Below, one piece after another: positions 1-64,000 of a DNA stretch of 64,000 nucleotides. Source of the DNA: Sedimentibacter sp. MB35-C1. GTDB lineage: Bacteria > Bacillota > Clostridia > Tissierellales > Sedimentibacteraceae. Position numbers and translations under genes: made by a program. The stretch is taken from the NCBI RefSeq assembly GCF_030913635.1, contig NZ_CP133188.1, positions 1,674,001 to 1,738,000 on the forward strand, read 5' to 3'. Within the stretch, counting starts at the first letter, position 1; every line of letters begins with the position of its first letter. Under the pieces are notes generated by a model. It saw only the letters and a list, made by a program, of their open reading frames with translations, was not told the origin of the DNA and ran no database searches.

Positions 1-624
1 CTTAGAAAAGTATCATATGTGGTATCGCTGAGTGCAAGTCACAATAAAGCAAACATAAATAGAACTCATGACGAATCATTTGCTGAGTTAAAGACAATCA
101 TGGACAACTACAAGGATTTAGATGTCTGCGTAGATGTTGCCACAACATTTGGATGCCCGTTTGAAGGCAAGTATTCAACTGATACGGTTCTAAGGTTTTT
201 AGACCGGATTGCAAAAATGGGTGTAAAGGAAATGTCTTTGGCTGATACAATTGGAATTGCCAATCCGAAGCAGGTAAGAGAAATTGTAACAGCAGCAGTA
301 AAAAAATTTCCCGAAATAGAATTTCAAGTGCATATTCATGACACAAGAAATATGGGTATGGTTAATACATTGACTGCTATTGAATCAGGGATAACAAAGG
401 TTCAATCTACTCTTGGCGGATTGGGAGGCTGCCCTTTTGCACCGGGAGCTTCAGGAAATACAGCAACAGAAGATTTGGCATACATGCTGAGTGACATGGG
501 ATATGAAACTGGAATTGATGTGGATAAACTTATTGAAGCTGCAAAATATGAAAAAAGCATCATATCCGGAAACTTTAGCGGACACCTTGTAAATATACAA
601 AAAGGAACACAATGCATTAACTAA
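1..624 (+). CDS. Hydroxymethylglutaryl-CoA lyase-type enzyme (5' partial)
   Basis: The reading frame is open from base 1, so the start lies outside the window and only the C-terminal ~207 residues are seen. The protein belongs to the DRE-TIM metallolyase (HMGL-like) family. An HIHDTRNMG segment carries the metal-binding HxH pair, and GGLGGCPFAPGASGNTATED is the signature loop of HMG-CoA lyase, including its catalytic cysteine. The family cleaves 3-hydroxy-3-methylglutaryl-CoA to acetyl-CoA and acetoacetate, or an analogous substrate. A strong hairpin follows the stop codon. The PrpR-type sigma-54 activator just downstream may regulate the catabolic operon that this gene ends; this is inferred from position only. 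The family call is firm, the exact substrate is not. Confidence 0.85.
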   Translation, partial: LRKVSYVVSLSASHNKANINRTHDESFAELKTIMDNYKDLDVCVDVATTFGCPFEGKYSTDTVLRFLDRIAKMGVKEMSLADTIGIANPKQVREIVTAAVKKFPEIEFQVHIHDTRNMGMVNTLTAIESGITKVQSTLGGLGGCPFAPGASGNTATEDLAYMLSDMGYETGIDVDKLIEAAKYEKSIISGNFSGHLVNIQKGTQCIN

Positions 625-630
625 TATAAA

Positions 631-667
631 TTGCGGATATTAAAGATAAATATCCGCAATTTTCTTG
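631..667 (+). terminator. Rho-independent terminator after the HMG-CoA lyase gene
   Basis: A 10-bp perfect stem (TTGCGGATAT at 631-640 with ATATCCGCAA at 650-659) is followed by a T-rich tract. Confidence 0.85.
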
Positions 668-810
668 TTTTGGTAAAAAACGAAAAAAATGATAGGGCTT
701 ATATATTTTGGTGCATATGGTATAATATTATTATAATTTTTATGATTAACAAAATCTGAACCAGCTTATGCTGATAAATATTTTACAAAAAATGAAAGGA
801 TGTTTTTTGA

Positions 811-2814
811 TTGATACAATTGGAAAAGAACCTGACTAAACAAAACAAGAAGGTTACTGAAATTACGATGATAGCACCAACTGTGCAGCTTGCTCAGAGA
901 ACTATGAAAATAATTAAGCAAAGAAATGAAGACATTAATGTATTTGTGCCTGCTTCAAAGGAGGATGTTCTTCATGATGCTGTTAGAATGGCTAAAAATC
1001 TTGTAAACGAAGGGGCTATGGTATTAATAAGCAGGAAAGGAACGGCTGCAGCATTTAGAGAAACTAAGTTAAATATTCCCGTAATCGCCATAAATGTATT
1101 ATTGTCAGATTACATTGAAGCTATAGAGATTGCTGAGAAGGAAAAAGGGATTATAGCTTTTTTTTCATATGATGAGATGGCAGAAGATGTTAAGAGCATA
1201 TGCAGAATGCTCCATATTGACGCCAGATTTTATACCTTTAAGAATGACAGTGACTGTAAAATAGTTGTAGAGCAAGCCATTGAAGAAGGGTCCGTTTTGG
1301 GGATCGGTGGTGTTATGACACAAAAATATGCAGATAAGTATAAACTCAGGCATATTACCCTAGAAAATTCAGAGGCTACGATAAACAATGCAATTGATAC
1401 AGCAAAACAAATTTTAGAAATACAAAAGGAAGAATTAAAAAAGCAAAACGAGTTGAAAATTCAGCTTGAAAGATACAAGGCAGTCCTTAATTTCACCCAT
1501 GATGCTATAATTGCCGTGGATGAAAAAGGCACAATAGACGTGATAAACTCAATAGCAGAAAATATAATTAACGTAAGCCCGGGATATGCAGTGGGCAAAA
1601 ACATAAAGCAAATTATACGAAATACTGACATGATACAGGCTCTTGAATCGAGAGAAAAAGAACTAAATCAGCTTATGAATATTAACGGAACTATGGTTTC
1701 TACAAACAGGATACCGATAATAGTAAACGACGATGTTAAAGGTGTAGTTGCCACATTTCAGGATGTGAAGGTAATTCAGGAAAATGAAAACAAGATAAGA
1801 AGAAGCCTTCATGAAAAAGGACTGGTTGCAAAATATAATTTTAAAGATATTAAGGGCGAATCTAAGAAACTAAAGAGTGCAATATCTATAGCAAAAAGCT
1901 ACGCATCTTCAGATTCCACGGTTCTAATAAGAGGAGAAACAGGTACGGGAAAAGAGCTTTTTGCCCAAAGTATTCACAATTTAAGCAAAAGAAAGAATGG
2001 ACCTTTTGTTGCAATAAACTGTGCATCTTTATCATCGAATCTTTTGGAGTCGGAACTGTTCGGTTATGTAGAAGGTGCATTTACAGGGGCTGTAAAGGGC
2101 GGGAAGATAGGGCTTTTTGAATTGGCTCACAAGGGAACCATATTCTTGGATGAAATTGGAGAAATTCCGATTGAGATTCAGGCACAGCTTCTGAGAGTGC
2201 TGCAGGAAAAAGAAATAAGAAAGGTCGGATCACTGAAAAAAATGCCTGTGGATGTAAGAGTAATAACGGCAACAAATAGGGATTTAATTGACTCAATAAA
2301 AGCTAATGCATTCAGGGAGGATTTATATTACAGAATAGGAGTGCTGAACCTAAATATTCCTCCATTAAGAGACAGAGATGGAGATATACTCCTTTTGAGC
2401 AAATTCTTTTTTGAAAAAAATATGGGCAAAGAACAAATCGAGTTTGTAGATGCTTTTTATCAGATAATGGACAGGGTTAAAGAGCATAAATGGTACGGCA
2501 ATATAAGAGAATTGCAAAACTTTATTGAGAGAGTTTGTGTTTTGTTGAAATATCACGGAAGCCAATATAATTTTAATCAGTTAATAATAGATGTACTTGC
2601 CATAGATCAAAGAGGCGGTGGTGAGGTTTACCCTTCAAAAGATGACAATTCACCAAAAGGGCTGGTAGCAAATGATCTGAATAAATGGGAGATAGAAAAA
2701 ATAACGGATGCTCTTATTTGTAATGAGCTGTCAATACAAAAGGCGGCAGATGAGCTGGGTATAAGCAGGACAACATTGTGGAGAAAAATGAAAAAATACA
2801 AAATAAATGTGTAA
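811..2814 (+). CDS. PrpR-type sigma-54-dependent transcriptional activator
   Basis: This 667-residue enhancer-binding protein activates sigma-54 RNA polymerase. The N-terminal ~190 residues resemble the PrpR_N sensory domain of propionate-catabolism regulators. A PAS domain follows (about 222-325), then the AAA+ sigma-54 interaction domain: Walker A GETGTGKE at 375-382, the sigma-54 contact loop GAFTGA at 422-427, and Walker B ending in D447-E448. A Fis-type helix-turn-helix ([19 protein letters not shown]) forms the C-terminus. The TTG start at 811 is supported by AAAGGA ending 10 bases upstream. It lies 187 bp after the HMG-CoA lyase gene. I saw no -24/-12 promoter in the gap, so its targets are probably upstream of this window. 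The ligand is unknown. Confidence 0.93.
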
Positions 2815-2967
2815 TTATAAATTCTCTCCAAGCATTAAATGTTATGAAATAGCGATAATTGTAAAATCTTGTATACAAATGATGAAAAATATGTAATAAT
2901 ATATAATATATTCTTCATTTTACTTTTTGTGGAGATTAAATTTTTTGCTTAAGAGGAGAAAAACAAT

Positions 2968-4041
2968 ATGAAAACATTTTTTAAGAGAGGTACGACATTA
3001 TTGTTAGTAGCTGCCATGTTACTGGCGATGGGGGCCTCTGCATTTGCCGCTGAGACTGAAACAGTTGAAGTGAAAGGCTACAGGGATGATTGGAGCTATA
3101 TGACAGAAGAAGAGATATCTGTTTTGCCGGCTCATTTTTCTGTAACAAATGTTATCAACACATTCGATGTAAAAGAGATTGACGAATTTATAGATGAAGG
3201 ACTTATAGTTAACCCTTCTTCAACTGTTACTCTGCTGGCGGAAGGAGGAGTTATATTTGATATTTATAAATTAACTTCAACGGCTGAAAATACATATGAA
3301 TATTATGATGAGGACAAGCTCCCTCTATTTGGAAAAGCCGTTATTTTTGTTGCTGATGAATCTGGAGAAGTAGATGAAAAAACCGTAGACGTATCAGAGC
3401 TTGAAAACTATGATGCTGAGTTTCCTATGTACCTTCCGGGGTGCAGTGTTGAATTAACAGAACCAGGTGATTACTTTGTTCTTTTCAGAGAAGAGGCAAT
3501 TGCCGGACAGGCCTCAGCTTTTATTAAAGTTGTTGGCGAGTCTGAGACTCAGAATGCACCTGAAGAAGCTACTGAAGCTACTGAAACTGCTGAACCTGAA
3601 ATTCCTGCCAGTGTATCTGCACTGCCTACAAGTTCCAAGGTTCTTGTAAACGGAGAAGAGGTTTCCTTTGAAGCATATAATATAGACGGTAATAATTATT
3701 TCAAGCTCAGAGATCTTGCTACAGCAATAAACGGTACAGAAAAACAATTTGAAGTTGAATGGAACAGTGAAAAAAATGCAATTAATTTAGTTTCGAACAA
3801 ACCGTATACTACAGTCGGAGGAGAGATGTCCAGTGGAAACAGTCAGGAAAAGACAGGAACCCTCAATACCGCAAAAATTTATAAAGATGGTGAAGAAGTT
3901 AAACTTACAGCTTATAATATTAATAATAACAATTATTTTAAATTAAGAGACATTGCACAATCATTCAATATTGGCATAACATGGGACGGTGAAACCATGA
4001 CAATAGGAATAGATACAACAATAGACTATATAGCAGAGTAA
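2968..4041 (+). CDS. Secreted protein with C-terminal copper-amine-oxidase-like stalk domains
   Basis: The 357-residue product opens with a textbook signal peptide (basic MKTFFKR, hydrophobic core, cleavage near ASAFAA, about residue 27), so it is exported. The central part (about 30-195) matches nothing I recognise. A Thr/Glu/Ala-rich linker at about 197-215 leads to two related segments, one with AYNIDGNNYFKLRDLA and one with AYNINNNNYFKLRDIA. These are the core of the 'stalk' (copper amine oxidase N-terminal-like) domain used by Gram-positive bacteria for wall or surface display. GAGGAGA lies 8 bases before the ATG. The GH18 protein at 62183-63589 carries a related C-terminal module. The gene ends at a terminator shared with convergent rsgA. 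Surface location is well supported; function is unknown. Confidence 0.8.
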   Translation: MKTFFKRGTTLLLVAAMLLAMGASAFAAETETVEVKGYRDDWSYMTEEEISVLPAHFSVTNVINTFDVKEIDEFIDEGLIVNPSSTVTLLAEGGVIFDIYKLTSTAENTYEYYDEDKLPLFGKAVIFVADESGEVDEKTVDVSELENYDAEFPMYLPGCSVELTEPGDYFVLFREEAIAGQASAFIKVVGESETQNAPEEATEATETAEPEIPASVSALPTSSKVLVNGEEVSFEAYNIDGNNYFKLRDLATAINGTEKQFEVEWNSEKNAINLVSNKPYTTVGGEMSSGNSQEKTGTLNTAKIYKDGEEVKLTAYNINNNNYFKLRDIAQSFNIGITWDGETMTIGIDTTIDYIAE

Positions 4042-4054
4042 TATAAGTAAATAA

Positions 4055-4085
4055 AAATTCCGGAAACATGTTCCGGAATTTTTCA
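4055..4085. terminator. Bidirectional terminator between the stalk-domain gene and rsgA
   Basis: A perfect stem (AATTCCGGAA at 4056-4065, TTCCGGAATT at 4071-4080) has A-rich and T-rich flanks, so it can end transcription from both convergent genes. Confidence 0.85.
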
Positions 4086-5150
4086 TTTTTTTTTGTTTTT
4101 TATATATTTTTTGGCGTTTTTTATTCCGCCGAAATCTTTAAACATTTCCTTGACCTTTTTTTCTTCTATTTGCTTTGACGTCAGGCCCTCATAGTTTGCT
4201 TCTTTTTTTAACTTGAAATAGTTTAAAAGTCTGCTTTCCGAAAGCGTGCCGTTTTTTATTGCTTCTTTTACGGCACATCCCGGTTCCTTTGTATGTGTGC
4301 AGTCATTAAACCTGCAGCCGGTGGAAAGTTCGTCAATATCCGAAAATGTTTTGGACAAATCAGTGCTTTCAATTCCCAGTTCTCTCATTCCGGGTGTATC
4401 TATTACGGCACCGCCTGACTTAAGAGCAATCAGCTCTCTTTTTGTGGTTGTATGCCTGCCTTTATCATCTCCGCGTATGCCTTGCGTAGCAAATAGATTT
4501 TCCCCTGCAAGTTTATTGACAAGTGTAGACTTTCCGACGCCTGAAGAGCCTATAAAGGCAACAGTCATTCCATTTTTTATACATGCTCTTACTGCTGCTA
4601 ATCCGTCCTCGGTCATACTTGATGTTACTATTATATCCACACCCAGCGCCACTGTTTCCAGCTGGGGTAATATATCTCCCAAATTATCGCACAGGTCTGA
4701 TTTTGTTAGGACTACTACAGGCGTTGCGCCTCCATCCCATGCAACTCCTATATATCGTTCGAGTCTTCGTAGATTGAAATCATTATTAAGACTCATACAT
4801 ATAAAGACTAAATCGATATTTGCTGCAACGACCTGACTGTCGCAGGACGTGCCGGCAGCTTTTCTTGTAAATGAACTTTTCCTTGTTAGAACATGGTGTA
4901 TGATTGAATTACCGTCATCAATTTCATCGAGCATAACAAAATCTCCTACGGCAGGATAATCAGAAATACTAAAAGCATTATGACGAAATTTTCCTGAAAT
5001 TTGTGCTTTTTTTTCTCCTTTTTCTGTAATTACTCTGTACAGTCCCTTGTCTTGAGAAGCAATTCTACCAACAGTTAAGTTCTCATGCATACGAGACTCA
5101 TTAACAAACCTTTCGTTGAGTCCGTAATCTTCCATATTAATTTTATTCAA
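4083..5150 (-). CDS. rsgA: Ribosome small-subunit biogenesis GTPase RsgA
   Basis: RsgA (YjeQ) is a circularly permuted GTPase that checks late 30S subunit maturation. The 355-residue product shows the permuted order: an N-terminal OB-fold region (about 25-95), then G4 TKSD (149-152), G1 GSSGVGKST (201-209) and G3 DTPG (251-254). A C-terminal zinc knuckle follows with C279, C284, H286 and C292. It is somewhat longer than the usual ~295-residue RsgA, with extra sequence at both ends, the C-terminal one lysine-rich. The start is TTG at 5150 (complement), with AGGAGG five bases upstream in the transcript. It stands alone, not in the prpC-prkC operon where rsgA often sits in Firmicutes, so it may be a second copy. 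Confidence 0.93.
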   Translation of the reverse strand: MNKINMEDYGLNERFVNESRMHENLTVGRIASQDKGLYRVITEKGEKKAQISGKFRHNAFSISDYPAVGDFVMLDEIDDGNSIIHHVLTRKSSFTRKAAGTSCDSQVVAANIDLVFICMSLNNDFNLRRLERYIGVAWDGGATPVVVLTKSDLCDNLGDILPQLETVALGVDIIVTSSMTEDGLAAVRACIKNGMTVAFIGSSGVGKSTLVNKLAGENLFATQGIRGDDKGRHTTTKRELIALKSGGAVIDTPGMRELGIESTDLSKTFSDIDELSTGCRFNDCTHTKEPGCAVKEAIKNGTLSESRLLNYFKLKKEANYEGLTSKQIEEKKVKEMFKDFGGIKNAKKYIKNKKK

Positions 5151-5422
5151 TGCATCCTCCTGAAATGTAAGTGATTATACGGAGGCATAGGATTATAGTT
5201 TATATACCTCCGGGTTTTCTGTTGAATTTTCTATTAATGCAAAAATCATAATGCAACACTCCCTTCTTGTGAGATATTTGTAAGAATATTTTATAATAAA
5301 ACGTAATTAAATTCAATAAAATCCTTGAAAAAAGCATAAATTGTTTATAAACACTCCTTTAGCAGTTTAAAATAAAAATTGCAGGGTACTTATAACATAA
5401 AAAGAGGATGGGAGCTGGAATT

Positions 5423-7006
5423 TTGAAAACTAAGTGCTGTTCAAGACATTTGTGCAAACGTATGATAAATTATTTTTTTCGCAACCAATCAATTGCTATT
5501 GTGCTGAAGTATGGGATATTTGGATCGCTTTGGGTTGTTTTGTCAGATTCTGTTCTTGAAGTTTTTGCTGGTGATTTCGAAATATATAAAAATTTACAGA
5601 CATATAAAGGCTGGATTTTTATCTTTCTTACAATGATAATAGTGTATATTTTAATAAATAAAAGGGAGAAAAGAATAATAAATGCAACAGGAGAATCATC
5701 CAAGGCGATAAGAGAATTGAGGCATATGGCGTATTATGACACTTTGACTGGATTGCCAAACAGAGCTATGTTTGTAAGCAAAATTAAAAATCTTGTCAGT
5801 AGTTCAAGGCAGAAGTTTGCGATTGCATTTTTAGATATAGATAACTTTAAATACATAAATGATACATTGGGACATTACATAGGAGATGATTTCCTAAAAT
5901 TTATGGCACACAAAATGTCAAAAGAAATAAAGGCACCGGATATGGTAGCAAGACTTGGAGGAGATGAATTTGCAATATTAATAAGAAGTTTTGAAACCAA
6001 GGATATATTGCTTAACAGATTGGAAAATATAAAAAACAGTATAGGAAACACTTGGAATTCAGGCAGCAGGGAATTTTATATATCCATGAGCATAGGTATT
6101 GCGGTATATCCAGATGACGGCTACGATTTTGACACGTTGCTTAAGCATTCTGACATAGCAATGTATGCAGCAAAAAAAGAAGGAAAAAACAAGATGTTTT
6201 TTTATGAGGAAGATATTCATTACGAGACGATATGGCATATACAGATGGCAAATAAATTGCAAAAGGGCTTGGATTGCAATGAATTTGAACTGAATTACCA
6301 ACCTCAGGTACAGCTGAGCACAGGAGATATAATAGGCACAGAAGCACTTGTAAGGTGGAATCACCCTCAGGAAGGTTATATTTCTCCGGCGGATTTTATT
6401 CCAGTAGCAGAAATAACAGGACAGATATATGAGTTGGAGAGGCGCATAATAAAGAATGTATTAATTCAGAAGAAAAAATGGGAAGAACAGGGCCTGAATG
6501 ATTTAGAATTATCACTAAACCTGTCCGGAAAATCACTTATAAGTAATTCAAGTTTCAGACAAATAGAAGAAATATTTTCTGACTACGATGTGGACTATTC
6601 AAATATTGTTATAGAAATAACCGAAACAGCGGCAATTACACATATTGATACAGCAATAGAAAGATTAAATATATTAAAAGCAAAAGGTTTAAAAATTGCA
6701 TTGGACGATTTTGGAACAGGATATTCTTCCCTGACATATTTAAGGAGGCTTCCGATTGATATTGTTAAGCTTGATAAGAGTTATATAGGAAACGGTGATA
6801 AAAAAGACATATCAATAATTAAATTTATAGTATCTCTTGCGCATGACTTGGGTATCAGAGTTATAGCAGAAGGGATAGAAACAATTGAACAGTATGATTA
6901 TCTTAGAACTATAGAATGTGAATGCGGGCAAGGGTACTATTTAGGGCGCCCGATGTATATTGATGAACTAAATGAGCTGTTGACGGAGAAATTCGAGCAA
7001 AAATAA
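5423..7006 (+). CDS. Membrane-anchored GGDEF-EAL protein (c-di-GMP turnover)
   Basis: Two N-terminal membrane helices (about 24-44 and 63-80) anchor a GGDEF domain followed by an EAL domain. The GGDEF motif is intact, so cyclase activity is possible, but the inhibitory I-site arginine is replaced (KAPD instead of RxxD). The EAL domain keeps the residues expected of an active c-di-GMP phosphodiesterase: EALVRW, the Asn of LNLSG, the Glu of EITET, DDFGTGYSS, KLDKSYI, AEGIET and GQGYYLGRP. I chose TTG at 5423 because GGAG lies 8 bases before it; ATG at 5408 is also in frame but its purine tract touches the start codon. The gene is monocistronic. Which activity dominates cannot be read from sequence. 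Confidence 0.92.
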   Translation: MKTKCCSRHLCKRMINYFFRNQSIAIVLKYGIFGSLWVVLSDSVLEVFAGDFEIYKNLQTYKGWIFIFLTMIIVYILINKREKRIINATGESSKAIRELRHMAYYDTLTGLPNRAMFVSKIKNLVSSSRQKFAIAFLDIDNFKYINDTLGHYIGDDFLKFMAHKMSKEIKAPDMVARLGGDEFAILIRSFETKDILLNRLENIKNSIGNTWNSGSREFYISMSIGIAVYPDDGYDFDTLLKHSDIAMYAAKKEGKNKMFFYEEDIHYETIWHIQMANKLQKGLDCNEFELNYQPQVQLSTGDIIGTEALVRWNHPQEGYISPADFIPVAEITGQIYELERRIIKNVLIQKKKWEEQGLNDLELSLNLSGKSLISNSSFRQIEEIFSDYDVDYSNIVIEITETAAITHIDTAIERLNILKAKGLKIALDDFGTGYSSLTYLRRLPIDIVKLDKSYIGNGDKKDISIIKFIVSLAHDLGIRVIAEGIETIEQYDYLRTIECECGQGYYLGRPMYIDELNELLTEKFEQK

Positions 7007-7084
7007 AGTGGTTTGATTTTATGTAATATTTAAAAAAATTTGCAATTATGATACAATGTAGTAAAACTAAATTAGGAGATTAAA

Positions 7085-7345
7085 TTGAAAACAGAAAATT
7101 ATAAATTTTTCCAAAACACCAAATGCGAATATTTTCCGTGCCATAAAACTTCCGATGAGGAAAGCTTTAACTGTCTTTTTTGCTATTGTCCATTGTACAT
7201 GCTTAAAGATGAATGTGGAGGAAATTATGTTGTGAATCATGGCATAAAGGACTGCACAAACTGCCTTGTCCCACATTCGAAAGGAAGCTATGAAAGGATT
7301 ATGGCAAAGATGAAGGAGGTTATTAAAAGAGGAAGTGATTTTTAA
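7085..7345 (+). CDS. Cysteine-rich small-domain protein
   Basis: This 86-residue protein has eight cysteines in an ordered pattern: one near residue 14, another at 19, a CLFCYC block, then DEC and CTNCL, with conserved histidines. It resembles the 'cysteine-rich small domain' family, which probably binds metal or an Fe-S centre and sometimes occurs near cobalamin genes. No cobalamin gene is seen here. The TTG start has AGGAG six bases upstream. It precedes the two RMD1-family genes in the same direction, about 100 bp away. The role is unknown. Confidence 0.75.
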   Translation: MKTENYKFFQNTKCEYFPCHKTSDEESFNCLFCYCPLYMLKDECGGNYVVNHGIKDCTNCLVPHSKGSYERIMAKMKEVIKRGSDF

Positions 7346-7451
7346 TTGTTATTAACACTGTTAGAAAAGATAGAAACTGATTGGCAATAATTAAATATAT
7401 GATTAATAAGGCTAAAATTACATATGATATAAAAAATGAGCGGTGGTTATT

Positions 7452-8276
7452 ATGAATGATTTGAGCTTTAAAACTTATGCAGTAACTAATGAAATAGAAC
7501 TTAATAAGATAGCTGTTGAATGTAATATAAAGAAAAAATATACATGGGAAGAACCGCTTATGCTTCAGGACTCAGTTCTGGAAATGGTAATAGGCGAGCA
7601 AGCCTATGAAAATGAAATGATTTTAGTTTTTTCATTCGGTAGCATAGTATTTATTAACTCCGATAAAAAGCACACCGAAATTTTTATGAAATATATTAAA
7701 AAAATTAAGACTGATATAGACATTGAGCATTATGAAAAATTTAAGGATGACTATGCTCTGCATTTAACTGAGGGAGAAGAATTAGAATGCACAGATGAAT
7801 ATGTTCAGGTTCCGCATAATGAGCTGTTTTATCCTGAGCTTATTGCCATTGTAATTGCAAAATCAGTAGCCTTGGAAAGAATTGAAGAGCAGCTGGGGAA
7901 AATTCTTGACAATATCGAAATTAAAATTGATAATCTGGAAAAGGGAAAGCTGAATATAGGGAATAAAGAGCTTGCTAAGACTATATCTCGAATAGTAAGA
8001 CATGAATACAATACAATTGCATATATAATGATACTTGATAAGCCTGACATTACTTGGATTAACAGCAATGCAGCGCTGTTTTACGAACAGATGTCTGATT
8101 TTTTTGAATTGAACGACAGATATGAAGTAATTAAAAACAAGACGGAAATTCTTAAAAGCATTGTTGATGGGCTCGCTGATATAAGCAGTTCTATACGCGG
8201 ACTCTTTTTAGAATGGATTATAATTATTTTAATAGTTATAGAAGTTATCCTGATGTTTCTTGATTTGTTCAGGTAA
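7452..8276 (+). CDS. RMD1/YagE (DUF155) family membrane protein, first of a tandem pair
   Basis: The product (274 residues) has the DUF155/RMND1 family features: an N-terminal mixed domain with VFSFGSIVFIN, a middle helical region beginning near ALERIEEQLGKILDNIE, and a single C-terminal membrane helix (last ~20 residues). Family members in eukaryotes are mitochondrial inner-membrane proteins involved in mitochondrial translation; the bacterial role is not established. ATG at 7452 is preferred over GTG at 7443 because GCGGTGG sits five bases before it. The stop codon lies 10 bases before the ATG of a clearly homologous gene, so the two are co-transcribed and arose by tandem duplication. Confidence 0.8.
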   Translation: MNDLSFKTYAVTNEIELNKIAVECNIKKKYTWEEPLMLQDSVLEMVIGEQAYENEMILVFSFGSIVFINSDKKHTEIFMKYIKKIKTDIDIEHYEKFKDDYALHLTEGEELECTDEYVQVPHNELFYPELIAIVIAKSVALERIEEQLGKILDNIEIKIDNLEKGKLNIGNKELAKTISRIVRHEYNTIAYIMILDKPDITWINSNAALFYEQMSDFFELNDRYEVIKNKTEILKSIVDGLADISSSIRGLFLEWIIIILIVIEVILMFLDLFR

Positions 8277-8286
8277 GGTGAGGCTT

Positions 8287-9096
8287 ATGAATGTAAAAAT
8301 ACTTAACACATTTAAAGTTGCCGCAAGAATTTCGCTTATTCAGGTTGCTTCACATTTTAATTTTAAGCAGGATGCCGGATGGAAAGAATTTATTAAAATT
8401 GGGAGCAGTGAACTTGAGAAAGTATTTATGTACAGTATCAAGGACAAATATGTTTATTTGTACAAATATGGATGCATAACATTTGTTAATTTTAAGCATC
8501 ATGAAATATTTTATTTTTTTGAGTATCTGTCTAAAATATATGTAGATATTGATAATACGATGCTTTCAAAATTTACTGATACATATGTGTTGAACGTATC
8601 TGATAACAGTATGGTAAATTTGGATGGAGTGGAGGAAAACTACGAATTTAGCGGTATTATGCTTGATATAATCTCAACAGTGCAGGCTAAATCAACAGAA
8701 ATACATAAAATCGAAGCTGAACTTAATAAGGTCCTGGATGATGCAGAAAAGCTGATAAATTACTTAAATAAAGGAAGGCTGATAGCAAATTCGAGAAATG
8801 TTATATCTACTATTGCTCAATGCACCCGGTTTAAATACAGAACTATTGAAAGCGTAAGACTTCTTGACAGACCGCCTGAATTTTCTAAAACAATAGAAAC
8901 TCGAAATCTGTTTAACATTGTAAGTAAATCTTTTGAACTTGATGACAGATATTTGGATATGCTTAACAGGATGGAAGTATTGGACTCTATAACTGAGGAA
9001 TATTTCAACTTTAAGCATAACCAGTCGGAAAAGAGATTACTGATATTTGAAATAATACTTTTGGCATTGTTTCCAATTATGTATTTTATAGGATAG
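8287..9096 (+). CDS. RMD1/YagE (DUF155) family membrane protein, second of a tandem pair
   Basis: This 269-residue protein is a diverged paralogue of the gene immediately upstream. Both share a YGCITFVNFKHHEIF-like strand, a helical segment with IEAELNKVLDDAEKLI, the phrase SFELDDRYLDML and a C-terminal membrane helix (LLIFEIILLALFPIMYFIG). The ATG at 8287 is chosen because GGTGAGG ends three bases before it; reading up to 8260 would overlap the previous gene. The charged middle region suggests a coiled coil, so the two paralogues may form a hetero-oligomer on the membrane. That is inference. Confidence 0.78.
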   Translation: MNVKILNTFKVAARISLIQVASHFNFKQDAGWKEFIKIGSSELEKVFMYSIKDKYVYLYKYGCITFVNFKHHEIFYFFEYLSKIYVDIDNTMLSKFTDTYVLNVSDNSMVNLDGVEENYEFSGIMLDIISTVQAKSTEIHKIEAELNKVLDDAEKLINYLNKGRLIANSRNVISTIAQCTRFKYRTIESVRLLDRPPEFSKTIETRNLFNIVSKSFELDDRYLDMLNRMEVLDSITEEYFNFKHNQSEKRLLIFEIILLALFPIMYFIG

Positions 9097-9129
9097 CTTT
9101 ATTTAATGTTATTACCGTGCCATAAAGGA

Positions 9130-9786
9130 TCATAGGTACAACTTTGCAGCATAGTAAATCAGCAAATGGAGAGGGTACACCGCATAAAACGATATTTGTA
9201 AAAATTTATTTTTCGCCCCGAGAGATCCATTATATTTATAGATAAAAGGTAACGCCAGAAGAGACAGTTGTTGAATAAAAACGGAAGAAAAATTTACTAT
9301 TATCATCACTATTGAGGTAATAATAAATTTTTTTGGTTTTTCTTGATTTCTGGTGAAATAGAAAGTGAGAATATATACAATACCCATTGCATCGTAATCG
9401 ACTTTTAGCAACACCGCCAGAATACAGGCAGATATAATTACCGCAGTGTTGTTGAATTTAAATCTTTCCACCTTATTATCCAATATGTAAATGGTAATTA
9501 AACCTATGAACAAAGTGAAAAATATATTTTGATGAACAAATCCTACCTGATTAAAAAAAGCCAAATCAAAAGGTATTTCAGAAATCAGTGCAAATAATAA
9601 AAGTCTCTGTGCATATTTTTTGAAATTGCTTGTGTGAAAATAGCCTTCTACTAACAGAAAGCAATAAATAGGAAAAGCAATTCTACCTATCATTCTAAAA
9701 ATCATCATATCTTCTTGAAAGATTGCTCCGTAATGATCTATAATCATAGTAACAAGGGCAATTATTTTTAATGCAAATACATTCAT
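9130..9786 (-). CDS. TraX-family integral membrane protein
   Basis: The 218-residue product is almost entirely membrane helices and begins with the TraX-type sequence ALKIIALVTMIIDHYG, followed by IGRIAFPIYCFLLVEGY and a polar AQRLLLFALISEIPFDL segment. TraX of the F plasmid is needed for N-terminal acetylation of pilin; chromosomal homologues in Firmicutes are widespread without any conjugation genes and belong to the acyltransferase-3-like membrane proteins. No pilin or conjugation gene is nearby. GGAGA precedes the ATG by five bases. It converges on the DUF155 pair. Family assignment is good, the substrate is unknown. Confidence 0.85.
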   Translation of the reverse strand: MNVFALKIIALVTMIIDHYGAIFQEDMMIFRMIGRIAFPIYCFLLVEGYFHTSNFKKYAQRLLLFALISEIPFDLAFFNQVGFVHQNIFFTLFIGLITIYILDNKVERFKFNNTAVIISACILAVLLKVDYDAMGIVYILTFYFTRNQEKPKKFIITSIVMIIVNFSSVFIQQLSLLALPFIYKYNGSLGAKNKFLQISFYAVYPLHLLIYYAAKLYL

Positions 9787-9939
9787 ATCATTCTCCGAAA
9801 ATAAATATAACTAATTATATAAGGGATATTCAATTAATACAAGAGTTTAAACGATAATGTAATAATTCAATAATAATAACAAAACTATTTTAATTTGTGA
9901 TATAATAATAGCGCATAATATTTTATCTGAGAGGTACAT

Positions 9940-10488
9940 ATGATTAAAGAATTTGAAGGAATACTTCCGATTATTGATGAAAAGACATACGTAGCGGAAG
10001 GTGCACAACTTATTGGCAATGTAATAATGAAGGAATATAGTAGTGTATGGTATAATGCAGTTGCAAGAGGCGATATTAATACAATTACTATAGGAAGATA
10101 TACGAATATTCAGGATAATGCAATAGTGCATGTTGATGATACAGAACCAACTGTCATAGGAGATTTTGTAACAGTTGGGCATGGAGCAAATGTCCATGGC
10201 TGCACTATTGAAGATCACTGTCTCATAGGGATGGGGGCAATTATTTTAAACGGTGCCGTAATAGGAAGAGGCAGCATTATTGCTGCAGGAGCAGTAGTTA
10301 AAGAACACGAGATTATACCTCCATTTTCAATGGTTGCGGGCGTGCCGGGAAAAATTATTAAGAAACTCCCTGAAAACACGGACCGCTTGCATGCACAGGC
10401 GGTAAAATATAAAACTCTATGGTCAATAAGATACGGGGTCATGCCGGAAGCTGGCGGCGAAATATATAATGGTGAACAAATAGTATAA
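9940..10488 (+). CDS. Gamma-class carbonic anhydrase family protein
   Basis: The 182-residue protein is a left-handed beta-helix of hexapeptide repeats. The three zinc or iron ligands of gamma carbonic anhydrases are present as H64 (VHVDD), H81 and H86 (GHGANVHGC). The family hydrates CO2 or acts as a YrdA/PaaY-type homologue of less certain activity. A perfect AGAGG lies upstream of the ATG. It is a single gene closed by a strong terminator. Confidence 0.9.
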   Translation: MIKEFEGILPIIDEKTYVAEGAQLIGNVIMKEYSSVWYNAVARGDINTITIGRYTNIQDNAIVHVDDTEPTVIGDFVTVGHGANVHGCTIEDHCLIGMGAIILNGAVIGRGSIIAAGAVVKEHEIIPPFSMVAGVPGKIIKKLPENTDRLHAQAVKYKTLWSIRYGVMPEAGGEIYNGEQIV

Positions 10489-10490
10489 AA

Positions 10491-10519
10491 AAAGGCAGTT
10501 AGGAGACTGCCTTTTTTTT
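10491..10519 (+). terminator. Terminator after the carbonic anhydrase gene
   Basis: A stem GGCAGT (10494-10499) with ACTGCC (10506-10511), extended by A/T pairs, is followed by seven T. Confidence 0.85.
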
Positions 10520-10593
10520 ACGTTCTTTAACTTTAGGGGTAGTTAACTATAGGAGTTATGCTATTTTTTATAATCTCTACATGTGCCGAAAAT

Positions 10594-10902
10594 TTATGCC
10601 AGCATTTTCATTATTGACGCCTTAGGCCTTACACCTACCATAGTTTTTACAATCTTACCATCTTTCATAACAGCCAGAGTAGGTATGCTCATTACGTTGA
10701 AAGCTGTAGCAAGCTCGGGCTGTTCATCTATGTTGACTTTTCCAACCTTTACATTTGGCACTTCATTTGCTATCTCATCCACTACGGGGGAAATCATTTT
10801 ACAAGGCATGCACCAGCTCGCCCAAAAGTCCAATAGTACCGGTTTATCTGATTTTATAACTTCTTGCTCAAAATTTGATTTAGTTATTTTAACTGTGCTC
10901 AT
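10594..10902 (-). CDS. trxA: Thioredoxin with a WCMPC active site
   Basis: A standard-length thioredoxin (102 residues) for cytosolic disulfide exchange. The active site reads WASWCMPCK with C31 and C34. The residue after the first cysteine is Met, not the usual Gly, which in this fold alters redox potential. The cis-proline motif is present (SIPTLAVM). A good ribosome binding site (AAGGAGA) precedes the ATG. No thioredoxin reductase is adjacent. Confidence 0.92.
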   Translation of the reverse strand: MSTVKITKSNFEQEVIKSDKPVLLDFWASWCMPCKMISPVVDEIANEVPNVKVGKVNIDEQPELATAFNVMSIPTLAVMKDGKIVKTMVGVRPKASIMKMLA

Positions 10903-11218
10903 ATTATTAATCTCCTTAAATATTTATTATGGTTTTATTATAGCAGGTATTAACAATATAACAGTAACTTAGTCACTGTCCAAGCTGTCTGAAAAAAGTC
11001 AGTAAATAGAGCTTTCAATTATATAGATAATATATTAACTTGTGGTGGAATATGCAGGTGCTGACTGCTTTTCACGCATTACTAATTAAATGCTTTTTAA
11101 AATCTGATAGGATTATAAATTTACTGTTGAGCTGAACAGTGATTTGGTCAACACATTAAAATTAATTTTTTTAAATTTTTTGGCAATACTAGTTATATAT
11201 TCTATTGCGGAGGAATAA
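10903..11218. other. Intergenic region between divergent trxA and a small acidic gene
   Basis: About 316 bases, very AT-rich, between two divergently transcribed genes; both promoters must lie here. I saw no convincing regulatory RNA. A 26-codon frame near 11052 is too weak to call. Confidence 0.5.
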
Positions 11219-11515
11219 ATGAAGGAATTATTTTTGAAGACGGAGCATGGGCTTCAGTCTATTGATGAAAAACTTATAGAAAAGTACGATCTGGTTGAAG
11301 GAAAAATTGCGCCGTTCAGCAGGTACTGGATAGTAGATAAAAATGGCAGCATGGGAATTGATGATCCATCTGACGATACTTCAAGTCCGAGTCCGGATGA
11401 AATGCCGGCGGGAGAAGGTGCAGAAGATGATGAAATTGTGGAATTTTCTGATACCGGTGCAATTCTTTCGCAGTCGGAGATAATAGATTTTTCCCACGGA
11501 ACGGATTCGGAATAA
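11219..11515 (+). CDS. Small acidic protein of unknown function
   Basis: A 98-residue protein that I do not recognise. The first half (KTEHGLQSIDEKLIEKYDLVEGKI and onwards) looks folded. The second half is a Ser/Pro/Asp/Glu-rich low-complexity tail, giving a strongly acidic protein. It has no signal peptide, membrane segment or cysteine. Coding status is supported by GCGGAGGAA seven bases before the ATG and by an elaborate terminator just after the stop codon. Confidence 0.65.
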   Translation: MKELFLKTEHGLQSIDEKLIEKYDLVEGKIAPFSRYWIVDKNGSMGIDDPSDDTSSPSPDEMPAGEGAEDDEIVEFSDTGAILSQSEIIDFSHGTDSE

Positions 11516-11538
11516 CATAGCTTAGCATTAGAACTAGT

Positions 11539-11592
11539 AAACCCGGCATTACATTATGATGGTAAGACCATCGTATGTTTGCCGGGTTTTGA
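11539..11592 (+). terminator. Long two-tier hairpin terminator
   Basis: The outer stem AAACCCGGCA (11539-11548) pairs with TGCCGGGTTT (11580-11589). The inner arms TATGATGGT and ACCATCGTA pair with one G-T. A T-containing tract follows. It is unusually long (about 50 bases) for a simple terminator. Confidence 0.8.
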
Positions 11593-11634
11593 TTTAATAT
11601 GAGTCACTATTAATTATTTGTAATAAAATATATA

Positions 11635-11664
11635 TTGACAATTGAATGATTGAACAACTATAAT
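11635..11664 (+). promoter_or_regulatory. Promoter of the metal-resistance operon with operator-like repeats
   Basis: TTGACA (11635-11640) and TATAAT (11659-11664) are separated by 18 bases. TTGAA is repeated at 11642 and 11650 inside the spacer and at 11676 just downstream. This placement fits repression by the CadC-like regulator encoded next, although the repeats do not form a clean palindrome. Confidence 0.75.
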
Positions 11665-11707
11665 TGATTAAACGGTTGAACAATTAAACAACTAAAGGAG
11701 GAGCAAA

Positions 11708-12076
11708 TTGAACATAGAAGAGTTAAGCAGTGATTGTGATGTTATACATGCAGATGTAGTTGAAAAAGTAAGGAAGAAAATGCCTAATGAAAATGATTTG
11801 TATGACTTATCAGATTTTTTCAAGGTCTTGGGCGATTCCACCAGAGTTAAAATTATATGGGCTTTGGATCAAGATGAAATGTGTGTATGCGATATAGCTG
11901 TACTTCTAAATATGACGAAATCCGCTATATCACACCAGCTTAAAACACTGAGACAGGCAGATCTTGTAAAGTTCAGAAGAGAAGGAAAGGTTATATATTA
12001 TTCACTCAAAGATGATCACGTAAGAGAAATATTTGAAACTGGTATGGAACATATTAACGAAAAATATATGCAGTAA
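11708..12076 (+). CDS. ArsR/SmtB-family metal-responsive repressor (CadC-like)
   Basis: A 122-residue winged-helix repressor that should release its operator on binding Cd, Pb or Zn. It carries both known metal-site types of the family: the alpha3N site with C10, C59 and C61 (MCVCDIA), as in CadC, and the alpha5 site with D102, H104, H115 and E118, as in SmtB/CzrA. The recognition helix lies near TKSAISHQLKTLRQADLV. GGAGGAG precedes the TTG start. It heads an operon with an HMA protein and a P-type ATPase and probably represses it from the promoter at 11635-11664. Confidence 0.92.
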   Translation: MNIEELSSDCDVIHADVVEKVRKKMPNENDLYDLSDFFKVLGDSTRVKIIWALDQDEMCVCDIAVLLNMTKSAISHQLKTLRQADLVKFRREGKVIYYSLKDDHVREIFETGMEHINEKYMQ

Positions 12077-12096
12077 TAATTTTTTGGAGGAAGATA

Positions 12097-12318
12097 ATGA
12101 GGAAGAAGTTTATGCTTGAAGGATTGAATTGTGCAAACTGTGCAGCAAAAATTGAAAGAGATATTACAAAACTTGAAGGAGTTGAAAGCGCATCTATAAA
12201 TTTAATGACAGAAAAACTCATAGTAGAGGGCGCTGAGGATATGATGTCGCAAATAGCAATTATGGCTGAAAAAATAGTAAATAAATATGAACCTGAAGTT
12301 AGATTTAAAACAGCATAA
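12097..12318 (+). CDS. Free-standing heavy-metal-associated (HMA) domain protein
   Basis: This 73-residue ferredoxin-like metallochaperone domain has the GLNCANCAAKIE motif, whose CxxC binds a soft or borderline metal ion. In most CadA/ZntA pumps this domain is the N-terminus of the ATPase. Here it is a separate gene ending 9 bases before the ATPase start, and the ATPase lacks its own HMA domain. It probably delivers metal to the pump, either as a chaperone or as a detached domain. GGAGGAA precedes the ATG. Confidence 0.9.
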   Translation: MRKKFMLEGLNCANCAAKIERDITKLEGVESASINLMTEKLIVEGAEDMMSQIAIMAEKIVNKYEPEVRFKTA

Positions 12319-12327
12319 GGAGTAAGT

Positions 12328-14169
12328 ATGAAAAAAAGGATTTGGAGACTGATAATAGCTTTTGCTTTGTTTATAGCAGCGTTGGCTGTGCAACATGAAA
12401 TTCTAAAAATGTCATTGTTTGTTTTGAGTTTTATTTTAGCCGGTGGTGATGTTGTCGAGAGAGCTGTAAGAAATATTATCAGAGGAGATGTATTTGATGA
12501 AAACTTCCTGATGTCAATAGCTTCAATTGGAGCATTTCTTATAGGAGAGGCCCCCGAAGGAGTGGCAGTTATGCTGTTCTACCAAGTGGGAGAAGCGTTT
12601 CAGAGTTATGCTGTGGGACAATCTAGAAAATCCATTGCAAGTTTAATGGATATCCGCCCCGATTATGCAAATGTGAAGATAAATGATGAACTGATAAAGA
12701 AAAACCCGGATGATGTTAAAGTTGGAGATGTAATTGTTGTGAAAGCAGGAGAAAAGGTTCCGCTTGACGGTATAGTGACAGAGGGTAGTTCTATGTTAGA
12801 TACTTCAGCATTGACAGGTGAGTCTGTTCCTAGAGAGGTTACAGTCGGCAGCAATCTTTTAAGTGGATGCATTAATATTAACGGAGTTATTACAGCTAAG
12901 GTCACGAAGGAATTTGAGGAATCAACAGTGAGTAAGATACTTGACCTTGTTGAAAATGCCGGGAGTAAAAAGTCAAAATCTGAAAGGTTTATCACCAAGT
13001 TTGCCAGATATTATACACCTTCAGTTGTTATAATAGCCGCGCTCCTTGCTGTTGTGCCGCCTTTGATAATTAAAGGGGCTTTGTTCAGTACATGGATATA
13101 TAGGGCATTATCATTTTTGGTTGTATCCTGCCCGTGTGCATTGGTTATTTCGGTACCGCTTAGCTTTTTCGGCGGAATTGGCGGGGCATCTAAAAAGGGA
13201 ATTTTAATAAAGGGTAGCAACTACCTGGAGGCATTGGCAAAAACTGAAATAGTAGTATTTGATAAAACAGGTACATTGACCAAGGGAGTGTTTGAGGTAC
13301 AGGAAGTTTATGCTGAGAATATCTCTGAGCGGGAACTGCTGAAGTTCGCAGCGTATGCTGAGGACTATTCAAACCACCCGATTTCTTCATCCATAAAACG
13401 TGCCTTTGGAGATGAAATCGATAGCGATAAAATATCCGATGTTGTGGAGGTTTTAGGACAAGGTGTATTTGCAAATGTCGAGGGAAGAAACATTCTCGCC
13501 GGAAACGGAAGGCTGATGAAAGAAAATGGCATTTCTTATTACGAAGGAGAGTTAATTGGCACTGTAGTTCATGTAGCTGTTGACGGGAACTATGCAGGAT
13601 ATATACTCATCGCAGATGAGGAAAAAGATGATTCGGCAAAGGCTGTCAACATGCTGAGGAAAGAGGGCATTAATAACATAGTTATGCTTACTGGTGACAG
13701 CAAGGCTGCAGGTGATAGTGTTGCCGGTCGGATAGGTGTGGGTAAAGTTTATTCAGAGCTTCTTCCTGGAGATAAGGTAGATAAGGTGGAAGAGCTTATA
13801 AACCAAAAATCACCGAGAGGAAAGCTGGCTTTTGTGGGAGATGGAATAAATGATGCTCCTGTTCTTGCAAGGGCAGATATAGGAATAGCTATGGGAGGTC
13901 TGGGATCAGATGCAGCTATTGAAGCTGCAGATATAGTAATAATGACCGATGAACCATCAAAGATAGTATCTGCAATTAAAATTTCACGCAAAACTTTGGC
14001 AATAGCCTATCAGAATATTATCTTTGCCATAGGTGTGAAAGTATTGATACTTTTATTAAGTGCTGTAGGTTTTGCAACAATGTGGGCTGCTGTATTCGCA
14101 GATGTTGGAGTCGCTTTTATTGCGATACTGAATTCCTTTAGAGCACTGAATGTCAGAAACATTTATTAA
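12328..14169 (+). CDS. cadA: Heavy-metal-exporting P1B-type ATPase (Cd/Zn/Pb class)
   Basis: A 613-residue P1B-ATPase that exports metal ions using ATP. Visible motifs are the actuator TGES (163-166), the transmembrane metal site CPC (268-270) in the SCPCAL context typical of Zn/Cd/Pb pumps, the phosphorylation site DKTGTLT (312-318), the NHPIS histidine-proline motif of the nucleotide domain and the hinge GDGINDAP. The C-terminal membrane pair follows. Usual CadA proteins are about 700 residues or more; the shortfall is the N-terminal HMA domain, encoded by the gene directly upstream. It is third in the operon behind the CadC-like repressor. Zn/Cd/Pb specificity is inferred from the CPC context and the repressor. 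Confidence 0.93.
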   Translation: MKKRIWRLIIAFALFIAALAVQHEILKMSLFVLSFILAGGDVVERAVRNIIRGDVFDENFLMSIASIGAFLIGEAPEGVAVMLFYQVGEAFQSYAVGQSRKSIASLMDIRPDYANVKINDELIKKNPDDVKVGDVIVVKAGEKVPLDGIVTEGSSMLDTSALTGESVPREVTVGSNLLSGCININGVITAKVTKEFEESTVSKILDLVENAGSKKSKSERFITKFARYYTPSVVIIAALLAVVPPLIIKGALFSTWIYRALSFLVVSCPCALVISVPLSFFGGIGGASKKGILIKGSNYLEALAKTEIVVFDKTGTLTKGVFEVQEVYAENISERELLKFAAYAEDYSNHPISSSIKRAFGDEIDSDKISDVVEVLGQGVFANVEGRNILAGNGRLMKENGISYYEGELIGTVVHVAVDGNYAGYILIADEEKDDSAKAVNMLRKEGINNIVMLTGDSKAAGDSVAGRIGVGKVYSELLPGDKVDKVEELINQKSPRGKLAFVGDGINDAPVLARADIGIAMGGLGSDAAIEAADIVIMTDEPSKIVSAIKISRKTLAIAYQNIIFAIGVKVLILLLSAVGFATMWAAVFADVGVAFIAILNSFRALNVRNIY

Positions 14170-14170
14170 T

Positions 14171-14209
14171 AAAAAACATGCATGTATATGAATCATGCAT
14201 GTTTTTTAT
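14171..14209 (+). terminator. Terminator of the metal-resistance operon
   Basis: AAAAAACATGCATG (14171-14184) pairs perfectly with CATGCATGTTTTTT (14194-14207). Confidence 0.88.
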
Positions 14210-14359
14210 TATGTTGCTTAGAAAACGTTATGAAGCAAACTGATATTATGGTATAATAAATAAAACGAATTATTGTATCAGTGTAAATTAAGCCTATTCG
14301 CAGCTTGCACTTAGATATAATGACACTATTAATGATAAACCAATTATTAGGAGGGTACC

Positions 14360-15265
14360 ATGGAGTTGAAAAATTTTAAGGAACTGGTTGAAAAGGTTCG
14401 AAACAGCAATTCAATAAAGAAAGTTGCAGTGGCAGCAGCCCATGACAAGCATACATTGGAGGCTGTATTTAGAGCTGTGAGCGATAAATTGGTTGAACCT
14501 GTACTTGTAGGTAAGAAAGATGAAATAATAAAGATACTTAAGGATATTTCTGTTGAATTCGATGAGAAAATAATAATCAATACTGAGAGTGATGCAGAAG
14601 CTGCAGAAAAAGCGGTTGAATTAATTAATGAAAATAAAGCGGATTTCATTATGAAGGGCAAATTACAAACTGCAGATTTACTGAAGGCGGTTGTTAATAA
14701 AGAGAAAGGGATAAGAACAGGTAACGCTATGACCCATGTGGCTATAATAGAAGTACCTTCATATCACAAGCTGATAGCAATAACTGACGGCGGAATGATG
14801 ATGTATCCTAATGCTGAGGAAAAGAAACAGATTATAGAAAATGCAGTTGATGTATTTTTGGCTATGGGATATGAGTGCCCTAAGGTAGCAATATTAACAG
14901 CCATTGAAAGTGTAAACCCTAAAATGCCTGAGACAGTTGATGCGGATATACTTAAAAAAATGAACCTTAACGGAGAAATTAAGAATTGCATAATTGAAGG
15001 GCCTATATCTGTGGATTTAACCTTCAACAAAGAATCTGCCAGAATAAAAGGATATGAAAGTCCGGTAACGGGAGAAGCTGATATTATTGTATCGCCAGAT
15101 ATTACTTCGGGAAATATTATGAGTAAGGTATTGCTTGAGTTTGCAGGCGGAAAAATGGCAGGTATGATCGTGGGGGCTAAGGTGCCTGTTGTACTGACAT
15201 CAAGAGGATCTTCTTCCGAGGAAAAGTACTTGTCCTTAGTGCTGTCTGCATCATCAGTCAGATAA
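14360..15265 (+). CDS. ptb: Phosphate butyryltransferase (phosphotransacylase family)
   Basis: The 301-residue protein belongs to the phosphate acetyl/butyryltransferase family, which converts acyl-CoA plus phosphate to acyl phosphate and CoA. Length and sequence (VAVAAAHDKHTLEAV, ADFIMKGKLQTADLLKAVV, TDGGMMMYP, the C-terminal KVPVVLTSRGSS) fit Ptb of butyrate-producing clostridia better than Pta. The usual butyrate kinase partner is absent: the next gene is unrelated and a terminator follows. It may serve branched-chain acyl-CoA or 3-hydroxyacyl-CoA fermentation. GGAGG precedes the ATG. Confidence 0.88.
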   Translation: MELKNFKELVEKVRNSNSIKKVAVAAAHDKHTLEAVFRAVSDKLVEPVLVGKKDEIIKILKDISVEFDEKIIINTESDAEAAEKAVELINENKADFIMKGKLQTADLLKAVVNKEKGIRTGNAMTHVAIIEVPSYHKLIAITDGGMMMYPNAEEKKQIIENAVDVFLAMGYECPKVAILTAIESVNPKMPETVDADILKKMNLNGEIKNCIIEGPISVDLTFNKESARIKGYESPVTGEADIIVSPDITSGNIMSKVLLEFAGGKMAGMIVGAKVPVVLTSRGSSSEEKYLSLVLSASSVR

Positions 15266-15298
15266 CTAAACTTCAATATGAATAAAATTTTACTGATT

Positions 15299-15327
15299 AC
15301 TGCCGTCAACATGACGGCAGTTTTTAA
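15299..15327 (+). terminator. Terminator after ptb
   Basis: ACTGCCGTC (15299-15307) pairs with GACGGCAGT (15313-15321), followed by T residues. Confidence 0.9.
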
Positions 15328-15441
15328 TATACTATTAAAACAAGATTGTTTAGCAATTTTTTACTAATATTTAGTCATATAAAGCAAGACTGCTCTAATA
15401 TAAATATTAATAAGCAATAGATTGCTATTGGAGGGATTCAT

Positions 15442-16350
15442 TTGGGAGATGACTGTCAAAAAATCAGAGAGGCAGTTACAAATTTGAAAAAACTGTACAG
15501 TTTCAGAGGGCCGCTTCATTTTACAGATTTTTCAAACTTAAGTTCAATTATAAGCATTGGGTATTTGTGCGGAAGGGATTTGTGCCATGCAAATCACATA
15601 GAATTTTACGATGCTGCACATGAAGAAAAAATCAAAGATGTGCCGGGAAAAGTAAGGGGATGTGCAAGATTTTATTATACGGAGAAAGCTAACTATGAGG
15701 TTATGCAAAAATTAGATATTCCCGTGTATCTTTTGTTTGATGAAGAAATTATATGCCATGACCTGGCAATTTATACAGATGGAAATGCCGACTACAAAAA
15801 TACTTCTTATGGAACAGATTATAATTTTTTTAATTATGATATTGACTGGGAAACCGTTTTTGATAAAAGATGCGTAGATAAATTCTTAAAAGGAAAAGTT
15901 AATGAATTGTTTAGCATCAGAAAGCAGGCTGAGCTTCTTATTGATGAGCCTGTATCGTTGAGAAGGCTGAAAAATGTTATATTTAGAAGTCCGACAGAAT
16001 ACAGAAGGGCATGCAATCTTTTCGGAAAGAATAATATGTATCGCGTTGAACCTGATATGTTTTTTCATGACAGCAATTATGTAAAAGACTACAATATTGT
16101 GTATAACAGCCAAAGCGACAGAAATGTGTTCATATTTCATTTCTGTACGTGTAATCCGGTGAAGAATGATGACAGGCATGAATACAGACTGTATGATATA
16201 AACGACAGGCCGCTTCGTGCAGTAAAAGTGAATTATCTGGGAACAGATAAAACGGATTTTCATGTAGAGGTAGACTGCTTGCCATGTCTTCCGGTAAAAT
16301 TCAAGTTCTGGTTTTACGGGGTGTTGTGCATAGAGGAAATAATAGGATAA
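15442..16350 (+). CDS. DarT-like (DUF4433) ADP-ribosyltransferase domain protein with extra C-terminal domain
   Basis: The first ~185 of 302 residues resemble the DarT/DUF4433 fold. I see LHFTDFSNLSSIISIG (H26-F-T, the NAD-binding His motif), ARFYYTEKANYEVM in place of the family's FYF-PR-P-M loop, YTDGNA (111-116), and RKQAELLI, where E164 matches the catalytic glutamate position of the RxAEFLV motif. DarT enzymes ADP-ribosylate thymidine in DNA and normally pair with the antitoxin DarG. No macrodomain gene is adjacent. Residues ~200-302 form an additional Cys/His-containing domain (FHFCTCNPV, VDCLPCLPVKFKF) that I do not recognise. The TTG start has GGAGGG upstream. The assignment rests on motifs and needs a profile search; DNA as target is inference. 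Confidence 0.62.
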   Translation: MGDDCQKIREAVTNLKKLYSFRGPLHFTDFSNLSSIISIGYLCGRDLCHANHIEFYDAAHEEKIKDVPGKVRGCARFYYTEKANYEVMQKLDIPVYLLFDEEIICHDLAIYTDGNADYKNTSYGTDYNFFNYDIDWETVFDKRCVDKFLKGKVNELFSIRKQAELLIDEPVSLRRLKNVIFRSPTEYRRACNLFGKNNMYRVEPDMFFHDSNYVKDYNIVYNSQSDRNVFIFHFCTCNPVKNDDRHEYRLYDINDRPLRAVKVNYLGTDKTDFHVEVDCLPCLPVKFKFWFYGVLCIEEIIG

Positions 16351-16417
16351 GTAAGAGACAGTTCCCAAATAATCACATTGAAAATGAAAATTCAGGAACT
16401 ATAAACACGTCAATCAG

Positions 16418-16888
16418 CTATAACTCGATATCAGGAATTAAAATTTCTACTTTCTTGTAAGGATTAGGTTCAATGGACGGTACAGGAGTCATGTTTACGT
16501 TAAATTCAGTAGTTATCCCCGGAAATACCTGAATATTGTGGATTGCCGTGGGGTAATAAAAATCAAAACTGACACTCAAGTGATAGGTAGTATAATAATA
16601 TACCGGATCCATTGTGCTTATTCCTGGATTGTACGATACTGGAAGTGAAATAACCGGAGCATATCCCATTGAATCAGTAGTTGTGATTTCAACCGGTACC
16701 AGTTCTTCAAGCGAGGCATATACAGTTACACGTGCGCCGCTTAATGGGTATTTGCCAAGTTCTGTTACAGCTCTTATCTTTATATATCCGTTTTCTCCGT
16801 CATTAATATTTATATTGTTTGCAGACGCATCGCTCACGACGATACCATCGGTACTTTCCGGTGCTTGTGGGTTATTTTTCGTAGTCAT
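16418..16888 (-). CDS. SleC-prodomain-like beta-sandwich protein (stand-alone)
   Basis: A 156-residue protein with a ~110-residue beta-rich domain beginning GYIKIRAVTELGKYPLSGARV and ending IQVFPGITTEFNVNMTPV. The same pattern (GYI.I.V, P...A.V.VY, G..P.I.LP, Y.L.., FP.ITT.F.I.M.PV) recurs in the proteins at 49369-49875 and 58054-58773. It resembles the N-terminal domain of clostridial spore cortex-lytic enzyme SleC. There is no signal peptide or membrane segment. The N-terminus is a flexible Asn/Ser-rich stretch. I infer a spore or cell-envelope structural role. Start ATG at 16888 with GGAGA upstream in the transcript. Confidence 0.65.
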   Translation of the reverse strand: MTTKNNPQAPESTDGIVVSDASANNININDGENGYIKIRAVTELGKYPLSGARVTVYASLEELVPVEITTTDSMGYAPVISLPVSYNPGISTMDPVYYYTTYHLSVSFDFYYPTAIHNIQVFPGITTEFNVNMTPVPSIEPNPYKKVEILIPDIEL

Positions 16889-17037
16889 ATCTACTCTCCA
16901 TTCTATATATATTATTTAATATATGCAAATATAAAAAATCTGAGACAGTCATTAATTATACTTTTTATTTAGTGCAAATTATGGTATAAATGAATGTAGC
17001 TGCATGCAAAGAAAGACATATTAATTAAGGACAACAT

Positions 17038-17778
17038 ATGATAGATATAAAATACGATTCGGAAATTATAAAAAATAAAAGAGAAACTATTAAGAAGCAA
17101 TTGTTTGAGCGCTCAATAAATATAAAAACAGATAATTTTTCAAAAATAGAAGATAATGATTTGTATATATTGTTTGAATTATATGATGAAATATTTTTGT
17201 GTTCATGGTTCAAAGATAATTTTAAGGGAAAGATTATACTTAAACTGTCAAAACAGCTGTCACGTGCCGCAGGAAATACAAAGACAAGTAAGTGTATAGC
17301 AGAGATGAAGCCGGAGGATATTAAGTTTGAGATAAAAATATCCTTAAACCATTTGGCTAATTTCAATAAAGTTGACAGGATCAAGTATGTAGGAGGTATA
17401 GAAGCTGCAAGTGTGCTTGATGGGTTGATGCTTGTTTTTGAACATGAAATTTGCCATGTTATTGAATTCTTAATTTATCACAAATCAAGTTGCAGTAAAA
17501 AAACCTTTAAAAATTTAATATTTAATATATTTGGTCATGTTGAATCCACACATAAATTAATAGGCGTTAAAGAGGCTAATATGAGTATTTTTGGTATGAG
17601 ACCGGGAGATAATGTAAAATTCATGGCAGAAGGCAGGACCTATAATGGCTTTATTCAAAAAATAAACACAAGGGCGACTGTTATGTGTTTTGATGAACGT
17701 GGAAGATATATTGATGAATTTGGAAGACGTCTGACAAAATTTTATGTACCTCTGGAGAGTTTGATGAAAGACGATTAA
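17038..17778 (+). CDS. SprT-like zinc metalloprotein
   Basis: The 246-residue product has an FEHEICHVIEF motif, giving the zinc-binding HExxH (H136, E137, H140), with a second histidine cluster downstream (FNIFGHVESTH) as in SprT-like proteins. The C-terminal ~60 residues (GDNVKFMAEGRTYNGFIQKI onwards) look like a small KOW/SH3-type beta-barrel. SprT-family members act on DNA-protein crosslinks or have unknown roles. Here the gene lies 15-30 bases before prsW, so both may form a two-gene operon of proteases. There is no signal peptide. Catalytic activity is inferred from HExxH only. Confidence 0.68.
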   Translation: MIDIKYDSEIIKNKRETIKKQLFERSINIKTDNFSKIEDNDLYILFELYDEIFLCSWFKDNFKGKIILKLSKQLSRAAGNTKTSKCIAEMKPEDIKFEIKISLNHLANFNKVDRIKYVGGIEAASVLDGLMLVFEHEICHVIEFLIYHKSSCSKKTFKNLIFNIFGHVESTHKLIGVKEANMSIFGMRPGDNVKFMAEGRTYNGFIQKINTRATVMCFDERGRYIDEFGRRLTKFYVPLESLMKDD

Positions 17779-17808
17779 ATTAAATACGATAAAATGAAAG
17801 GAAATTAC

Positions 17809-18531
17809 ATGAGATTAAATTTATTAATAACGGCTATAACACCAGGGCTTGCCCTGGGCCTTATAATTTACTGGTTTGACAGGCATGACAGGGAACCTTT
17901 GAGGGTGCTGATGAAAGTGTTTTTTATGGGAGTTGTTTCGGTTGTTCCAACTGTACTCATAGAAAATCTGCTTTCCTCATTCAATTTTTTCCCCGGTATT
18001 TTAGGTGCTGCATATACTGCTTTTATAATTGCTGGATTAACCGAAGAATTTATGAAAAGGAAAGTTGTACTTAAGTATGTTTATTATAACCCCGTATTTG
18101 ATGAGAAGTTGGACGGAATAGTTTATTGTGTAATGTCTGCTCTTGGGTTTGCAACAATAGAAAACATAATGTATGTTGTATTTAGGTTTTCAGATATTGA
18201 GTCCATAGGGTTATATAGAGCTGTTTTATCTGTGCCGGCTCATATGCTTTTCGCCATAACTATGGGGTACTACCTGTCTCTTGCCAAGTTTTCTGCAACA
18301 CCGGAGAACAGCAGATATTATTTTAAGAAATCTCTTACGGTTCCTGTTGTGCTTCATGGAATTTTTGATTTTATTTTGATGTCAGGGATAGATCTTTTGA
18401 TGTTGCTATTTATTCCGTTCGTAATATATATGTGGGTAACAAATCTCCGAAAGCTGAATGTGTATTACAATGATTCGAAAAACAAGGAGTCTGGAACATC
18501 AAACAGTTTTCATCACGACGAATTTCAATGA
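17809..18531 (+). CDS. prsW: PrsW-family intramembrane metalloprotease
   Basis: A polytopic membrane protein of 240 residues with the PrsW landmarks: IIAGLTEEFMKRKVV (E79-E80), GFATIENIMYV (E118-N119), VPAHMLFA (H145) and VPVVLHGIFDF. In Bacillus, PrsW performs site-1 cleavage of the anti-sigma factor RsiW. No anti-sigma gene is nearby. ATG at 17809 is chosen because AAAGGAAA lies four bases before it; the in-frame ATG at 17794 lacks a site. The gene follows a SprT-like metalloprotein and ends at a nested hairpin. Confidence 0.85.
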   Translation: MRLNLLITAITPGLALGLIIYWFDRHDREPLRVLMKVFFMGVVSVVPTVLIENLLSSFNFFPGILGAAYTAFIIAGLTEEFMKRKVVLKYVYYNPVFDEKLDGIVYCVMSALGFATIENIMYVVFRFSDIESIGLYRAVLSVPAHMLFAITMGYYLSLAKFSATPENSRYYFKKSLTVPVVLHGIFDFILMSGIDLLMLLFIPFVIYMWVTNLRKLNVYYNDSKNKESGTSNSFHHDEFQ

Positions 18532-18552
18532 ATTAATAAAGAAGGTAACCCT

Positions 18553-18594
18553 TTAACCGCAGTCCCATAGGGACATTTTATAAACTGCGGTTAA
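18553..18594. repeat. Nested inverted repeat at the edge of the accessory region
   Basis: TTAACCGCAGT (18553-18563) pairs perfectly with ACTGCGGTTAA (18584-18594), and inside it GTCCC and GGGAC (18562-18574) form a second small hairpin. There is no T tract. It sits 21 bases after prsW and just before the recombinase remnant, so it could be a transcription end or part of an attachment region. Confidence 0.6.
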
Positions 18595-18608
18595 TCGGGC
18601 GGTATATT

Positions 18609-18639
18609 GGCAGACAGTGATTTTCACTGTCTGCCTTTT
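18609..18639 (+). terminator. Strong terminator between prsW and the recombinase remnant
   Basis: GGCAGACAGTGA (18609-18620) pairs with TCACTGTCTGCC (18624-18635), followed by TTTT. It can end transcription from prsW. Confidence 0.85.
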
Positions 18640-18645
18640 GCCGTT

Positions 18646-19226
<581 letters not shown>

Positions 19227-19300
19227 TTACTCCTTTCCGACAAACTGAATACGGTAAACACATCATACCGTAACAGTTTGTACAAGTCTATCGAAAGCCG

Positions 19301-19558
19301 TTATTTCTTTTTAATATCTTTTTCGTCATCAATTAATCTGATTAACTCTTTGCTCGGCGTTGATGATGGCTCTGCTTGGAAGATGGATTTCACATAAAAG
19401 ATTTTGCCGTCAATCATCATTCTTCGTTCTGTAAAAAATTCATTTTCATTTCGAGTAACCGCTGTATCCCTGTAAATTATTGTAACGGTATTTCCTTTTT
19501 CAAAAACTAAAGGCTTAAATTCAATGAAACTTAGCGTTACAATATACTTTTATATTTT
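19301..19558 (-). pseudogene. Remnant of a small mobile-element gene
   Basis: Upstream of the recombinase, on the same strand, an open frame reads FIEFKPLVFEKGNTVTIIYR then MMIDGKIFYVKSIFQAEPS and ends KELIRLIDDEKDIKKK before TAA at 19301. No start codon with a ribosome site is visible, and the frame is closed just upstream. The layout (small protein ending in LIRLIDxE next to a TnpX-type recombinase) resembles TnpW-like accessory proteins of Tn4451-type elements, but the match is from memory and weak. Confidence 0.4.
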
Positions 19559-19634
19559 AGTTTGATATAATGGTAATATTAGGATTCAAAAACAATTGCC
19601 AAGCTGATATGGCAGTTTGTAGTGGAGGTAGACG

Positions 19635-20324
19635 ATGAATATAACTGTAACAGTTTTATTAAGCATTTTAACAAGTCTTGTAGCTACAATAATATGGGTA
19701 ATATTTACAAAATTATATGATTTCGAAAGTAGAAAAAATATAGATTATTTACTTGAAATGGCTATAAATTGTTCACGACAATTTGAATATGCTATTAAAT
19801 ACAATGAGTATCAAATAGCTTTAACTCAAGCGGATAGAATTATAGATCTATTAAAAGAAATACGTGAAAATATTAGACCATTTACTTTTCTTTCATTAAA
19901 AAAGAAATTTATTTTAACGCTATTATATAACTCTTTATACATTATTGATATTTTTAAGAATTTAACTGTTGGGTATTCTGGGCATCAGGAAGAAATAGCA
20001 AGATGTGAACGTTTTGATAGAAAATATCTTTATAATATTCAATTAGATGAAGAATATTCTGTACCATTTTTATCCTTTTCACTTGAAATAATTCAAGATT
20101 TAAATCGTAGACTTTCAGTTAAAAAAGCGCTAAGTAACAATTTAAGTATGCGGTATTGTAGCAACAAAAAAGATATTTTAATATCAATGATATTTGCCAT
20201 TACAACAAAAAGTGAAAGCAAATATTGCAAATTTGACTTAAGAAAAGATATTTTTTCATATAAAGAATATGAAGAATATATTGATAAAAAGGTTTCAGTA
20301 GAGAAACCAACCAATGAACAATAA
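19635..20324 (+). CDS. Unknown membrane-anchored protein (accessory region)
   Basis: A 229-residue protein that I do not recognise. An N-terminal hydrophobic helix (about residues 4-25, TVTVLLSILTSLVATIIWVI) anchors a charged, mostly helical cytoplasmic part with a further hydrophobic patch at about 95-115. GTGGAGG precedes the ATG. The start of a DNA methyltransferase-like stub overlaps its 3' end, so it was once translationally coupled to a restriction-modification gene. Base composition is more AT-rich than the flanking housekeeping genes. A defence-associated role is possible but only by position. Confidence 0.6.
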   Translation: MNITVTVLLSILTSLVATIIWVIFTKLYDFESRKNIDYLLEMAINCSRQFEYAIKYNEYQIALTQADRIIDLLKEIRENIRPFTFLSLKKKFILTLLYNSLYIIDIFKNLTVGYSGHQEEIARCERFDRKYLYNIQLDEEYSVPFLSFSLEIIQDLNRRLSVKKALSNNLSMRYCSNKKDILISMIFAITTKSESKYCKFDLRKDIFSYKEYEEYIDKKVSVEKPTNEQ

Positions 20325-20406
20325 ACTTGACGGTCTCTCCTTAAACCTTGAACTTACAAATAAAGAAAAACTAAATTCTCTATTTCCCAAATGTTTTACA
20401 GAGTAA
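20314..20406 (+). pseudogene. N-terminal stub of a type III-like DNA methyltransferase (Mod)
   Basis: A 30-codon frame starts with ATG at 20314, overlapping the end of the preceding gene, and stops at TAA 20404. Its translation contains KLDGLSLNLELTNKEKLNSL followed by FPKCFTE. This matches the start of type III Mod proteins, which typically open with LDGLSL...ENIxKLKELFPExFTEGK. The rest of the gene is gone. I read it as a deletion remnant of a restriction-modification locus. The match is from memory of the family and short. Confidence 0.55.
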
Positions 20407-20451
20407 ACACTTAATATTGCTTGCTAAAAAGATATTCAAGGAGGTCGTTTA

Positions 20452-21384
20452 GTGAATAATAAAAAAGTAAAAAAATATAAGTACACCGGTTACTGTTGGG
20501 CACTTAGTATTATTGGTTTATTTTCTTTTTTGACAACAGGATTTTATATTAATGCTTTAGTAATCAATTCTAATTCACAAAACTGGCTAAGTGTGCTTGT
20601 GGGCATATTGTGGGGACTATGCTTCAGCATTTTAACTGCTTTTTTAATAAAATGTAGCGACGATAAACGATATGATAACGCTCAAAAAAGCTTTGTGATA
20701 AATTTACATGACTATTATTTAAAGGATTTCCGTCAAGCTTTGAAAAATTATGCTATGTATTATGTAAATGCTTTTAAGCCTAGAAATGAATATCTTCTTT
20801 TTAGAGATATTCAAAGTGGTAATCGGATAGATGTTGATGCACTCATCTATAATTTTGCAGCATTACAGCATATAAAAGACAATGTGCCAAAAGCTAAAGG
20901 ATGGCCATCCAGTCAAGCTGAATGGATTGTGGAGAAATTAAAAGATTTATGCATGGTGACACATACACATTATTACTTACATTATTATTATGAACTTTGT
21001 GAAGAATCCAATAAAGTTGTTAGTATTGCAAAGATTGAAAATGAAAAATACGATTACCCCATTTTCTCTGAAGACGAGTTGATGTATTTAGAAAGATATG
21101 AGGATGCGGTTTATTATTATAATATGTCTAATGATTTACAGGAAAAAAATCCGCAAAAATTTGATGATTTTAATTTTCAGCACATGTTTCAATGGTTTCG
21201 ACACATAAATGATCAATTAGCGTTATTTAATATTGATTTAGTCCCTATGCAGTTCTCGCATCCCACTCAAGAAGAAAGAAAAATATTAGATGGAGATAGA
21301 AACCATTTTAGGGCTGTTGCGAAATCTGGTGAAGAGGCTGCCGAAAGCATTATCGAAGAATATAAAACGCATAATTTAGGGTAA
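20452..21384 (+). CDS. Unknown protein with two N-terminal membrane helices (accessory region)
   Basis: A 310-residue protein. Helices at about residues 15-37 and 45-66 form a membrane hairpin; the remaining ~240 residues are cytoplasmic, helical and rich in Tyr and His (HTHYYLHYYYELCEESNK), with no motif I can name. The GTG start has AGGAGG seven bases upstream. It lies in the decayed mobile region, after the methyltransferase stub and before broken ICE-type genes. Its intact frame and good start contrast with its neighbours, so it may be retained cargo. Confidence 0.62.
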   Translation: MNNKKVKKYKYTGYCWALSIIGLFSFLTTGFYINALVINSNSQNWLSVLVGILWGLCFSILTAFLIKCSDDKRYDNAQKSFVINLHDYYLKDFRQALKNYAMYYVNAFKPRNEYLLFRDIQSGNRIDVDALIYNFAALQHIKDNVPKAKGWPSSQAEWIVEKLKDLCMVTHTHYYLHYYYELCEESNKVVSIAKIENEKYDYPIFSEDELMYLERYEDAVYYYNMSNDLQEKNPQKFDDFNFQHMFQWFRHINDQLALFNIDLVPMQFSHPTQEERKILDGDRNHFRAVAKSGEEAAESIIEEYKTHNLG

Positions 21385-21498
21385 CGTTGGTGTTAGCATA
21401 AAGAAACTTTGAAAATGCTAAGGGCGTCCATTTTGGGAACACCCTTTAGTTGTTGATAATTTGTGCCATACAAAAGGATAGAACTATTCGTTACACCC

Positions 21499-22005
21499 TC
21501 AATCCAAGCTACCCACAATTTTGTTAATATCACCATCGCTTTCGCCAGTGATTGCACCGCCGCCTATAATACCAATTTTATTGCCGTTCTCATACATACC
21601 CTCAACGTAGCTACCATGGTTTGGTTCATCATTATCTTCAATCCAACCAAATCCGAGAAAGTAAACTTGCTTTTGACCGTTAACAATCCGTGTATCGCCC
21701 ATTTTCAGTGTACAGGTTTTAGATGGGGTAGGTGGAGGTGGCTTTGTAGCCGTTTGTGTGGGAGGAGTTGGGGTGTTGGTCGATTCTTCTTTTTCTATTG
21801 GCTGAGGTGGAGAGGTTTTTGCTAATTGGTTCGATTGTTAGTAGAGATGGGGTGTTATCCCTATATGATACTGCAACCTGCGATACAGGACGAATGTGGG
21901 CGTTGGTGTCGATTGTTCTTATTTTGGTACACCTTGCTGTATCAGCAGAGAAGAAGTAAGCAATACGATTGCTAATCCAGTAATTTTAGTCTTTCTCCGT
22001 CACCG
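21499..22005 (-). pseudogene. Broken ICE-type small gene (DUF6550-like)
   Basis: The C-terminal frame (21702-21499) encodes VNGQKQVYFLGFGWIEDN followed by YENGNKIGIIGGG and ends DGDINKIVGSLD, a pattern I associate with DUF6550 proteins of clostridial conjugative elements. Upstream, a proline/threonine-rich linker (PPTQTATKPPPPTPSK) and a hydrophobic N-terminus (ITGLAIVLLTSSLLIQQG) lie in other frames, with at least two frameshifts and stops between. The gene is therefore inactive. Family name from memory, moderate confidence; decay is visible directly. Confidence 0.6.
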
Positions 22006-22154
22006 TATTCTCCTTTCGGCACAAAAAATTTACCACAGTCATTGAGATTTTCTTTCTCAAAACTGTGGCCATTCTTGAAATGTAATTCGTTTGAAAGTTC
22101 CACACCAAGTTTAAATCCTTGAATAAAATTTTTTGCATTAACAAGGTGCGCACT
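21972..22154 (-). pseudogene. Fragment of another small mobile-element gene
   Basis: An open stretch without a usable start reads NAKNFIQGFKLGVELSNEL, then HFKNGHSFEKENLNDCGKFF and stops at 21972, overlapping the start of the broken gene downstream. Overlapping small genes of this kind are typical of ICE modules. I cannot assign a family with confidence. Confidence 0.35.
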
Positions 22155-22175
22155 TCATTTTACAACCTATCACAA

Positions 22176-24753
22176 CTAAATATTTCTGAATGGGATACTC
22201 GATGGTTTTACATCTATCTTTGCAATACCATTTAATTTTAAATAATCGTCAAGCCCTTGTTTTGCAACATTTTCATCCAAAGTAGGGCTAAAACGTATTT
22301 CCTCTATGACTCGATTATCGGAATCAGTCAGACCATAGATTGGTATTGTAATATAAGGTATTACTACCTTGCCATTAGTTCTAAAATTCGGATAATAATT
22401 TACGATTCCATTATAATTGCAAATCCTTTGATCGGTGATTCTATCATCGCTTTCATATATTTTATTATTTGCCCAAAATTGAGGGATAAACGCATATCTA
22501 TATTCATGTTCATACTCAAATCCTGTATGTTTTACAAATAATGAAATAAGTCTAATATGCGTAAATACAGTTTTCTTAATAATTTCATCTTTTAGTTTAT
22601 TATTTACTTTTAGATAGGTTTTACCACTTTTATATATAGAAGAAATCAAGTGTTTTATTGGTTTATACTGCTTTTTATTATTTTTTTCTTCATTGTCGAT
22701 ATAAATAACTTTGCCCATTATGTACGTACCCGGGTTCACAAAACTATTTTTAAACTTATCTTTATCTACTTTTATATTATATCCGTCATCATTAGAATAA
22801 TTTTTCCACATAGGAAGAGAATCTTTTTCAGTAGTCATAGAAAGAATATATACATCTTTCTTTTCGTTGTTTATTTGTTCTTTTAAACTATTTATGAAAG
22901 ATTCTTTATAATTAAGCTTTTCCAATACCTTAAAAATATATGATGTTTCACTTGGATCATTTAAAAAATCACTTTTGGTGACCCAAAACTCTTTCTTGTC
23001 TAAAATTCCTTTTAGACCTGCTATACTCGTATAATGATACATTTTGTTCTTATCTTCATCAGTCTTATTATTATCATTGTCAGAAATGTTTTTAAAAAAG
23101 TTATATAAGAAAGGCGAAAAGTGATTAAATTGAAAAATAGATTCGTTAAATTTTGTTACAGCTTCCCAATAATTTTTCTCAGCATCCTTTTTTAATTCTT
23201 CAATGTTTTCAGATTCTAAGTCTATCAAATATTTATATGCCGTGCCAATATAAATATAATCAGATTCCGATGTGGGAGTTATTTTAACTACTTTATTAAA
23301 ACAACTTTTTGCAAAATCACATTCATCTAAATTCGAAAGAACTATTCCAACTTGCAATAATATATTTGAATCATCTAAATTTTGTACATCTATTTTTTCT
23401 AAATGTTCTTTTGCTTTATGTTCATGGTGCAAAAAATATTCACTCATACCTTTTATGTAAAGTTTGTTAGTATCAAAATTTGAAATATCGAGTTTAGATA
23501 TTTCTTCAAAGAATTTTTGTGCAGTTTTATTATCCAGTCCATTTAATTGCAGCCCTGCATTATATAAAAGATTAATATTACTTACATTTAATTTTAAGAT
23601 ATTTTCGTAGCATTCAATTGCGTCTTTCTTTTTTCCTAAAACTTTTAATGCAAATGCTTTTATAATAAGAATTCTCATTCTTGCCATTGCTTGTATCACT
23701 TAAATTTATTATTTTTTGAAAACAACAAATAGCAAAATCATGTTTATTAAGTGATAATAGTCGACAAGCGATAATATTTAGCGAAAAAATGTTATTTATG
23801 TCTTTTATATTTTCCTTAATAGCTTTATTAAAATTATCCATACCATCTTTAGGCTTTCCTAAAATCATTGAACATGTTGCTTTTATATATAGTTCTTGAG
23901 GGCTATATTTAGGTTTTTGGATGGATACAATTTTTTGATACAATTTTGTTGAATATAATATTTTGTTACAGTCTAAAAAGTCGGCTAAATCATATAAGTT
24001 TATTAAATCATTTGTTTGCAATTTAAGTATTTTTTCAATGCATTCTACAGTTTCATTAGGTTTACGCAATATATAAAATAACTTTGTAATACCGCATAAA
24101 ATTACAATATCAGTAGGATTAAATTTTAATATTTGCGACAGACATTTATATGTCGCTTCATAATCATGTAAAATTGAAAGCTTATTTGCTGCATTATATA
24201 GACGTTGGATATTTTTATCTGTTTCTACTATTTCTTTGAAATACTTTATTGCTAATGAGTCTATAAACAAGCAATAGGCAGCATTACCTTTACAATACTT
24301 ATCTTCAACATTGTTATCTTGTAAGTCCAAAATTTTATTATAATATTCAGAGGCAATATTTTTTTTACTTATCTTTTCTAGTTTAAATGCCATACCATGT
24401 AATTTGATTATATCTTCTGTTAGATTTAATACTTTATTAAAGCAGTCAATTGCCTTTGATTGGTAGCCATTATTACATAAATATATCCCAATATCAAATA
24501 TAATATTTACATTTGTTGTTCCTATTTCCAATATCTTTTTAAAGCATCGAATTGCTTTGGCTGTTTCCCACATCGAATAGATATGACTCATACCTTTATA
24601 ATACAGTTCATCAACATTATCAAAATTGATTTGTATTTCCGTTATTCTTCTACATATATCTCTTGCTTTATCAATTTCTCCTGAATTGTACAGTTGCATT
24701 GCTAATTCAAATACGCCTTTTATATCCGTTTTATCTACATCACTACCGTCCAT
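22176..24753 (-). pseudogene. TPR-repeat protein with C-terminal DUF2971 domain, split by a frameshift
   Basis: Two overlapping frames make one gene of about 858 codons. The 5' frame (24753-23614, AGGAGGAA before its ATG) is a run of tetratricopeptide repeats (GEIDKARDICRRI, AKAIRCFKKILEIG, YQSKAIDCFNKVLNL, NETVECIEKILKLQ). It goes out of frame at an AAAA run at 23658-23661. Dropping one A joins ENSYYK to AFALKVLGKKKDAIECYENI, restoring the repeat register in the second frame (to 22176). The second part ends in a DUF2971-like domain: YHYTSIAGLKGILDKKEFWV then SDFLNDPSET, with PMWKNYSNDDG and the C-terminal EYEHEYRYAFIP. It is very AT-rich and lies in the mobile region. It is a recent pseudogene or a sequencing error. 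Confidence 0.78.
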
Positions 24754-25070
24754 AACCTCTTCCTCCTAGCACTTGAAATTCATCTAAATATAATTATACA
24801 TCTATAGACCATATTTTTTCTATCTGAGTTAATGAAAATTTCAATAAAGCATTTTAAATTGGTATTTACAAACTATGTTAGAGCAGCATATATAAAAGAA
24901 ATTGAAAACTTTTCAATTTAGCATTGTACAACTAAATATTCGATACAGTGCACAAAAAGGAAACAACCTTGAAGTCTGTATGTTGACCTCAAGGTTGTTT
25001 TCCGTACTCAGTTTGCGTTTTCTATTTTATCTCTATGGTACTTCCTCTTTAAAGGATTACCTTTTTTAAC
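24754..25070. other. Intergenic region at the right edge of the accessory region
   Basis: About 317 bases, AT-rich. It holds the promoter side of the TPR gene and the terminator of the molybdenum hydroxylase operon (24957-25003). I saw no attachment-site repeat matching the 18.5-kb edge. Confidence 0.5.
24954..25003 (-). terminator. Terminator of the molybdenum hydroxylase operon
   Basis: GGAAACAACCTT (24959-24970) pairs with AAGGTTGTTTTCC (24991-25003, one bulged T). In the minus-strand transcript the stem is followed by five T. Confidence 0.85.
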
Positions 25071-27362
25071 TTAATTTTGTCCGTTATTAATCATTTTCGT
25101 TAGTATTTTCTCGCCTGTTATAGGTAGACTTCGCATATTTATGTTAGTTGCATTGTATACGGCATTTGCGATTGCAGGTGCCGGGGTGTTAATTACAAGT
25201 TCACCTATTGACTTTGCACCAAATGGTCCCGTAGGTTCATAGCTGGATTCAAAATCAACTCTTATTTTTCCCACATCCATCCTTGAAGGAATTTTATACT
25301 GCATAAATGAGTCATTTAGCATTCTTCCATTTTCGTCATACTTAACATCTTCATACAATGTCATTCCCATTCCTTGGACTATTCCGCCTTCAGCCTGAAT
25401 TCTAGCAAGGTTTGGGTTTATAACAGTTCCGCAGTCAACTACTCCCACATAGTCAATTATGTCTATTTTACCTGTAAGCTTATCCAGCTCGATTTCAACC
25501 AGACCTGCCATAAATGGAGGAGGTGATGTAGGTGAAAAATGAGATCTTGTAGCAGTAAGGTAGGCGTTTGTGCCCACGTAGCTGGCATATCCTATTTCAG
25601 CGAGAGATATAGTCTTTCCGGTGCCTGCGCACACTACTTGTTTCCCGTCAAACTCCGCATCCTCAGGCTTGCATCCGAGAAGTCTTGCACCTTCAGATAG
25701 TATTTTGTCTCTTAGCACCTCGCATGTTTTAACAACAGCCATTCCCGTAATATAAGTTGTGCTTGAAGCATAGGAGCCTGTGTCGTATGGAGATAAATCA
25801 GTGTCAACGCCGTGAACGACAATATTGTCATAATCTGTGTCTAGGCAATCGGCGGCAATTTGTGCCAGAATTGTATCACACCCTGTTCCCATATCGGTGG
25901 CCCCTATTAAAAGCGTATAGAAGCCTTCATCATTCAATCGGATCTCAACAGCTCCCACATCACATGATGAAATTCCCGATCCCTGCATTGCAACAGCACA
26001 GCCGACAGAACGTACTTTATCATTTCCTATATCTTTAGAGGGAAATTTTTCGTCCCAGTTTATCATTTCTTTAGCTTTTAACATACACTTGTCAAGAGTG
26101 CAGCTTTTTAACTCTTCATTATAGTAAGTGGGCATAATTTTGCCTACATTTTTCTGAGTAAGCATGTTGTTCATTCTCAAGACGGTAGGGTCCATATTAA
26201 GTTTGGCGGCCAATTCATTAACAGCAGATTCCAAAGCAAAGAAGCCTTGAGTTGCGCCGTATCCTCTGAATGCACCCGCTCCCATGGTGTTTGAGTAAAC
26301 AACCTCATTTTCAAATTTATACGATGCTGCATTGTATATGGTCATTGCCTTGTGACCGGATAATCCGACAGTTGTCGGGCCGTGATCTCCGTAAGCACCT
26401 GCATTCCATAATGAAAACATGTGAATAGCTTTGATTATTCCATTTTCGTCAGCTCCGAGCCTAATCTTCATCTCTGCTTCGTGACGTGGGCTTCCGTTGG
26501 TAAAGCTCTCTTTTCGTGAATAAACCATTTTAGCCGGTTTACCTGTTTTCCAAGTTACAATTGCAGGGAAAATTTCGCTTACAATCGTCTGCTTTGCACC
26601 GAACCCTCCGCCGATTCTCGGTTTAATAACTCGAATTTTAGATTTTGGAATCTGAAGAGCGTTTGACAGTATACGTCTTACGTGGAACGGTACCTGTGTT
26701 GAAGTTATAACAGTAAGTCTTCCGTAGGTGTCAATGCTTGTTTGAGTTCTAAAGGTTTCCATCATAGACTGATTGTTTGCTTTTGTAGTGTATGTCTCTT
26801 CAATTATGTGAGCACAGTTTTTAAAATCTTTTTCAACATCTCCCACTTCCATTGCATCAGATGAGCAGATGTTTCTCTTATTGTCAGCACCAACGTCGCA
26901 TAGAGTTTTAAAGTCGTCTTCAGGATGAACAATGATCTTGTTGTCAATTGCTGTTCTGTAATCCAGCAATGCTTCTAAAACTTCATATTTAACTTTGATT
27001 AATCCAAGAGCCTTGTCCACTGATTTTTCATCCAAACCTGCTACTATTGCCACAGGATCTCCGACACATCTCAGCCTTTTATCGAGAATAAGTCTGTCAT
27101 ACGGGCTTGGCTCGGGATAAGTCTGTCCAGCTGTGGTAAATCTTGATTTAGGAACATCCTCATAGGTTAGTATGCACTCGATTCCAGGTACTTTTTTCGC
27201 TTTTTCAGTATTTATTTCATTGATAATTGCATGTGAATGAGGGCTCCTCAGAAGTTTTACAACAAGATTGCAACCTTGAGTAACATCATCTGTGTATACC
27301 GGTTTGCCTGTTACCAATGCAATGGAATCTTTTTTTCTGACACCTTTATTAACAAACTTCAT
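25071..27362 (-). CDS. Xanthine dehydrogenase-family molybdopterin-binding subunit
   Basis: The large subunit (763 residues) of a molybdenum hydroxylase holds the Mo-pterin cofactor and hydroxylates a heterocycle or aldehyde. The N-terminal domain (GKPVYTDDV, LKLLRSPHSHA-like) leads into the Mo domains: GGGFGAKQ (Mo-co binding), GAFRGYGATQGFFALES, GSYASSTTYITG, and near the C-terminus GPFGAKSIGELVINTPAPAI, whose Glu occupies the catalytic glutamate position. Its start overlaps the 2Fe-2S gene by 14 bases. It is third in the operon. No XdhC-type maturation gene is in the window. The substrate (purine, nicotinate or other) cannot be read from sequence. Confidence 0.92.
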   Translation of the reverse strand: MKFVNKGVRKKDSIALVTGKPVYTDDVTQGCNLVVKLLRSPHSHAIINEINTEKAKKVPGIECILTYEDVPKSRFTTAGQTYPEPSPYDRLILDKRLRCVGDPVAIVAGLDEKSVDKALGLIKVKYEVLEALLDYRTAIDNKIIVHPEDDFKTLCDVGADNKRNICSSDAMEVGDVEKDFKNCAHIIEETYTTKANNQSMMETFRTQTSIDTYGRLTVITSTQVPFHVRRILSNALQIPKSKIRVIKPRIGGGFGAKQTIVSEIFPAIVTWKTGKPAKMVYSRKESFTNGSPRHEAEMKIRLGADENGIIKAIHMFSLWNAGAYGDHGPTTVGLSGHKAMTIYNAASYKFENEVVYSNTMGAGAFRGYGATQGFFALESAVNELAAKLNMDPTVLRMNNMLTQKNVGKIMPTYYNEELKSCTLDKCMLKAKEMINWDEKFPSKDIGNDKVRSVGCAVAMQGSGISSCDVGAVEIRLNDEGFYTLLIGATDMGTGCDTILAQIAADCLDTDYDNIVVHGVDTDLSPYDTGSYASSTTYITGMAVVKTCEVLRDKILSEGARLLGCKPEDAEFDGKQVVCAGTGKTISLAEIGYASYVGTNAYLTATRSHFSPTSPPPFMAGLVEIELDKLTGKIDIIDYVGVVDCGTVINPNLARIQAEGGIVQGMGMTLYEDVKYDENGRMLNDSFMQYKIPSRMDVGKIRVDFESSYEPTGPFGAKSIGELVINTPAPAIANAVYNATNINMRSLPITGEKILTKMINNGQN

Positions 27363-27828
27363 GAGAGACCTCCCTGTTATTCTTTAGCAACAGAAATTTT
27401 CTGACAGCTCTCAGCTGTCCCATATAGCCCGTGCACCTGCACAGATTTCCTTCCAGATATTTTTTGATTTCATCTTCAGTAGGGTTATTCAATTCCTTAA
27501 CCATTGATAATACGTTCATTATAAACCCCGGGCTGCAAAAACCGCACTGCTCTGCACCTTCATCTGCGAGAAAATTACCAAACTCAGCAGCTTCTTCCTG
27601 CAATCCTTCCATAGTGGTAACATGTAGCCCATTAGCACGAACGGCTAAAAATGAACATGAAAGTATTGGCTTGCTTTCAAGTATTACGGTGCACAATCCA
27701 CAGTTGGAAGTTTCGCATCCTCTCTTTACACTGAGCTGACCTTTAGATCTTAAAAAATCTAAAAGCAGAGTATCAGGTAAAACATCATCTATATATTCTT
27801 TATCATTTATCCATAATTTAATCTGCAT
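27349..27828 (-). CDS. (2Fe-2S)-binding subunit of the molybdenum hydroxylase
   Basis: The 159-residue electron-transfer subunit carries two 2Fe-2S clusters: a plant-ferredoxin-type one (C38, C43, C46, C58) and an alpha-helical one (C95, C98, C130, C132 in CGFCSPG and LCRCTGY). It passes electrons from the Mo site to the FAD subunit. Starts and stops overlap with both neighbours (11 bases upstream, 14 downstream), so translation is coupled. CGGAGGA precedes the ATG. Confidence 0.94.
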   Translation of the reverse strand: MQIKLWINDKEYIDDVLPDTLLLDFLRSKGQLSVKRGCETSNCGLCTVILESKPILSCSFLAVRANGLHVTTMEGLQEEAAEFGNFLADEGAEQCGFCSPGFIMNVLSMVKELNNPTEDEIKKYLEGNLCRCTGYMGQLRAVRKFLLLKNNREVSHEVC

Positions 27829-28612
27829 AATTTCCTCCGTTCAATATTGCTTCAATGCCTCTTTTTGTAAGCACACCTGCAAGAATTTTTCTGTATTCAC
27901 TGCTTGCACGCATGTTTGTCCCAAAAATAGTTCTGTCCTTAATGTTAGAAATTATTTTATTAATTTCATCACTGTCAGGTGAGCTGCTGAGTTCAAATAT
28001 ATTTAGAGAAGCTTTCATAGGTCTTGCACCGTGCGCCGTAAACCATTTATTTCCTTTTTTTGAAACTGCACAGGTGAGAACAGGAAAATCAGTTGCACTT
28101 AATCTGTAGCTAGAATACGAAATTTTTCTTTTGTCTTTTTTTATAATTATGCTTACCAATATATCATTATCCAGAGGCATACCTAAATATTTTTCCAGAG
28201 AAACAACACCGCCGCTAAATAACTCAACATAGGTATCTAATACCAATAAAGCCGTCAATATATCTGAAAAGCCGAATCTTGAATAGATGCTTCCTCCGAT
28301 TGTTGCTAGGTTCCTCATTTGAACTCCTACGATATTTTCTACTGATTTAGTAAGAGAACCGCCGAAATAATTATTTAGGCCTTCGTGAGTTTCTATTTCC
28401 CTAAGAGTGCACATGCATCCGATTCTAAAACTATCTTCATCTTCAACGATTGAATTAAGACCCAAAGCTGATAGATCTATTGCAGTACCAATTCTCTTTC
28501 TGCCCATCTTAAGCCAAAGCATACCGCCGATAATTGTGTTTCTCCTGTTTTTATTTAACTCGAAAGCCTGTTCCAGACTTTCAGCTACAATATATTTATC
28601 AATTGTAAACAT
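27818..28612 (-). CDS. FAD-binding subunit of the molybdenum hydroxylase
   Basis: This 264-residue protein is the CoxM/XdhB-type flavin subunit, which passes electrons to NAD or another acceptor. The FAD-binding segments NTIIGGMLWLKMG and NLATIGGSIYSRFGFSD are visible. First gene of the three-gene operon, with GAAAGGGG before the ATG. The loop that carries an extra 4Fe-4S cluster in 4-hydroxybenzoyl-CoA reductase is absent. Confidence 0.92.
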   Translation of the reverse strand: MFTIDKYIVAESLEQAFELNKNRRNTIIGGMLWLKMGRKRIGTAIDLSALGLNSIVEDEDSFRIGCMCTLREIETHEGLNNYFGGSLTKSVENIVGVQMRNLATIGGSIYSRFGFSDILTALLVLDTYVELFSGGVVSLEKYLGMPLDNDILVSIIIKKDKRKISYSSYRLSATDFPVLTCAVSKKGNKWFTAHGARPMKASLNIFELSSSPDSDEINKIISNIKDRTIFGTNMRASSEYRKILAGVLTKRGIEAILNGGNYAD

Positions 28613-28788
28613 GTGGTGCCCCTTTCAATAGCTTAAATATTTTTATATAGTCCTGTCAAATTTTCATATTTAGTATATAATTTTAATACATTTTACCTTA
28701 AAATATAATAACAATCAAGAATTATTTGCGAAAATTATTCGTATTATTACGAATAATAATGATTAAAATACACGAGAAATAGGCGAAA

Positions 28789-28812
28789 AAAAACCGCTCA
28801 TTTGAGCGGTAA
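28789..28812 (-). terminator. Terminator of the perR-rubrerythrin unit
   Basis: ACCGCTCA pairs with TGAGCGGT across a short loop; the minus-strand transcript continues into a run of T (A run at 28784-28791 on the plus strand). Confidence 0.88.
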
Positions 28813-28823
28813 GGTTAACAATA

Positions 28824-29315
28824 TTAATACTTAATAAACTTCGATCCCGGAACTCCACAAATGCTGCATTTATCAGGAATAGACTTTTCAATGTTTCCAC
28901 AGACAGGACATAGATAGTAAAAAACTTCTTCTGCCTCATCAATCTTTTCCAGAGCTTCCTTATATAATTTAGCATGAACTTTTTCTGCTTCCATTGCTAA
29001 TTTAAACGTTCCTATAGCTGCCTTGTTTCCTTCTGCTTCTGCAGCCTTTATAAATTCGGGATACATGCTTTCGTATTCATAAGTTTCGCCTGCAACTGCG
29101 TCTTGCAGGTTTTCAGTAGTTGTTTTGATTTTGCCTGCAACTTCCAAGTGCTTTTGCGCATGCAGTGCTTCTGCATCTGAAGCTGCTCTGAAAAGTTTAG
29201 CTGCGTTTGTTTTACCTTCTTTTTCTGCTTTCTTAGCATATGCTAAATATTTTCTGTTAGCCTGAGATTCTCCTGCAAATCCGTCCATTAAATTTTGTAA
29301 TGTTTTGTTTTCCAT
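28824..29315 (-). CDS. rbr: Rubrerythrin
   Basis: The 163-residue protein reduces hydrogen peroxide in anaerobes. A ferritin-like four-helix domain (about 1-125) carries the diiron ExxH motifs (FAGESQANRKY, AEALHAQKH, AVAGETYEYESMYP, AMEAEKVHAKLY). The C-terminal rubredoxin-like domain has CPVCG and CSICG for its single iron. AGGAGG-like sequence precedes the ATG. It follows the PerR-type regulator by 29 bases, so both are probably one transcript induced by peroxide. Confidence 0.95.
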   Translation of the reverse strand: MENKTLQNLMDGFAGESQANRKYLAYAKKAEKEGKTNAAKLFRAASDAEALHAQKHLEVAGKIKTTTENLQDAVAGETYEYESMYPEFIKAAEAEGNKAAIGTFKLAMEAEKVHAKLYKEALEKIDEAEEVFYYLCPVCGNIEKSIPDKCSICGVPGSKFIKY

Positions 29316-29344
29316 TCTTTAAATCCTCCATGATATTTCATTAA

Positions 29345-29761
29345 TTATTTTACACTTAAAAGACATTGAGGGCATAGACCTTTAAAATATACATTTTTGT
29401 TGTCAATTTTGAAACCTTTAAGTTCATTTGATTCTAATGAATCAATGTCAATATTGAAATCATAAATATTTCCGCATGATTCACATTTAAAATGACCGTG
29501 ATTTCCGGTAGTTATATCATACCTGGTTTCATTATCTTCTATTGTAATGACTCTTACGATACCTGCCTCTGTCAATGAATTTAAAGTGTTGTACACAGTT
29601 GTTTTAGATAACGTAGGAACTTCATCATGAAGCCCGTTATAAATTTGGTCCGCAGTCGGATGATTGTGATTTTGCGTTAGGTATTCCAAGATCTTCAATC
29701 TTTGATGTGAGAGACGAATTTTATTATCTTTTAATTCATTTAGTAAATCTTTAAATTCCAT
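29345..29761 (-). CDS. perR: Fur-family peroxide regulator (PerR-like)
   Basis: A 138-residue Fur-family repressor. The winged helix is followed by a regulatory metal site in PerR arrangement (H34, D82, H88, H90; the aspartate in RYDITTGNHGHF is the PerR-specific ligand) and the structural zinc site C93-C96/C130-C133. In PerR, iron-catalysed oxidation of the site histidines releases the DNA. It precedes rubrerythrin and has a PerR-box-like palindrome 43 bases before its start, which suggests autoregulation. Confidence 0.88.
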   Translation of the reverse strand: MEFKDLLNELKDNKIRLSHQRLKILEYLTQNHNHPTADQIYNGLHDEVPTLSKTTVYNTLNSLTEAGIVRVITIEDNETRYDITTGNHGHFKCESCGNIYDFNIDIDSLESNELKGFKIDNKNVYFKGLCPQCLLSVK

Positions 29762-29803
29762 CTTAATAATACCCTCTTTCTATACCGTAAAATCATTTCA
29801 AAT

Positions 29804-29818
29804 TTGCAATGATTACAA
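29804..29818. promoter_or_regulatory. PerR-box-like operator upstream of perR-rbr
   Basis: TTGCAATGATTACAA is a 7-1-7 palindrome with one mismatch between arms. It agrees at 12 of 14 arm positions with the Bacillus PerR/Fur-type consensus TTATAATNATTATAA. It lies between the regulator and its likely promoter. Confidence 0.75.
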
Positions 29819-30108
29819 TATAATAATACAGTTAAATTTTATAAAAGTCAATAGGTAATTTCTAAAATAAAAATAAACATCCTATCCAAAAAATTCCTTG
29901 ATAAAAATTTTGACTTGATTTATTATTGTTATTGTTTTAAAAATTTATTAATAGGGTATAACTATAAAAAAATTTGTCATAAAGGGGTAATTATGAAATA
30001 TTAGTTAATATACCGCAAAAACTAATGAACAATATGTAACAATACCAGGCTTGGTTGGATTTAAGGGGGATGAATGGAGCAAGTTAAACTAACTTCAGGA
30101 GGTAACAT
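29819..30108. other. Intergenic region between perR and the diguanylate cyclase
   Basis: This AT-rich gap carries the divergent promoters. I looked for a c-di-GMP riboswitch ahead of the cyclase and saw none. The last 80 bases contain a less AT-rich leader of unknown role. Confidence 0.45.
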
Positions 30109-30969
30109 ATGAAAAATAATTATGAAAAACGAATTCCGCTTATGAGCCTAACAGTAACCCTTGCTACTTCGGTATTAGTTTATATCCTTAATATCCCCAG
30201 TCCAAACGTGGTGCTTCTTACTGTTCTTGTGTATTTCACATTTCTTGGAGGTTATTTATCCGGTACGTTAAGCGGAATTGTGACTATTTTGTTTACAATT
30301 TATAAGTTTATGGAACCTAATCAATTATTTTCGTACTCTGATGATAATTTAAAAAGAATAATTGTGTCAGTTATTTTCATACCATTAATGATATTGATAG
30401 TTGGGTATATGAAAAAGGATTTATTGGATAAAAATAAAGAATTAGAAAAGGCAAATGAGAATTTAAGAAAATTATCTATAACAGATTCGCTTACATCCAT
30501 ATACAACAGGCGTTATTTTGACGAAGTGCTTACCGATGAACTGAGAAGATCTGAAAGGTTAAATATTCCAATATCTTTGGCAATAATAGATATAGATTTT
30601 TTTAAAGAATACAATGATGTTTATGGGCATATTGCTGGAGATAACAGTTTGATAGCAGTTGCGCAGGCTATTATGAAGCAGGTTCAGAGAACCGGTGACT
30701 TTGCAGCCAGGTATGGAGGAGATGAGTTTGCGGTTGTATTGCCAAACACAACCTTAGACGGTGCAGCAGTAGTGTGCGAAAGAATATTAAGATCTGTAAG
30801 AGACTTGAAAATTACCCATGGAGCAACTAAAGAAGGAATATTGACAATAAGTATGGGAATAGCTGTATGTGATGAATCAAGAATTTACGAGGGTGGAAGT
30901 TTAATCAATGATGCGGATCAAGCATTGTACAAAGCAAAGAAAAAAGGAAGAAATCAATATTACTTCTAA
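30109..30969 (+). CDS. Membrane-bound diguanylate cyclase (GGDEF)
   Basis: The 286-residue protein has three or four N-terminal membrane helices (about 10-30, 33-65, 84-100) in a compact MASE-like sensor, a short coiled coil (KNKELEKANENLRKL) and a GGDEF domain. The motif RYGGDEF (203-207) is intact and an I-site RTGD (194-197) is present five residues before it, so an active, product-inhibited cyclase making c-di-GMP is expected. CAGGAGG lies before the ATG. Monocistronic, with its own terminator. Confidence 0.93.
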   Translation: MKNNYEKRIPLMSLTVTLATSVLVYILNIPSPNVVLLTVLVYFTFLGGYLSGTLSGIVTILFTIYKFMEPNQLFSYSDDNLKRIIVSVIFIPLMILIVGYMKKDLLDKNKELEKANENLRKLSITDSLTSIYNRRYFDEVLTDELRRSERLNIPISLAIIDIDFFKEYNDVYGHIAGDNSLIAVAQAIMKQVQRTGDFAARYGGDEFAVVLPNTTLDGAAVVCERILRSVRDLKITHGATKEGILTISMGIAVCDESRIYEGGSLINDADQALYKAKKKGRNQYYF

Positions 30970-31029
30970 TTTTATAATATGAAATATCCAGATTTCTGGG
31001 CAAACTAAAAAATATGGTACTATTGTAAG

Positions 31030-31067
31030 AGTACTGTAAAAGTTGCAATTTTGCGGTACTTTTTTAT
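31030..31067 (+). terminator. Terminator after the diguanylate cyclase
   Basis: AGTACTGTAAAA pairs with TTTTGCGGTACT (G-T pairs included), followed by six T. Confidence 0.8.
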
Positions 31068-31167
31068 ATTTAAAGAACTTAAATAAAAAAGGAATATTTA
31101 TAAAAAGTATACATCTTACGATAGAATTAATTAAATTATAAATGTATATATGGTAATTTTTGCTACA

Positions 31168-31204
31168 ACAAAAAGTCTGGCTATTACAAGGCCAGACTTT
31201 TTGT
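31168..31204 (-). terminator. Terminator downstream of a 49-codon gene
   Basis: AAAAAGTCTGGC pairs perfectly with GCCAGACTTTTT, with A and T runs on both sides, so it can work in both directions. On the minus strand it closes the small gene at 31268-31417. Confidence 0.8.
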
Positions 31205-31267
31205 TACGCCATTGAGTTTTTTGAATTAAAATTTTTCAGCACTCAATTCCAGCAGTTATTTTGAATT

Positions 31268-31417
31268 TTATTGTAATGAATTATAATTTTTGTCAGAAGA
31301 CATTCGACTGCTTCTATTCATCACCATGTTTCTGACAATTGGAGTAGTCATTGCTACCGCTGCTGCGGTTAAACCCACTCCAAGCATTAATTTTCCGGGT
31401 GTTTTTCTCATTTTCAT
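31268..31417 (-). CDS. Small single-membrane-helix protein (49 residues)
   Basis: This frame starts at ATG 31417 (complement) with GAGGTGAG six bases before it and ends in a frame closed by TAA at 31268. The product begins MKMRKTPGKLMLGVG, continues through an Ala-rich hydrophobic helix (LTAAAVAMTTPIV) and ends in a polar Arg/Ser/Asn tail. A strong terminator lies 65 bases downstream. Size and composition resemble small YtxH-like membrane proteins of Firmicutes. It is below usual ORF cut-offs. Confidence 0.7.
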   Translation of the reverse strand: MKMRKTPGKLMLGVGLTAAAVAMTTPIVRNMVMNRSSRMSSDKNYNSLQ

Positions 31418-31595
31418 ATTCTCACCTCAACTATATTTTCTGCAGAAAGTTTTTTTATATACGATAATAAGACTTCCATATTTATATTAAATCAAACAGG
31501 ATTTTACTTTAATAAGTTTTTAAAAAATCTATGTTTAGCCTTGACGAATAATGGCAATAATATTAATAAATTATATTAAAAGGCTGGTGATTTAC

Positions 31596-31841
31596 ATGTA
31601 TGCAATTTTGGCAGTTAAGGTTGAAGAACGTGCGGCTAAAGCACCTCATCTTCAAAAAATCCTTACAGAATACGGATGTATAATAAAAACAAGAGTAGGG
31701 TTTCATGAAACGGATCAAGAAAAATGCTCCATGAGCGGAATTATATTGCTTCATTTATTTGGAGACAGAAAAAGCTTTGAAGAGCTGTTTGAAAAGATTA
31801 AGGAAGTTGACGGTGTTATACCTAAATTTGTTGAATTCTAA
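31596..31841 (+). CDS. ACT/ferredoxin-like small protein (TM1266-like)
   Basis: An 81-residue protein with beta-alpha-beta pattern: YAILAVKVEERAAKAPHLQK, then ILTEYGCIIKTRVGFHE, a GIILLHLFGD strand and FEKIKEVDGVIPKFVEF. This resembles the TM1266 family, described as putative regulators of the Fe-only hydrogenase system, with an ACT-like fold. ATG at 31596 has GGTGA upstream and leaves out a hydrophobic, unsupported N-terminal extension. No hydrogenase gene is near. Moderate confidence. Confidence 0.65.
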   Translation: MYAILAVKVEERAAKAPHLQKILTEYGCIIKTRVGFHETDQEKCSMSGIILLHLFGDRKSFEELFEKIKEVDGVIPKFVEF

Positions 31842-32186
31842 AATATCTAGAATTCTTTTTTTTGGTTAATCCTTAAATTCCCTTAATTTCATAATATTTA
31901 AAATTAATACTTAAAAGTGTTTAAAAATTTATTTATAAGTGATATAATACATTAACGCATCATTAAGCGAGTCAGTGTGTTGAAATAAATAGAGAAAGCG
32001 GACTATTGCATTAGTGAAGTATGCAGGCTTACACGGACGTGCATAATAAAAAATGTAAACATCTGCGTTTAGAATGGGCGGAATAGGAAATACAGTATGC
32101 ATACTGAGCTTTCCAAAAAATGTACATGTTTTGCTTTTGTGGTATAATAAATACAACAGATCAAATAAATAACAAGGAGTGATAGA
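31842..32186. other. Intergenic region before the flavodiiron gene
   Basis: 345 bases without a gene. It includes a moderately structured stretch (31960-32110; ATGCA/TGCAT arms around 32020-32045 and GTATGCATAC at 32095) that I cannot match to a known riboswitch. TGGTATAATAAA near 32140 is a good -10 candidate for the flavodiiron gene. Confidence 0.4.
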
Positions 32187-33389
32187 ATGCATTGTGTGCA
32201 AAAAATCAGTGAAAGTATATATTGGGTGGGAGGAAACGATAGGAGACTTGAGCGCTTTGAAAATATGTTTCCGATACCGAAAGGAGTATCCTATAACTCA
32301 TATTTAATATTAGATGAAAAAACAGTGTTAATGGATACAGTTGACTTTGCAATAAGCAGATTATTTATCGAAAATATAACTCATGTTCTTGACGGAAGAG
32401 ACCTAGATTACTTAGTGATAAATCATATGGAGCCTGATCACTGCGCAAGTATTGAAGAATTAGTCAGAATATATCCAAACTTAAAAATTGTCGGAAATAA
32501 AAAAACTTTTCAATTTCTGGGACAGTTTTATAATTTTGATTACAGCAATAATACATATGAGGTTAAAGATTGTGATACGCTTAACGTAGGATCACATAAA
32601 CTAAAGTTTTTTACAGCACCCATGGTTCACTGGCCGGAAGTAATGTTTACCTATGAAGAAACAGAAGGTATTTTGTTTTCAGCTGATGCCTTTGGAACAT
32701 TTGGAGCTTTGGCAGGTAATATTTTCAGCGATGAGACGGATTTTGATCATTACTATTTGGAGGAAGCAAGGAGATATTATGCAAATATAGTAGGGAAGTA
32801 TGGTGCGCAGGTTCAAAGCATATTAAAGAAGGTATCATCAAGTCCCATAAATATGATTTGTTCGTTGCACGGACCGGTTTGGAGAAAAAATATCGAATAT
32901 ATACTGGACAAGTACAATAAATGGAGCAAGTACGAACCTGAGAAAAAAGGTGTTGTAATTGTTTACGCTTCAATGTATGGAAACATGGAAAACACTGCAA
33001 ATGTCATTGCTAATAAGCTTGCACAAAAGGGTGTTCAGGATATCAGGGTATATGACGTTTCTAAAACTCACCCGTCGTACATCGTATCTGATATTTGGAA
33101 GTACAGTCATGTAATTTTTGCTTCAGTTACATATAATATGGGATTATATTATGGTATGGAATCGCTGCTGCATGAACTTAAGGCTCTGAACATGCAGAAC
33201 AGAACAGTGAGTCTTGCAGGAAGCGGTACGTGGTCACCTGCTGCCGTTAAGGTTATGCGGGAGATTTTGGGATGCATGAAAAACGTTGAAATTGCAGGAA
33301 TACCTTTCGAAATAACATCTTCAATGAAAAAAGATCAGGAGCCGGAACTTGATAAATTTGTTGAAGATATTTACGAAACTTTAATATAA
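32187..33389 (+). CDS. fprA: Flavodiiron protein (oxygen/NO reductase)
   Basis: The 400-residue protein has a metallo-beta-lactamase-like diiron domain followed by a flavodoxin domain (from about residue 255, VVIVYASMYGNMENTANVIA binds FMN phosphate). All diiron ligands are present: H80, E82, D84 (HMEPDH), H148, D167 and H228. The family reduces O2 to water, or NO, protecting anaerobes. There is no rubredoxin extension, so it is class A and needs an external electron donor. AAGGAG precedes the ATG. It stands directly before an O-acetylhomoserine sulfhydrylase gene. Confidence 0.94.
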   Translation: MHCVQKISESIYWVGGNDRRLERFENMFPIPKGVSYNSYLILDEKTVLMDTVDFAISRLFIENITHVLDGRDLDYLVINHMEPDHCASIEELVRIYPNLKIVGNKKTFQFLGQFYNFDYSNNTYEVKDCDTLNVGSHKLKFFTAPMVHWPEVMFTYEETEGILFSADAFGTFGALAGNIFSDETDFDHYYLEEARRYYANIVGKYGAQVQSILKKVSSSPINMICSLHGPVWRKNIEYILDKYNKWSKYEPEKKGVVIVYASMYGNMENTANVIANKLAQKGVQDIRVYDVSKTHPSYIVSDIWKYSHVIFASVTYNMGLYYGMESLLHELKALNMQNRTVSLAGSGTWSPAAVKVMREILGCMKNVEIAGIPFEITSSMKKDQEPELDKFVEDIYETLI

Positions 33390-33439
33390 AAAACACAATA
33401 TCTTGAAAAAATTGAATTAAAATTGAACAGGAGGGAAAA

Positions 33440-34708
33440 ATGAAAATTGAAACTCAGTGCCTTCATGAAGGATATCATCCAAGAAACGGTGAACCAAGGG
33501 TTCTGCCTATTTGCCAAAGTACTACATATACATATGATTCTTCCGAACACATAGGTAAACTATTTGATTTGACAGCAGAAGGACATATGTATTCACGCAT
33601 ATCCAACCCGACGGTTGCTGCTGTAGAGGCTAAAATTGCAACACTTGAAGGAGGTATTGGAGCACTATGCACAACATCTGGGCAGGCAGCGTCTCTCCTA
33701 AGTCTGTTAAATATTTTAAAAGCAGGGGATCATTTTATAAGCATTTCGTCAATATATGGCGGAACTATAAATTTATTTGCGGTGACGCTGAAGAAGTTTG
33801 GAATTGAATGCACGTTTGTAAGCCAGGATTCTGATGATGAAGAAATTCAGAAACAATTCAGAGAAAATACAAAGGCTGTTTTTGGAGAAACTATTGCAAA
33901 TCCTTCACTTGTGGTTTTTGATATTGAAAGATTTGCAAATATTGCACATAAAAATAATGTACCGCTTATAGTTGATAACACGTTTGCAACGCCATATCTT
34001 TGCAGACCGATAGATTTCGGTGCGGATATAGTAATTCATTCAACTACAAAGTACATGGATGGTCACGCGGTTCAAATGGGCGGTGTAATCGTTGATAGCG
34101 GAAACTTTAATTGGTCAAACGGTAAGTTTCCTGAATTTACAGAACCTGACGAATCTTATCATGGAGTAGTATATACTGAGAGCTTCGGAAAAGCTGCTTA
34201 TATAACTAAAGCAAGAGTTCAGTTGATGAGAGATATCGGCGCATACCCGTCCGCAAATGCAGCATTTTTATTAAATTTAGGGCTTGAGACTCTTGCCGTG
34301 AGAATGGATAGGCATTGCAGCAATGCATTAAAAGTAGCTGAATATTTAAGCAAGTCTAATAAAATTGAGTTTGTATGTTACCCTGGTTTGAAAAACGACA
34401 AATATTATCATCTAGCACAAAAATATGTTCCAAAAGGAAGTTCAGGAGTAATTTCATTATCAATAAAAGGAACGAGAGAAAATGCTGTAAAATTTATTGA
34501 TTCATTGAAGCTTGCTTCAAATGAAGTTCACGTTGCAGACATACGAACATGCGTACTTCACCCTGCAAGCTCTACACACAGACAGCTTACAGATGCTCAG
34601 CTTAAGGCGGCAGGAATAACGCCGGGTCTTGTAAGGCTTTCTGTAGGTATAGAAAATATTGATGATATCATTGAAGATATTGAGCAAGCTCTTGGGCAGG
34701 TAGATTAA
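33440..34708 (+). CDS. metY: O-acetylhomoserine sulfhydrylase (PLP-dependent)
   Basis: The 422-residue enzyme belongs to the Cys/Met metabolism PLP family and makes homocysteine from O-acetylhomoserine and sulfide. The pyridoxal lysine is K204 in STTKYMDGHA. Family landmarks include YSRISNPTVAAVE, SIYGGTINLF, VDNTFATPYLCRP and the C-terminal LSVGIENIDDIIEDIEQAL. A methionine gamma-lyase-type activity is possible in anaerobes but length and motifs favour MetY. GGAGGG precedes the ATG. No methionine biosynthesis neighbours or SAM riboswitch are visible. Confidence 0.9.
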   Translation: MKIETQCLHEGYHPRNGEPRVLPICQSTTYTYDSSEHIGKLFDLTAEGHMYSRISNPTVAAVEAKIATLEGGIGALCTTSGQAASLLSLLNILKAGDHFISISSIYGGTINLFAVTLKKFGIECTFVSQDSDDEEIQKQFRENTKAVFGETIANPSLVVFDIERFANIAHKNNVPLIVDNTFATPYLCRPIDFGADIVIHSTTKYMDGHAVQMGGVIVDSGNFNWSNGKFPEFTEPDESYHGVVYTESFGKAAYITKARVQLMRDIGAYPSANAAFLLNLGLETLAVRMDRHCSNALKVAEYLSKSNKIEFVCYPGLKNDKYYHLAQKYVPKGSSGVISLSIKGTRENAVKFIDSLKLASNEVHVADIRTCVLHPASSTHRQLTDAQLKAAGITPGLVRLSVGIENIDDIIEDIEQALGQVD

Positions 34709-34772
34709 AAAATGTTTAGACTAGTTTTTCCTGGGTAATAATTTATATGAAATTATTATATGGAGGGTCACA

Positions 34773-35261
34773 ATGACTGTTAAATGGAATGGAACTAATT
34801 TATTAAAAACTATCGCTGAGAATGAAAAATCAGCTGCAAATCTATATAGAGCTATAGCTAATGAAGCAAGGATTGGGGAGAAATTTTTCGAGCAATTAGC
34901 AAGTGATGAAGAAAGACATGAAAAAATATATAATGCATTATTAAATAAATTTCAGGAAAATATTGAAATCGAGATTGAACAAAGTGATGCAGAGTATGTT
35001 GATATGCTTATTGAAAGCAATTCCTTGTTTGATGAAGAACTTATTGAAAATGCGAGAAAAATATATACTAAGAGTCAGATATTCGATATTGCCGAAAAGG
35101 CTGAAAGAGATGCCGTTTTATTTGTAAGTGAGTTGCAGAGGCTGTATCCTGATATGGCTTCAGATGAAGTAGCAATAATTTTAAATGAAGAAAGAAAGCA
35201 TCTGAAAAAAGTTTTAGAAAGAAAAAAGGAAAGCCAGCCTATGTTTGGCAGAGGAATGTAG
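34773..35261 (+). CDS. Ferritin-like diiron protein (rubrerythrin-related, no rubredoxin domain)
   Basis: The 162-residue helical protein shows paired Glu/His motifs of the ferritin-like superfamily (AENEKSAANLYRAIANEA, SDEERHEKIY, AEKAERDAVLFVSELQ, NEERKHLKKVL). It has no cysteines and no rubredoxin tail, unlike rbr in this window. A role in peroxide or iron handling is likely by family. TGGAGG precedes the ATG. It lies 64 bases after metY. Confidence 0.82.
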   Translation: MTVKWNGTNLLKTIAENEKSAANLYRAIANEARIGEKFFEQLASDEERHEKIYNALLNKFQENIEIEIEQSDAEYVDMLIESNSLFDEELIENARKIYTKSQIFDIAEKAERDAVLFVSELQRLYPDMASDEVAIILNEERKHLKKVLERKKESQPMFGRGM

Positions 35262-35287
35262 CAAGTTAAAGTATGAATATGCAATTA

Positions 35288-35320
35288 ATCAGAAAGCATC
35301 TTTTAAGGTGCTTTCTGGTT
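35288..35320 (+). terminator. Probable terminator after the ferritin-like gene
   Basis: CAGAAAGCA pairs with TGCTTTCTG around a TTTTAAGG loop. The following T tract is weak. Confidence 0.6.
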
Positions 35321-35339
35321 GTTAACTTATTTATTTGTA

Positions 35340-35687
35340 TTATATTTTTTCTGCAAGGTCATTTTTATACGGCATATTGGAATATTTATATTTTGCCCTT
35401 AACGCAGAGAAAATTTTCTTACAATCTGCATCTGTAATTTTGTTTGCAACTAAATTTAATTCTGCGATTTTACTTATTTCGCTGTTCTTATTCTGAAGAA
35501 CAGTGCTTATATGCCATGGTGTTTCCAGAAGCATCCTTTTATCATATTCAAATTTTTCGGCATTTTTATATTTTGTATCGCTGAAATCCAAGTCTTCAAT
35601 ATCTTTAATAAGTAATGGAACTTCCTTTTCTTCAAGAACAATTCTTACTAATTTCTTTTGCTTTTCTGAACCGCTTATTTCTTTCAT
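35340..35687 (-). CDS. Unknown charged protein, 115 residues
   Basis: I do not recognise this protein. It is Lys/Glu/Asp-rich and cytoplasmic, with no cysteine pair or membrane segment. Recognisable stretches include KLVRIVLEEKEVPLLIKDIE and ADCKKIFSALRAKYKYSNMP. A purine-rich site precedes the ATG at 35687, and the gene is convergent with the ferritin-like gene. Coding status is supported by length and base use. Confidence 0.55.
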   Translation of the reverse strand: MKEISGSEKQKKLVRIVLEEKEVPLLIKDIEDLDFSDTKYKNAEKFEYDKRMLLETPWHISTVLQNKNSEISKIAELNLVANKITDADCKKIFSALRAKYKYSNMPYKNDLAEKI

Positions 35688-35960
35688 TTATTTAAAAGTC
35701 TCCTTAAAGTTTTGTTTATTGGCTAATTATACTATTAAAAATTGTAAAAATGCAAATAATTATTTTGCAGTAAAACTAAATTGATAATGATTATTTAAAG
35801 TGTTATGATAATATGAAAACTTCACTAGATATTTTTTATATATTTTATAAAAATTAAGGTTAGATTAAGGTAGTTTATGGTAACATAGTACGTTGCGCAT
35901 ATATTTTACGGTAATTGGTTTCTTAAACCTAACAATATGATAAATGACGGGAGTGATATT

Positions 35961-37685
35961 TTGAAAAAATTAGTTCCTTTTATGAAAAAATATACGAGTT
36001 ATGCAGTGTTATGCCCTATTTTGATGATAACAGAAGTAGTTGCTGATATTTTAATACCGTATCTAATGTCACTGATAGTTGATGTGGGAATTGCCAACCG
36101 GGATGTAGGCTATGTGGTAAAAATAGGCGGCATTATGATTTTGGCTGCTTTGATTGGGATGATATTGGGAGTTATAAGTTCATATTTCGGGGCGACAGCC
36201 GGATACGGGTTTGCTGCCGAGATAAGAAAAGCTGTATTTAAAAAAGTTCAGGACTTTTCGTTTACTAATCTTGACAACTTTTCTGTTTCGTCCTTGATTA
36301 CAAGATTGACAAATGACTGCAATACACTTGGGCAGGTAGCTATGATGAGTCTTCGAATGGCCGTAAGAGCGCCGTTTTTGATGATATTTGCACTTATTAT
36401 GGCTTTTAGAATCAATGCGCGGCTGGCAAGTGTATTTATGGTTTCCATACCGCTGACGGTTATTTTGCTGGGTATAATTATGACTAAGGCAAGACCGCTG
36501 TTTATAAAAATGCAGTCACGTGTTGACAAGGTTAATGCAATAATTCAGGAAAATTTAATAGGTATAAGGGTAGTTAAATCATTTAACAGGCAAAAGCATG
36601 AAGAACAAAGGTTTGAGGAAAGGAATGATTTGCTCAGAGATACCGCATTAAAAGCAATATCCATCGTTATTTTCCTTATGCCTGTGTTGACAGTTGTAAC
36701 ATATGCAACAATTATAGCAGTTTTGTGGTTTGGCGGCAAGCAAGTGGTTGCAGGAACCATGGGAAGCGGAGAATTGGTTTCTTTTATTACGTACATCACT
36801 CAAATATTAATGTCTTTGATGATGCTTTCGTTCTTTTTTATGCAGTTCTTGCGAGGCGCGGCTTCTGCTTCCAGAATTGTTGAGGTTCTAGAGACGGAAT
36901 CAGAAATAAAAGAAGAACCTGATCCTGTTACGGAAGTTAAAGATGGTTCCATAAGCTTTGAAAATTTAAGCTTTGCATATCCATTAAGTTCAGACAAAGC
37001 ATTAAAGAATATAAACCTTGAGATTAACTCCGGAGAAATTATAGGAATAATAGGCTCAACTGGTTCGGCAAAATCAACACTTGTTCAGTTGATTCCAAGG
37101 CTGTATGATGCAACCGAAGGAGTTGTAAAGGTAAGTGGGGTTAATGTAAAGAATTACAGCCTTAATACACTGAGAGATAAGGTTGCATTTGTGCTTCAAA
37201 AAAATGTTCTGTTTACCGGAACTATACGAGAAAACATGCAATGGGGAAATGAAAATGCTGATGATGAGCAGATTATCACTGCATTGAAGCACTCTCATGC
37301 ATGGGAATTTGTATCAAATTATGAAGATGTGTTAGACCACAAGGTCGAGCAGGGAGGCGACAATTTTTCGGGTGGACAGAAGCAAAGGCTTACAATTGCC
37401 AGGGCACTGATTAAGTCCCCGAAAATCATAATACTTGATGATTCAACAAGTGCAGTTGATATGACAACAGATGCAAAGATTCAAAAGGCATTTAAGGAAA
37501 ATCTCAGCAATGTTACAACAATAATTATAGCACAGAGGATTTCTTCAATACAGCGTGCCGATAGAATACTCGTAATGAATGAAGGGAAATTAGAGTCTGT
37601 GGGAAGCCATGAAGAATTGATGAAAAACTCTCCTATATACAAAGAAATTTATGAATCTCAGCAGAAAGGGGTGGTTGGACAATGA
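35961..37685 (+). CDS. ABC exporter half-transporter, degenerate-site subunit
   Basis: Fused membrane (six helices, about 1-310) and ATPase domains of the multidrug/lipid exporter type. The nucleotide domain has Walker A GSTGSAKST (Ala replaces the usual Gly), the canonical signature FSGGQKQR and Walker B ILDDSTSAVD with Asp in place of the catalytic Glu. That asymmetry is typical of one half of heterodimeric exporters such as LmrCD/BmrCD. TTG at 35961 is preferred: GGGAGTG lies five bases before it, while ATG 35937 has no site. It overlaps the partner gene by four bases. Substrate unknown. Confidence 0.92.
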   Translation: MKKLVPFMKKYTSYAVLCPILMITEVVADILIPYLMSLIVDVGIANRDVGYVVKIGGIMILAALIGMILGVISSYFGATAGYGFAAEIRKAVFKKVQDFSFTNLDNFSVSSLITRLTNDCNTLGQVAMMSLRMAVRAPFLMIFALIMAFRINARLASVFMVSIPLTVILLGIIMTKARPLFIKMQSRVDKVNAIIQENLIGIRVVKSFNRQKHEEQRFEERNDLLRDTALKAISIVIFLMPVLTVVTYATIIAVLWFGGKQVVAGTMGSGELVSFITYITQILMSLMMLSFFFMQFLRGAASASRIVEVLETESEIKEEPDPVTEVKDGSISFENLSFAYPLSSDKALKNINLEINSGEIIGIIGSTGSAKSTLVQLIPRLYDATEGVVKVSGVNVKNYSLNTLRDKVAFVLQKNVLFTGTIRENMQWGNENADDEQIITALKHSHAWEFVSNYEDVLDHKVEQGGDNFSGGQKQRLTIARALIKSPKIIILDDSTSAVDMTTDAKIQKAFKENLSNVTTIIIAQRISSIQRADRILVMNEGKLESVGSHEELMKNSPIYKEIYESQQKGVVGQ

Positions 37686-39559
37686 AAAAAGTGAAGAATG
37701 AGGATCAAAATTATCCTAATGGAAAAAGTGCGGGTATGAAAGCTCCGAGACAGCTTCGTCCAAGAGATCCAAAAAAGACACTAATAAGACTGTTCAGCTA
37801 TTTCAAATTCAACAAACTGTTGTTTTTCAGCGGGATATTTTTTATAGTGCTGGGATCAATTGCGGAGATAGGAATTAACGGAATGCTTAGCCCTGTAATT
37901 GATACACTGGTGGGAGATTTCAACAGAGAAAAGTTCATAACATATATTGCAATAATGATTGTAATGGTTTTAGTTGTTGCTTTTTCACAATATGTTGGGA
38001 ATTTGTTTATGGCACGCTTGGCGCAGAAAACAGTGCATAAAATTCGTGAGAACATGTTTGAGCATATGGAAAAGCTTCCTATATCATATTTTGACGGCCA
38101 CACACACGGAGAAATGATGTCTACATTTACAAATGATGTTGACATGCTGAACCAATCTCTGGAACAAAGTGCATCTCAAGTTTTGATTTCAATTATAACA
38201 GTTATAGGAACATTTATTATGATGATGGTTTTGAGCCCTGTTATGGCGTTGACAGTAGTAATTATTCTTGGGATAATGCTGGTCGTTATAAAAAATATAG
38301 GGAAAATATCTTCAAAGAACTTTCGCAGTCAGCAGGCTGCTTTGGCAGAGATGAACGGGTATATCGAAGAAATGATGTCGGGACAAAAAGTTGTTAAGGT
38401 ATTTAACTATGAAGAAAGAGCAATAAATGATTTCAATGAAAGAAACGAGAATTTAAGAACCGCAAGCACTCGTGCATCAACGTTCGGTGTAATGATAATG
38501 CCTATAATGGGCAACCTGTCTTATGCTATGTATGCGGTTGTATCAATACTTGGTGCATACTTGGTAATGGTCAGCAGATTCAGTATAGGCAATATGGCTT
38601 CTTTCTTGCAGTATACGAGGACTATATCACGTCCTATAACCCAAGTTTCAAATCAGCTGAATACATTATTTGCTGCATTGGCAGGTGCTGAAAGAATATT
38701 TAATGTGCTGGATGAAGAAATAGAATTAAATGACGGCGATGTAAAATTAGTTGAAAAATGTGATGGAAAAAAAGATTTGTGCTGGAAAGTGCCAGCGAAA
38801 AACGGAGAATATGAACTGGTTTCACTGAAAGGAAATGTAACCTTTAAAGATGTGGACTTTGGGTATGTGCCTGAAAAACAGGTCTTGAATAAAATTAATC
38901 TTTATGCTAAACCGGGTCAGAAAATAGCATTTGTAGGTTCAACCGGAGCAGGCAAGACTACCATAACAAATCTCATAAACCGATTTTATGAAATAGATAA
39001 TGGTAAAATTTTATTTGACGGAATCGATATTAAACGAATTAATAAATTTGATCTCAGGAGTACCATGAGCATAGTGTTGCAGGACGTACATTTATTTGAA
39101 GGAACTGTTGCGGAGAATATAAGATACGGAAGACTTGATGCTTCCGATGAAGATGTAATTGCAGCAGCTAAGCTGGCAAATGCACATTACTTTATAAAGC
39201 ATTTGCCTAATGGGTATGAAACTCTACTGACAGCGGACGGCCAAAACCTTTCACAGGGAGAGAGACAGCTTCTTTCAATAGCAAGAGCTGCTATAGCAGA
39301 TCCTGCAATCCTCATACTGGATGAAGCCACATCTTCAGTTGATACAAGAACGGAAAAGCTGATATCTGAGGGTATGGATAAGCTTATGAATGGAAGAACT
39401 ACTTTTGTTATAGCTCATAGGTTGTCAACGGTTCGTGATTCAAATGCAATAATGGTTCTTGAAAATGGTAAAATTATTGAACGTGGAGATCATGAAGACT
39501 TAATGAAACAAAAAGGGCGATACTACGAACTTAACATGGGAGTTACAGAACTGGAATAG
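37682..39559 (+). CDS. ABC exporter half-transporter, catalytic-site subunit
   Basis: The partner (625 residues) of the preceding half-transporter. Walker A is canonical (GSTGAGKTT), Walker B ILDEATSSVD has the catalytic Glu, and the signature is LSQGERQL in place of LSGGQ. With the partner this gives one complete site (this Walker pair with the partner's FSGGQ) and one degenerate site, as in heterodimeric multidrug exporters. An extra N-terminal ~50 basic residues and an insertion before the ATPase domain (KCDGKKDLCWKVPAKNGEYE) are noteworthy. The ATG overlaps the upstream stop (ATGA). Confidence 0.93.
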   Translation: MKKVKNEDQNYPNGKSAGMKAPRQLRPRDPKKTLIRLFSYFKFNKLLFFSGIFFIVLGSIAEIGINGMLSPVIDTLVGDFNREKFITYIAIMIVMVLVVAFSQYVGNLFMARLAQKTVHKIRENMFEHMEKLPISYFDGHTHGEMMSTFTNDVDMLNQSLEQSASQVLISIITVIGTFIMMMVLSPVMALTVVIILGIMLVVIKNIGKISSKNFRSQQAALAEMNGYIEEMMSGQKVVKVFNYEERAINDFNERNENLRTASTRASTFGVMIMPIMGNLSYAMYAVVSILGAYLVMVSRFSIGNMASFLQYTRTISRPITQVSNQLNTLFAALAGAERIFNVLDEEIELNDGDVKLVEKCDGKKDLCWKVPAKNGEYELVSLKGNVTFKDVDFGYVPEKQVLNKINLYAKPGQKIAFVGSTGAGKTTITNLINRFYEIDNGKILFDGIDIKRINKFDLRSTMSIVLQDVHLFEGTVAENIRYGRLDASDEDVIAAAKLANAHYFIKHLPNGYETLLTADGQNLSQGERQLLSIARAAIADPAILILDEATSSVDTRTEKLISEGMDKLMNGRTTFVIAHRLSTVRDSNAIMVLENGKIIERGDHEDLMKQKGRYYELNMGVTELE

Positions 39560-39566
39560 CAAATAA

Positions 39567-39597
39567 GGAAGGCATATAACTGCCTTCTTTTTTTTAT
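39567..39597 (+). terminator. Terminator of the ABC exporter operon
   Basis: GAAGGCA (39568-39574) and TGCCTTC (39581-39587) form the stem; at least nine T follow. Confidence 0.9.
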
Positions 39598-39683
39598 ATT
39601 AATAAATTATTAAAAGTAGTCATATATACATATGGATAAATATATATTGTTTATAGGGAGTATTATATATTAGAGGAGGAGCT

Positions 39684-40139
39684 ATGAGAAGGTTTAAAAG
39701 CAAGTTGTCAAATAAGTTATCAACAAAATTTTCAAAACCAATTGACATAAACAGAGAAGAGCTTAAAAACAATATTCTGACTATAGGATTATTTGTTTTT
39801 ATAATAATAACAACATTTTGGCTCATAGACATGGTATTTGGACTGTTAAGCGACTCAATAAATTTTGCTGAAATAAAAAATACGCTGTTATTAATAAGGG
39901 ATTATGTATTATGGTTTGTTTTGGCACTGCTGTACATTCTTGCTGCCAGAAAAAAACATTTTAACAATGAATCTGTTATTGCGTTTACCTCATTAGGGTC
40001 AATTTATACTGCTGTAAAGCTGTATATGGCGGATTTGGGGGCTGCATGGATATTTGTGGTTGAGTGGATTATAATTACAATGGCAATTTACAACATTGTT
40101 AAAATTGTATTTTCACATTTCAGGCCTGTATCAGAGTAA
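39684..40139 (+). CDS. Small integral membrane protein of unknown function
   Basis: A 151-residue protein with a basic N-terminus (RRFKSKLSNKLSTKFSK) and four hydrophobic helices (about 33-53, 70-87, 98-113, 120-142). I recognise no family. AGAGGAGGAG precedes the ATG, which is a strong site. It follows the ABC exporter by 124 bases but after a terminator, so it is transcribed on its own. Confidence 0.7.
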   Translation: MRRFKSKLSNKLSTKFSKPIDINREELKNNILTIGLFVFIIITTFWLIDMVFGLLSDSINFAEIKNTLLLIRDYVLWFVLALLYILAARKKHFNNESVIAFTSLGSIYTAVKLYMADLGAAWIFVVEWIIITMAIYNIVKIVFSHFRPVSE

Positions 40140-40184
40140 GGATTAATATATCATATCTAGTATCAAATATTAAATACTCGTAAA

Positions 40185-40224
40185 AGAGGGCAACCAAGCT
40201 GTAAAATGGCAAGGTTGCCCATGC
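40185..40224 (-). terminator. Terminator, probably for the amidohydrolase gene
   Basis: GGGCAACC (40188-40195) pairs with GGTTGCCC (40213-40220). On the minus strand a TCTTTT tract follows, about 75 bases past the amidohydrolase stop. It may also serve the convergent membrane-protein gene. Confidence 0.7.
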
Positions 40225-40295
40225 TCTCGTATTAATCAAGTAATTTTAGCACAGTAATTTACTAAAATTAATGTCGTTTTTGTCCTACTGGAATT

Positions 40296-41930
40296 CTATG
40301 CACTGTATACCATTTTTCCGTCTACATATGTTTTGATAATATGTGTTTCAAGTATTTCTTCATCGTCGTTTAAATTGAACAGATCTTTATCCAAAATGAT
40401 AAAATCTGCAAGCTTGCCCTTCGATATTGATCCCTTTATTTTTTCTTCTCCAGATGCATAGGCTCCTTCAAGCGTATAAGATTTTATTGCTTCGTACATA
40501 CTCATTTTTTCATTTGGAAGATAAGTTTTTTTCTCGTTTTCTGTAATGTTTTTTCTTGTAACAGCAGAGTATATATTCGGCATCGTGTTGAGAGCTTCAA
40601 CAGGGCAATCGGTTCCGAACGGGGTATGGATACCTTTATCAATCATTGTTTTCCATGCATAGGATGTTTCGGCAATTTTATTTCCTACTCTGTTTCGAAC
40701 TATATCCATGTCATAATCAATAAATATTGGTTGTACAAAGGCAGTTACGTCAAGTTTTTTAAATCTGTCCAGGAGTGCATTATCTGTTATCTGACAATGT
40801 ACGATGCCGTGCCTTGGATTATGTTCAGGGGCTTTTATTTTAGCATACTCTATTGCATTAAGAGACATTTCGATAGCTCTGTCTCCTATTCCGTGTATTG
40901 CTACGGGACAATCATTTTCATGGGCAAGAAGAACTGCGCTGTTTAATTCGTCCTGGCTGAACAATTCTATACCATTTGTCGAAGGATCATCGTTGTAGGG
41001 GGTTCTCATTGCTGCAGTCCTAGCTCCCAATGAACCATCACTTAAAAGTTTTATGCAGTTTACACGGTATTTTTCGCTGCCGTATCCAAATCTGTATCCC
41101 TTATCAAAAAAGTTTTGAATCTCATCTGTAGTTTGCAGCAGGCACTGCTCTCCTATTCTTATATTTAGTTTAGTTTCCTGCTCCAGCTCGTTATATGCTC
41201 TAAACAGCAGATCATAATTATTGCCTTGTACATACCCGAAATCGTCTGTTTGAACAGATGTAAGTCCCTGAGCCAAGGCTTTATCCTGAGCCTCGCATAT
41301 TATTTTTTTTAAGGAAATTAAGTCTAGTACAGAAGTATTGGCCTTAACTTGTTCAAGTAAATTTTCCTTTATTACTCCGTTTGGTTCACCGTCAGGCATT
41401 AATTCAACAAGGCTGCCGTATTGAGGAGCAGTGGACTTATCAAGGTTTATTATTTTCATTGCAGCAGAGTTAAGAACACCTATGTGAAAACATGTACGGA
41501 GTATCAGCGTAGGAACTTCACCTGTTATATCATCCAGATCAAATTTTGTAGGAAATCTTTTTTCTGTGAAATAATCATGATTCCAACCTTCGCCTACCAG
41601 CCAGAAATTATCTTCGGGCGTTCTTTCCTCAAGCCTTTTTTTCAGTCGGCTTCTGACATCCTGCAGGCTTTTTGTGCCAACCAAGCTGACACTGCTCAAA
41701 CTTTTGGCAAAATGCACAAAGTGCATGTGGGAATCATTGAATCCTGGAAGAACTAAGTGACCGCACAAATCAAATTCCGAATAGCTGCAGTTTCTTTTGT
41801 TTAAATATTCCCTGGCACCTTTCTCGGTTCCGACATATTCGAATCTATTACCGTCAACTACAAATGAATCTGCTTTGGAATTTAAACTTTCAACTGTGTG
41901 GATGTTTCCGTTTTTAAACATTGATACCAT
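40296..41930 (-). CDS. YtcJ-type metal-dependent amidohydrolase
   Basis: The 544-residue product belongs to the amidohydrolase superfamily, YtcJ/N-substituted formamide deformylase-like branch. The metal ligands HMH (NDSHMHFVHF, about 67-69) follow VLPGF. The C-terminal half has VAIHGIGDRAIEM and HCQI, and the metal aspartate falls in FGTDCPVEALNTMP. A small beta-sandwich is formed by both ends (NGNIHTVES, GKLADFIILDKDLF). It hydrolyses an amide or related bond; the substrate is unknown. AGGTAAAAC lies upstream of the ATG. Monocistronic. Confidence 0.88.
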   Translation of the reverse strand: MVSMFKNGNIHTVESLNSKADSFVVDGNRFEYVGTEKGAREYLNKRNCSYSEFDLCGHLVLPGFNDSHMHFVHFAKSLSSVSLVGTKSLQDVRSRLKKRLEERTPEDNFWLVGEGWNHDYFTEKRFPTKFDLDDITGEVPTLILRTCFHIGVLNSAAMKIINLDKSTAPQYGSLVELMPDGEPNGVIKENLLEQVKANTSVLDLISLKKIICEAQDKALAQGLTSVQTDDFGYVQGNNYDLLFRAYNELEQETKLNIRIGEQCLLQTTDEIQNFFDKGYRFGYGSEKYRVNCIKLLSDGSLGARTAAMRTPYNDDPSTNGIELFSQDELNSAVLLAHENDCPVAIHGIGDRAIEMSLNAIEYAKIKAPEHNPRHGIVHCQITDNALLDRFKKLDVTAFVQPIFIDYDMDIVRNRVGNKIAETSYAWKTMIDKGIHTPFGTDCPVEALNTMPNIYSAVTRKNITENEKKTYLPNEKMSMYEAIKSYTLEGAYASGEEKIKGSISKGKLADFIILDKDLFNLNDDEEILETHIIKTYVDGKMVYSA

Positions 41931-42177
41931 GTTTTACCTCCGTTTATGATCCGTTTAATTTATCAATAATTATAATACCATATTTCGGCAAAAAAGTTTA
42001 TTATTCTTATTTAACAAATTTTCGATTATAATTTTAAATAAATTATTATATTAAATTTTCTAAATAAGCTTATTTATTTGCTTAGGTTTTGATATAATTA
42101 TAATTATAATTTTGAAGTTTATTGCGCAGCAATGAGAGAAGCATATAACTAAGAAGTTGAAACAGAGGAGAGGAATT

Positions 42178-43239
42178 ATGAATAAATATGATGAAAGAGA
42201 TACTATGTTTTCAAGGATGAATCTTAAAGAGGGTAGTGAATGCTATAAATACTATTATAATAAGAATCCTTCTATGAAAGAAAAGGATGATTTATTGAGA
42301 AGCCTTCCTGATATGGGAACCGAAGGCTCCGCAATGTACAACAGTATAAATTCGCCTATGGTTGATGCTGCTTTTAAATACTTAAGTGATATAAGAAAAT
42401 TTAGTGAAGGAAAAGTGTCTGAAAACAAATCAGAAGTAAATCCGGCTTTAATAACAAAAAAGATCAAGGGATTGGCCGAGCTTTACAATGCAAAATTGGT
42501 TGGTATAACGGAATTAAAGGATTACCATTATTATTCTCATAGAGGAAGGCATGAAGAAAACTACGGGGATAAAATTGAAAAAAAGCATAGGTTTGGAATT
42601 GTATTTGCAGTGCCAATGGACTTGGAAATGATTATGAGAGCCCCAAAGCTATCTGAAGCTATTGGAGTTGTAAAGGGCTATGTGGAAGCTGCAACTATCG
42701 GAATGATTTTGTCTTACTATATAAGAGAGCTTGGATATGATGCTAGAAATCACATGGATGGAAATTACCTGATAATTGCACCGTTGGTTGCAATGGATGC
42801 AGGTTTGGGAGAGTTCGGAAGAAATGGGCTCATTATAACCAAAGAGTACGGGCCATGCATCAGACTTGGTGTTGTGTCCACAGACATGCCGCTTATACCT
42901 GACGAAAGAAAGAGTTTTGGAGTTAGAGAACTATGCAGAGATTGCGGAAGATGTGCAAGAACGTGCCCGGGGAAGGCAATTTCAAAAACAGATATGGAGG
43001 AAAAGGACGGGATACTAAGGTGGAAAATAAATTCCGAAGAGTGCTACAGAAGATGGAGAAGTTTAGGCACAGATTGTGCAATATGCATTGCAAATTGTCC
43101 GTTTACGTATGGGATATCTGATGAATTAGTTTCTAATATTAAAACTTCAAATAAGGCAAGAAAAACTATTTTAGAGAATTTTGATAAAAAATACGGAATA
43201 AGACCAATAATCAGAGAAGAGGCTGATTGGCTGAAATAA
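42178..43239 (+). CDS. Reductive-dehalogenase-like iron-sulfur protein
   Basis: The 353-residue protein resembles the cytoplasmic core of RdhA-type reductive dehalogenases and QueG-like enzymes. The middle part (residues about 90-240) matches the corrinoid-binding region, with DMGTEGSAMYNS near the N-terminus and LVAMDAGLGEFGRNGLIITKEYGP. The C-terminus has two ferredoxin motifs, CRDCGRCARTCP and C(10)CAICIANCPF. It lacks the TAT signal peptide and any RdhB anchor gene, so it is probably not a respiratory dehalogenase. ATG at 42178 has GAGGAGAGGA upstream; the in-frame start at 42157 precedes this site. Corrinoid and substrate use are inference. Confidence 0.78.
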   Translation: MNKYDERDTMFSRMNLKEGSECYKYYYNKNPSMKEKDDLLRSLPDMGTEGSAMYNSINSPMVDAAFKYLSDIRKFSEGKVSENKSEVNPALITKKIKGLAELYNAKLVGITELKDYHYYSHRGRHEENYGDKIEKKHRFGIVFAVPMDLEMIMRAPKLSEAIGVVKGYVEAATIGMILSYYIRELGYDARNHMDGNYLIIAPLVAMDAGLGEFGRNGLIITKEYGPCIRLGVVSTDMPLIPDERKSFGVRELCRDCGRCARTCPGKAISKTDMEEKDGILRWKINSEECYRRWRSLGTDCAICIANCPFTYGISDELVSNIKTSNKARKTILENFDKKYGIRPIIREEADWLK

Positions 43240-43348
43240 GTAATTAAAAAATTAAAGCGGGGATGTTGATATTTATTTTTATTTGCTAATTGTAAAAATT
43301 GAAGTATAATGTAAAATATATATTATTAGAAAAAATTGGGGGATTAGC

Positions 43349-44932
43349 GTGGATTTAGAAGAAAAGAAACAATTATATAATGCTGTTTTGAATAATATTT
43401 CGGATGAGTTAATTATTTTTGAAAAAAATGGAGCCTTAATTAAATTCAATGAAAAGATAAGGACAAATAAAATCGATAATTATGATAACGTTTACACACT
43501 TATTGAAGAGATTGAGATTTATGATAAAAATGGAAAGATAATATCAAATGAAAATAAAATATTCAACAGGGTATTAAAAGGAGAACGAGTAATTAATGAA
43601 ACCTACGGGATAAAAAGCAAAGATGGTTATTTGAGAAAAGAGGTAAGCGGCATTCCGATATATGGAATTGATGGTAAAGTAACAGCAGGAGTGGTAATTT
43701 ATAGGGATACATCAAAAAAAATAATATTTGAAGAAATGTTATCAAAAAAATCGGAAGATGAAACATTAAACAAAATAGTGGAAAACCTTGATTTGTGCTT
43801 TGTAAGGTTCGCATACCCCGGCTACGAAGTTGTAGAGCTTAACAATAAAGCATTAAACTTGCTGTATCAAATAAACGGCAATATGTCAGATTATCTGTCG
43901 TTAGATAAACTAAGTATATACAACTTTACTTCTTCAAAAGATTTAGTTAAATTAATAGAAAAATCATTTGATGAAAAAGAAAGCTATCAGGATATCTATA
44001 AGTTTGTTATTTCGGGGCAGGAAGTATATTATAAATTTCTATACCAGCCGCTGTATGGGATTAATAAAACAATTAATGAGGTTATTTCCATTGGTCTTGA
44101 TGTAACAAAAGACACTAAATCACAGATAAAAATGAAAAAGGCTCTTAAGATTCAAGATGAGATTTATGCAAATGTATCTCACGAGCTTAAAACTCCGTTA
44201 AGTGTTATATTTTCAGCAAATCAGATGATGGATATGTATATTAAGAGCAGCAATATTAAAAATAACAGTAAATTAATAGAATACAATAACATAATAAAAC
44301 AAAATTGCTACAGGCTTACAAAATTAATTAACAGCATCGTAGATATAGCTAAAAAAAATTCTAATAATTTTAGTTTAAATATAAGAAATGAAAACATAAT
44401 TGCAATAGTTGAAAATATTGTTCGCTCTGTAACCGAATATGTTAAATTACGCCAATTAAGAATAGTGTTCAGCTCAGATATTAATGAAAAAATTATTGCG
44501 TGCGATTCCATGCAGATTGAAAGAATTATGCTTAATCTTATATCAAATGCACTAAAATTTTCTGACATAAACAGTGAAATATTTGTAAACATAGAATGTA
44601 AAGATAATAAGGTAGTAATATCGGTTAAGGATCAGGGAACAGGGATTGAGCCGGAACATTTAAAGCATATTTTTCAAAGATATTACCAGGTAGATAAATC
44701 TTTAAACAGAAATGCTGAAGGAAGCGGTATAGGACTGTCACTTACAAAGCTGCTTGTGGAATTACATGGAGGAACTATATATGCCATAAGCAAAGTTGAT
44801 GTGGGAAGTACATTTATAGTAGAACTTCCTGACAAAAAAATTGATGACAGCAAAGATATGAAGCTTATAAAAAATGAAAATAACAAAATTGAAATGATAA
44901 AGATCGAATTTTCTGATATTTACGATATTTAG
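43349..44932 (+). CDS. Cytoplasmic PAS-domain histidine kinase (orphan)
   Basis: A 527-residue sensor kinase without membrane helices. Two PAS-like domains (about 8-125 and 140-255) precede the DHp domain with phospho-acceptor H278 (ANVSHELKTPLS). The ATPase domain has the N box (MLNLISNALKFS), G1 (DQGTGIEPEH), F box (FQRYYQ) and G2 (GSGIGLSLTKLL). No response regulator is adjacent. The GTG start has TTGGGGGA upstream. Orphan cytosolic kinases of this type in clostridia often act on Spo0A, which is a possibility only. Confidence 0.9.
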   Translation: MDLEEKKQLYNAVLNNISDELIIFEKNGALIKFNEKIRTNKIDNYDNVYTLIEEIEIYDKNGKIISNENKIFNRVLKGERVINETYGIKSKDGYLRKEVSGIPIYGIDGKVTAGVVIYRDTSKKIIFEEMLSKKSEDETLNKIVENLDLCFVRFAYPGYEVVELNNKALNLLYQINGNMSDYLSLDKLSIYNFTSSKDLVKLIEKSFDEKESYQDIYKFVISGQEVYYKFLYQPLYGINKTINEVISIGLDVTKDTKSQIKMKKALKIQDEIYANVSHELKTPLSVIFSANQMMDMYIKSSNIKNNSKLIEYNNIIKQNCYRLTKLINSIVDIAKKNSNNFSLNIRNENIIAIVENIVRSVTEYVKLRQLRIVFSSDINEKIIACDSMQIERIMLNLISNALKFSDINSEIFVNIECKDNKVVISVKDQGTGIEPEHLKHIFQRYYQVDKSLNRNAEGSGIGLSLTKLLVELHGGTIYAISKVDVGSTFIVELPDKKIDDSKDMKLIKNENNKIEMIKIEFSDIYDI

Positions 44933-44985
44933 GATTTTACAGCTATAATATGGAAATCCAAATACTAGTAAGTTTTTAAATTATA

Positions 44986-45014
44986 TTGACAAATCTAAAA
45001 ATTAATAATAAAAT
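44986..45014 (+). promoter_or_regulatory. Promoter of sdpR-sdpI
   Basis: TTGACA (44986-44991), 17-base spacer, TAAAAT (45009-45014). The operator palindrome begins three bases downstream. Confidence 0.8.
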
Positions 45015-45017
45015 ATA

Positions 45018-45035
45018 TTTAGATAATTATCTAAA
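45018..45035. promoter_or_regulatory. Palindromic operator of sdpR-sdpI
   Basis: TTTAGATAATTATCTAAA is a perfect 18-bp palindrome directly after the -10 box, with a further half-like GTCTAAAT just downstream. It is the likely autoregulatory site of the ArsR-type repressor encoded 27 bases on. Confidence 0.8.
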
Positions 45036-45061
45036 TGTCTAAATGAAAGGATTTGCTATAA

Positions 45062-45337
45062 ATGGGATTTCAAGAAAGTTTTAAGGCATTATCAGACCCG
45101 ACCAGGCGCCGCATAATAGAATTATTAAAAAATAACAAGATGACAGCAGGTGAAATAGTTGAGCATTTTGAAATGACAGGAGCTTCTATCTCGCACCACT
45201 TGTCGATATTAAAAAATGCAGGTTTGATTATAGACGAAAAACATGGGAAATATATTTATTATGAACTAAACTTATCGGTGGTTGAAGAAGTAATGACATG
45301 GCTTGCTTCATTAAAGGAGGAAAAGAAGCATGAATAA
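45062..45337 (+). CDS. sdpR: SdpR-type ArsR-family autorepressor
   Basis: The 91-residue winged-helix protein (FKALSDPTRRRIIELLKNNK, SISHHLSILKNAGLI, GKYIYYELN) matches SdpR, the autorepressor of sdpRI in Bacillus, and lacks metal-binding cysteines. In Bacillus, membrane-bound SdpI that has bound the SdpC toxin sequesters SdpR. AAAGGA precedes the ATG. It overlaps sdpI by eight bases. Confidence 0.88.
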   Translation: MGFQESFKALSDPTRRRIIELLKNNKMTAGEIVEHFEMTGASISHHLSILKNAGLIIDEKHGKYIYYELNLSVVEEVMTWLASLKEEKKHE

Positions 45338-45980
45338 AATATTTAAGAAAGAAAATTATAAGCAGTGGATTTTATTTTTGGTAACATTTTTGATAGCCTT
45401 GATCTCGTATAGTTATCTTCCAGAACAGATACCTGTTCATTTTGATATAGCTGGTAATGTTGATCGATATGCGGGAAGAATATATATTTTTCTTGCCCCG
45501 TTTGTAATTCTTATAATGAATATATTTGCCGAATTATTCAAAAATGTTGATCCAAAAAGAGAAGCTTATAATAAATTTAATAAGCAGTATTACATGATTT
45601 TCTTATTGGTATCATTGTTAATGATGATAATTCAGCTGTATACAATAGCTTTCAGTTTAAATATTAAAATCATGAACATAAGTATACTGATGCCTTTTGC
45701 TGTAGGATTATTATTTGCTATAATCGGAAACTACATGCCTAAGTTCAAGCAAAATTTCTACGCAGGTATACGAACAAGCTGGACTCTTTCAGATGAAGAG
45801 GTGTGGTTTAAAACACATAGGCTTGGAGGTAAAATATGGTTTGCGGGCGGGATAGCGATGATGGTGTCGGCAATACTTCCGTCTTACTTGAAAATGAAGG
45901 TTTTTCTGGGAATAGTAATTATCATAACACTGATTCCAATTATATATTCATATATTGCATACAAAAATAAATTTAAGTAA
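45330..45980 (+). CDS. sdpI: SdpI-family immunity/signalling membrane protein
   Basis: A 216-residue membrane protein with an N-terminal DUF1648 segment (SYLPEQIPVHFDIAGNVDRY) and a C-terminal SdpI motif (FYAGIRTSWTLSDEEVWFKTHRLGGKIW). Six or so helices. In Bacillus, SdpI gives immunity to the SdpC cannibalism toxin and signals through SdpR. sdpABC are absent here, so this may protect against foreign toxins or have another role. AAAGGAGG lies inside the end of sdpR before the ATG. Confidence 0.9.
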   Translation: MNKIFKKENYKQWILFLVTFLIALISYSYLPEQIPVHFDIAGNVDRYAGRIYIFLAPFVILIMNIFAELFKNVDPKREAYNKFNKQYYMIFLLVSLLMMIIQLYTIAFSLNIKIMNISILMPFAVGLLFAIIGNYMPKFKQNFYAGIRTSWTLSDEEVWFKTHRLGGKIWFAGGIAMMVSAILPSYLKMKVFLGIVIIITLIPIIYSYIAYKNKFK

Positions 45981-46077
45981 AATACGGAAATTTGAAACAG
46001 ACAGTAGTGATATGATACTTCCAAAGTAGACAGTCCAATTAATTAAAATTAGATCATCTACTTGGAGGTATTTTTTA

Positions 46078-46579
46078 TGGGAAGAAAAGTGAAGTATAGC
46101 AAAGAAGTAAAAATTAAAGCTTGCAAAGATTATGAGAAAGGTCATACCAGTCTTCAAGGAATTGCAGATGAAATTGGAACTACAAGAGAAGTTGTGCGTC
46201 AATGGTATCTAAGATATAAAGAACACGGGCCTAATGCTCTTGATTCATCAAGTAGAAACCAACCATATAGTAAGGAATTTAAGCTGTCAGTAGTAGAAGA
46301 ATATACTTCAGGTACTTATGCACTAGTATACAAATGGACAAGGGCGTATATAGACAGGGACTTGAAGCACTAAGATATCAAAAGCGTGGACCAAAGGCAA
46401 AATCTGAAGTTTATGAAAGTAATTTAACAGAAATAGACAAACTAAAATTAGAGCTAGAAAAAGAGAAAGCATTAAGAAAAAGAAGAGAATTTGAGCTTGA
46501 AGTTCTTAAAAAAAAAGAGGAAATCGAACGACAACTTCGCTCTCGAATGTTTTGGGTATTACAGCTAGAATTAGAATAA
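46078..46579 (+). pseudogene. IS3-family transposase OrfA, frameshifted
   Basis: The first frame (46078-46373) encodes the helix-turn-helix KYSKEVKIKACKDYEKG, GIADEIGTTREVVRQWYLRY and a second repeat beginning PYSKEFKLSVVEEYTSG, then drops part of that repeat (TYALVYKW) and runs out of frame at DRDLKH. The next frame continues LEALRYQKRGPKAKSEVYES and the leucine-zipper-like coiled coil to 46579. A small deletion and a one-base shift near 46360 explain this. It is not functional. Confidence 0.85.
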
Positions 46580-46672
46580 AGAAAGTTAATCGTTACAATG
46601 AAAAAAGATTTCAAAAAAGACTAAGATGCATGGCTCCTTTAGAATATCGAAACCATGCATCCAAATGTGCAT
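46580..46672 (+). pseudogene. C-terminal remnant of IS3-family OrfB
   Basis: After the orfA coiled coil, another frame reads VNRYNEKRFQKRLRCMAPLE YRNHASKCA and stops near 46672. This is the usual C-terminus of IS150-type integrases (YNxKRxQxKLxxMSPxEYR). The preceding ~250 codons, including the DDE residues, are missing. Confidence 0.75.
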
Positions 46673-46742
46673 AAAATTTTTAATTAAATTACCTGTCTAC
46701 TTGACGAAGGTCAGTTCAAGTTGTCTGCTTTTAAAATTATTG

Positions 46743-48332
46743 TTATAATAAGTTTTCTTTTATGACTCTTGGGCTAATCCAGCGCATCATGTTTAACTTT
46801 GAGCCTGCTTTGTCATTGGTACCTGAGAGCCTTGAACCTCCAAATGGCTGTTGTCCCACAACTGCTCCGGTAGGCCTTACATTGATATAAAAGTTGCCTG
46901 CTGAATGAGTGAGTACCTTTTGCGCTTCTTCTATGGCATATCTGTCGGTAGAAAATATTGAACCTGTAAGCCCGTATTTTGAAGTGCTGTCACATAACCT
47001 TAAGGTTTCACTATATTTTTCATCTTCATATAAATAAATTGTCAGCACAGGACCAAATATTTCTTCTTCCATTGTTTTAAATTTTGGGTTATTAGTAAGA
47101 ATTATTGTAGGTTTAATAAAATATCCTTGGCTGTCATCGTACTTACCGCCGGCCAGAATTTCAGCTTCCGCAGATTCTCTTGCATATTCGATGTACTCAA
47201 CTATAGTATTGAAAGCTTTTTTATCTATAACCGCACCCATAAAAGTATCTATTTCTTCAATATTACCGACTTTTATATCATTAGCTTTTTTTATTAGATC
47301 GTCCTTTATATCATCCCACACGCTCTTTGAAATGTAGGCACGTGAAGCAGCAGAGCATTTTTGTCCTTGATATTCAAATGCTCCGTCAATAAGACCTTTA
47401 ATCAGGCTCTTTCTGTTGGTAGACGGATGCGCTATAACAAAGTTCTTTCCACCTGTTTCACCGACAAGTCTTGGGAATGTCCTGTAATTTGCAAGATTGT
47501 TGCCGACACTTGCCCATAAATCGCAGAATACTTGTGTTGAGCCTGTGAAGTGAATACCGCTTAAATATTCGCTAGACAATACTGTGCTGCTGATTACCCC
47601 TGCATTTCCTGGAATGAAGTTAATCACGCCTTCTGGCAATCCTGCTTCCTGCAGCAATTTATAAACGGTATAAGCTGAGTACACAGAGTTTGATGCAGGC
47701 TTCCATAATACTGTATTCCCTGCCATAGCAGGAGCACTCGGAAGATTTGCGGCAATCGAGGTAAAGTTAAATGGAGACACCGCGAATACAAAGCCTTCCA
47801 AAGGTCGGTATTCTGTTCTGTTCCAAACTCCTTTCGATGATATTGGCTGATCGCTGTATATTTGCTGTAAAGCATGCGCATTAAAATTTAAAAAGTCAAT
47901 TAATTCGCAGGCAGAGTCTATTTCAGCTTGCTTATATGTCTTACTTTGAGTAAGCATAGTTGCTGCATTTAGTTTTGCTCTCCACGGGCCTGATGCTAAT
48001 TCTGCCGCTTTAAGGAATATTGAAACTCTGCTTTCCCAAGGGATGCTTTCCCACTTGCTTTTAGCGTCTAAAGCTTCTTTAATTGCCAGCTTGGTCTCTT
48101 CTTTTCCGGCTTTGCAGTATTCGCCGATTATTTTGTTGTGGTCATGAGGAAGTCTGCATTGCCCTTTATCAGACGTTCTGATTTCTTTACCGCCGATAAT
48201 TATAGGTATATCTAAAGATGAATTTTTCATTTTAGTTATCTCAGCTTCTAGCTCCGCACGTTCATTGCTGCCAGCAAGATATTTTAATATGGGTTCATTT
48301 TTAAATTTTATTTCTTTTAGAATGCTGTTCAT
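46743..48332 (-). CDS. pruA: 1-pyrroline-5-carboxylate dehydrogenase
   Basis: The 529-residue aldehyde dehydrogenase oxidises glutamate-gamma-semialdehyde to glutamate in proline and arginine breakdown. The catalytic Cys lies in QGQKCSAASRAYI and the general base Glu in LVGETGGKNF. NAD-binding and family-specific features (EYRPLEGFVFAVSPFNFTS, GSTQVFCDLW, the C-terminal PTGAVVGQQPFGGSRLSGT) identify the P5C dehydrogenase branch. AAAGGAG is upstream of the ATG. A perfect palindrome lies 130 bases upstream. No proline dehydrogenase gene is adjacent. Confidence 0.93.
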   Translation of the reverse strand: MNSILKEIKFKNEPILKYLAGSNERAELEAEITKMKNSSLDIPIIIGGKEIRTSDKGQCRLPHDHNKIIGEYCKAGKEETKLAIKEALDAKSKWESIPWESRVSIFLKAAELASGPWRAKLNAATMLTQSKTYKQAEIDSACELIDFLNFNAHALQQIYSDQPISSKGVWNRTEYRPLEGFVFAVSPFNFTSIAANLPSAPAMAGNTVLWKPASNSVYSAYTVYKLLQEAGLPEGVINFIPGNAGVISSTVLSSEYLSGIHFTGSTQVFCDLWASVGNNLANYRTFPRLVGETGGKNFVIAHPSTNRKSLIKGLIDGAFEYQGQKCSAASRAYISKSVWDDIKDDLIKKANDIKVGNIEEIDTFMGAVIDKKAFNTIVEYIEYARESAEAEILAGGKYDDSQGYFIKPTIILTNNPKFKTMEEEIFGPVLTIYLYEDEKYSETLRLCDSTSKYGLTGSIFSTDRYAIEEAQKVLTHSAGNFYINVRPTGAVVGQQPFGGSRLSGTNDKAGSKLNMMRWISPRVIKENLL

Positions 48333-48729
48333 AGAGACTCCTTTATTGGTATTTTTTAAACAAAAATATTTTTATATTAAATATATATAATAATTGTACA
48401 TTAATAAACATAAAACATCAATAAAAAAACGAAAATATTAATTTTTTTCAAAATTTAAAAACGTTTCGAAACGTAAAAAACTTTGAATTTGAATGTTTAA
48501 GAATTAATAATGAGGCAATAATGTAAAATGCAATAATTTAAATATTTATTGCATTTGTTTATTTATTTAAAATATAGCAAATTATAGCTTTGTGCTGGTG
48601 TGGCGGATAATTTGACAATTAAATATCTGAAAGTCAAATAATATACCGAAGGTTATTGCATAAGGTGCTGTGGTTGTAGTAAAATATAAACGACAAATGT
48701 TTTATAATCTTATTAAGAAGGGGAAAACT
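48333..48729. other. Intergenic region between divergent pruA and the YbaK-like gene
   Basis: About 397 bases, strongly AT-rich except for the palindrome at 48461-48474. It must hold two divergent promoters. I found no gene in it. Confidence 0.5.
48461..48474. promoter_or_regulatory. Perfect GC-containing palindrome upstream of pruA
   Basis: ACGTTTCGAAACGT is a perfect 14-bp palindrome standing out in AT-rich DNA between divergent genes. It looks like the operator of an unidentified dimeric regulator. Confidence 0.55.
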
Positions 48730-49275
48730 ATGGAAAAAATCAGAAGTAACAATTTATTTAATTCAAAGCCGGATGATAATAGACTTCAAAAGGAACTGGA
48801 TACATATGAAATGCTGGATAAACTAGGTATTGAATTTTCCGGAACAGATCATGAAGCTGCAATGACAATGGAGGGTATTCAATCGGCAGAAGAACTTCTT
48901 GATGTAAAAGTTAGCAAAAATTTATTTCTCTGCAATTCGTCCAAAACAAAATTTCACCTGTTGATAATGCCGGGAGATAAGAAATTTTTAACTAAAAAAC
49001 TTTCAAGCCAGATAAATAGCCCCAGACTTTCATTTGCAAGCGGGGAATACATGGAGGAATATTTAAATATTACTCCTGGCTCATTAAGTATTTTTGGCCT
49101 TATGTATGACAAAGAAAATAAGGTGAATCTTATAATTGACAAGGATGTGTTGAAAGATGAATATTTTGGATGTCATCCTTGCATTAATACGTCAACGCTT
49201 AAGATAAAGACCTCAGATTTGCTGGATAAATTTCTTCCATATGTAAAGCATGAAGCATCCTTTGTGGAATTATAG
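48730..49275 (+). CDS. YbaK/ProX-type prolyl-tRNA editing protein
   Basis: The 181-residue protein resembles the free-standing prolyl-tRNA editing family (ProXp-ala/YbaK), which removes misacylated alanine from tRNA(Pro). Matches are YEMLDKLGIEFSGTDHEAAM near the N-terminus, AEELLDVKVSKNLFLCNSSK (with the catalytic-site lysine), LSFASGEYMEEYLNITPGSL and the GCHPC loop near the end. ATG at 48730 has AGAAGGGG upstream; the in-frame codon at 48670 lacks a site. Divergent from pruA. Confidence 0.88.
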   Translation: MEKIRSNNLFNSKPDDNRLQKELDTYEMLDKLGIEFSGTDHEAAMTMEGIQSAEELLDVKVSKNLFLCNSSKTKFHLLIMPGDKKFLTKKLSSQINSPRLSFASGEYMEEYLNITPGSLSIFGLMYDKENKVNLIIDKDVLKDEYFGCHPCINTSTLKIKTSDLLDKFLPYVKHEASFVEL

Positions 49276-49329
49276 CTGCTGCCTACAAGTAAAAACATAT
49301 GAAGTACATCAAAGTGCAAAATATATGTA

Positions 49330-49362
49330 AAGCTGATAACATGTGTATCAGCTTATATTTTT
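49330..49362 (+). terminator. Terminator after the tRNA-editing gene
   Basis: AAGCTGATA (49330-49338) pairs with TATCAGCTT (49346-49354), followed by ATATTTTT. Confidence 0.82.
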
Positions 49363-49368
49363 ACTATT

Positions 49369-49875
49369 TTAAAAAGGTATGCTATCGGTTGGTTCGTAAA
49401 AAAACTCATAATGTGAGAGGGGACTTTCTTCTCTTTCTATATGGCGAAGGTTAATTTGATAAGAAGTAGTTATATTTGGATAAATTTGGATATCAAAAAC
49501 AAACGCTCCAAAGTATCCTTCGGCTTGAACCGAAAACATGTACATTTTAATATAATTTGGATCATTAGGATGCTGTAATTTATTTAAAGTCGGCAGTTCT
49601 ATTATCGGAGAATGCCCGTTAATTCCTGTTCCTACGGTTGCCATTAACTGGCCTTCGCCTTTTTCATGGTATTGGCCGGTTATAGTCAGCAAGTAAACAT
49701 GTATCATTGCATTTTCAACAGGATTAGTTTCTACGTTATTATAAACGCTTATTTCTAAATAACCGGTTTCTCCTTTTTGGCTGCTCGCATTTTCTTTACT
49801 ATCAGAGCCAGGAGGTACATTGTTTTTTTTGGCAATTATGTTTCTGCATCTGTAAGGCTTTGGATTCCTATTCAA
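49369..49875 (-). CDS. SleC-prodomain-like beta-sandwich protein (stand-alone)
   Basis: A 168-residue protein with a basic, Asn-rich N-terminus (NRNPKPYRCRNIIAKKN) and a domain reading GYLEISVYNNVETNPVENAM, then GINGHSPIIELPTLNKL, ending in FDIQIYPNITTSYQINLRHI. It is a paralogue of the proteins at 16418-16888 and 58054-58773 and related to the N-terminal domain of SleC. It has no signal peptide. The gene stands alone between two plus-strand genes, with AGGAGG before the ATG. A spore or envelope role is inferred from the homologous domain. Confidence 0.65.
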   Translation of the reverse strand: MNRNPKPYRCRNIIAKKNNVPPGSDSKENASSQKGETGYLEISVYNNVETNPVENAMIHVYLLTITGQYHEKGEGQLMATVGTGINGHSPIIELPTLNKLQHPNDPNYIKMYMFSVQAEGYFGAFVFDIQIYPNITTSYQINLRHIEREESPLSHYEFFYEPTDSIPF

Positions 49876-50093
49876 AACTATCCTCCTTCTATCGTATTAG
49901 ACATCACAATACTATGTTTATTATATGTACGCACAACTAATAAGATACCTTCCTTTGATTTAGTTTTTAACGTATATAAAATATAAGTTTTAAAAGTTGC
50001 CTTAATATGGTAAAATATACATGAAAAGTAGTCGGCACCGTACAAAATTATCTAGCAATTAAAATACTAGAAATCAAATATATGGAGGTAGTT

Positions 50094-50423
50094 ATGGTTA
50101 CATTTGACGACTTTGCAAAAATAGATATAAGAGCAGGTGAAATAATTAAGGCGGAGTTTTTTGAAAAAGCAAGGAGACCGGCATATAAAATGGTTATTGA
50201 CTTTGGAAATGAAATAGGAGTAAAAAAATCAAGCGCACAAATAACTGATTTATATGAAGTTAATGACCTTGTAGGGAAACAGGTGCTTGCAGTTGTCAAT
50301 TTCCCGCCGAGGCAGATTGCAGATTTTATGTCTGAAGTCCTTGTTCTCGGAACATATTCAAAGGATGGCGTCGTCTTGATACAGCCTGACAGAATTGTTG
50401 AAAAAGGTGACAAACTGGGGTAA
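50094..50423 (+). CDS. csaA: CsaA-type tRNA-binding/chaperone protein
   Basis: The 109-residue OB-fold protein of the EMAP/tRNA-binding domain family matches CsaA throughout (FDDFAKIDIRAGEIIKAE, SSAQITDLY, VVNFPPRQIADFMSEVLVLG). In Bacillus, CsaA is a secretion-associated chaperone. ATG at 50094 is chosen because TGGAGG ends five bases before it; four extra codons precede it in frame. Confidence 0.93.
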   Translation: MVTFDDFAKIDIRAGEIIKAEFFEKARRPAYKMVIDFGNEIGVKKSSAQITDLYEVNDLVGKQVLAVVNFPPRQIADFMSEVLVLGTYSKDGVVLIQPDRIVEKGDKLG

Positions 50424-50498
50424 TTATTCATTATTATGATTAATTTTCTTGTTTAGCTGCTTTTAAAACGGATATAAGTAGTAATAGGAGGGGATGTT

Positions 50499-50984
50499 AT
50501 GAAAAAGATACTTGTTCCGGTTGACGGTTCAAATGCATCCATAAGCGCAGTCAAAAAAGCTATTGAATTAGGAAGACAATATAATTCAGAAATAAAACTA
50601 TTATCTGTGGTTAAAGCATCTGAGCATAGGGGAACAGCCAAAAATGAGAACTTGTGGAGCGCAGTTGACGGCTCTGCAATAGTAAACAGTGCTGAATTGG
50701 AAGATAAGCTGGAGAGCAAATATATCGAAAATTCTGAAACGCTTTTGAAGCAGATAGTAACTAAACTAGATTTCAGAGGAACCAAGGTTGAAACAGAAGT
50801 GCTGACCGGAGATCCCTTTGAAAAAATTATTGAAACTGCACAAAAAGGATATTACGACCTTATTGTAATGGGAAACAGAGGTTTTTCCAAAATTAAACGT
50901 TTCTTTGTTGGATCTGTAACGCAAAAAGTTATTTCTGAGTCTCCATGTCCGGTACTTGTAATCAGAAGCAGCTTTGAGCCATAA
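50499..50984 (+). CDS. Universal stress protein (UspA family)
   Basis: The 161-residue protein has the Usp alpha/beta fold. The ATP-binding signature near the C-terminus, MGNRGFSKIKRFFVGSVTQK, gives the G-2x-G-9x-G(S) spacing of ATP-binding members, and it ends with PCPVLVIR. The N-terminus KKILVPVDGSNAS supplies the ligand aspartate. AGGAGGGG precedes the ATG. Single gene with its own terminator. Confidence 0.92.
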   Translation: MKKILVPVDGSNASISAVKKAIELGRQYNSEIKLLSVVKASEHRGTAKNENLWSAVDGSAIVNSAELEDKLESKYIENSETLLKQIVTKLDFRGTKVETEVLTGDPFEKIIETAQKGYYDLIVMGNRGFSKIKRFFVGSVTQKVISESPCPVLVIRSSFEP

Positions 50985-50998
50985 TGGTTTATGTCTAT

Positions 50999-51040
50999 AA
51001 AAACTATCATTATAATTATACTTTAATGATAGTTTTTTGT
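50999..51040 (+). terminator. Terminator after the usp gene
   Basis: AAAAACTATCATT (50999-51011) pairs with AATGATAGTTTTT (51025-51037) with a T run. Confidence 0.88.
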
Positions 51041-51125
51041 TTGAAAGTTTGTTGTTGAACAAATATGTATTTGATATAATTTAAATATAGTTGATTTACT
51101 AAGGAATACTTACAAGGAGGATTTT

Positions 51126-51608
51126 ATGAAAAATTTAGTAGTGTATTACTCCAGAAGCGGAAACACAAAAATTGTTGCAGAAGAGATATCAAAAATTATC
51201 GAATGTGAACTAGAGAAAATAGAATTTTTGAACGATATAGGATCTGTGCGTGCGGCATTTACGTCACTGATTGGGTGTAAAGCAAGGATAAAGCATTTAA
51301 ATATCGATCCTAAGAAATATGACAATATATTTATTGGCTGTCCGGTTTGGGCCGGAAAAAGTGCGACTCCGATGAATACATTTTTAAATAATTTTGATTT
51401 TACAAACAAAAACGTATTTATTTTTATCACGCAGGCTGACTCTAAAACACCTGTTAAAGTATATGAATCTATTTCTAAGAGGGTAGCTGATAAAGGAGGT
51501 AATGTGGCTGACATGTTTTTTGTTCAAACTAACATGAAGAGTCTGATTTCATCACAACAAGCAATGGAGGCTGCAACAGAATGGATAAATAAACTGCGGT
51601 TAAAATAG
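51126..51608 (+). CDS. Flavodoxin
   Basis: A 160-residue flavodoxin-fold protein. The FMN phosphate loop is YYSRSGNTKIVAEEI, and IFIGCPVWAGKSATPMN supplies the second FMN-binding loop. This variant (flavodoxin_4-like) acts as a low-potential electron carrier or reductase. AAGGAGG precedes the ATG. No redox partner is adjacent. Confidence 0.88.
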   Translation: MKNLVVYYSRSGNTKIVAEEISKIIECELEKIEFLNDIGSVRAAFTSLIGCKARIKHLNIDPKKYDNIFIGCPVWAGKSATPMNTFLNNFDFTNKNVFIFITQADSKTPVKVYESISKRVADKGGNVADMFFVQTNMKSLISSQQAMEAATEWINKLRLK

Positions 51609-51728
51609 GATAGTGCGGTTAATAGAAGAATGAGCTGCAGAGGTTTATAATATCATTAATATATTGAAATATTTGTTCTAATATAATATAATATCACTAC
51701 TATAACTGTTCCAGCGAGTGAGGAAATC

Positions 51729-53591
51729 ATGATGGACAAAGAGGTTAACGAGCAAACGTATTCTGCTCATAGTATGTGCTTGAAGGAAGACGGCTTTTAT
51801 AAACATTTGTTTGAAGAGCTGCCTATTGGTTATGCATTTTTAAAAATACTTTTTGATGAGACAGGCATTCCAACAGACTATGAATTTATAGAAGTCAATG
51901 CAATTTTTGAAAAAAGAACAGGGTTTAACAGAAAAGATATCATTGGAGAAATGCTCTCTGAAGTTTTTAAACACATGAACAAAAGTGAACTTGACAGAGT
52001 AAATTTTTATGCGAAAAAGACCCTGTATGAAGGAAAGCAGGAGTTTGAATTTTATTTCGGCATTGTGAATAAATGGTACAGAGTAAGTATGTATTCTCCC
52101 AGGGAAAGTTATCTGGCAATGTATTTCACAGGAATAACAAATGAAAAAAAGCAGTTAGAAGAACTTGAACAAAGCAGGAGAAGAATGAAAAACATTATTG
52201 AGGCTACTAATGTTGGGACATGGGAAAAGAATATGCTTACAGGCGAGTATTTCTACAATGATAGATGGGCTGAAATTTTGGGGTATACTTTGGAGGAATT
52301 GTCTCCTATAAGCAAGTCTACATGGCAGAGACTGGTGCACCCGGACGATTTAAAAAAGCAATTTATGATAGATGAAAAAATGTACAATAAAGAAATAGAT
52401 TATTACGATGAAGAATATCGAATGATACATAAAAACGGAAGAATCGTATGGATACAAGATAAGGGAAAAGTTATATCGTGGACTGAGGATGGAAAGCCTT
52501 ACATTATAAGCGGAACACATACAGATATAACATCAAAAAGAGAAGAGCAGGAGCAGATACTTTATTTAAGCTACTGTGACCAGTTGACAGGCTTATACAA
52601 CAGAAGGTTTTTTGAAAGCAAACTTATCGAAATGGATTTGCCAAAAAATTTACCTATTACACTGATTATGGCTGATGTGAACGGACTGAAGCTTGTAAAT
52701 GATTCCTTTGGACATAACCTTGGGGATGAATTGCTCAAAAAAGCTTCTGATATTATAAAAAAGGGGTGCAGAAAGACAGATATTGTAGCAAGGCTTGGAG
52801 GGGATGAGTTTGTGGTTATATTAACCAATGCATGTTCAATGCAGGCTGAAAGAATAATTAAACGAATTAATTCTATTGCTTCAAAAGAAAAGGTCGGCGC
52901 TATAGATATCTCTATTTCATTTGGATACGAGACAAAAAACAGTGCAAACGAAAATATTCAGGATGTGTTTAAAAATGCCGAGGATTACATGTACAGACAT
53001 AAGCTGTACGAAAGCTCAAGCATAAGAAACAAAACAATTGACCTAATAATGAGCACATTGTATGAAAAAAGCAGCAGAGAAATGCAGCATTCCAAAAGAG
53101 TGAGTGAAATATGTGAAGCTTTGGCCGAAAAAATGAAATTTGACAGGGATAAGATAAATCAGATAAAAATAGCAGGGTTAATGCATGATATAGGCAAAAT
53201 GGGCATAGACGAAAAAATTCTTAATAAAACTCTAAGGCTAAGCGATGATGAACAGAGGGAGATAAAAAGGCATCCTGAAATCGGATACAGAATCTTAAGT
53301 TCGTCAAATGACTTTTCCGAAATTGCCGAATACGTTTTGAAGCATCATGAAAGATGGGATGGGAATGGCTATCCTGGAGGCTTTAAGGGAGAGGAAATAT
53401 CTATACAGTCGAGAATTATAGCGATTGCAGATGCATATGATGCTATGACAAGTGACAGGCCCTACAGAAGGGGTATGAGTTCAGAGGAAGCACTGAAGGA
53501 ATTAAAAAGGTGCTCGGGCACGCAATTTGATGCTGATATTACAGAAATATTTATTAGTATGATTAAAGAAGCACAGACATCCAAATGCTGA
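51729..53591 (+). CDS. PAS-PAS-GGDEF-HD-GYP signalling protein
   Basis: A soluble 620-residue protein with opposed c-di-GMP activities. Two PAS domains (about 22-140 and 150-270, the second with a PAC motif EYRMIHKNGRIVWIQDKG) precede a GGDEF domain (GGDEF 357-361, I-site RKTD 348-351 intact) and an HD-GYP phosphodiesterase domain (HSKRVSEI, H486-D487 in MHDIGKMG, RHPEIGYRIL, HHERWDGNGYPGG). Both catalytic motifs look intact. A GAGGAAA site precedes the ATG. Standing alone, it adds to three c-di-GMP enzymes in this window. Confidence 0.93.
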   Translation: MMDKEVNEQTYSAHSMCLKEDGFYKHLFEELPIGYAFLKILFDETGIPTDYEFIEVNAIFEKRTGFNRKDIIGEMLSEVFKHMNKSELDRVNFYAKKTLYEGKQEFEFYFGIVNKWYRVSMYSPRESYLAMYFTGITNEKKQLEELEQSRRRMKNIIEATNVGTWEKNMLTGEYFYNDRWAEILGYTLEELSPISKSTWQRLVHPDDLKKQFMIDEKMYNKEIDYYDEEYRMIHKNGRIVWIQDKGKVISWTEDGKPYIISGTHTDITSKREEQEQILYLSYCDQLTGLYNRRFFESKLIEMDLPKNLPITLIMADVNGLKLVNDSFGHNLGDELLKKASDIIKKGCRKTDIVARLGGDEFVVILTNACSMQAERIIKRINSIASKEKVGAIDISISFGYETKNSANENIQDVFKNAEDYMYRHKLYESSSIRNKTIDLIMSTLYEKSSREMQHSKRVSEICEALAEKMKFDRDKINQIKIAGLMHDIGKMGIDEKILNKTLRLSDDEQREIKRHPEIGYRILSSSNDFSEIAEYVLKHHERWDGNGYPGGFKGEEISIQSRIIAIADAYDAMTSDRPYRRGMSSEEALKELKRCSGTQFDADITEIFISMIKEAQTSKC

Positions 53592-54012
53592 TGAATGTTG
53601 GGTTTGTTTAGCATGCGGTGATAAGTGGCATTCGTTTTACAAATGGTAAATTTTTTATACAAAAGAGCATTTTGCTCTTTTTTGTTTGCAATATTTACAT
53701 ATGTTTTACTCCGTAAGGGTTTTTAGTTTACTTATGCAACGTAAAATTTCATATGTGTTCCTTTATCAAATACGCTGGTTATAGCGCAAAATGAAAATTT
53801 GCTGGATGAGATACTTAAATATAAAAAATAAAAATAATTTCAGTTTTGACTTAATACAGTATATCTGATTCTACAGACTATGCTGTTTTTTTATGTCAGG
53901 AATTCATATAAAATAATAAATAGTTTTCAAATTATGAAATTTACTTTATAATAGAGATATTACTAAAGTAAATTTACATAAATGAAGATAGGACTAGAAG
54001 GGGAAATTATTG
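53592..54012. other. Intergenic region between the HD-GYP and degV genes
   Basis: 421 bases without a convincing gene. It contains the terminator at 53661-53684 and a weaker imperfect hairpin at about 53855-53895 followed by T. The promoter of degV lies near the right end. Confidence 0.45.
53661..53684 (+). terminator. Terminator after the HD-GYP gene
   Basis: AAAAGAGCA pairs with TGCTCTTTT, followed by further T. Confidence 0.85.
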
Positions 54013-54876
54013 ATGAAGACTATTATTTTAACAGACTCAAGCTGTGATTTGTCGCGAGAATATTTAGATGAGAATGGTTTGGAAGCTATACCTTTCCCAT
54101 ATACTATAGGAGAAAAGGGATATGTTGATGATTTTGGAAAATCTCTCAGCTACGATAGATTTTATGACGAGCTGAGGCATGGAGCAATGCCTTCTACTTC
54201 ACAAATATCTGTGTATAATTTTGAAAAAGTATTTAGAAGATATATAGATGAAGGAAAAGCAGTTATTTATATAGGGTTTTCCTCGGCTCTGAGCCAAACA
54301 TTCAATAATTCCATACTTGCCAGAAACAATATACTTGATGAAATTCCTGATGCGAATATTGCGGTAATTGATTCGAAAAGTGCTTCCATAGGCCTGGGCG
54401 CAATAATTTTTTATGCCAATAATCTTTTAAAGAATGGAAAATCATATGGCGAAATTATTGAGTGGGTTGAAAACAATAAACTTAGATCCAACCATTGGTT
54501 TATTATTGACAGTCTGGATCATTTAAAAAGGGGCGGTAGGATATCTGCTGCCGCTGCTGCAGTAGGAAGCATGCTTGATGTCAAGCCTATGCTTAATGTA
54601 GATGACGAAGGAAAATTAAATATTATCAAAAAAATAAGAGGAAGAAAAAAAGCACTGAAAGAATTGCTTGATAAACTTCAATTGATTGAAACCCCAGAAG
54701 AGCAAGTGGTTTTTATAAATCATGCCGATTGTGCTGAAGACGCGGAGCATCTGAAAGAATTGGTTATGAAAAGGGTTAAGGTAAAAGATGTGGTTATTAA
54801 TAATATAGGACCTATAATTGGATCGCACACCGGGCCAGGGATGATATGCCTCGTATTTATGGGAGAAAAAAGGTAA
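54013..54876 (+). CDS. DegV-family fatty-acid-binding protein
   Basis: The 287-residue protein matches DegV/FakB throughout: TDSSCDLSREYLDENGLEAI at the N-terminus, STSQIS (fatty-acid carboxylate loop), GFSSALSQTFNN, VIDSKSASIGLG and the C-terminal SHTGPGMICLVFMG. FakB proteins present fatty acids to the kinase FakA; no fakA is adjacent. ATG 54013 follows an in-frame TTG directly and has AAGGGG upstream. Confidence 0.92.
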   Translation: MKTIILTDSSCDLSREYLDENGLEAIPFPYTIGEKGYVDDFGKSLSYDRFYDELRHGAMPSTSQISVYNFEKVFRRYIDEGKAVIYIGFSSALSQTFNNSILARNNILDEIPDANIAVIDSKSASIGLGAIIFYANNLLKNGKSYGEIIEWVENNKLRSNHWFIIDSLDHLKRGGRISAAAAAVGSMLDVKPMLNVDDEGKLNIIKKIRGRKKALKELLDKLQLIETPEEQVVFINHADCAEDAEHLKELVMKRVKVKDVVINNIGPIIGSHTGPGMICLVFMGEKR

Positions 54877-55007
54877 AATTCGTAAATTGCGCAAAACAAG
54901 GAAGAAAATGATTTATATTTTTTGGTTTGCCTTGATTTATGTGCATAGTTTTGATAATATAACTATTTATAACAGCTTGTAATACATAATTTAATTTGAG
55001 GATGGCT

Positions 55008-55583
55008 ATGGATAAATTAAAGAAAATGATAATAGACCGCGGTGAAATAAGGGAAGGCAATGTTCTGAAGGTTGACAGCTTCTTGAATCATCAGCTTGAT
55101 ATAGGCTTCTTATACGAAATGGGAGAAGAGCTGCACAGGCTTTTTAAAGACAGGGATATAACGAAAATATTGACAATTGAAGTAAGTGGTATTGCAATAG
55201 CTTCGATGGCTGCATTGTGCTTTAACGTTCCGGTTGTTTTTGCAAAAAAAACTGAAAGCCTTAATTTAGATAAGGATATATATAATGGAAAAGTTTTTTC
55301 TTACACAAAGAATAAGGAATATAATATCATGATAAGCAAAAAATACTTAAATAGCGAAGATAAATTGCTTATAATAGATGACTTTCTTGCAGAAGGAAAT
55401 GCTATGAAAAGCTTGATTAAACTGGTGAATGAAAGCGGTGCGTCTGTTGAAGGTATCGGCATTGCCATAGAAAAAGGATTTCAAAAAGGCGGGAGCTATT
55501 TAAGAAATGAAGGCTTTAATTTAAAAAGTCTTGCAATTGTAGAAGATATGAAGAACGGAAAAATTGTTTTCAGGGAAGATTAA
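55008..55583 (+). CDS. xpt: Xanthine phosphoribosyltransferase
   Basis: The 191-residue purine-salvage enzyme converts xanthine and PRPP to XMP. The PRPP-binding motif is LLIIDDFLAEGNA, and the N-terminus (GEIREGNVLKVDSFLNHQLD) and IAVEDMK-like end (LAIVEDMKNG) are typical of Xpt. ATG at 55008 is preceded by GAGGATGG. In many Firmicutes xpt is controlled by a guanine riboswitch, but the 130 bases upstream show none. Confidence 0.92.
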   Translation: MDKLKKMIIDRGEIREGNVLKVDSFLNHQLDIGFLYEMGEELHRLFKDRDITKILTIEVSGIAIASMAALCFNVPVVFAKKTESLNLDKDIYNGKVFSYTKNKEYNIMISKKYLNSEDKLLIIDDFLAEGNAMKSLIKLVNESGASVEGIGIAIEKGFQKGGSYLRNEGFNLKSLAIVEDMKNGKIVFRED

Positions 55584-55636
55584 TCCAAATGAACATTGTG
55601 CTGAATATTTTATATCATATTGATTAAACTAAAAAA

Positions 55637-55653
55637 AGACTGATAATCAGTCT
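55637..55653. repeat. Perfect short hairpin before a 42-codon gene
   Basis: AGACTGATAATCAGTCT has 7-bp arms. T residues follow only on the minus strand (seven), where no gene needs a terminator. On the plus strand it lies 31 bases before the small gene's start and could act in its leader. Confidence 0.5.
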
Positions 55654-55683
55654 CTTACTTACAATGGAGGTAATGGTTTAACT

Positions 55684-55812
55684 ATGGATAAAAATTACTG
55701 CATAGCTAATATGAAGGAAAATGACTGCGAATATTTCAAACGCATGGAAGAACAAATGAAAATGGAATTAGGCAGAGATATTGTTTTAATTGCCTGGGAG
55801 AAAAATAAGTAA
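55684..55812 (+). CDS. Small acidic protein, 42 residues
   Basis: A frame from ATG 55684 to TAA 55812 encodes MDKNYCIANMKENDCEYFKR, then MEEQMKMELGRDIVLIAWEKNK. TGGAGG lies 13 bases before the ATG, rather far. It is followed by a good terminator at 55821-55850 and preceded by the hairpin at 55637. Two cysteines and a helical, charged sequence. Unknown function; below usual ORF cut-offs. Confidence 0.6.
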   Translation: MDKNYCIANMKENDCEYFKRMEEQMKMELGRDIVLIAWEKNK

Positions 55813-55820
55813 GTTGTAAA

Positions 55821-55852
55821 TAAATAAGACCGTGTAAGCGGTCTTATTTATC
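55821..55852. terminator. Bidirectional terminator between convergent genes
   Basis: AAATAAGACC pairs with GGTCTTATTT around GTGTAAGC, with A/T flanks on both sides. It serves the 42-codon gene and the minus-strand peptidoglycan-binding gene. Confidence 0.85.
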
Positions 55853-55867
55853 GATGATTCATTAATA

Positions 55868-56395
55868 CTATTCATACAGATTGCATATTTCATGTATTTT
55901 ATTAAGTAAATTCCACGTTTGTCTGTCTAATTTTCCGGTTTCGAGCAAGTAGCTTGACCTTTGGAACATTTTAACAGCTTCTTCTGTTCGTTCATCAAAT
56001 ACTCCGTTCAAATCAATATCTGGATAATTTTTATATTTTTTATGATAGTTTTTTAGTATTATTTGTAATATATAAATTAAATTGCAACTGTCGACTCGTT
56101 TGTATGACTCAACATTTTTTGGAAAGCAACATACTGGGCTTGGAGTATTGATACAGTGCATACAGTTCGCATGTTCCTTATTGAGAGTGCTCCATGTAGA
56201 AAAGTCAACCTTTCCGGTAGCGGGGAGATTAAATTTTTTTTGAAATTCCTTTACTGCAAGTTCAGTTTCTCCGTTAAATTTTCCGGTGGGCAGTACTTTA
56301 GGGATATCTTGATGTATATTAGAAATATCTCTCAATTTAAATTGTATTTCCAGAACAGGATTTGCAGCTTTCACAGCGTCTAACTTACTTTTCAT
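55868..56395 (-). CDS. Protein with two peptidoglycan-binding domains (PG_binding_1)
   Basis: The 175-residue product has two PG_binding_1 repeats: ...LPTGKFNGETELAVKEFQKK, with FNLPATGKVDFSTWSTLNK, and DLNGVFDERTEEAVKMFQRS, with GKLDRQTWNLLNK. A cysteine-rich linker (NCMHCINTPSPVCC) joins them. ATG at 56395 is preferred because AAAGGAGG sits five bases before it. There is no signal peptide, which suits a protein deposited in the spore. It is the last gene of the minus-strand cortex cluster. Confidence 0.85.
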   Translation of the reverse strand: MKSKLDAVKAANPVLEIQFKLRDISNIHQDIPKVLPTGKFNGETELAVKEFQKKFNLPATGKVDFSTWSTLNKEHANCMHCINTPSPVCCFPKNVESYKRVDSCNLIYILQIILKNYHKKYKNYPDIDLNGVFDERTEEAVKMFQRSSYLLETGKLDRQTWNLLNKIHEICNLYE

Positions 56396-56451
56396 TTTTA
56401 CCTCCTTTATATATACATTAGCCGGCACTGGTATCTTATTTATTTTTTCTT

Positions 56452-56625
56452 CTACTTTCTGAGAACCGGAGTTAGATTTATATTAAATTGTGTTACTATA
56501 TCAGGATATATTTCTACGTCTATAACAACGGTTGTATGATATCCCGGCGATTCAATAACAAGATGATACTCTGAAGAACCATTCTCTGTAGGTGTTTCCA
56601 TATTATGCAATACAGGCAGATTTAA
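56452..56625 (-). pseudogene. Truncated third SleC-prodomain-like copy
   Basis: Directly after two stop codons that end the SleC-type gene, the same frame continues LNLPVLHNMETPTENGSSEY, HLVIESPGYHTTVVIDVEIYP and DIVTQFNINLTPVLRK, stopping at 56452. This aligns with the C-terminal half of the SleC prodomain-like proteins (IELPVL...YNLRI...FPDITTNFTIDMIPV). The N-terminal half is missing. The first ATG is at 56601 (49 codons) without a good site. It is either a gene fragment or a remnant of a C-terminal extension. Confidence 0.65.
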
Positions 56626-56628
56626 TTA

Positions 56629-58041
56629 TTAACCTCCAATATCACTCCCGGGGAATTGACCTATATTTCTTGAATTCCCAAATCTTAGATTTCTATATAT
56701 AAGTATTATTCTGTTCCAAGTGTATTGATCCACCACACCCGTTTCATCTATTCCAAAATAATTTTGAAAGTCTCTTACGGCCTGTTCTGTTTTTGGTCCG
56801 TACACTCCATCGGGATCTATGGGAGGCAATCCTTCAAGTACAGAACCTATATATGCCAGGTATTGTTGAAGTATATATATTTCCGGCCCTTCAGAGCCCA
56901 GTTGGAATACGGTGCCGGGCCATAGCAGAGAAGGAAGAGCGATGGCAGTCGGCGGCAGTGTCTCGAGTATTCCTTCAACAGCGTCATACATGGCATTCCA
57001 TGTTTGTTCGTCTACAATTCCTGTTATGGGAAGCCCAAATGTGTTTTGAAATTCCATTATGGATGTTCTCGTAAGAGTATCTAATATACCGCTGATATCA
57101 ACCGAAGGAATTGTATTATAATATGCGGACAAAACGTTAAGAAAATACTGAACTGCCTGAACTCTCGGTACTACCTCCTCGGATCCCGGCGTCGGTGTAA
57201 ATTGAGGAATTTCACTCAGCATAATACCTTGTGAAGTTAATTCGGCCAAGGATGTTACTGCAGTGTATATTCTTCGAATGCTGTACCAGGTCGGTTTATC
57301 TATGATACCTGTAACCGGGAGGTTAAAAATTCTTTGAAATTCTTCTACGGCTGCTTGTGTTGGTTCGTCAAATGTTCCTGTGGGACTTGGAATTTTCGGT
57401 ATTGCCGGATAATTTGTGGAAATTGTATTAAGCGAAATTTGCATCAGAAGCACATAGGGGTTGTTGTCCCCCAGCTGAAGCGGAATTCCAGGAAATGTTT
57501 CATATGCTTCAGCTAATGGAGTATCGGTTCTTAAATCAATATTATCCCCGTAATAATATTGAAGAATCTCATATGGTGTATAACCTTGCTCAGATAAATC
57601 TACTGAACCCCATTGAAGTAGCCCGGGGCATTGTGAAATACGACCGTCGCAGAATTGTGCATAAAGAGGTTCAAGACGTCCTTGTTTTACGATGTAACTG
57701 TCAAATAAATCATCAACAATAGCTGCAACGTTGTCGAATATTCCTCTGTTTGGAACGAAGGCCTGGTCGTAACGGGTATCGTTGGTAATATCAAAATTGT
57801 ACCCTCTTGACCTGTACCACTCAGTAAAGACTCTGTTTAATGCTGTAGAAACTATGGCGTATACATTTGCTCTCAGAGCCTCTTCAGGCCATGTGGGATA
57901 TAATTCACTGGAGGCAACATTTTTTATATAGTCTAAAAAAGATACCGTTACGTTTTCGGCAACTTCATCCGGAGATCCCAGATGAACTGTTATTGCGGCC
58001 GGTATTACAACTTGTGTTAATCCCGGAATTTCTATACTCAT
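56629..58041 (-). CDS. sleC: SleC-type spore cortex-lytic protein, catalytic plus three peptidoglycan-binding domains
   Basis: The 470-residue product begins with the SpoIID-like lytic domain of SleC (about 15-170: ITVHLGSPDEVAENVTVSFL, DYIKNVASSELYPTWPEEAL, ALNRVFTEWYRSRGY, AQFCDGRISQCPGLLQWGS). Three PG_binding_1 domains follow (about 190-258, 288-355, 380-450), each with the TGxxDxxTW end. SleC degrades spore cortex during germination in clostridia that lack the SleB route. Unlike C. perfringens SleC, this protein has no N-terminal prodomain; a homologous domain is encoded 12 bases upstream. AAGGTGGTG precedes the ATG, so the division is a true gene boundary, not a frameshift. Confidence 0.85.
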   Translation of the reverse strand: MSIEIPGLTQVVIPAAITVHLGSPDEVAENVTVSFLDYIKNVASSELYPTWPEEALRANVYAIVSTALNRVFTEWYRSRGYNFDITNDTRYDQAFVPNRGIFDNVAAIVDDLFDSYIVKQGRLEPLYAQFCDGRISQCPGLLQWGSVDLSEQGYTPYEILQYYYGDNIDLRTDTPLAEAYETFPGIPLQLGDNNPYVLLMQISLNTISTNYPAIPKIPSPTGTFDEPTQAAVEEFQRIFNLPVTGIIDKPTWYSIRRIYTAVTSLAELTSQGIMLSEIPQFTPTPGSEEVVPRVQAVQYFLNVLSAYYNTIPSVDISGILDTLTRTSIMEFQNTFGLPITGIVDEQTWNAMYDAVEGILETLPPTAIALPSLLWPGTVFQLGSEGPEIYILQQYLAYIGSVLEGLPPIDPDGVYGPKTEQAVRDFQNYFGIDETGVVDQYTWNRIILIYRNLRFGNSRNIGQFPGSDIGG

Positions 58042-58053
58042 TATAGCACCACC

Positions 58054-58773
58054 TTAATCATTTGAAATATCAGCCGGACTCGGAGGTATGACAAAAGTCA
58101 TATCAGGTCTTGATTCTGTCGGGCCTGCTGCTACCGGAATCATATCAATAGTAAAATTTGTTGTAATGTCAGGAAACACACGGAAATCAAGAATGTTTAC
58201 AGTATAATAGTTAATAGCTTGAATTCGTAGATTGTAAGTTGTATAAGACCTTCCACCAGAGGCTGTACCGTCATATAGTACAGGCAATTCTATTGTGGGA
58301 ACCTGACCGTTAGCATCTGTGACAAGATGTGTTATGACATTTTCTTCATTGTTTTCATCGAGTGTGTATACTGTAACAACGGCATCTTCCACAGGCAAAG
58401 CGCCTGACGCAGTAAAAACGCCCACTGATATGTATCCAACTTCTTCCGATTCTTCTTCGGTTATCTTACTGGGCTCTGCCGGAGCTGCAGGAATATCGCC
58501 TGGCGGGAGTCCCGATTCGGGAGCCTGTTCTCGTATAGCAGGCTGCTGTTCATTCTCAGGTTTCTGTTCCGGAGATAACGGAGGAGTTTCCTGGGCAAAA
58601 ACAGATGAAGAATAGATTTTGTTTGACAGTATATTTCGTGCCGTATAGGACTCATTACTGCTAAAATAATTGTCTTTTAAATATGAATCTGGTATAAATG
58701 GATAATTTTTATTTTTCAGAATAGTCACATCCTTCCGATAAATTACATAGTAAATAATATCTATTATATGCAT
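58054..58773 (-). CDS. SleC prodomain-like protein encoded separately
   Basis: The 239-codon frame ends 12 bases before the SleC-type gene. Residues ~125-230 carry the domain GYISVGVFTASGALPVEDAV, then TDANGQVPTIELPVL, and VFPDITTNFTIDMIPV, homologous to the SleC N-terminal region. A Pro/Glu-rich linker precedes it. The true start is uncertain: ATG 58773 has no site, while GGAAGG (transcript) lies shortly before a non-ATG region at about 58719-58728 (GTG, ATT, CTG candidates), giving a start near LKNKNYPFIPDSY. It may be a separate inhibitory or targeting subunit for the neighbouring lytic protein; this is inference. Confidence 0.72.
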   Translation of the reverse strand: MHIIDIIYYVIYRKDVTILKNKNYPFIPDSYLKDNYFSSNESYTARNILSNKIYSSSVFAQETPPLSPEQKPENEQQPAIREQAPESGLPPGDIPAAPAEPSKITEEESEEVGYISVGVFTASGALPVEDAVVTVYTLDENNEENVITHLVTDANGQVPTIELPVLYDGTASGGRSYTTYNLRIQAINYYTVNILDFRVFPDITTNFTIDMIPVAAGPTESRPDMTFVIPPSPADISND

Positions 58774-58974
58774 TCAGACTCGATTTGCTTATCCCGTGAT
58801 TGAAAAATCGAAAGAGTTTATCATTGATTTAAACAGCGAGTTTATGCGAACAGCAGATGCCGCAAAATAGTACAAGCCTGAAAATATCTGTTATAGCAGA
58901 TAAAATTGACATATGTCGGTTTAGAATAAGATATATAGGGTATTTATTAATTATATTTTAGATGAGGAGGATTT

Positions 58975-60321
58975 ATGAGAATAATTATTGTTGGTGCAGT
59001 AGCAGCAGGCACATCTGCTGCAACAGAGATAAGAAGAAACGATAAAAATGCAGAAATAGTAATTTACGAAAGGGATAAATATATTTCGTATGCAGGGTGT
59101 GGCATGCCATACTATATTAGCAACGAATTTACAGATTTAAGCAGTTTAATTCCTCGGAACTCTGAATTTTTTAAGAAGAAAAGCAATATAGACGTAATGA
59201 CCGAGCATGAGGTTGTGTCAATAGATCCGAATTCAAAGTCAGTTACAGTTAAAAACATTTTAATGAATGAAACATTTACTGACATATATGATAAGCTTAT
59301 AATTGCAACTGGAGCAAGAATTGATGTACCTGATATAAAAGGAATTGAAAGAAATAATGTCTTCTTTTTGAGAAATATAGAAAATATGAATTTAATTAAA
59401 TCATTTATTGAAAGCGAAATTCCTAAAAAGGCTGCAATTATCGGAAGCGGTTTTATAGGTATGGAAATGTGCGAAAGTTTTAAAAAGCTTGGAATGGAAG
59501 TGACATTAATTGCACGGTCTACAATTTCAAAAGGCATGGACGGAGACATGACATCCTATATTGAAAATTATCTAACACAAAAAAAGGTCACAGTAATTAC
59601 GAATGCACCTACAAAAGAAATCAATGAAAAAGGTGTAGTATTAAATGACGGAAAAATTGTTGAAGCCGACATAATACTGGTTGCTGCAGGTATAAAGCCG
59701 AATGTTGAGCTCGCTGCCGGCGCAGGAGTTGAAATAGGAGTTACAGGAGCGATAAAAACTGACAAGCATATGAGAACAAATATCGCTGACATTTACAGTT
59801 GCGGGGACTGTGCAGAATCTTATAATACAATTACCGGTAAAGCTATGTACAGGCCGTTGGGATCAACCGCCAATAAAACGGGAACAATTGCAGGAAGCAG
59901 CATATGCGGAAAAGCTGATGAATTTAGAGGCATACTAGGAACGGGAATTTACAGAATTTTTGATATGACTGTAGGGCAGACCGGATTATCTGAAGCAGAA
60001 GCTAAAATGAATGGATATGATGCGGTTTCTATAATAGATCAAAAATATAATAAACCTGAATACTTGGGTGGAAAGCCAATAATTATAAAAGCTGTTGCCG
60101 ACAGAAAGACAGGAATTGTTTTAGGAGCTCAAATAGTAGGCTTCGAAGGAGTAGATAAGAGGCTTGATGTATTTGTAACTGCTATTTCATTGAAGGCAAA
60201 AGCTGAAGACTTAATGCATTTAGATTTGGCTTATTCACCACCATATTCTATTCCTAGAGATCCGGTTTATTATTCGGGAGCAAAATTGAGAGCGGCTTTA
60301 GACGGCAATCGCAAAAAGTAG
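58975..60321 (+). CDS. CoA-disulfide reductase / NADH oxidase family flavoprotein
   Basis: The 448-residue pyridine nucleotide-disulfide oxidoreductase has an FAD-binding IIIVGAVAAGTSAATEIR, a single redox-active cysteine C42 in SYAGCGMPYY (the CoADR/Nox signature), an NAD-binding GSGFIGMEMCESF-like loop and a C-terminal dimerisation domain. Members reduce CoA disulfide, polysulfide or O2 using NAD(P)H. No rhodanese fusion is present. AGGAGGA precedes the ATG. Convergent with bioY. Confidence 0.9.
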   Translation: MRIIIVGAVAAGTSAATEIRRNDKNAEIVIYERDKYISYAGCGMPYYISNEFTDLSSLIPRNSEFFKKKSNIDVMTEHEVVSIDPNSKSVTVKNILMNETFTDIYDKLIIATGARIDVPDIKGIERNNVFFLRNIENMNLIKSFIESEIPKKAAIIGSGFIGMEMCESFKKLGMEVTLIARSTISKGMDGDMTSYIENYLTQKKVTVITNAPTKEINEKGVVLNDGKIVEADIILVAAGIKPNVELAAGAGVEIGVTGAIKTDKHMRTNIADIYSCGDCAESYNTITGKAMYRPLGSTANKTGTIAGSSICGKADEFRGILGTGIYRIFDMTVGQTGLSEAEAKMNGYDAVSIIDQKYNKPEYLGGKPIIIKAVADRKTGIVLGAQIVGFEGVDKRLDVFVTAISLKAKAEDLMHLDLAYSPPYSIPRDPVYYSGAKLRAALDGNRKK

Positions 60322-60363
60322 CTGCCGCTCACAAAATTGGTGCGGGGCTTGCGGTATATGAAG

Positions 60364-60912
60364 TTATACAGTAAGCCTTGCCTTTATTTTTTCCCCTGCA
60401 AACACCGCAACGGCGGCTTTTAACGTATCTCCCGGAATGAACATGAACATCCCCATATTTAGTATTTGAGCCATTGTAAAGTTCTTTGCAAGCATTATAT
60501 TCAGTATGTAGTACATGTATGGAATCCCGATAGCGTACAATACCGCAGTTCCTGCAAATACAGCAAGTAATAAGTTTTTTGCTGTTGAATTTTTTTCGGC
60601 TATTTTTCCTGTGATATATGCTGCAAATATGTATCCTATTAGGAATCCGAAGCTTGGTTTAAGGACGTGCTGCAATCCCCCTGAAAAACCTGAAAATATA
60701 GGGAGGCCTGCTAATCCCAGCAGAATATAAACCAGTTGTGAATACATTGCTTTTTTTGAACCAAGCATTATACCTGATAAAAGTACAAAAAAAGATTGAA
60801 GTGTAATTGGCACAGGCCCTACGGGAATTGTAAGAAATGCACCTATTGCAGTCAATGCGGAAAACATTCCTATTTGTGTAATATCCTTTGCTGTAAGTTT
60901 CATTGTAGTCAT
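60364..60912 (-). CDS. bioY: Biotin transporter substrate-binding subunit BioY
   Basis: The 182-residue S-component of an ECF transporter has six membrane helices and the BioY signature (IGMFSALTAIGAFLTIP, GPVPITLQSFFVLLSGIMLG, GGLQHVLKPSFGFLIGYIFA). It probably shares an energising module encoded elsewhere. It lies 41 bases after birA on the same strand and so should fall under the biotin operator at 61970-62000. Confidence 0.94.
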   Translation of the reverse strand: MTTMKLTAKDITQIGMFSALTAIGAFLTIPVGPVPITLQSFFVLLSGIMLGSKKAMYSQLVYILLGLAGLPIFSGFSGGLQHVLKPSFGFLIGYIFAAYITGKIAEKNSTAKNLLLAVFAGTAVLYAIGIPYMYYILNIMLAKNFTMAQILNMGMFMFIPGDTLKAAVAVFAGEKIKARLTV

Positions 60913-60953
60913 AAATACTCCTTATTTAGTATATTAAAATGATGTTCTTTTTC

Positions 60954-61928
60954 TTATTGTTGCTTTCTAACAGATATTTCTCCTGAATGGAGAATTTCCT
61001 TATTGTCGTCATCGTGGAAGACAACCAGCCCACCATGTTCATCTATATCCTGGGCGTACCCTTCAATCCACTTGCCATTTTTTAGGTATCTTATTCTTTC
61101 GCCTAAAATCATGGACCTATCCTTATATATCTTTAAAAATGACCGGGTTTCAATTTCATTGCATATTGACAAAATATTGTTTATTATTTCTGCTGAAAGT
61201 TGATTTCGTATGGAGTGACCTTCCCTTGAACTAAATATAGATCCGGCTGTTTCTTTTAGCTCCGGCGGGAAAAGTTCGGTCTGGACATTTAAACCTATGC
61301 CGACTACGATGCTGCTCACTGTTCCGCTTTCCATATCAGTAACTGCTTCCGTCAATATTCCGCAAACTTTTTTACCGCCAATATATACATCATTGACCCA
61401 TTTGATTTCAGCATATTGGTTTGTGAATTTATCGATGGAAAGACATACGGCAACTGCTGCGGCAGTAGTAATCAGCACAGAATCAGATATGTTCAGCTTT
61501 GGCTTTAAAATAATACTCATATAAATGCCGGATTCGGACGGAGAATAGAAACTTCTTCCCATTCTGCCTCTGCCTTCGGTTTGCTCCTCAGACAAAATTA
61601 CAGTTCCATGATCTGCATGTTTCATTGACATAAGTTTTGCTTCTGTGTTTGTGGAACCAATAGTTTTGTGAACGGTCAAAGATATATTTTTGTATTCGTC
61701 GCTTAAAAATGTCCTAATACCCTCTGATGATAAAATATCCGAAGTTTTTGACAGTGAATACCCTTTGTTAGAAACTCCTGTGATTATGTAACCTTCATTT
61801 TTTAGCGAATTAATTGCTTTCCATATAGATGTTCTGGAAACACATAGTTTTTCTGCCAGTTCCTGTCCGGAGATACTCTTGCCTTTATATTGCTCCAAAA
61901 TATTTAAAACCTCATTTTTTACTGTCAT
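60954..61928 (-). CDS. birA: Bifunctional biotin ligase / biotin operon repressor
   Basis: BirA attaches biotin to carboxylases and represses biotin genes. From ATG 61928 (complement, GAGGTGA upstream) the 324-residue protein has an N-terminal winged helix (ISGQELAEKLCVSRTSIWKA), so it is a class II, DNA-binding ligase. The catalytic domain has GRGRMGRSFYSP (biotinyl-AMP loop), IKWVNDVYIGGKKVCGIL and a C-terminal SH3-like domain. The frame extends up to 62045 but includes a spurious hydrophobic stretch and covers the operator. First gene of birA-bioY. Confidence 0.95.
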   Translation of the reverse strand: MTVKNEVLNILEQYKGKSISGQELAEKLCVSRTSIWKAINSLKNEGYIITGVSNKGYSLSKTSDILSSEGIRTFLSDEYKNISLTVHKTIGSTNTEAKLMSMKHADHGTVILSEEQTEGRGRMGRSFYSPSESGIYMSIILKPKLNISDSVLITTAAAVAVCLSIDKFTNQYAEIKWVNDVYIGGKKVCGILTEAVTDMESGTVSSIVVGIGLNVQTELFPPELKETAGSIFSSREGHSIRNQLSAEIINNILSICNEIETRSFLKIYKDRSMILGERIRYLKNGKWIEGYAQDIDEHGGLVVFHDDDNKEILHSGEISVRKQQ

Positions 61929-61969
61929 ACTATCACCTCGATATGATATTATATAATTACAAAGAAAGA

Positions 61970-62000
61970 TTGTCAACCAAAAAAAAAAAATGGTTAACAA
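61970..62000 (-). promoter_or_regulatory. Biotin (BirA) operator upstream of birA-bioY
   Basis: TTGTCAACC (61970-61978) and GGTTAACAA (61992-62000) are inverted half-sites separated by 13 bases, almost all A. They match the bacterial biotin operator TTGTTAACC-spacer-GGTTAACAA with one mismatch in the left arm. It sits 42 bases before the birA start, as expected for autoregulation. Confidence 0.88.
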
Positions 62001-62182
62001 TACATCTATCTTATTGTAAAAGATTTTAATTTTATTTTGGAACAAATTTTGAACAGAATAAGTCTATTATAAGAAAGAGATAAAAAATACCGGCTGATTT
62101 TTGTATTGCATTAGGCAATATTTTTGTGTATGGAGTTAAAATGTATAAGGAAACATTGGAATATATTTAAGAGAGGGTTATT

Positions 62183-63589
62183 ATGAAAAGAAAAAATTTA
62201 ACATACGGTCTAATTGCATTGATTTTGTTTGTTAATGTATTCTTGGTAAATGCATCTGCCGCAGAATACGATGAAAATGAAAGCGGAAAAAAGTTTAAAG
62301 TTATAGGATATTATTCGGGGGACTTGTTTGATGAGCCCTTGGAGAATTTGCAGACGGATAAGTTGACTCATGTCATATATGCTTTTTTGATTCCTCAAGA
62401 GGATGGTTCGCTTATTGAATTGAAGAATCCAGAGAAACTTAGAAAATTGGTTGAAAAATGCCATGCTGATGGAACGAATGTTTTCATTGCTGTGGGAGGC
62501 TGGTCATATGAAGGGAACACCTTGCAGCCTGTATTTGAGGAGATTGCTTCATCGGATGAAAAGAGAAAAGCGTTTATAGAAAATATAGCTGATATTGTTG
62601 AAGAATACAACCTTGATGGAGTTGAGCTTGACTGGGAGCATCCAAATGCAAATACTGCATTTGATTATGAAAAACTTGCAGTTGAGTTGAGTGAAGCACT
62701 AAAACAGATGGGAAAGGAAATGACAGCGGCACTAAACGGTGCTTGGTCTAAGACTGCTGGGCCGGAGCCTTCTATGGTACTGACGGACAAATGTCTTGAA
62801 AGTTTCAGTTTTATAAATGTAATGGCATATGATATAAGTAATGCCGATCACAGCCCTTTGTGGTTTTCCGAAACATCCATAGATTATTGGCTGAACAGAG
62901 GAGTACCGTCCGAGAAAATTGTACTTGGAATGCCTCTATATGCCAGACCCAGTTGGATGCAGTACAGACATTTAGTTTCTATGAATACAGAATATGCATA
63001 TACGGATTATGCGCCAACAGACCCGCTGGAATCATATTATAACGGAATAAATACGTTAAGAGAAAAGACTGTAATATCTTTGAGCAAGGCGGGGGGAGTA
63101 ATGCTTTTTGATGTCAATGAAGACACAAATGACAAATATAGCATAGTCTCCATGATAGACGATATCGTTAAGAAAACTGCTAATTTATCAGCAGATGAAA
63201 TGAACAGTTATGTAACAGTTGTTTTAAATGGAAGGGAATTGGTGTTTTCGGAAAGCGAAGGCTATGGAAAGCCGTTTATAAGTGAAGCAGGCAGAACGAT
63301 GCTTCCGCTCAGGATGCCTCTGGAGGCAATAGGAGCGAAAGTGAGATATGACAATGAAAATAGAATTGTAACTGCTGTCAAGGATGATATAACAGTAAAA
63401 ATTCCAGTTGATAAAGATGTTGTTTATATAAATGAAAAAGAAATTAAAACAGATGCAAAATCATTTATAATAAGCGGAAGAACGTACATTCCACTAAGAA
63501 CGGTTTTTGAAGCGTTCGAGTATCAAATTGACTGGCACGGCAGCAGCAGAACAGTTTTGTTGACAGAAAAGGAACAGGAAACTAATTAG
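62183..63589 (+). CDS. Secreted GH18 glycosidase-like protein with C-terminal stalk domain
   Basis: The 468-residue protein has a signal peptide (cleavage near NASAAE, residue ~27), a glycoside hydrolase family 18 domain (about 37-325: GYYSGDLFDEP, IYAFLIPQEDG, FIAVGGWSYEG, the catalytic motif DGVELDWE at 145-152 with proton donor E152) and a C-terminal copper-amine-oxidase-like stalk domain (about 350-462: LRMPLEAIGAKVRYDN, SFIISGRTYIPLRTVFEAF). The motif has Glu at 148 where chitinases usually have Asp. It probably acts on chitin or a peptidoglycan-derived glycan at the cell or spore surface. GAGAGGG precedes the ATG. Confidence 0.88.
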   Translation: MKRKNLTYGLIALILFVNVFLVNASAAEYDENESGKKFKVIGYYSGDLFDEPLENLQTDKLTHVIYAFLIPQEDGSLIELKNPEKLRKLVEKCHADGTNVFIAVGGWSYEGNTLQPVFEEIASSDEKRKAFIENIADIVEEYNLDGVELDWEHPNANTAFDYEKLAVELSEALKQMGKEMTAALNGAWSKTAGPEPSMVLTDKCLESFSFINVMAYDISNADHSPLWFSETSIDYWLNRGVPSEKIVLGMPLYARPSWMQYRHLVSMNTEYAYTDYAPTDPLESYYNGINTLREKTVISLSKAGGVMLFDVNEDTNDKYSIVSMIDDIVKKTANLSADEMNSYVTVVLNGRELVFSESEGYGKPFISEAGRTMLPLRMPLEAIGAKVRYDNENRIVTAVKDDITVKIPVDKDVVYINEKEIKTDAKSFIISGRTYIPLRTVFEAFEYQIDWHGSSRTVLLTEKEQETN

Positions 63590-63650
63590 ATTTATATTAA
63601 GATAGACATTATATAGCTTTAATAAAATAAGATGTGAGGAGTGTGGAAGA

Positions 63651-63842
63651 ATGTACAAGTACAAGTTTGTAAAGGCAACAACAGGAGGAGTATTTAACGG
63701 AAAACAAAACCACAGAGAGTTAATAGACAGGTACAGCAGAGAAGGATGGAGATTTGTAACTGCCATACCAACGGAAAGCAACGGACATGGTGTTATATTC
63801 GAATTTGACCTGGTGTTTGAAAGGGAAATGAAACAAGAGTGA
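63651..63842 (+). CDS. DUF4177 family small protein
   Basis: The 63-residue protein MYKYKFVKATTGGVFNGKQN followed by HRELIDRYSREGWRFVTAIP matches the DUF4177 pattern (aromatic N-terminal strand, helix ending GWRxV, then a C-terminal strand FEFDLVFER). The family has no assigned function. GTGAGGAG lies upstream of the ATG, and a terminator follows. Confidence 0.82.
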   Translation: MYKYKFVKATTGGVFNGKQNHRELIDRYSREGWRFVTAIPTESNGHGVIFEFDLVFEREMKQE

Positions 63843-63857
63843 TTAAATATTAAAATT

Positions 63858-63897
63858 AAGTCCTTAATTGACTAAGTGTATAGTTAGGGCTTTTTTG
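63858..63897 (+). terminator. Terminator after the DUF4177 gene
   Basis: AAGTCCT (63858-63864) pairs with AGGGCTT (63886-63892, one G-T), with an inner ACTA/TAGT stem; T run 63891-63896. Confidence 0.75.
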
Positions 63898-64000
63898 ATG
63901 AGTAAAACCATACACTGGGGAAACTGAAAACACAGGAGTAAAAAATGTGCATAATTTTGGTCAGAATGTTTGGTAAATAAAATGCTTATGATGTATAATT

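Follow-up and report, generated by a model that had tools for sequence, protein, structure and literature searches.

The window analysed here is a 64,000-nucleotide stretch of the genome of Sedimentibacter sp. MB35-C1, which comprises 3.62 Mb in a single contig (window coordinates G000:C1:1674001-1738000). Three frames follow one another on its forward strand:

19635..20324, + strand: ORF1, an orphan of 229 aa with one membrane helix predicted near the N-terminus
20314..20406, + strand: truncated start of a type III mod gene (the stub), 30 codons long and encoding the N-terminus of the DNA methyltransferase
20452..21384, + strand: ORF2, an orphan of 310 aa with two membrane helices predicted near the N-terminus

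ORF1 starts at an ATG preceded by GTGGAGGT, and its hydropathy profile places a single membrane helix inside residues 1-28. ORF2 starts at a GTG preceded by AAGGAGGT and is predicted to have two membrane helices, at about residues 15-38 and 44-70. The stub overlaps the last 11 nt of ORF1, which terminates within the mod start, and only 45 nt separate the stub from ORF2. At 24.1% GC, ORF1 is markedly AT-rich and ORF2 slightly so (31.1%), the window as a whole having 34.3%. Resampling the surrounding 6.5-kb island 200 times produced no stop-to-stop frame above 154 residues, the longest per copy having a median of 95, so that frames of 229 and 310 codons lie beyond chance expectation. The initial annotation had described a 30-codon frame beginning inside the end of the first gene, flanked by intact membrane-anchored proteins of unknown family. 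This description holds, as all three frames are present at the positions listed above, both outer frames carry hydropathy-predicted helices and family libraries return chance-level matches only.

Homology searches suggest that ORF1 and ORF2 are new orphan membrane proteins with no credible relative. Among 249 genomes of the order, ORF1 retrieved only itself and ORF2 no credible relative, its match in G161 (E 6.3e-4, 19.8 bits) being interrupted by four internal stops. Among 391 genomes of the class, weak matches (E 0.001-0.01, below 19 bits) occurred in 14 other genomes for ORF1, with internal stops in 11, and in five for ORF2, with stops in two; these were judged as sets rather than locus by locus and taken as chance. 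The two samples share at least 19 genomes and together hold about 620 distinct ones. Searches of genome contigs and viral contigs gave no confirmed relative of either protein, a weak negative given that exact 8-residue patterns were needed, and tblastn found none in plasmids or phages. Neither protein has a PADLOC match. Family matches remained at chance level for ORF1 (Pfam E 6, PHROGs E 0.075) and for ORF2 (Pfam E 0.24, NCBIfam E 0.13, PHROGs E 0.043), as did a sequence search of the PDB (ORF1 E 1; ORF2 E 0.037 to chain I73R and E 6.7 to BioY). Single-sequence AlphaFold models were poor, with mean pLDDT values of 43.5 (ORF1) and 41.1 (ORF2). The two proteins do not resemble each other above chance, their score being attained by 78 of 300 shuffles, and no title in the literature searched concerns these genes.

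The frame between them is very probably the N-terminus of a type III Mod protein. It matches the PADLOC model MTase_III at profile positions 2-30 of 621 (E 0.0091), which is the N-terminal register. Against our own profile of 19 Mod N-termini from genomes of the same order (stub excluded; hand-picked from the Mod class whose LFP...TE-like start resembles the stub, some being near-duplicates; eight Mods of the other class and L034 lie outside it), the stub ranked first among 2,387 window frame fragments of at least 15 residues, with 24.8 bits and E 1.9e-6. The runner-up in the window scored 7.3 bits and the best fragment in 20 resampled windows 10.4. The match extends from the Mod start to the last residue of the stub, ending within the hallmark LFPxxxTE. 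The earlier proposal that this frame reads like the first residues of a type III Mod, for which a profile search failing to link it to Mod had been named as a refutation, is thus borne out by both profiles.

It is very improbable that the frame arose by chance or encodes a short regulatory peptide merely resembling Mod. Such a reading could draw on the shortness of the frame, on its going unreported by Pfam and NCBIfam, on the modest PADLOC E value of 0.0091 and on the choice of the 19 N-termini by hand from a stub-like Mod class. It is largely refuted by the 24.8 bits of the stub against at most 10.4 in 20 resampled windows; moreover, the match begins at the Mod start and extends to the stop, and the PADLOC match is independent of the hand choice. 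Searches with the 30 residues by tblastn (plasmids, phages) and phmmer (PDB) returned nothing, which carries little weight for so short a query.

The stub resembles type III Mods of the EcoP15I class in its 30 N-terminal residues, which are in register and include LFPxxxTE, and differs from them in being cut before the catalytic motifs, with no res adjoining. The available text on EcoP15I describes the N-terminal helices of the NTD as part of the dimer interface (PMC4490356). The DPPY motif, the SAM-binding motifs and the target recognition domain are absent from the locus: codon 31 of the stub frame is a stop, nothing of Mod was seen downstream of it and ORF2 matches no methyltransferase model. 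That a stub of 30 residues should lack DPPY follows from a longer truncated Mod, L034, whose match ends with MIYID near profile position 123, just ahead of the expected DPPY. Lacking the catalytic motifs, the stub would therefore not methylate DNA, and no modification or restriction activity would be left at the locus. The insertion described below holds no res-sized frame, and no such match was found among the frames scanned; a scan of the whole genome for the endonuclease domain of type III Res came back empty but carries no information, its controls staying silent too. Elsewhere in the host genome, a second gene matches MTase_III (G000:C1:3240102-3241211, positions 76-458, E 1.1e-49, in a 770-aa frame). 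L034 itself (7876-8331, G169:C125) is another type III mod from the same genus, apparently truncated at MIYID within its contig rather than at a contig end.

All three frames lie in a segment that is absent from a sister genome, delimited as follows:

18551..18555, no strand: left junction repeat CTTTA (5 bp), in the loop of the terminator-like hairpin of the empty site; read directly
18556..25051, no strand: insertion of about 6.5 kb, putative decayed integrative mobilizable element, CIME-like; absent from the sister G180
25047..25051, no strand: right junction repeat CTTTA (5 bp); read directly

In the congeneric genome G180 the flanking genes are the same and the insertion is missing. Its locus L068 aligns at 1-2338 with window 27383-25047 (95.8% identity) and at 2334-9790 with window 18555-11132 (94.9%), and its empty site, AAGAAGGTAACCCTTTACAAGGATTACCTTTTTT, is a terminator-like hairpin. 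As CTTTA stands at both junctions, the inserted DNA is 18556-25051, give or take the repeat. By eye, one neighbour is PrsW-like and the other of the xanthine-dehydrogenase type. In G171, metabolic-looking genes (again by eye) lie between the same neighbours, and an integration hotspot is not evident there. DNA matches to the insertion occur in 6 of the 25 genomes of the genus, including that of the window itself, and in none of the other 19. As DNA, the whole insertion has no match in plasmids or phages, and Rfam reports nothing at gathering scores over 18400-25200. Window 18538-18555 and positions 7108-7125 of L084, from the related element in G172, both lie in an AAGGTA(A/G)C.CTT-like sequence (by eye), perhaps reflecting a terminator-type target preference.

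The relatives of the insertion have the gene content of an integrative mobilizable element (IME) of the serine-recombinase/relaxase type. The relative in G174 (C277) matches the insertion at the left end, in the recombinase and small gene (72%) and, over 44 bp at 79.5% identity (E 0.001), at the right end. Its gene order runs from a large serine recombinase (Resolvase 5.3e-20, Recombinase 5.1e-21, DUF4368 1.3e-18) through a small gene, a MobA/VirD2 relaxase (6.4e-36), a NikA-like gene (3.1e-18), AAA_25 (5.6e-25) and a DUF6076 gene (2.7e-18, scored on the G172 copy) to the cargo. G172:C22 matches the left end, recombinase and small gene of the insertion at 91-95%, and window 19518-19630 at 90%, 3.8 kb further on. 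Searches for the DUF6076 gene located it in 3 of 239 genomes sampled from the order and in 4 of 221 from the class, and in no viral contigs or plasmids; its family name did not occur in the literature searched. By gene content, these relatives are similar to Tn4451-like IMEs and to IME_Rho_tet, for which the available text lists a relaxase, mobC and a serine recombinase (PMC12904643). The likeness comprises the serine recombinase with its Resolvase, Recombinase, Zn_ribbon_recom and DUF4368 domains, the MobA/VirD2 relaxase, the NikA/MobC-like protein, a short direct end repeat and variable cargo. What sets the window copy apart is the loss of most of its recombinase and of the transfer genes; the relatives differ in carrying DUF6076. 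In the available text of a survey of IMEs, very short direct repeats are described for serine-recombinase IMEs of Firmicutes, and IMEs carrying restriction-modification (R-M) systems of type II, not type III, are reported (PMC5704250).

Outside the three frames, the insertion in the window consists of element ends, gene remnants and a second cargo region:

18556..18590, no strand: element left end (AGTCCCATAGGGACATTTTATAAA), an imperfect inverted repeat with the right end; common to G172:C22 and G174:C277
18646..19223, - strand: large serine recombinase remnant (Pfam Resolvase E 5.6e-12); N-terminal resolvase part, frame break near 19110
19301..19517, - strand: remnant of the small gene that in the relatives lies between recombinase and relaxase; part of a 91% match to G172:C22:8282-9146
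19518..19634, + strand: element leader with a TATAAT-like sequence and a ribosome-binding site, feeding ORF1; 90% identity to G172:C22:12924-13038
21499..21702, - strand: DUF6550 gene remnant (E 1.6e-6 to Pfam PF20187, at positions 152-190 of its 190)
22176..23699, - strand: TPR and DUF2971 frame (Pfam DUF2971 E 2.8e-10; PADLOC PDC-S31 E 1.8e-8)
23614..24753, - strand: TPR frame (Pfam TPR_2 E 4.9e-16), overlapping the preceding one by 86 nt in another frame
24998..25046, no strand: element right end; its counterpart in G174:C277 is 79.5% identical over 44 bp (E 0.001)

The inverted similarity of the two ends reaches a score attained by 3 of 500 shuffles. The recombinase remnant changes frame after about residue 37 and has lost most of the remaining protein, keeping its last ten or so residues. 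Compared with G172, about 1 kb is gone between two copies of TGCCGATTC, where G172 positions 7108-7251 and 8282-9146 join. A further tract of about 3.8 kb, reaching from the small gene to DUF6076 inclusive, is gone, with a few shared bases at the junction, and the relaxase, NikA-like, AAA and DUF6076 genes of the relatives are lacking. A functional IME has an intact recombinase and a relaxase; here the recombinase is truncated and frame-broken and the relaxase is absent. Both ends and the junction repeats are kept, the integration and transfer genes are lost and an empty site is present in G180, a combination that corresponds to a CIME, which the available text of PMC5704250 describes as a decayed form keeping its ends without integration and transfer genes. 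ORF1, the stub and ORF2 are accordingly cargo of a decayed IME, a point that the initial annotation had missed. The two TPR frames are probably the second (22176-23699) and first (23614-24753) halves of one gene broken by a frame change; the split of this gene (22176-24753, - strand) lies near an A/T run around 23630. The DUF2971 half of this second cargo gene of the same insertion matches the PADLOC candidate-defence family PDC-S31, which would lend the cargo a defence flavour and is no demonstration of one.

The leader that feeds ORF1 in the window lies behind the DUF6076 gene in G172. There, the same leader and ribosome-binding site precede a different protein (L084 13044-13182, G172:C22) that begins MENVIDRIL... 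and has a hydrophobic N-terminus by eye; the contig ends 139 nt, or 46 residues, into this first cargo gene. This arrangement suggests that the first cargo gene is exchanged behind a constant leader. Searching viral contigs for the leader pattern gave no match.

For the position of ORF1 relative to mod, we read the upstream frame, chosen mechanically as the longest of at least 50 aa, at 28 of 33 Mod loci (L015, L021, L022, L024 and L032 were dropped for a missing start, as duplicates or as missed by the pattern). It ends between -11 and +3 nt from the Mod start in 12 of the 28 and overlaps mod in five of these 12, L038 having the same -11 overlap as ORF1 and the stub. It is a predicted membrane protein at two loci (L011 and L037) and lacks a predicted helix at 22; at the remaining four, none lies within 250 nt. 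L011 and L037 thus provide a precedent for a membrane protein encoded immediately in front of mod, but ORF1 still falls in no family that we have seen. The L011 (G155) and L037 (relative G223) products are 70% identical, contain a GDAL..YGS.LAFIGTVLLGALALWQN-like sequence and lie 1-3 nt upstream of mod; the L011 product has no Pfam match. Like ORF1, this two-helix protein is predicted to be membrane-anchored, has about 230 aa and adjoins mod; unlike a homologue, the L011 protein shows no similarity above shuffled controls to ORF1 (score attained by 143 of 300 shuffles) or to ORF2 (54 of 300). The first cargo protein of G172 was considered as a member of the G155/G223 upstream-of-mod family and not retained (alignment A1, 0 of 5 genomes, in a comparison run without a positive control). 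Neither that protein nor the G155/G223 upstream protein was found in plasmids.

Taken together, the locus is a decayed IME that probably once carried a type III R-M operon and in which two orphan membrane proteins remain. In the simplest reading, an IME would have inserted into the terminator-like hairpin after the split from G180 and then suffered deletions; the alternative for the empty site is a precise loss in the sister. The cargo would have included an R-M operon in the order ORF1, mod and, presumably, res, with translation of mod coupled to that of ORF1 through the end of ORF1 inside the mod start. A further deletion, which we infer solely from the stop and the missing remainder, would have taken out res and all of mod beyond codon 30 and moved ORF2, an independent cargo gene, close behind. 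ORF1 and ORF2 are still readable and would be made as membrane-anchored proteins. We regard this sequence of events as a whole, from IME cargo through loss of the ORF1-mod-(res) operon to the leftover membrane proteins, as likely. The collapsed R-M locus proposed by the initial annotation therefore stands in part: a collapsed R-M operon is the best reading of the stub, although res and the rest of mod enter only by inference. For the two membrane proteins, whose recurrence beside mod/res had been proposed as a test, no homologue turned up, and their part as accessory or defence proteins stays putative.

Several observations count against the operon. ORF1 is unrelated to the L011 membrane protein upstream of mod, 22 of the 28 Mod loci have an upstream frame devoid of predicted helices, and neither mod nor res turned up in this slot of any related element in a comparison that covered G172, G174, G166 and G378 and left out G309, G266 and G353; downstream of the DUF6076 gene, G174, G166 and G378 differ by eye. 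The chances are about even that ORF1 is a membrane-anchored accessory of the lost operon, now partnerless. It is rather unlikely, though to be taken seriously, that ORF1 never belonged to an R-M operon and that an illegitimate junction formed during decay placed the 5' end of mod under its last codons; this concerns one step of the preferred reading only, so that the two are not mutually exclusive. At least two gaps with short shared bases relative to G172, the lack of ORF1 relatives beside mod and the different first cargo gene behind the same leader in G172 all speak for such a junction, yet the mod frame begins at its own ATG with nothing lost in front, and the 11-nt overlap is within the range of other mod starts, L038 included.

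Alternatively, ORF1 and ORF2 could be a functional defence module of uncharacterised type, pairing a sensor and an effector at the membrane, beside which the mod fragment is incidental. Amid broken neighbours, both frames have stayed intact and have good ribosome-binding sites, they sit in a mobile element near a second cargo gene matching PDC-S31, and a membrane helix joined to a helical domain is a common effector layout. We nevertheless consider such a module improbable in view of the missing PADLOC match, the chance-level results in Pfam, NCBIfam and PHROGs, the want of any homologue to give context and the lack of likeness between the two proteins (78 of 300 shuffles). Bolder still, and a long shot, is that ORF1 and ORF2 are the first members of two families of membrane-anchored partners or effectors of type III R-M systems on clostridial IMEs, encoded in a slot whose shared leader drives interchangeable first genes, and that they may still work without Mod. 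Type III systems are usually described as Mod and Res alone; if the membrane proteins were R-M partners, a membrane arm would be added to them. On current evidence, the preferred reading of a decayed IME amounts mainly to ordinary genome decay and two orphan genes. With its empty site and 95%-identical flanks, the locus is nonetheless a well-placed example of an IME losing its transfer genes along with a restriction gene while orphan cargo stays open.

Elsewhere in the window, a DarT domain (ssDNA ADP-ribosyltransferase; Pfam E 5.8e-16) occurs in the 302-aa product encoded at 15442-16350 (+ strand). Two adjoining genes of similar length at 7443-9096 (+ strand), whose products look alike by eye and share a C-terminal hydrophobic stretch, are possibly a tandem duplication.
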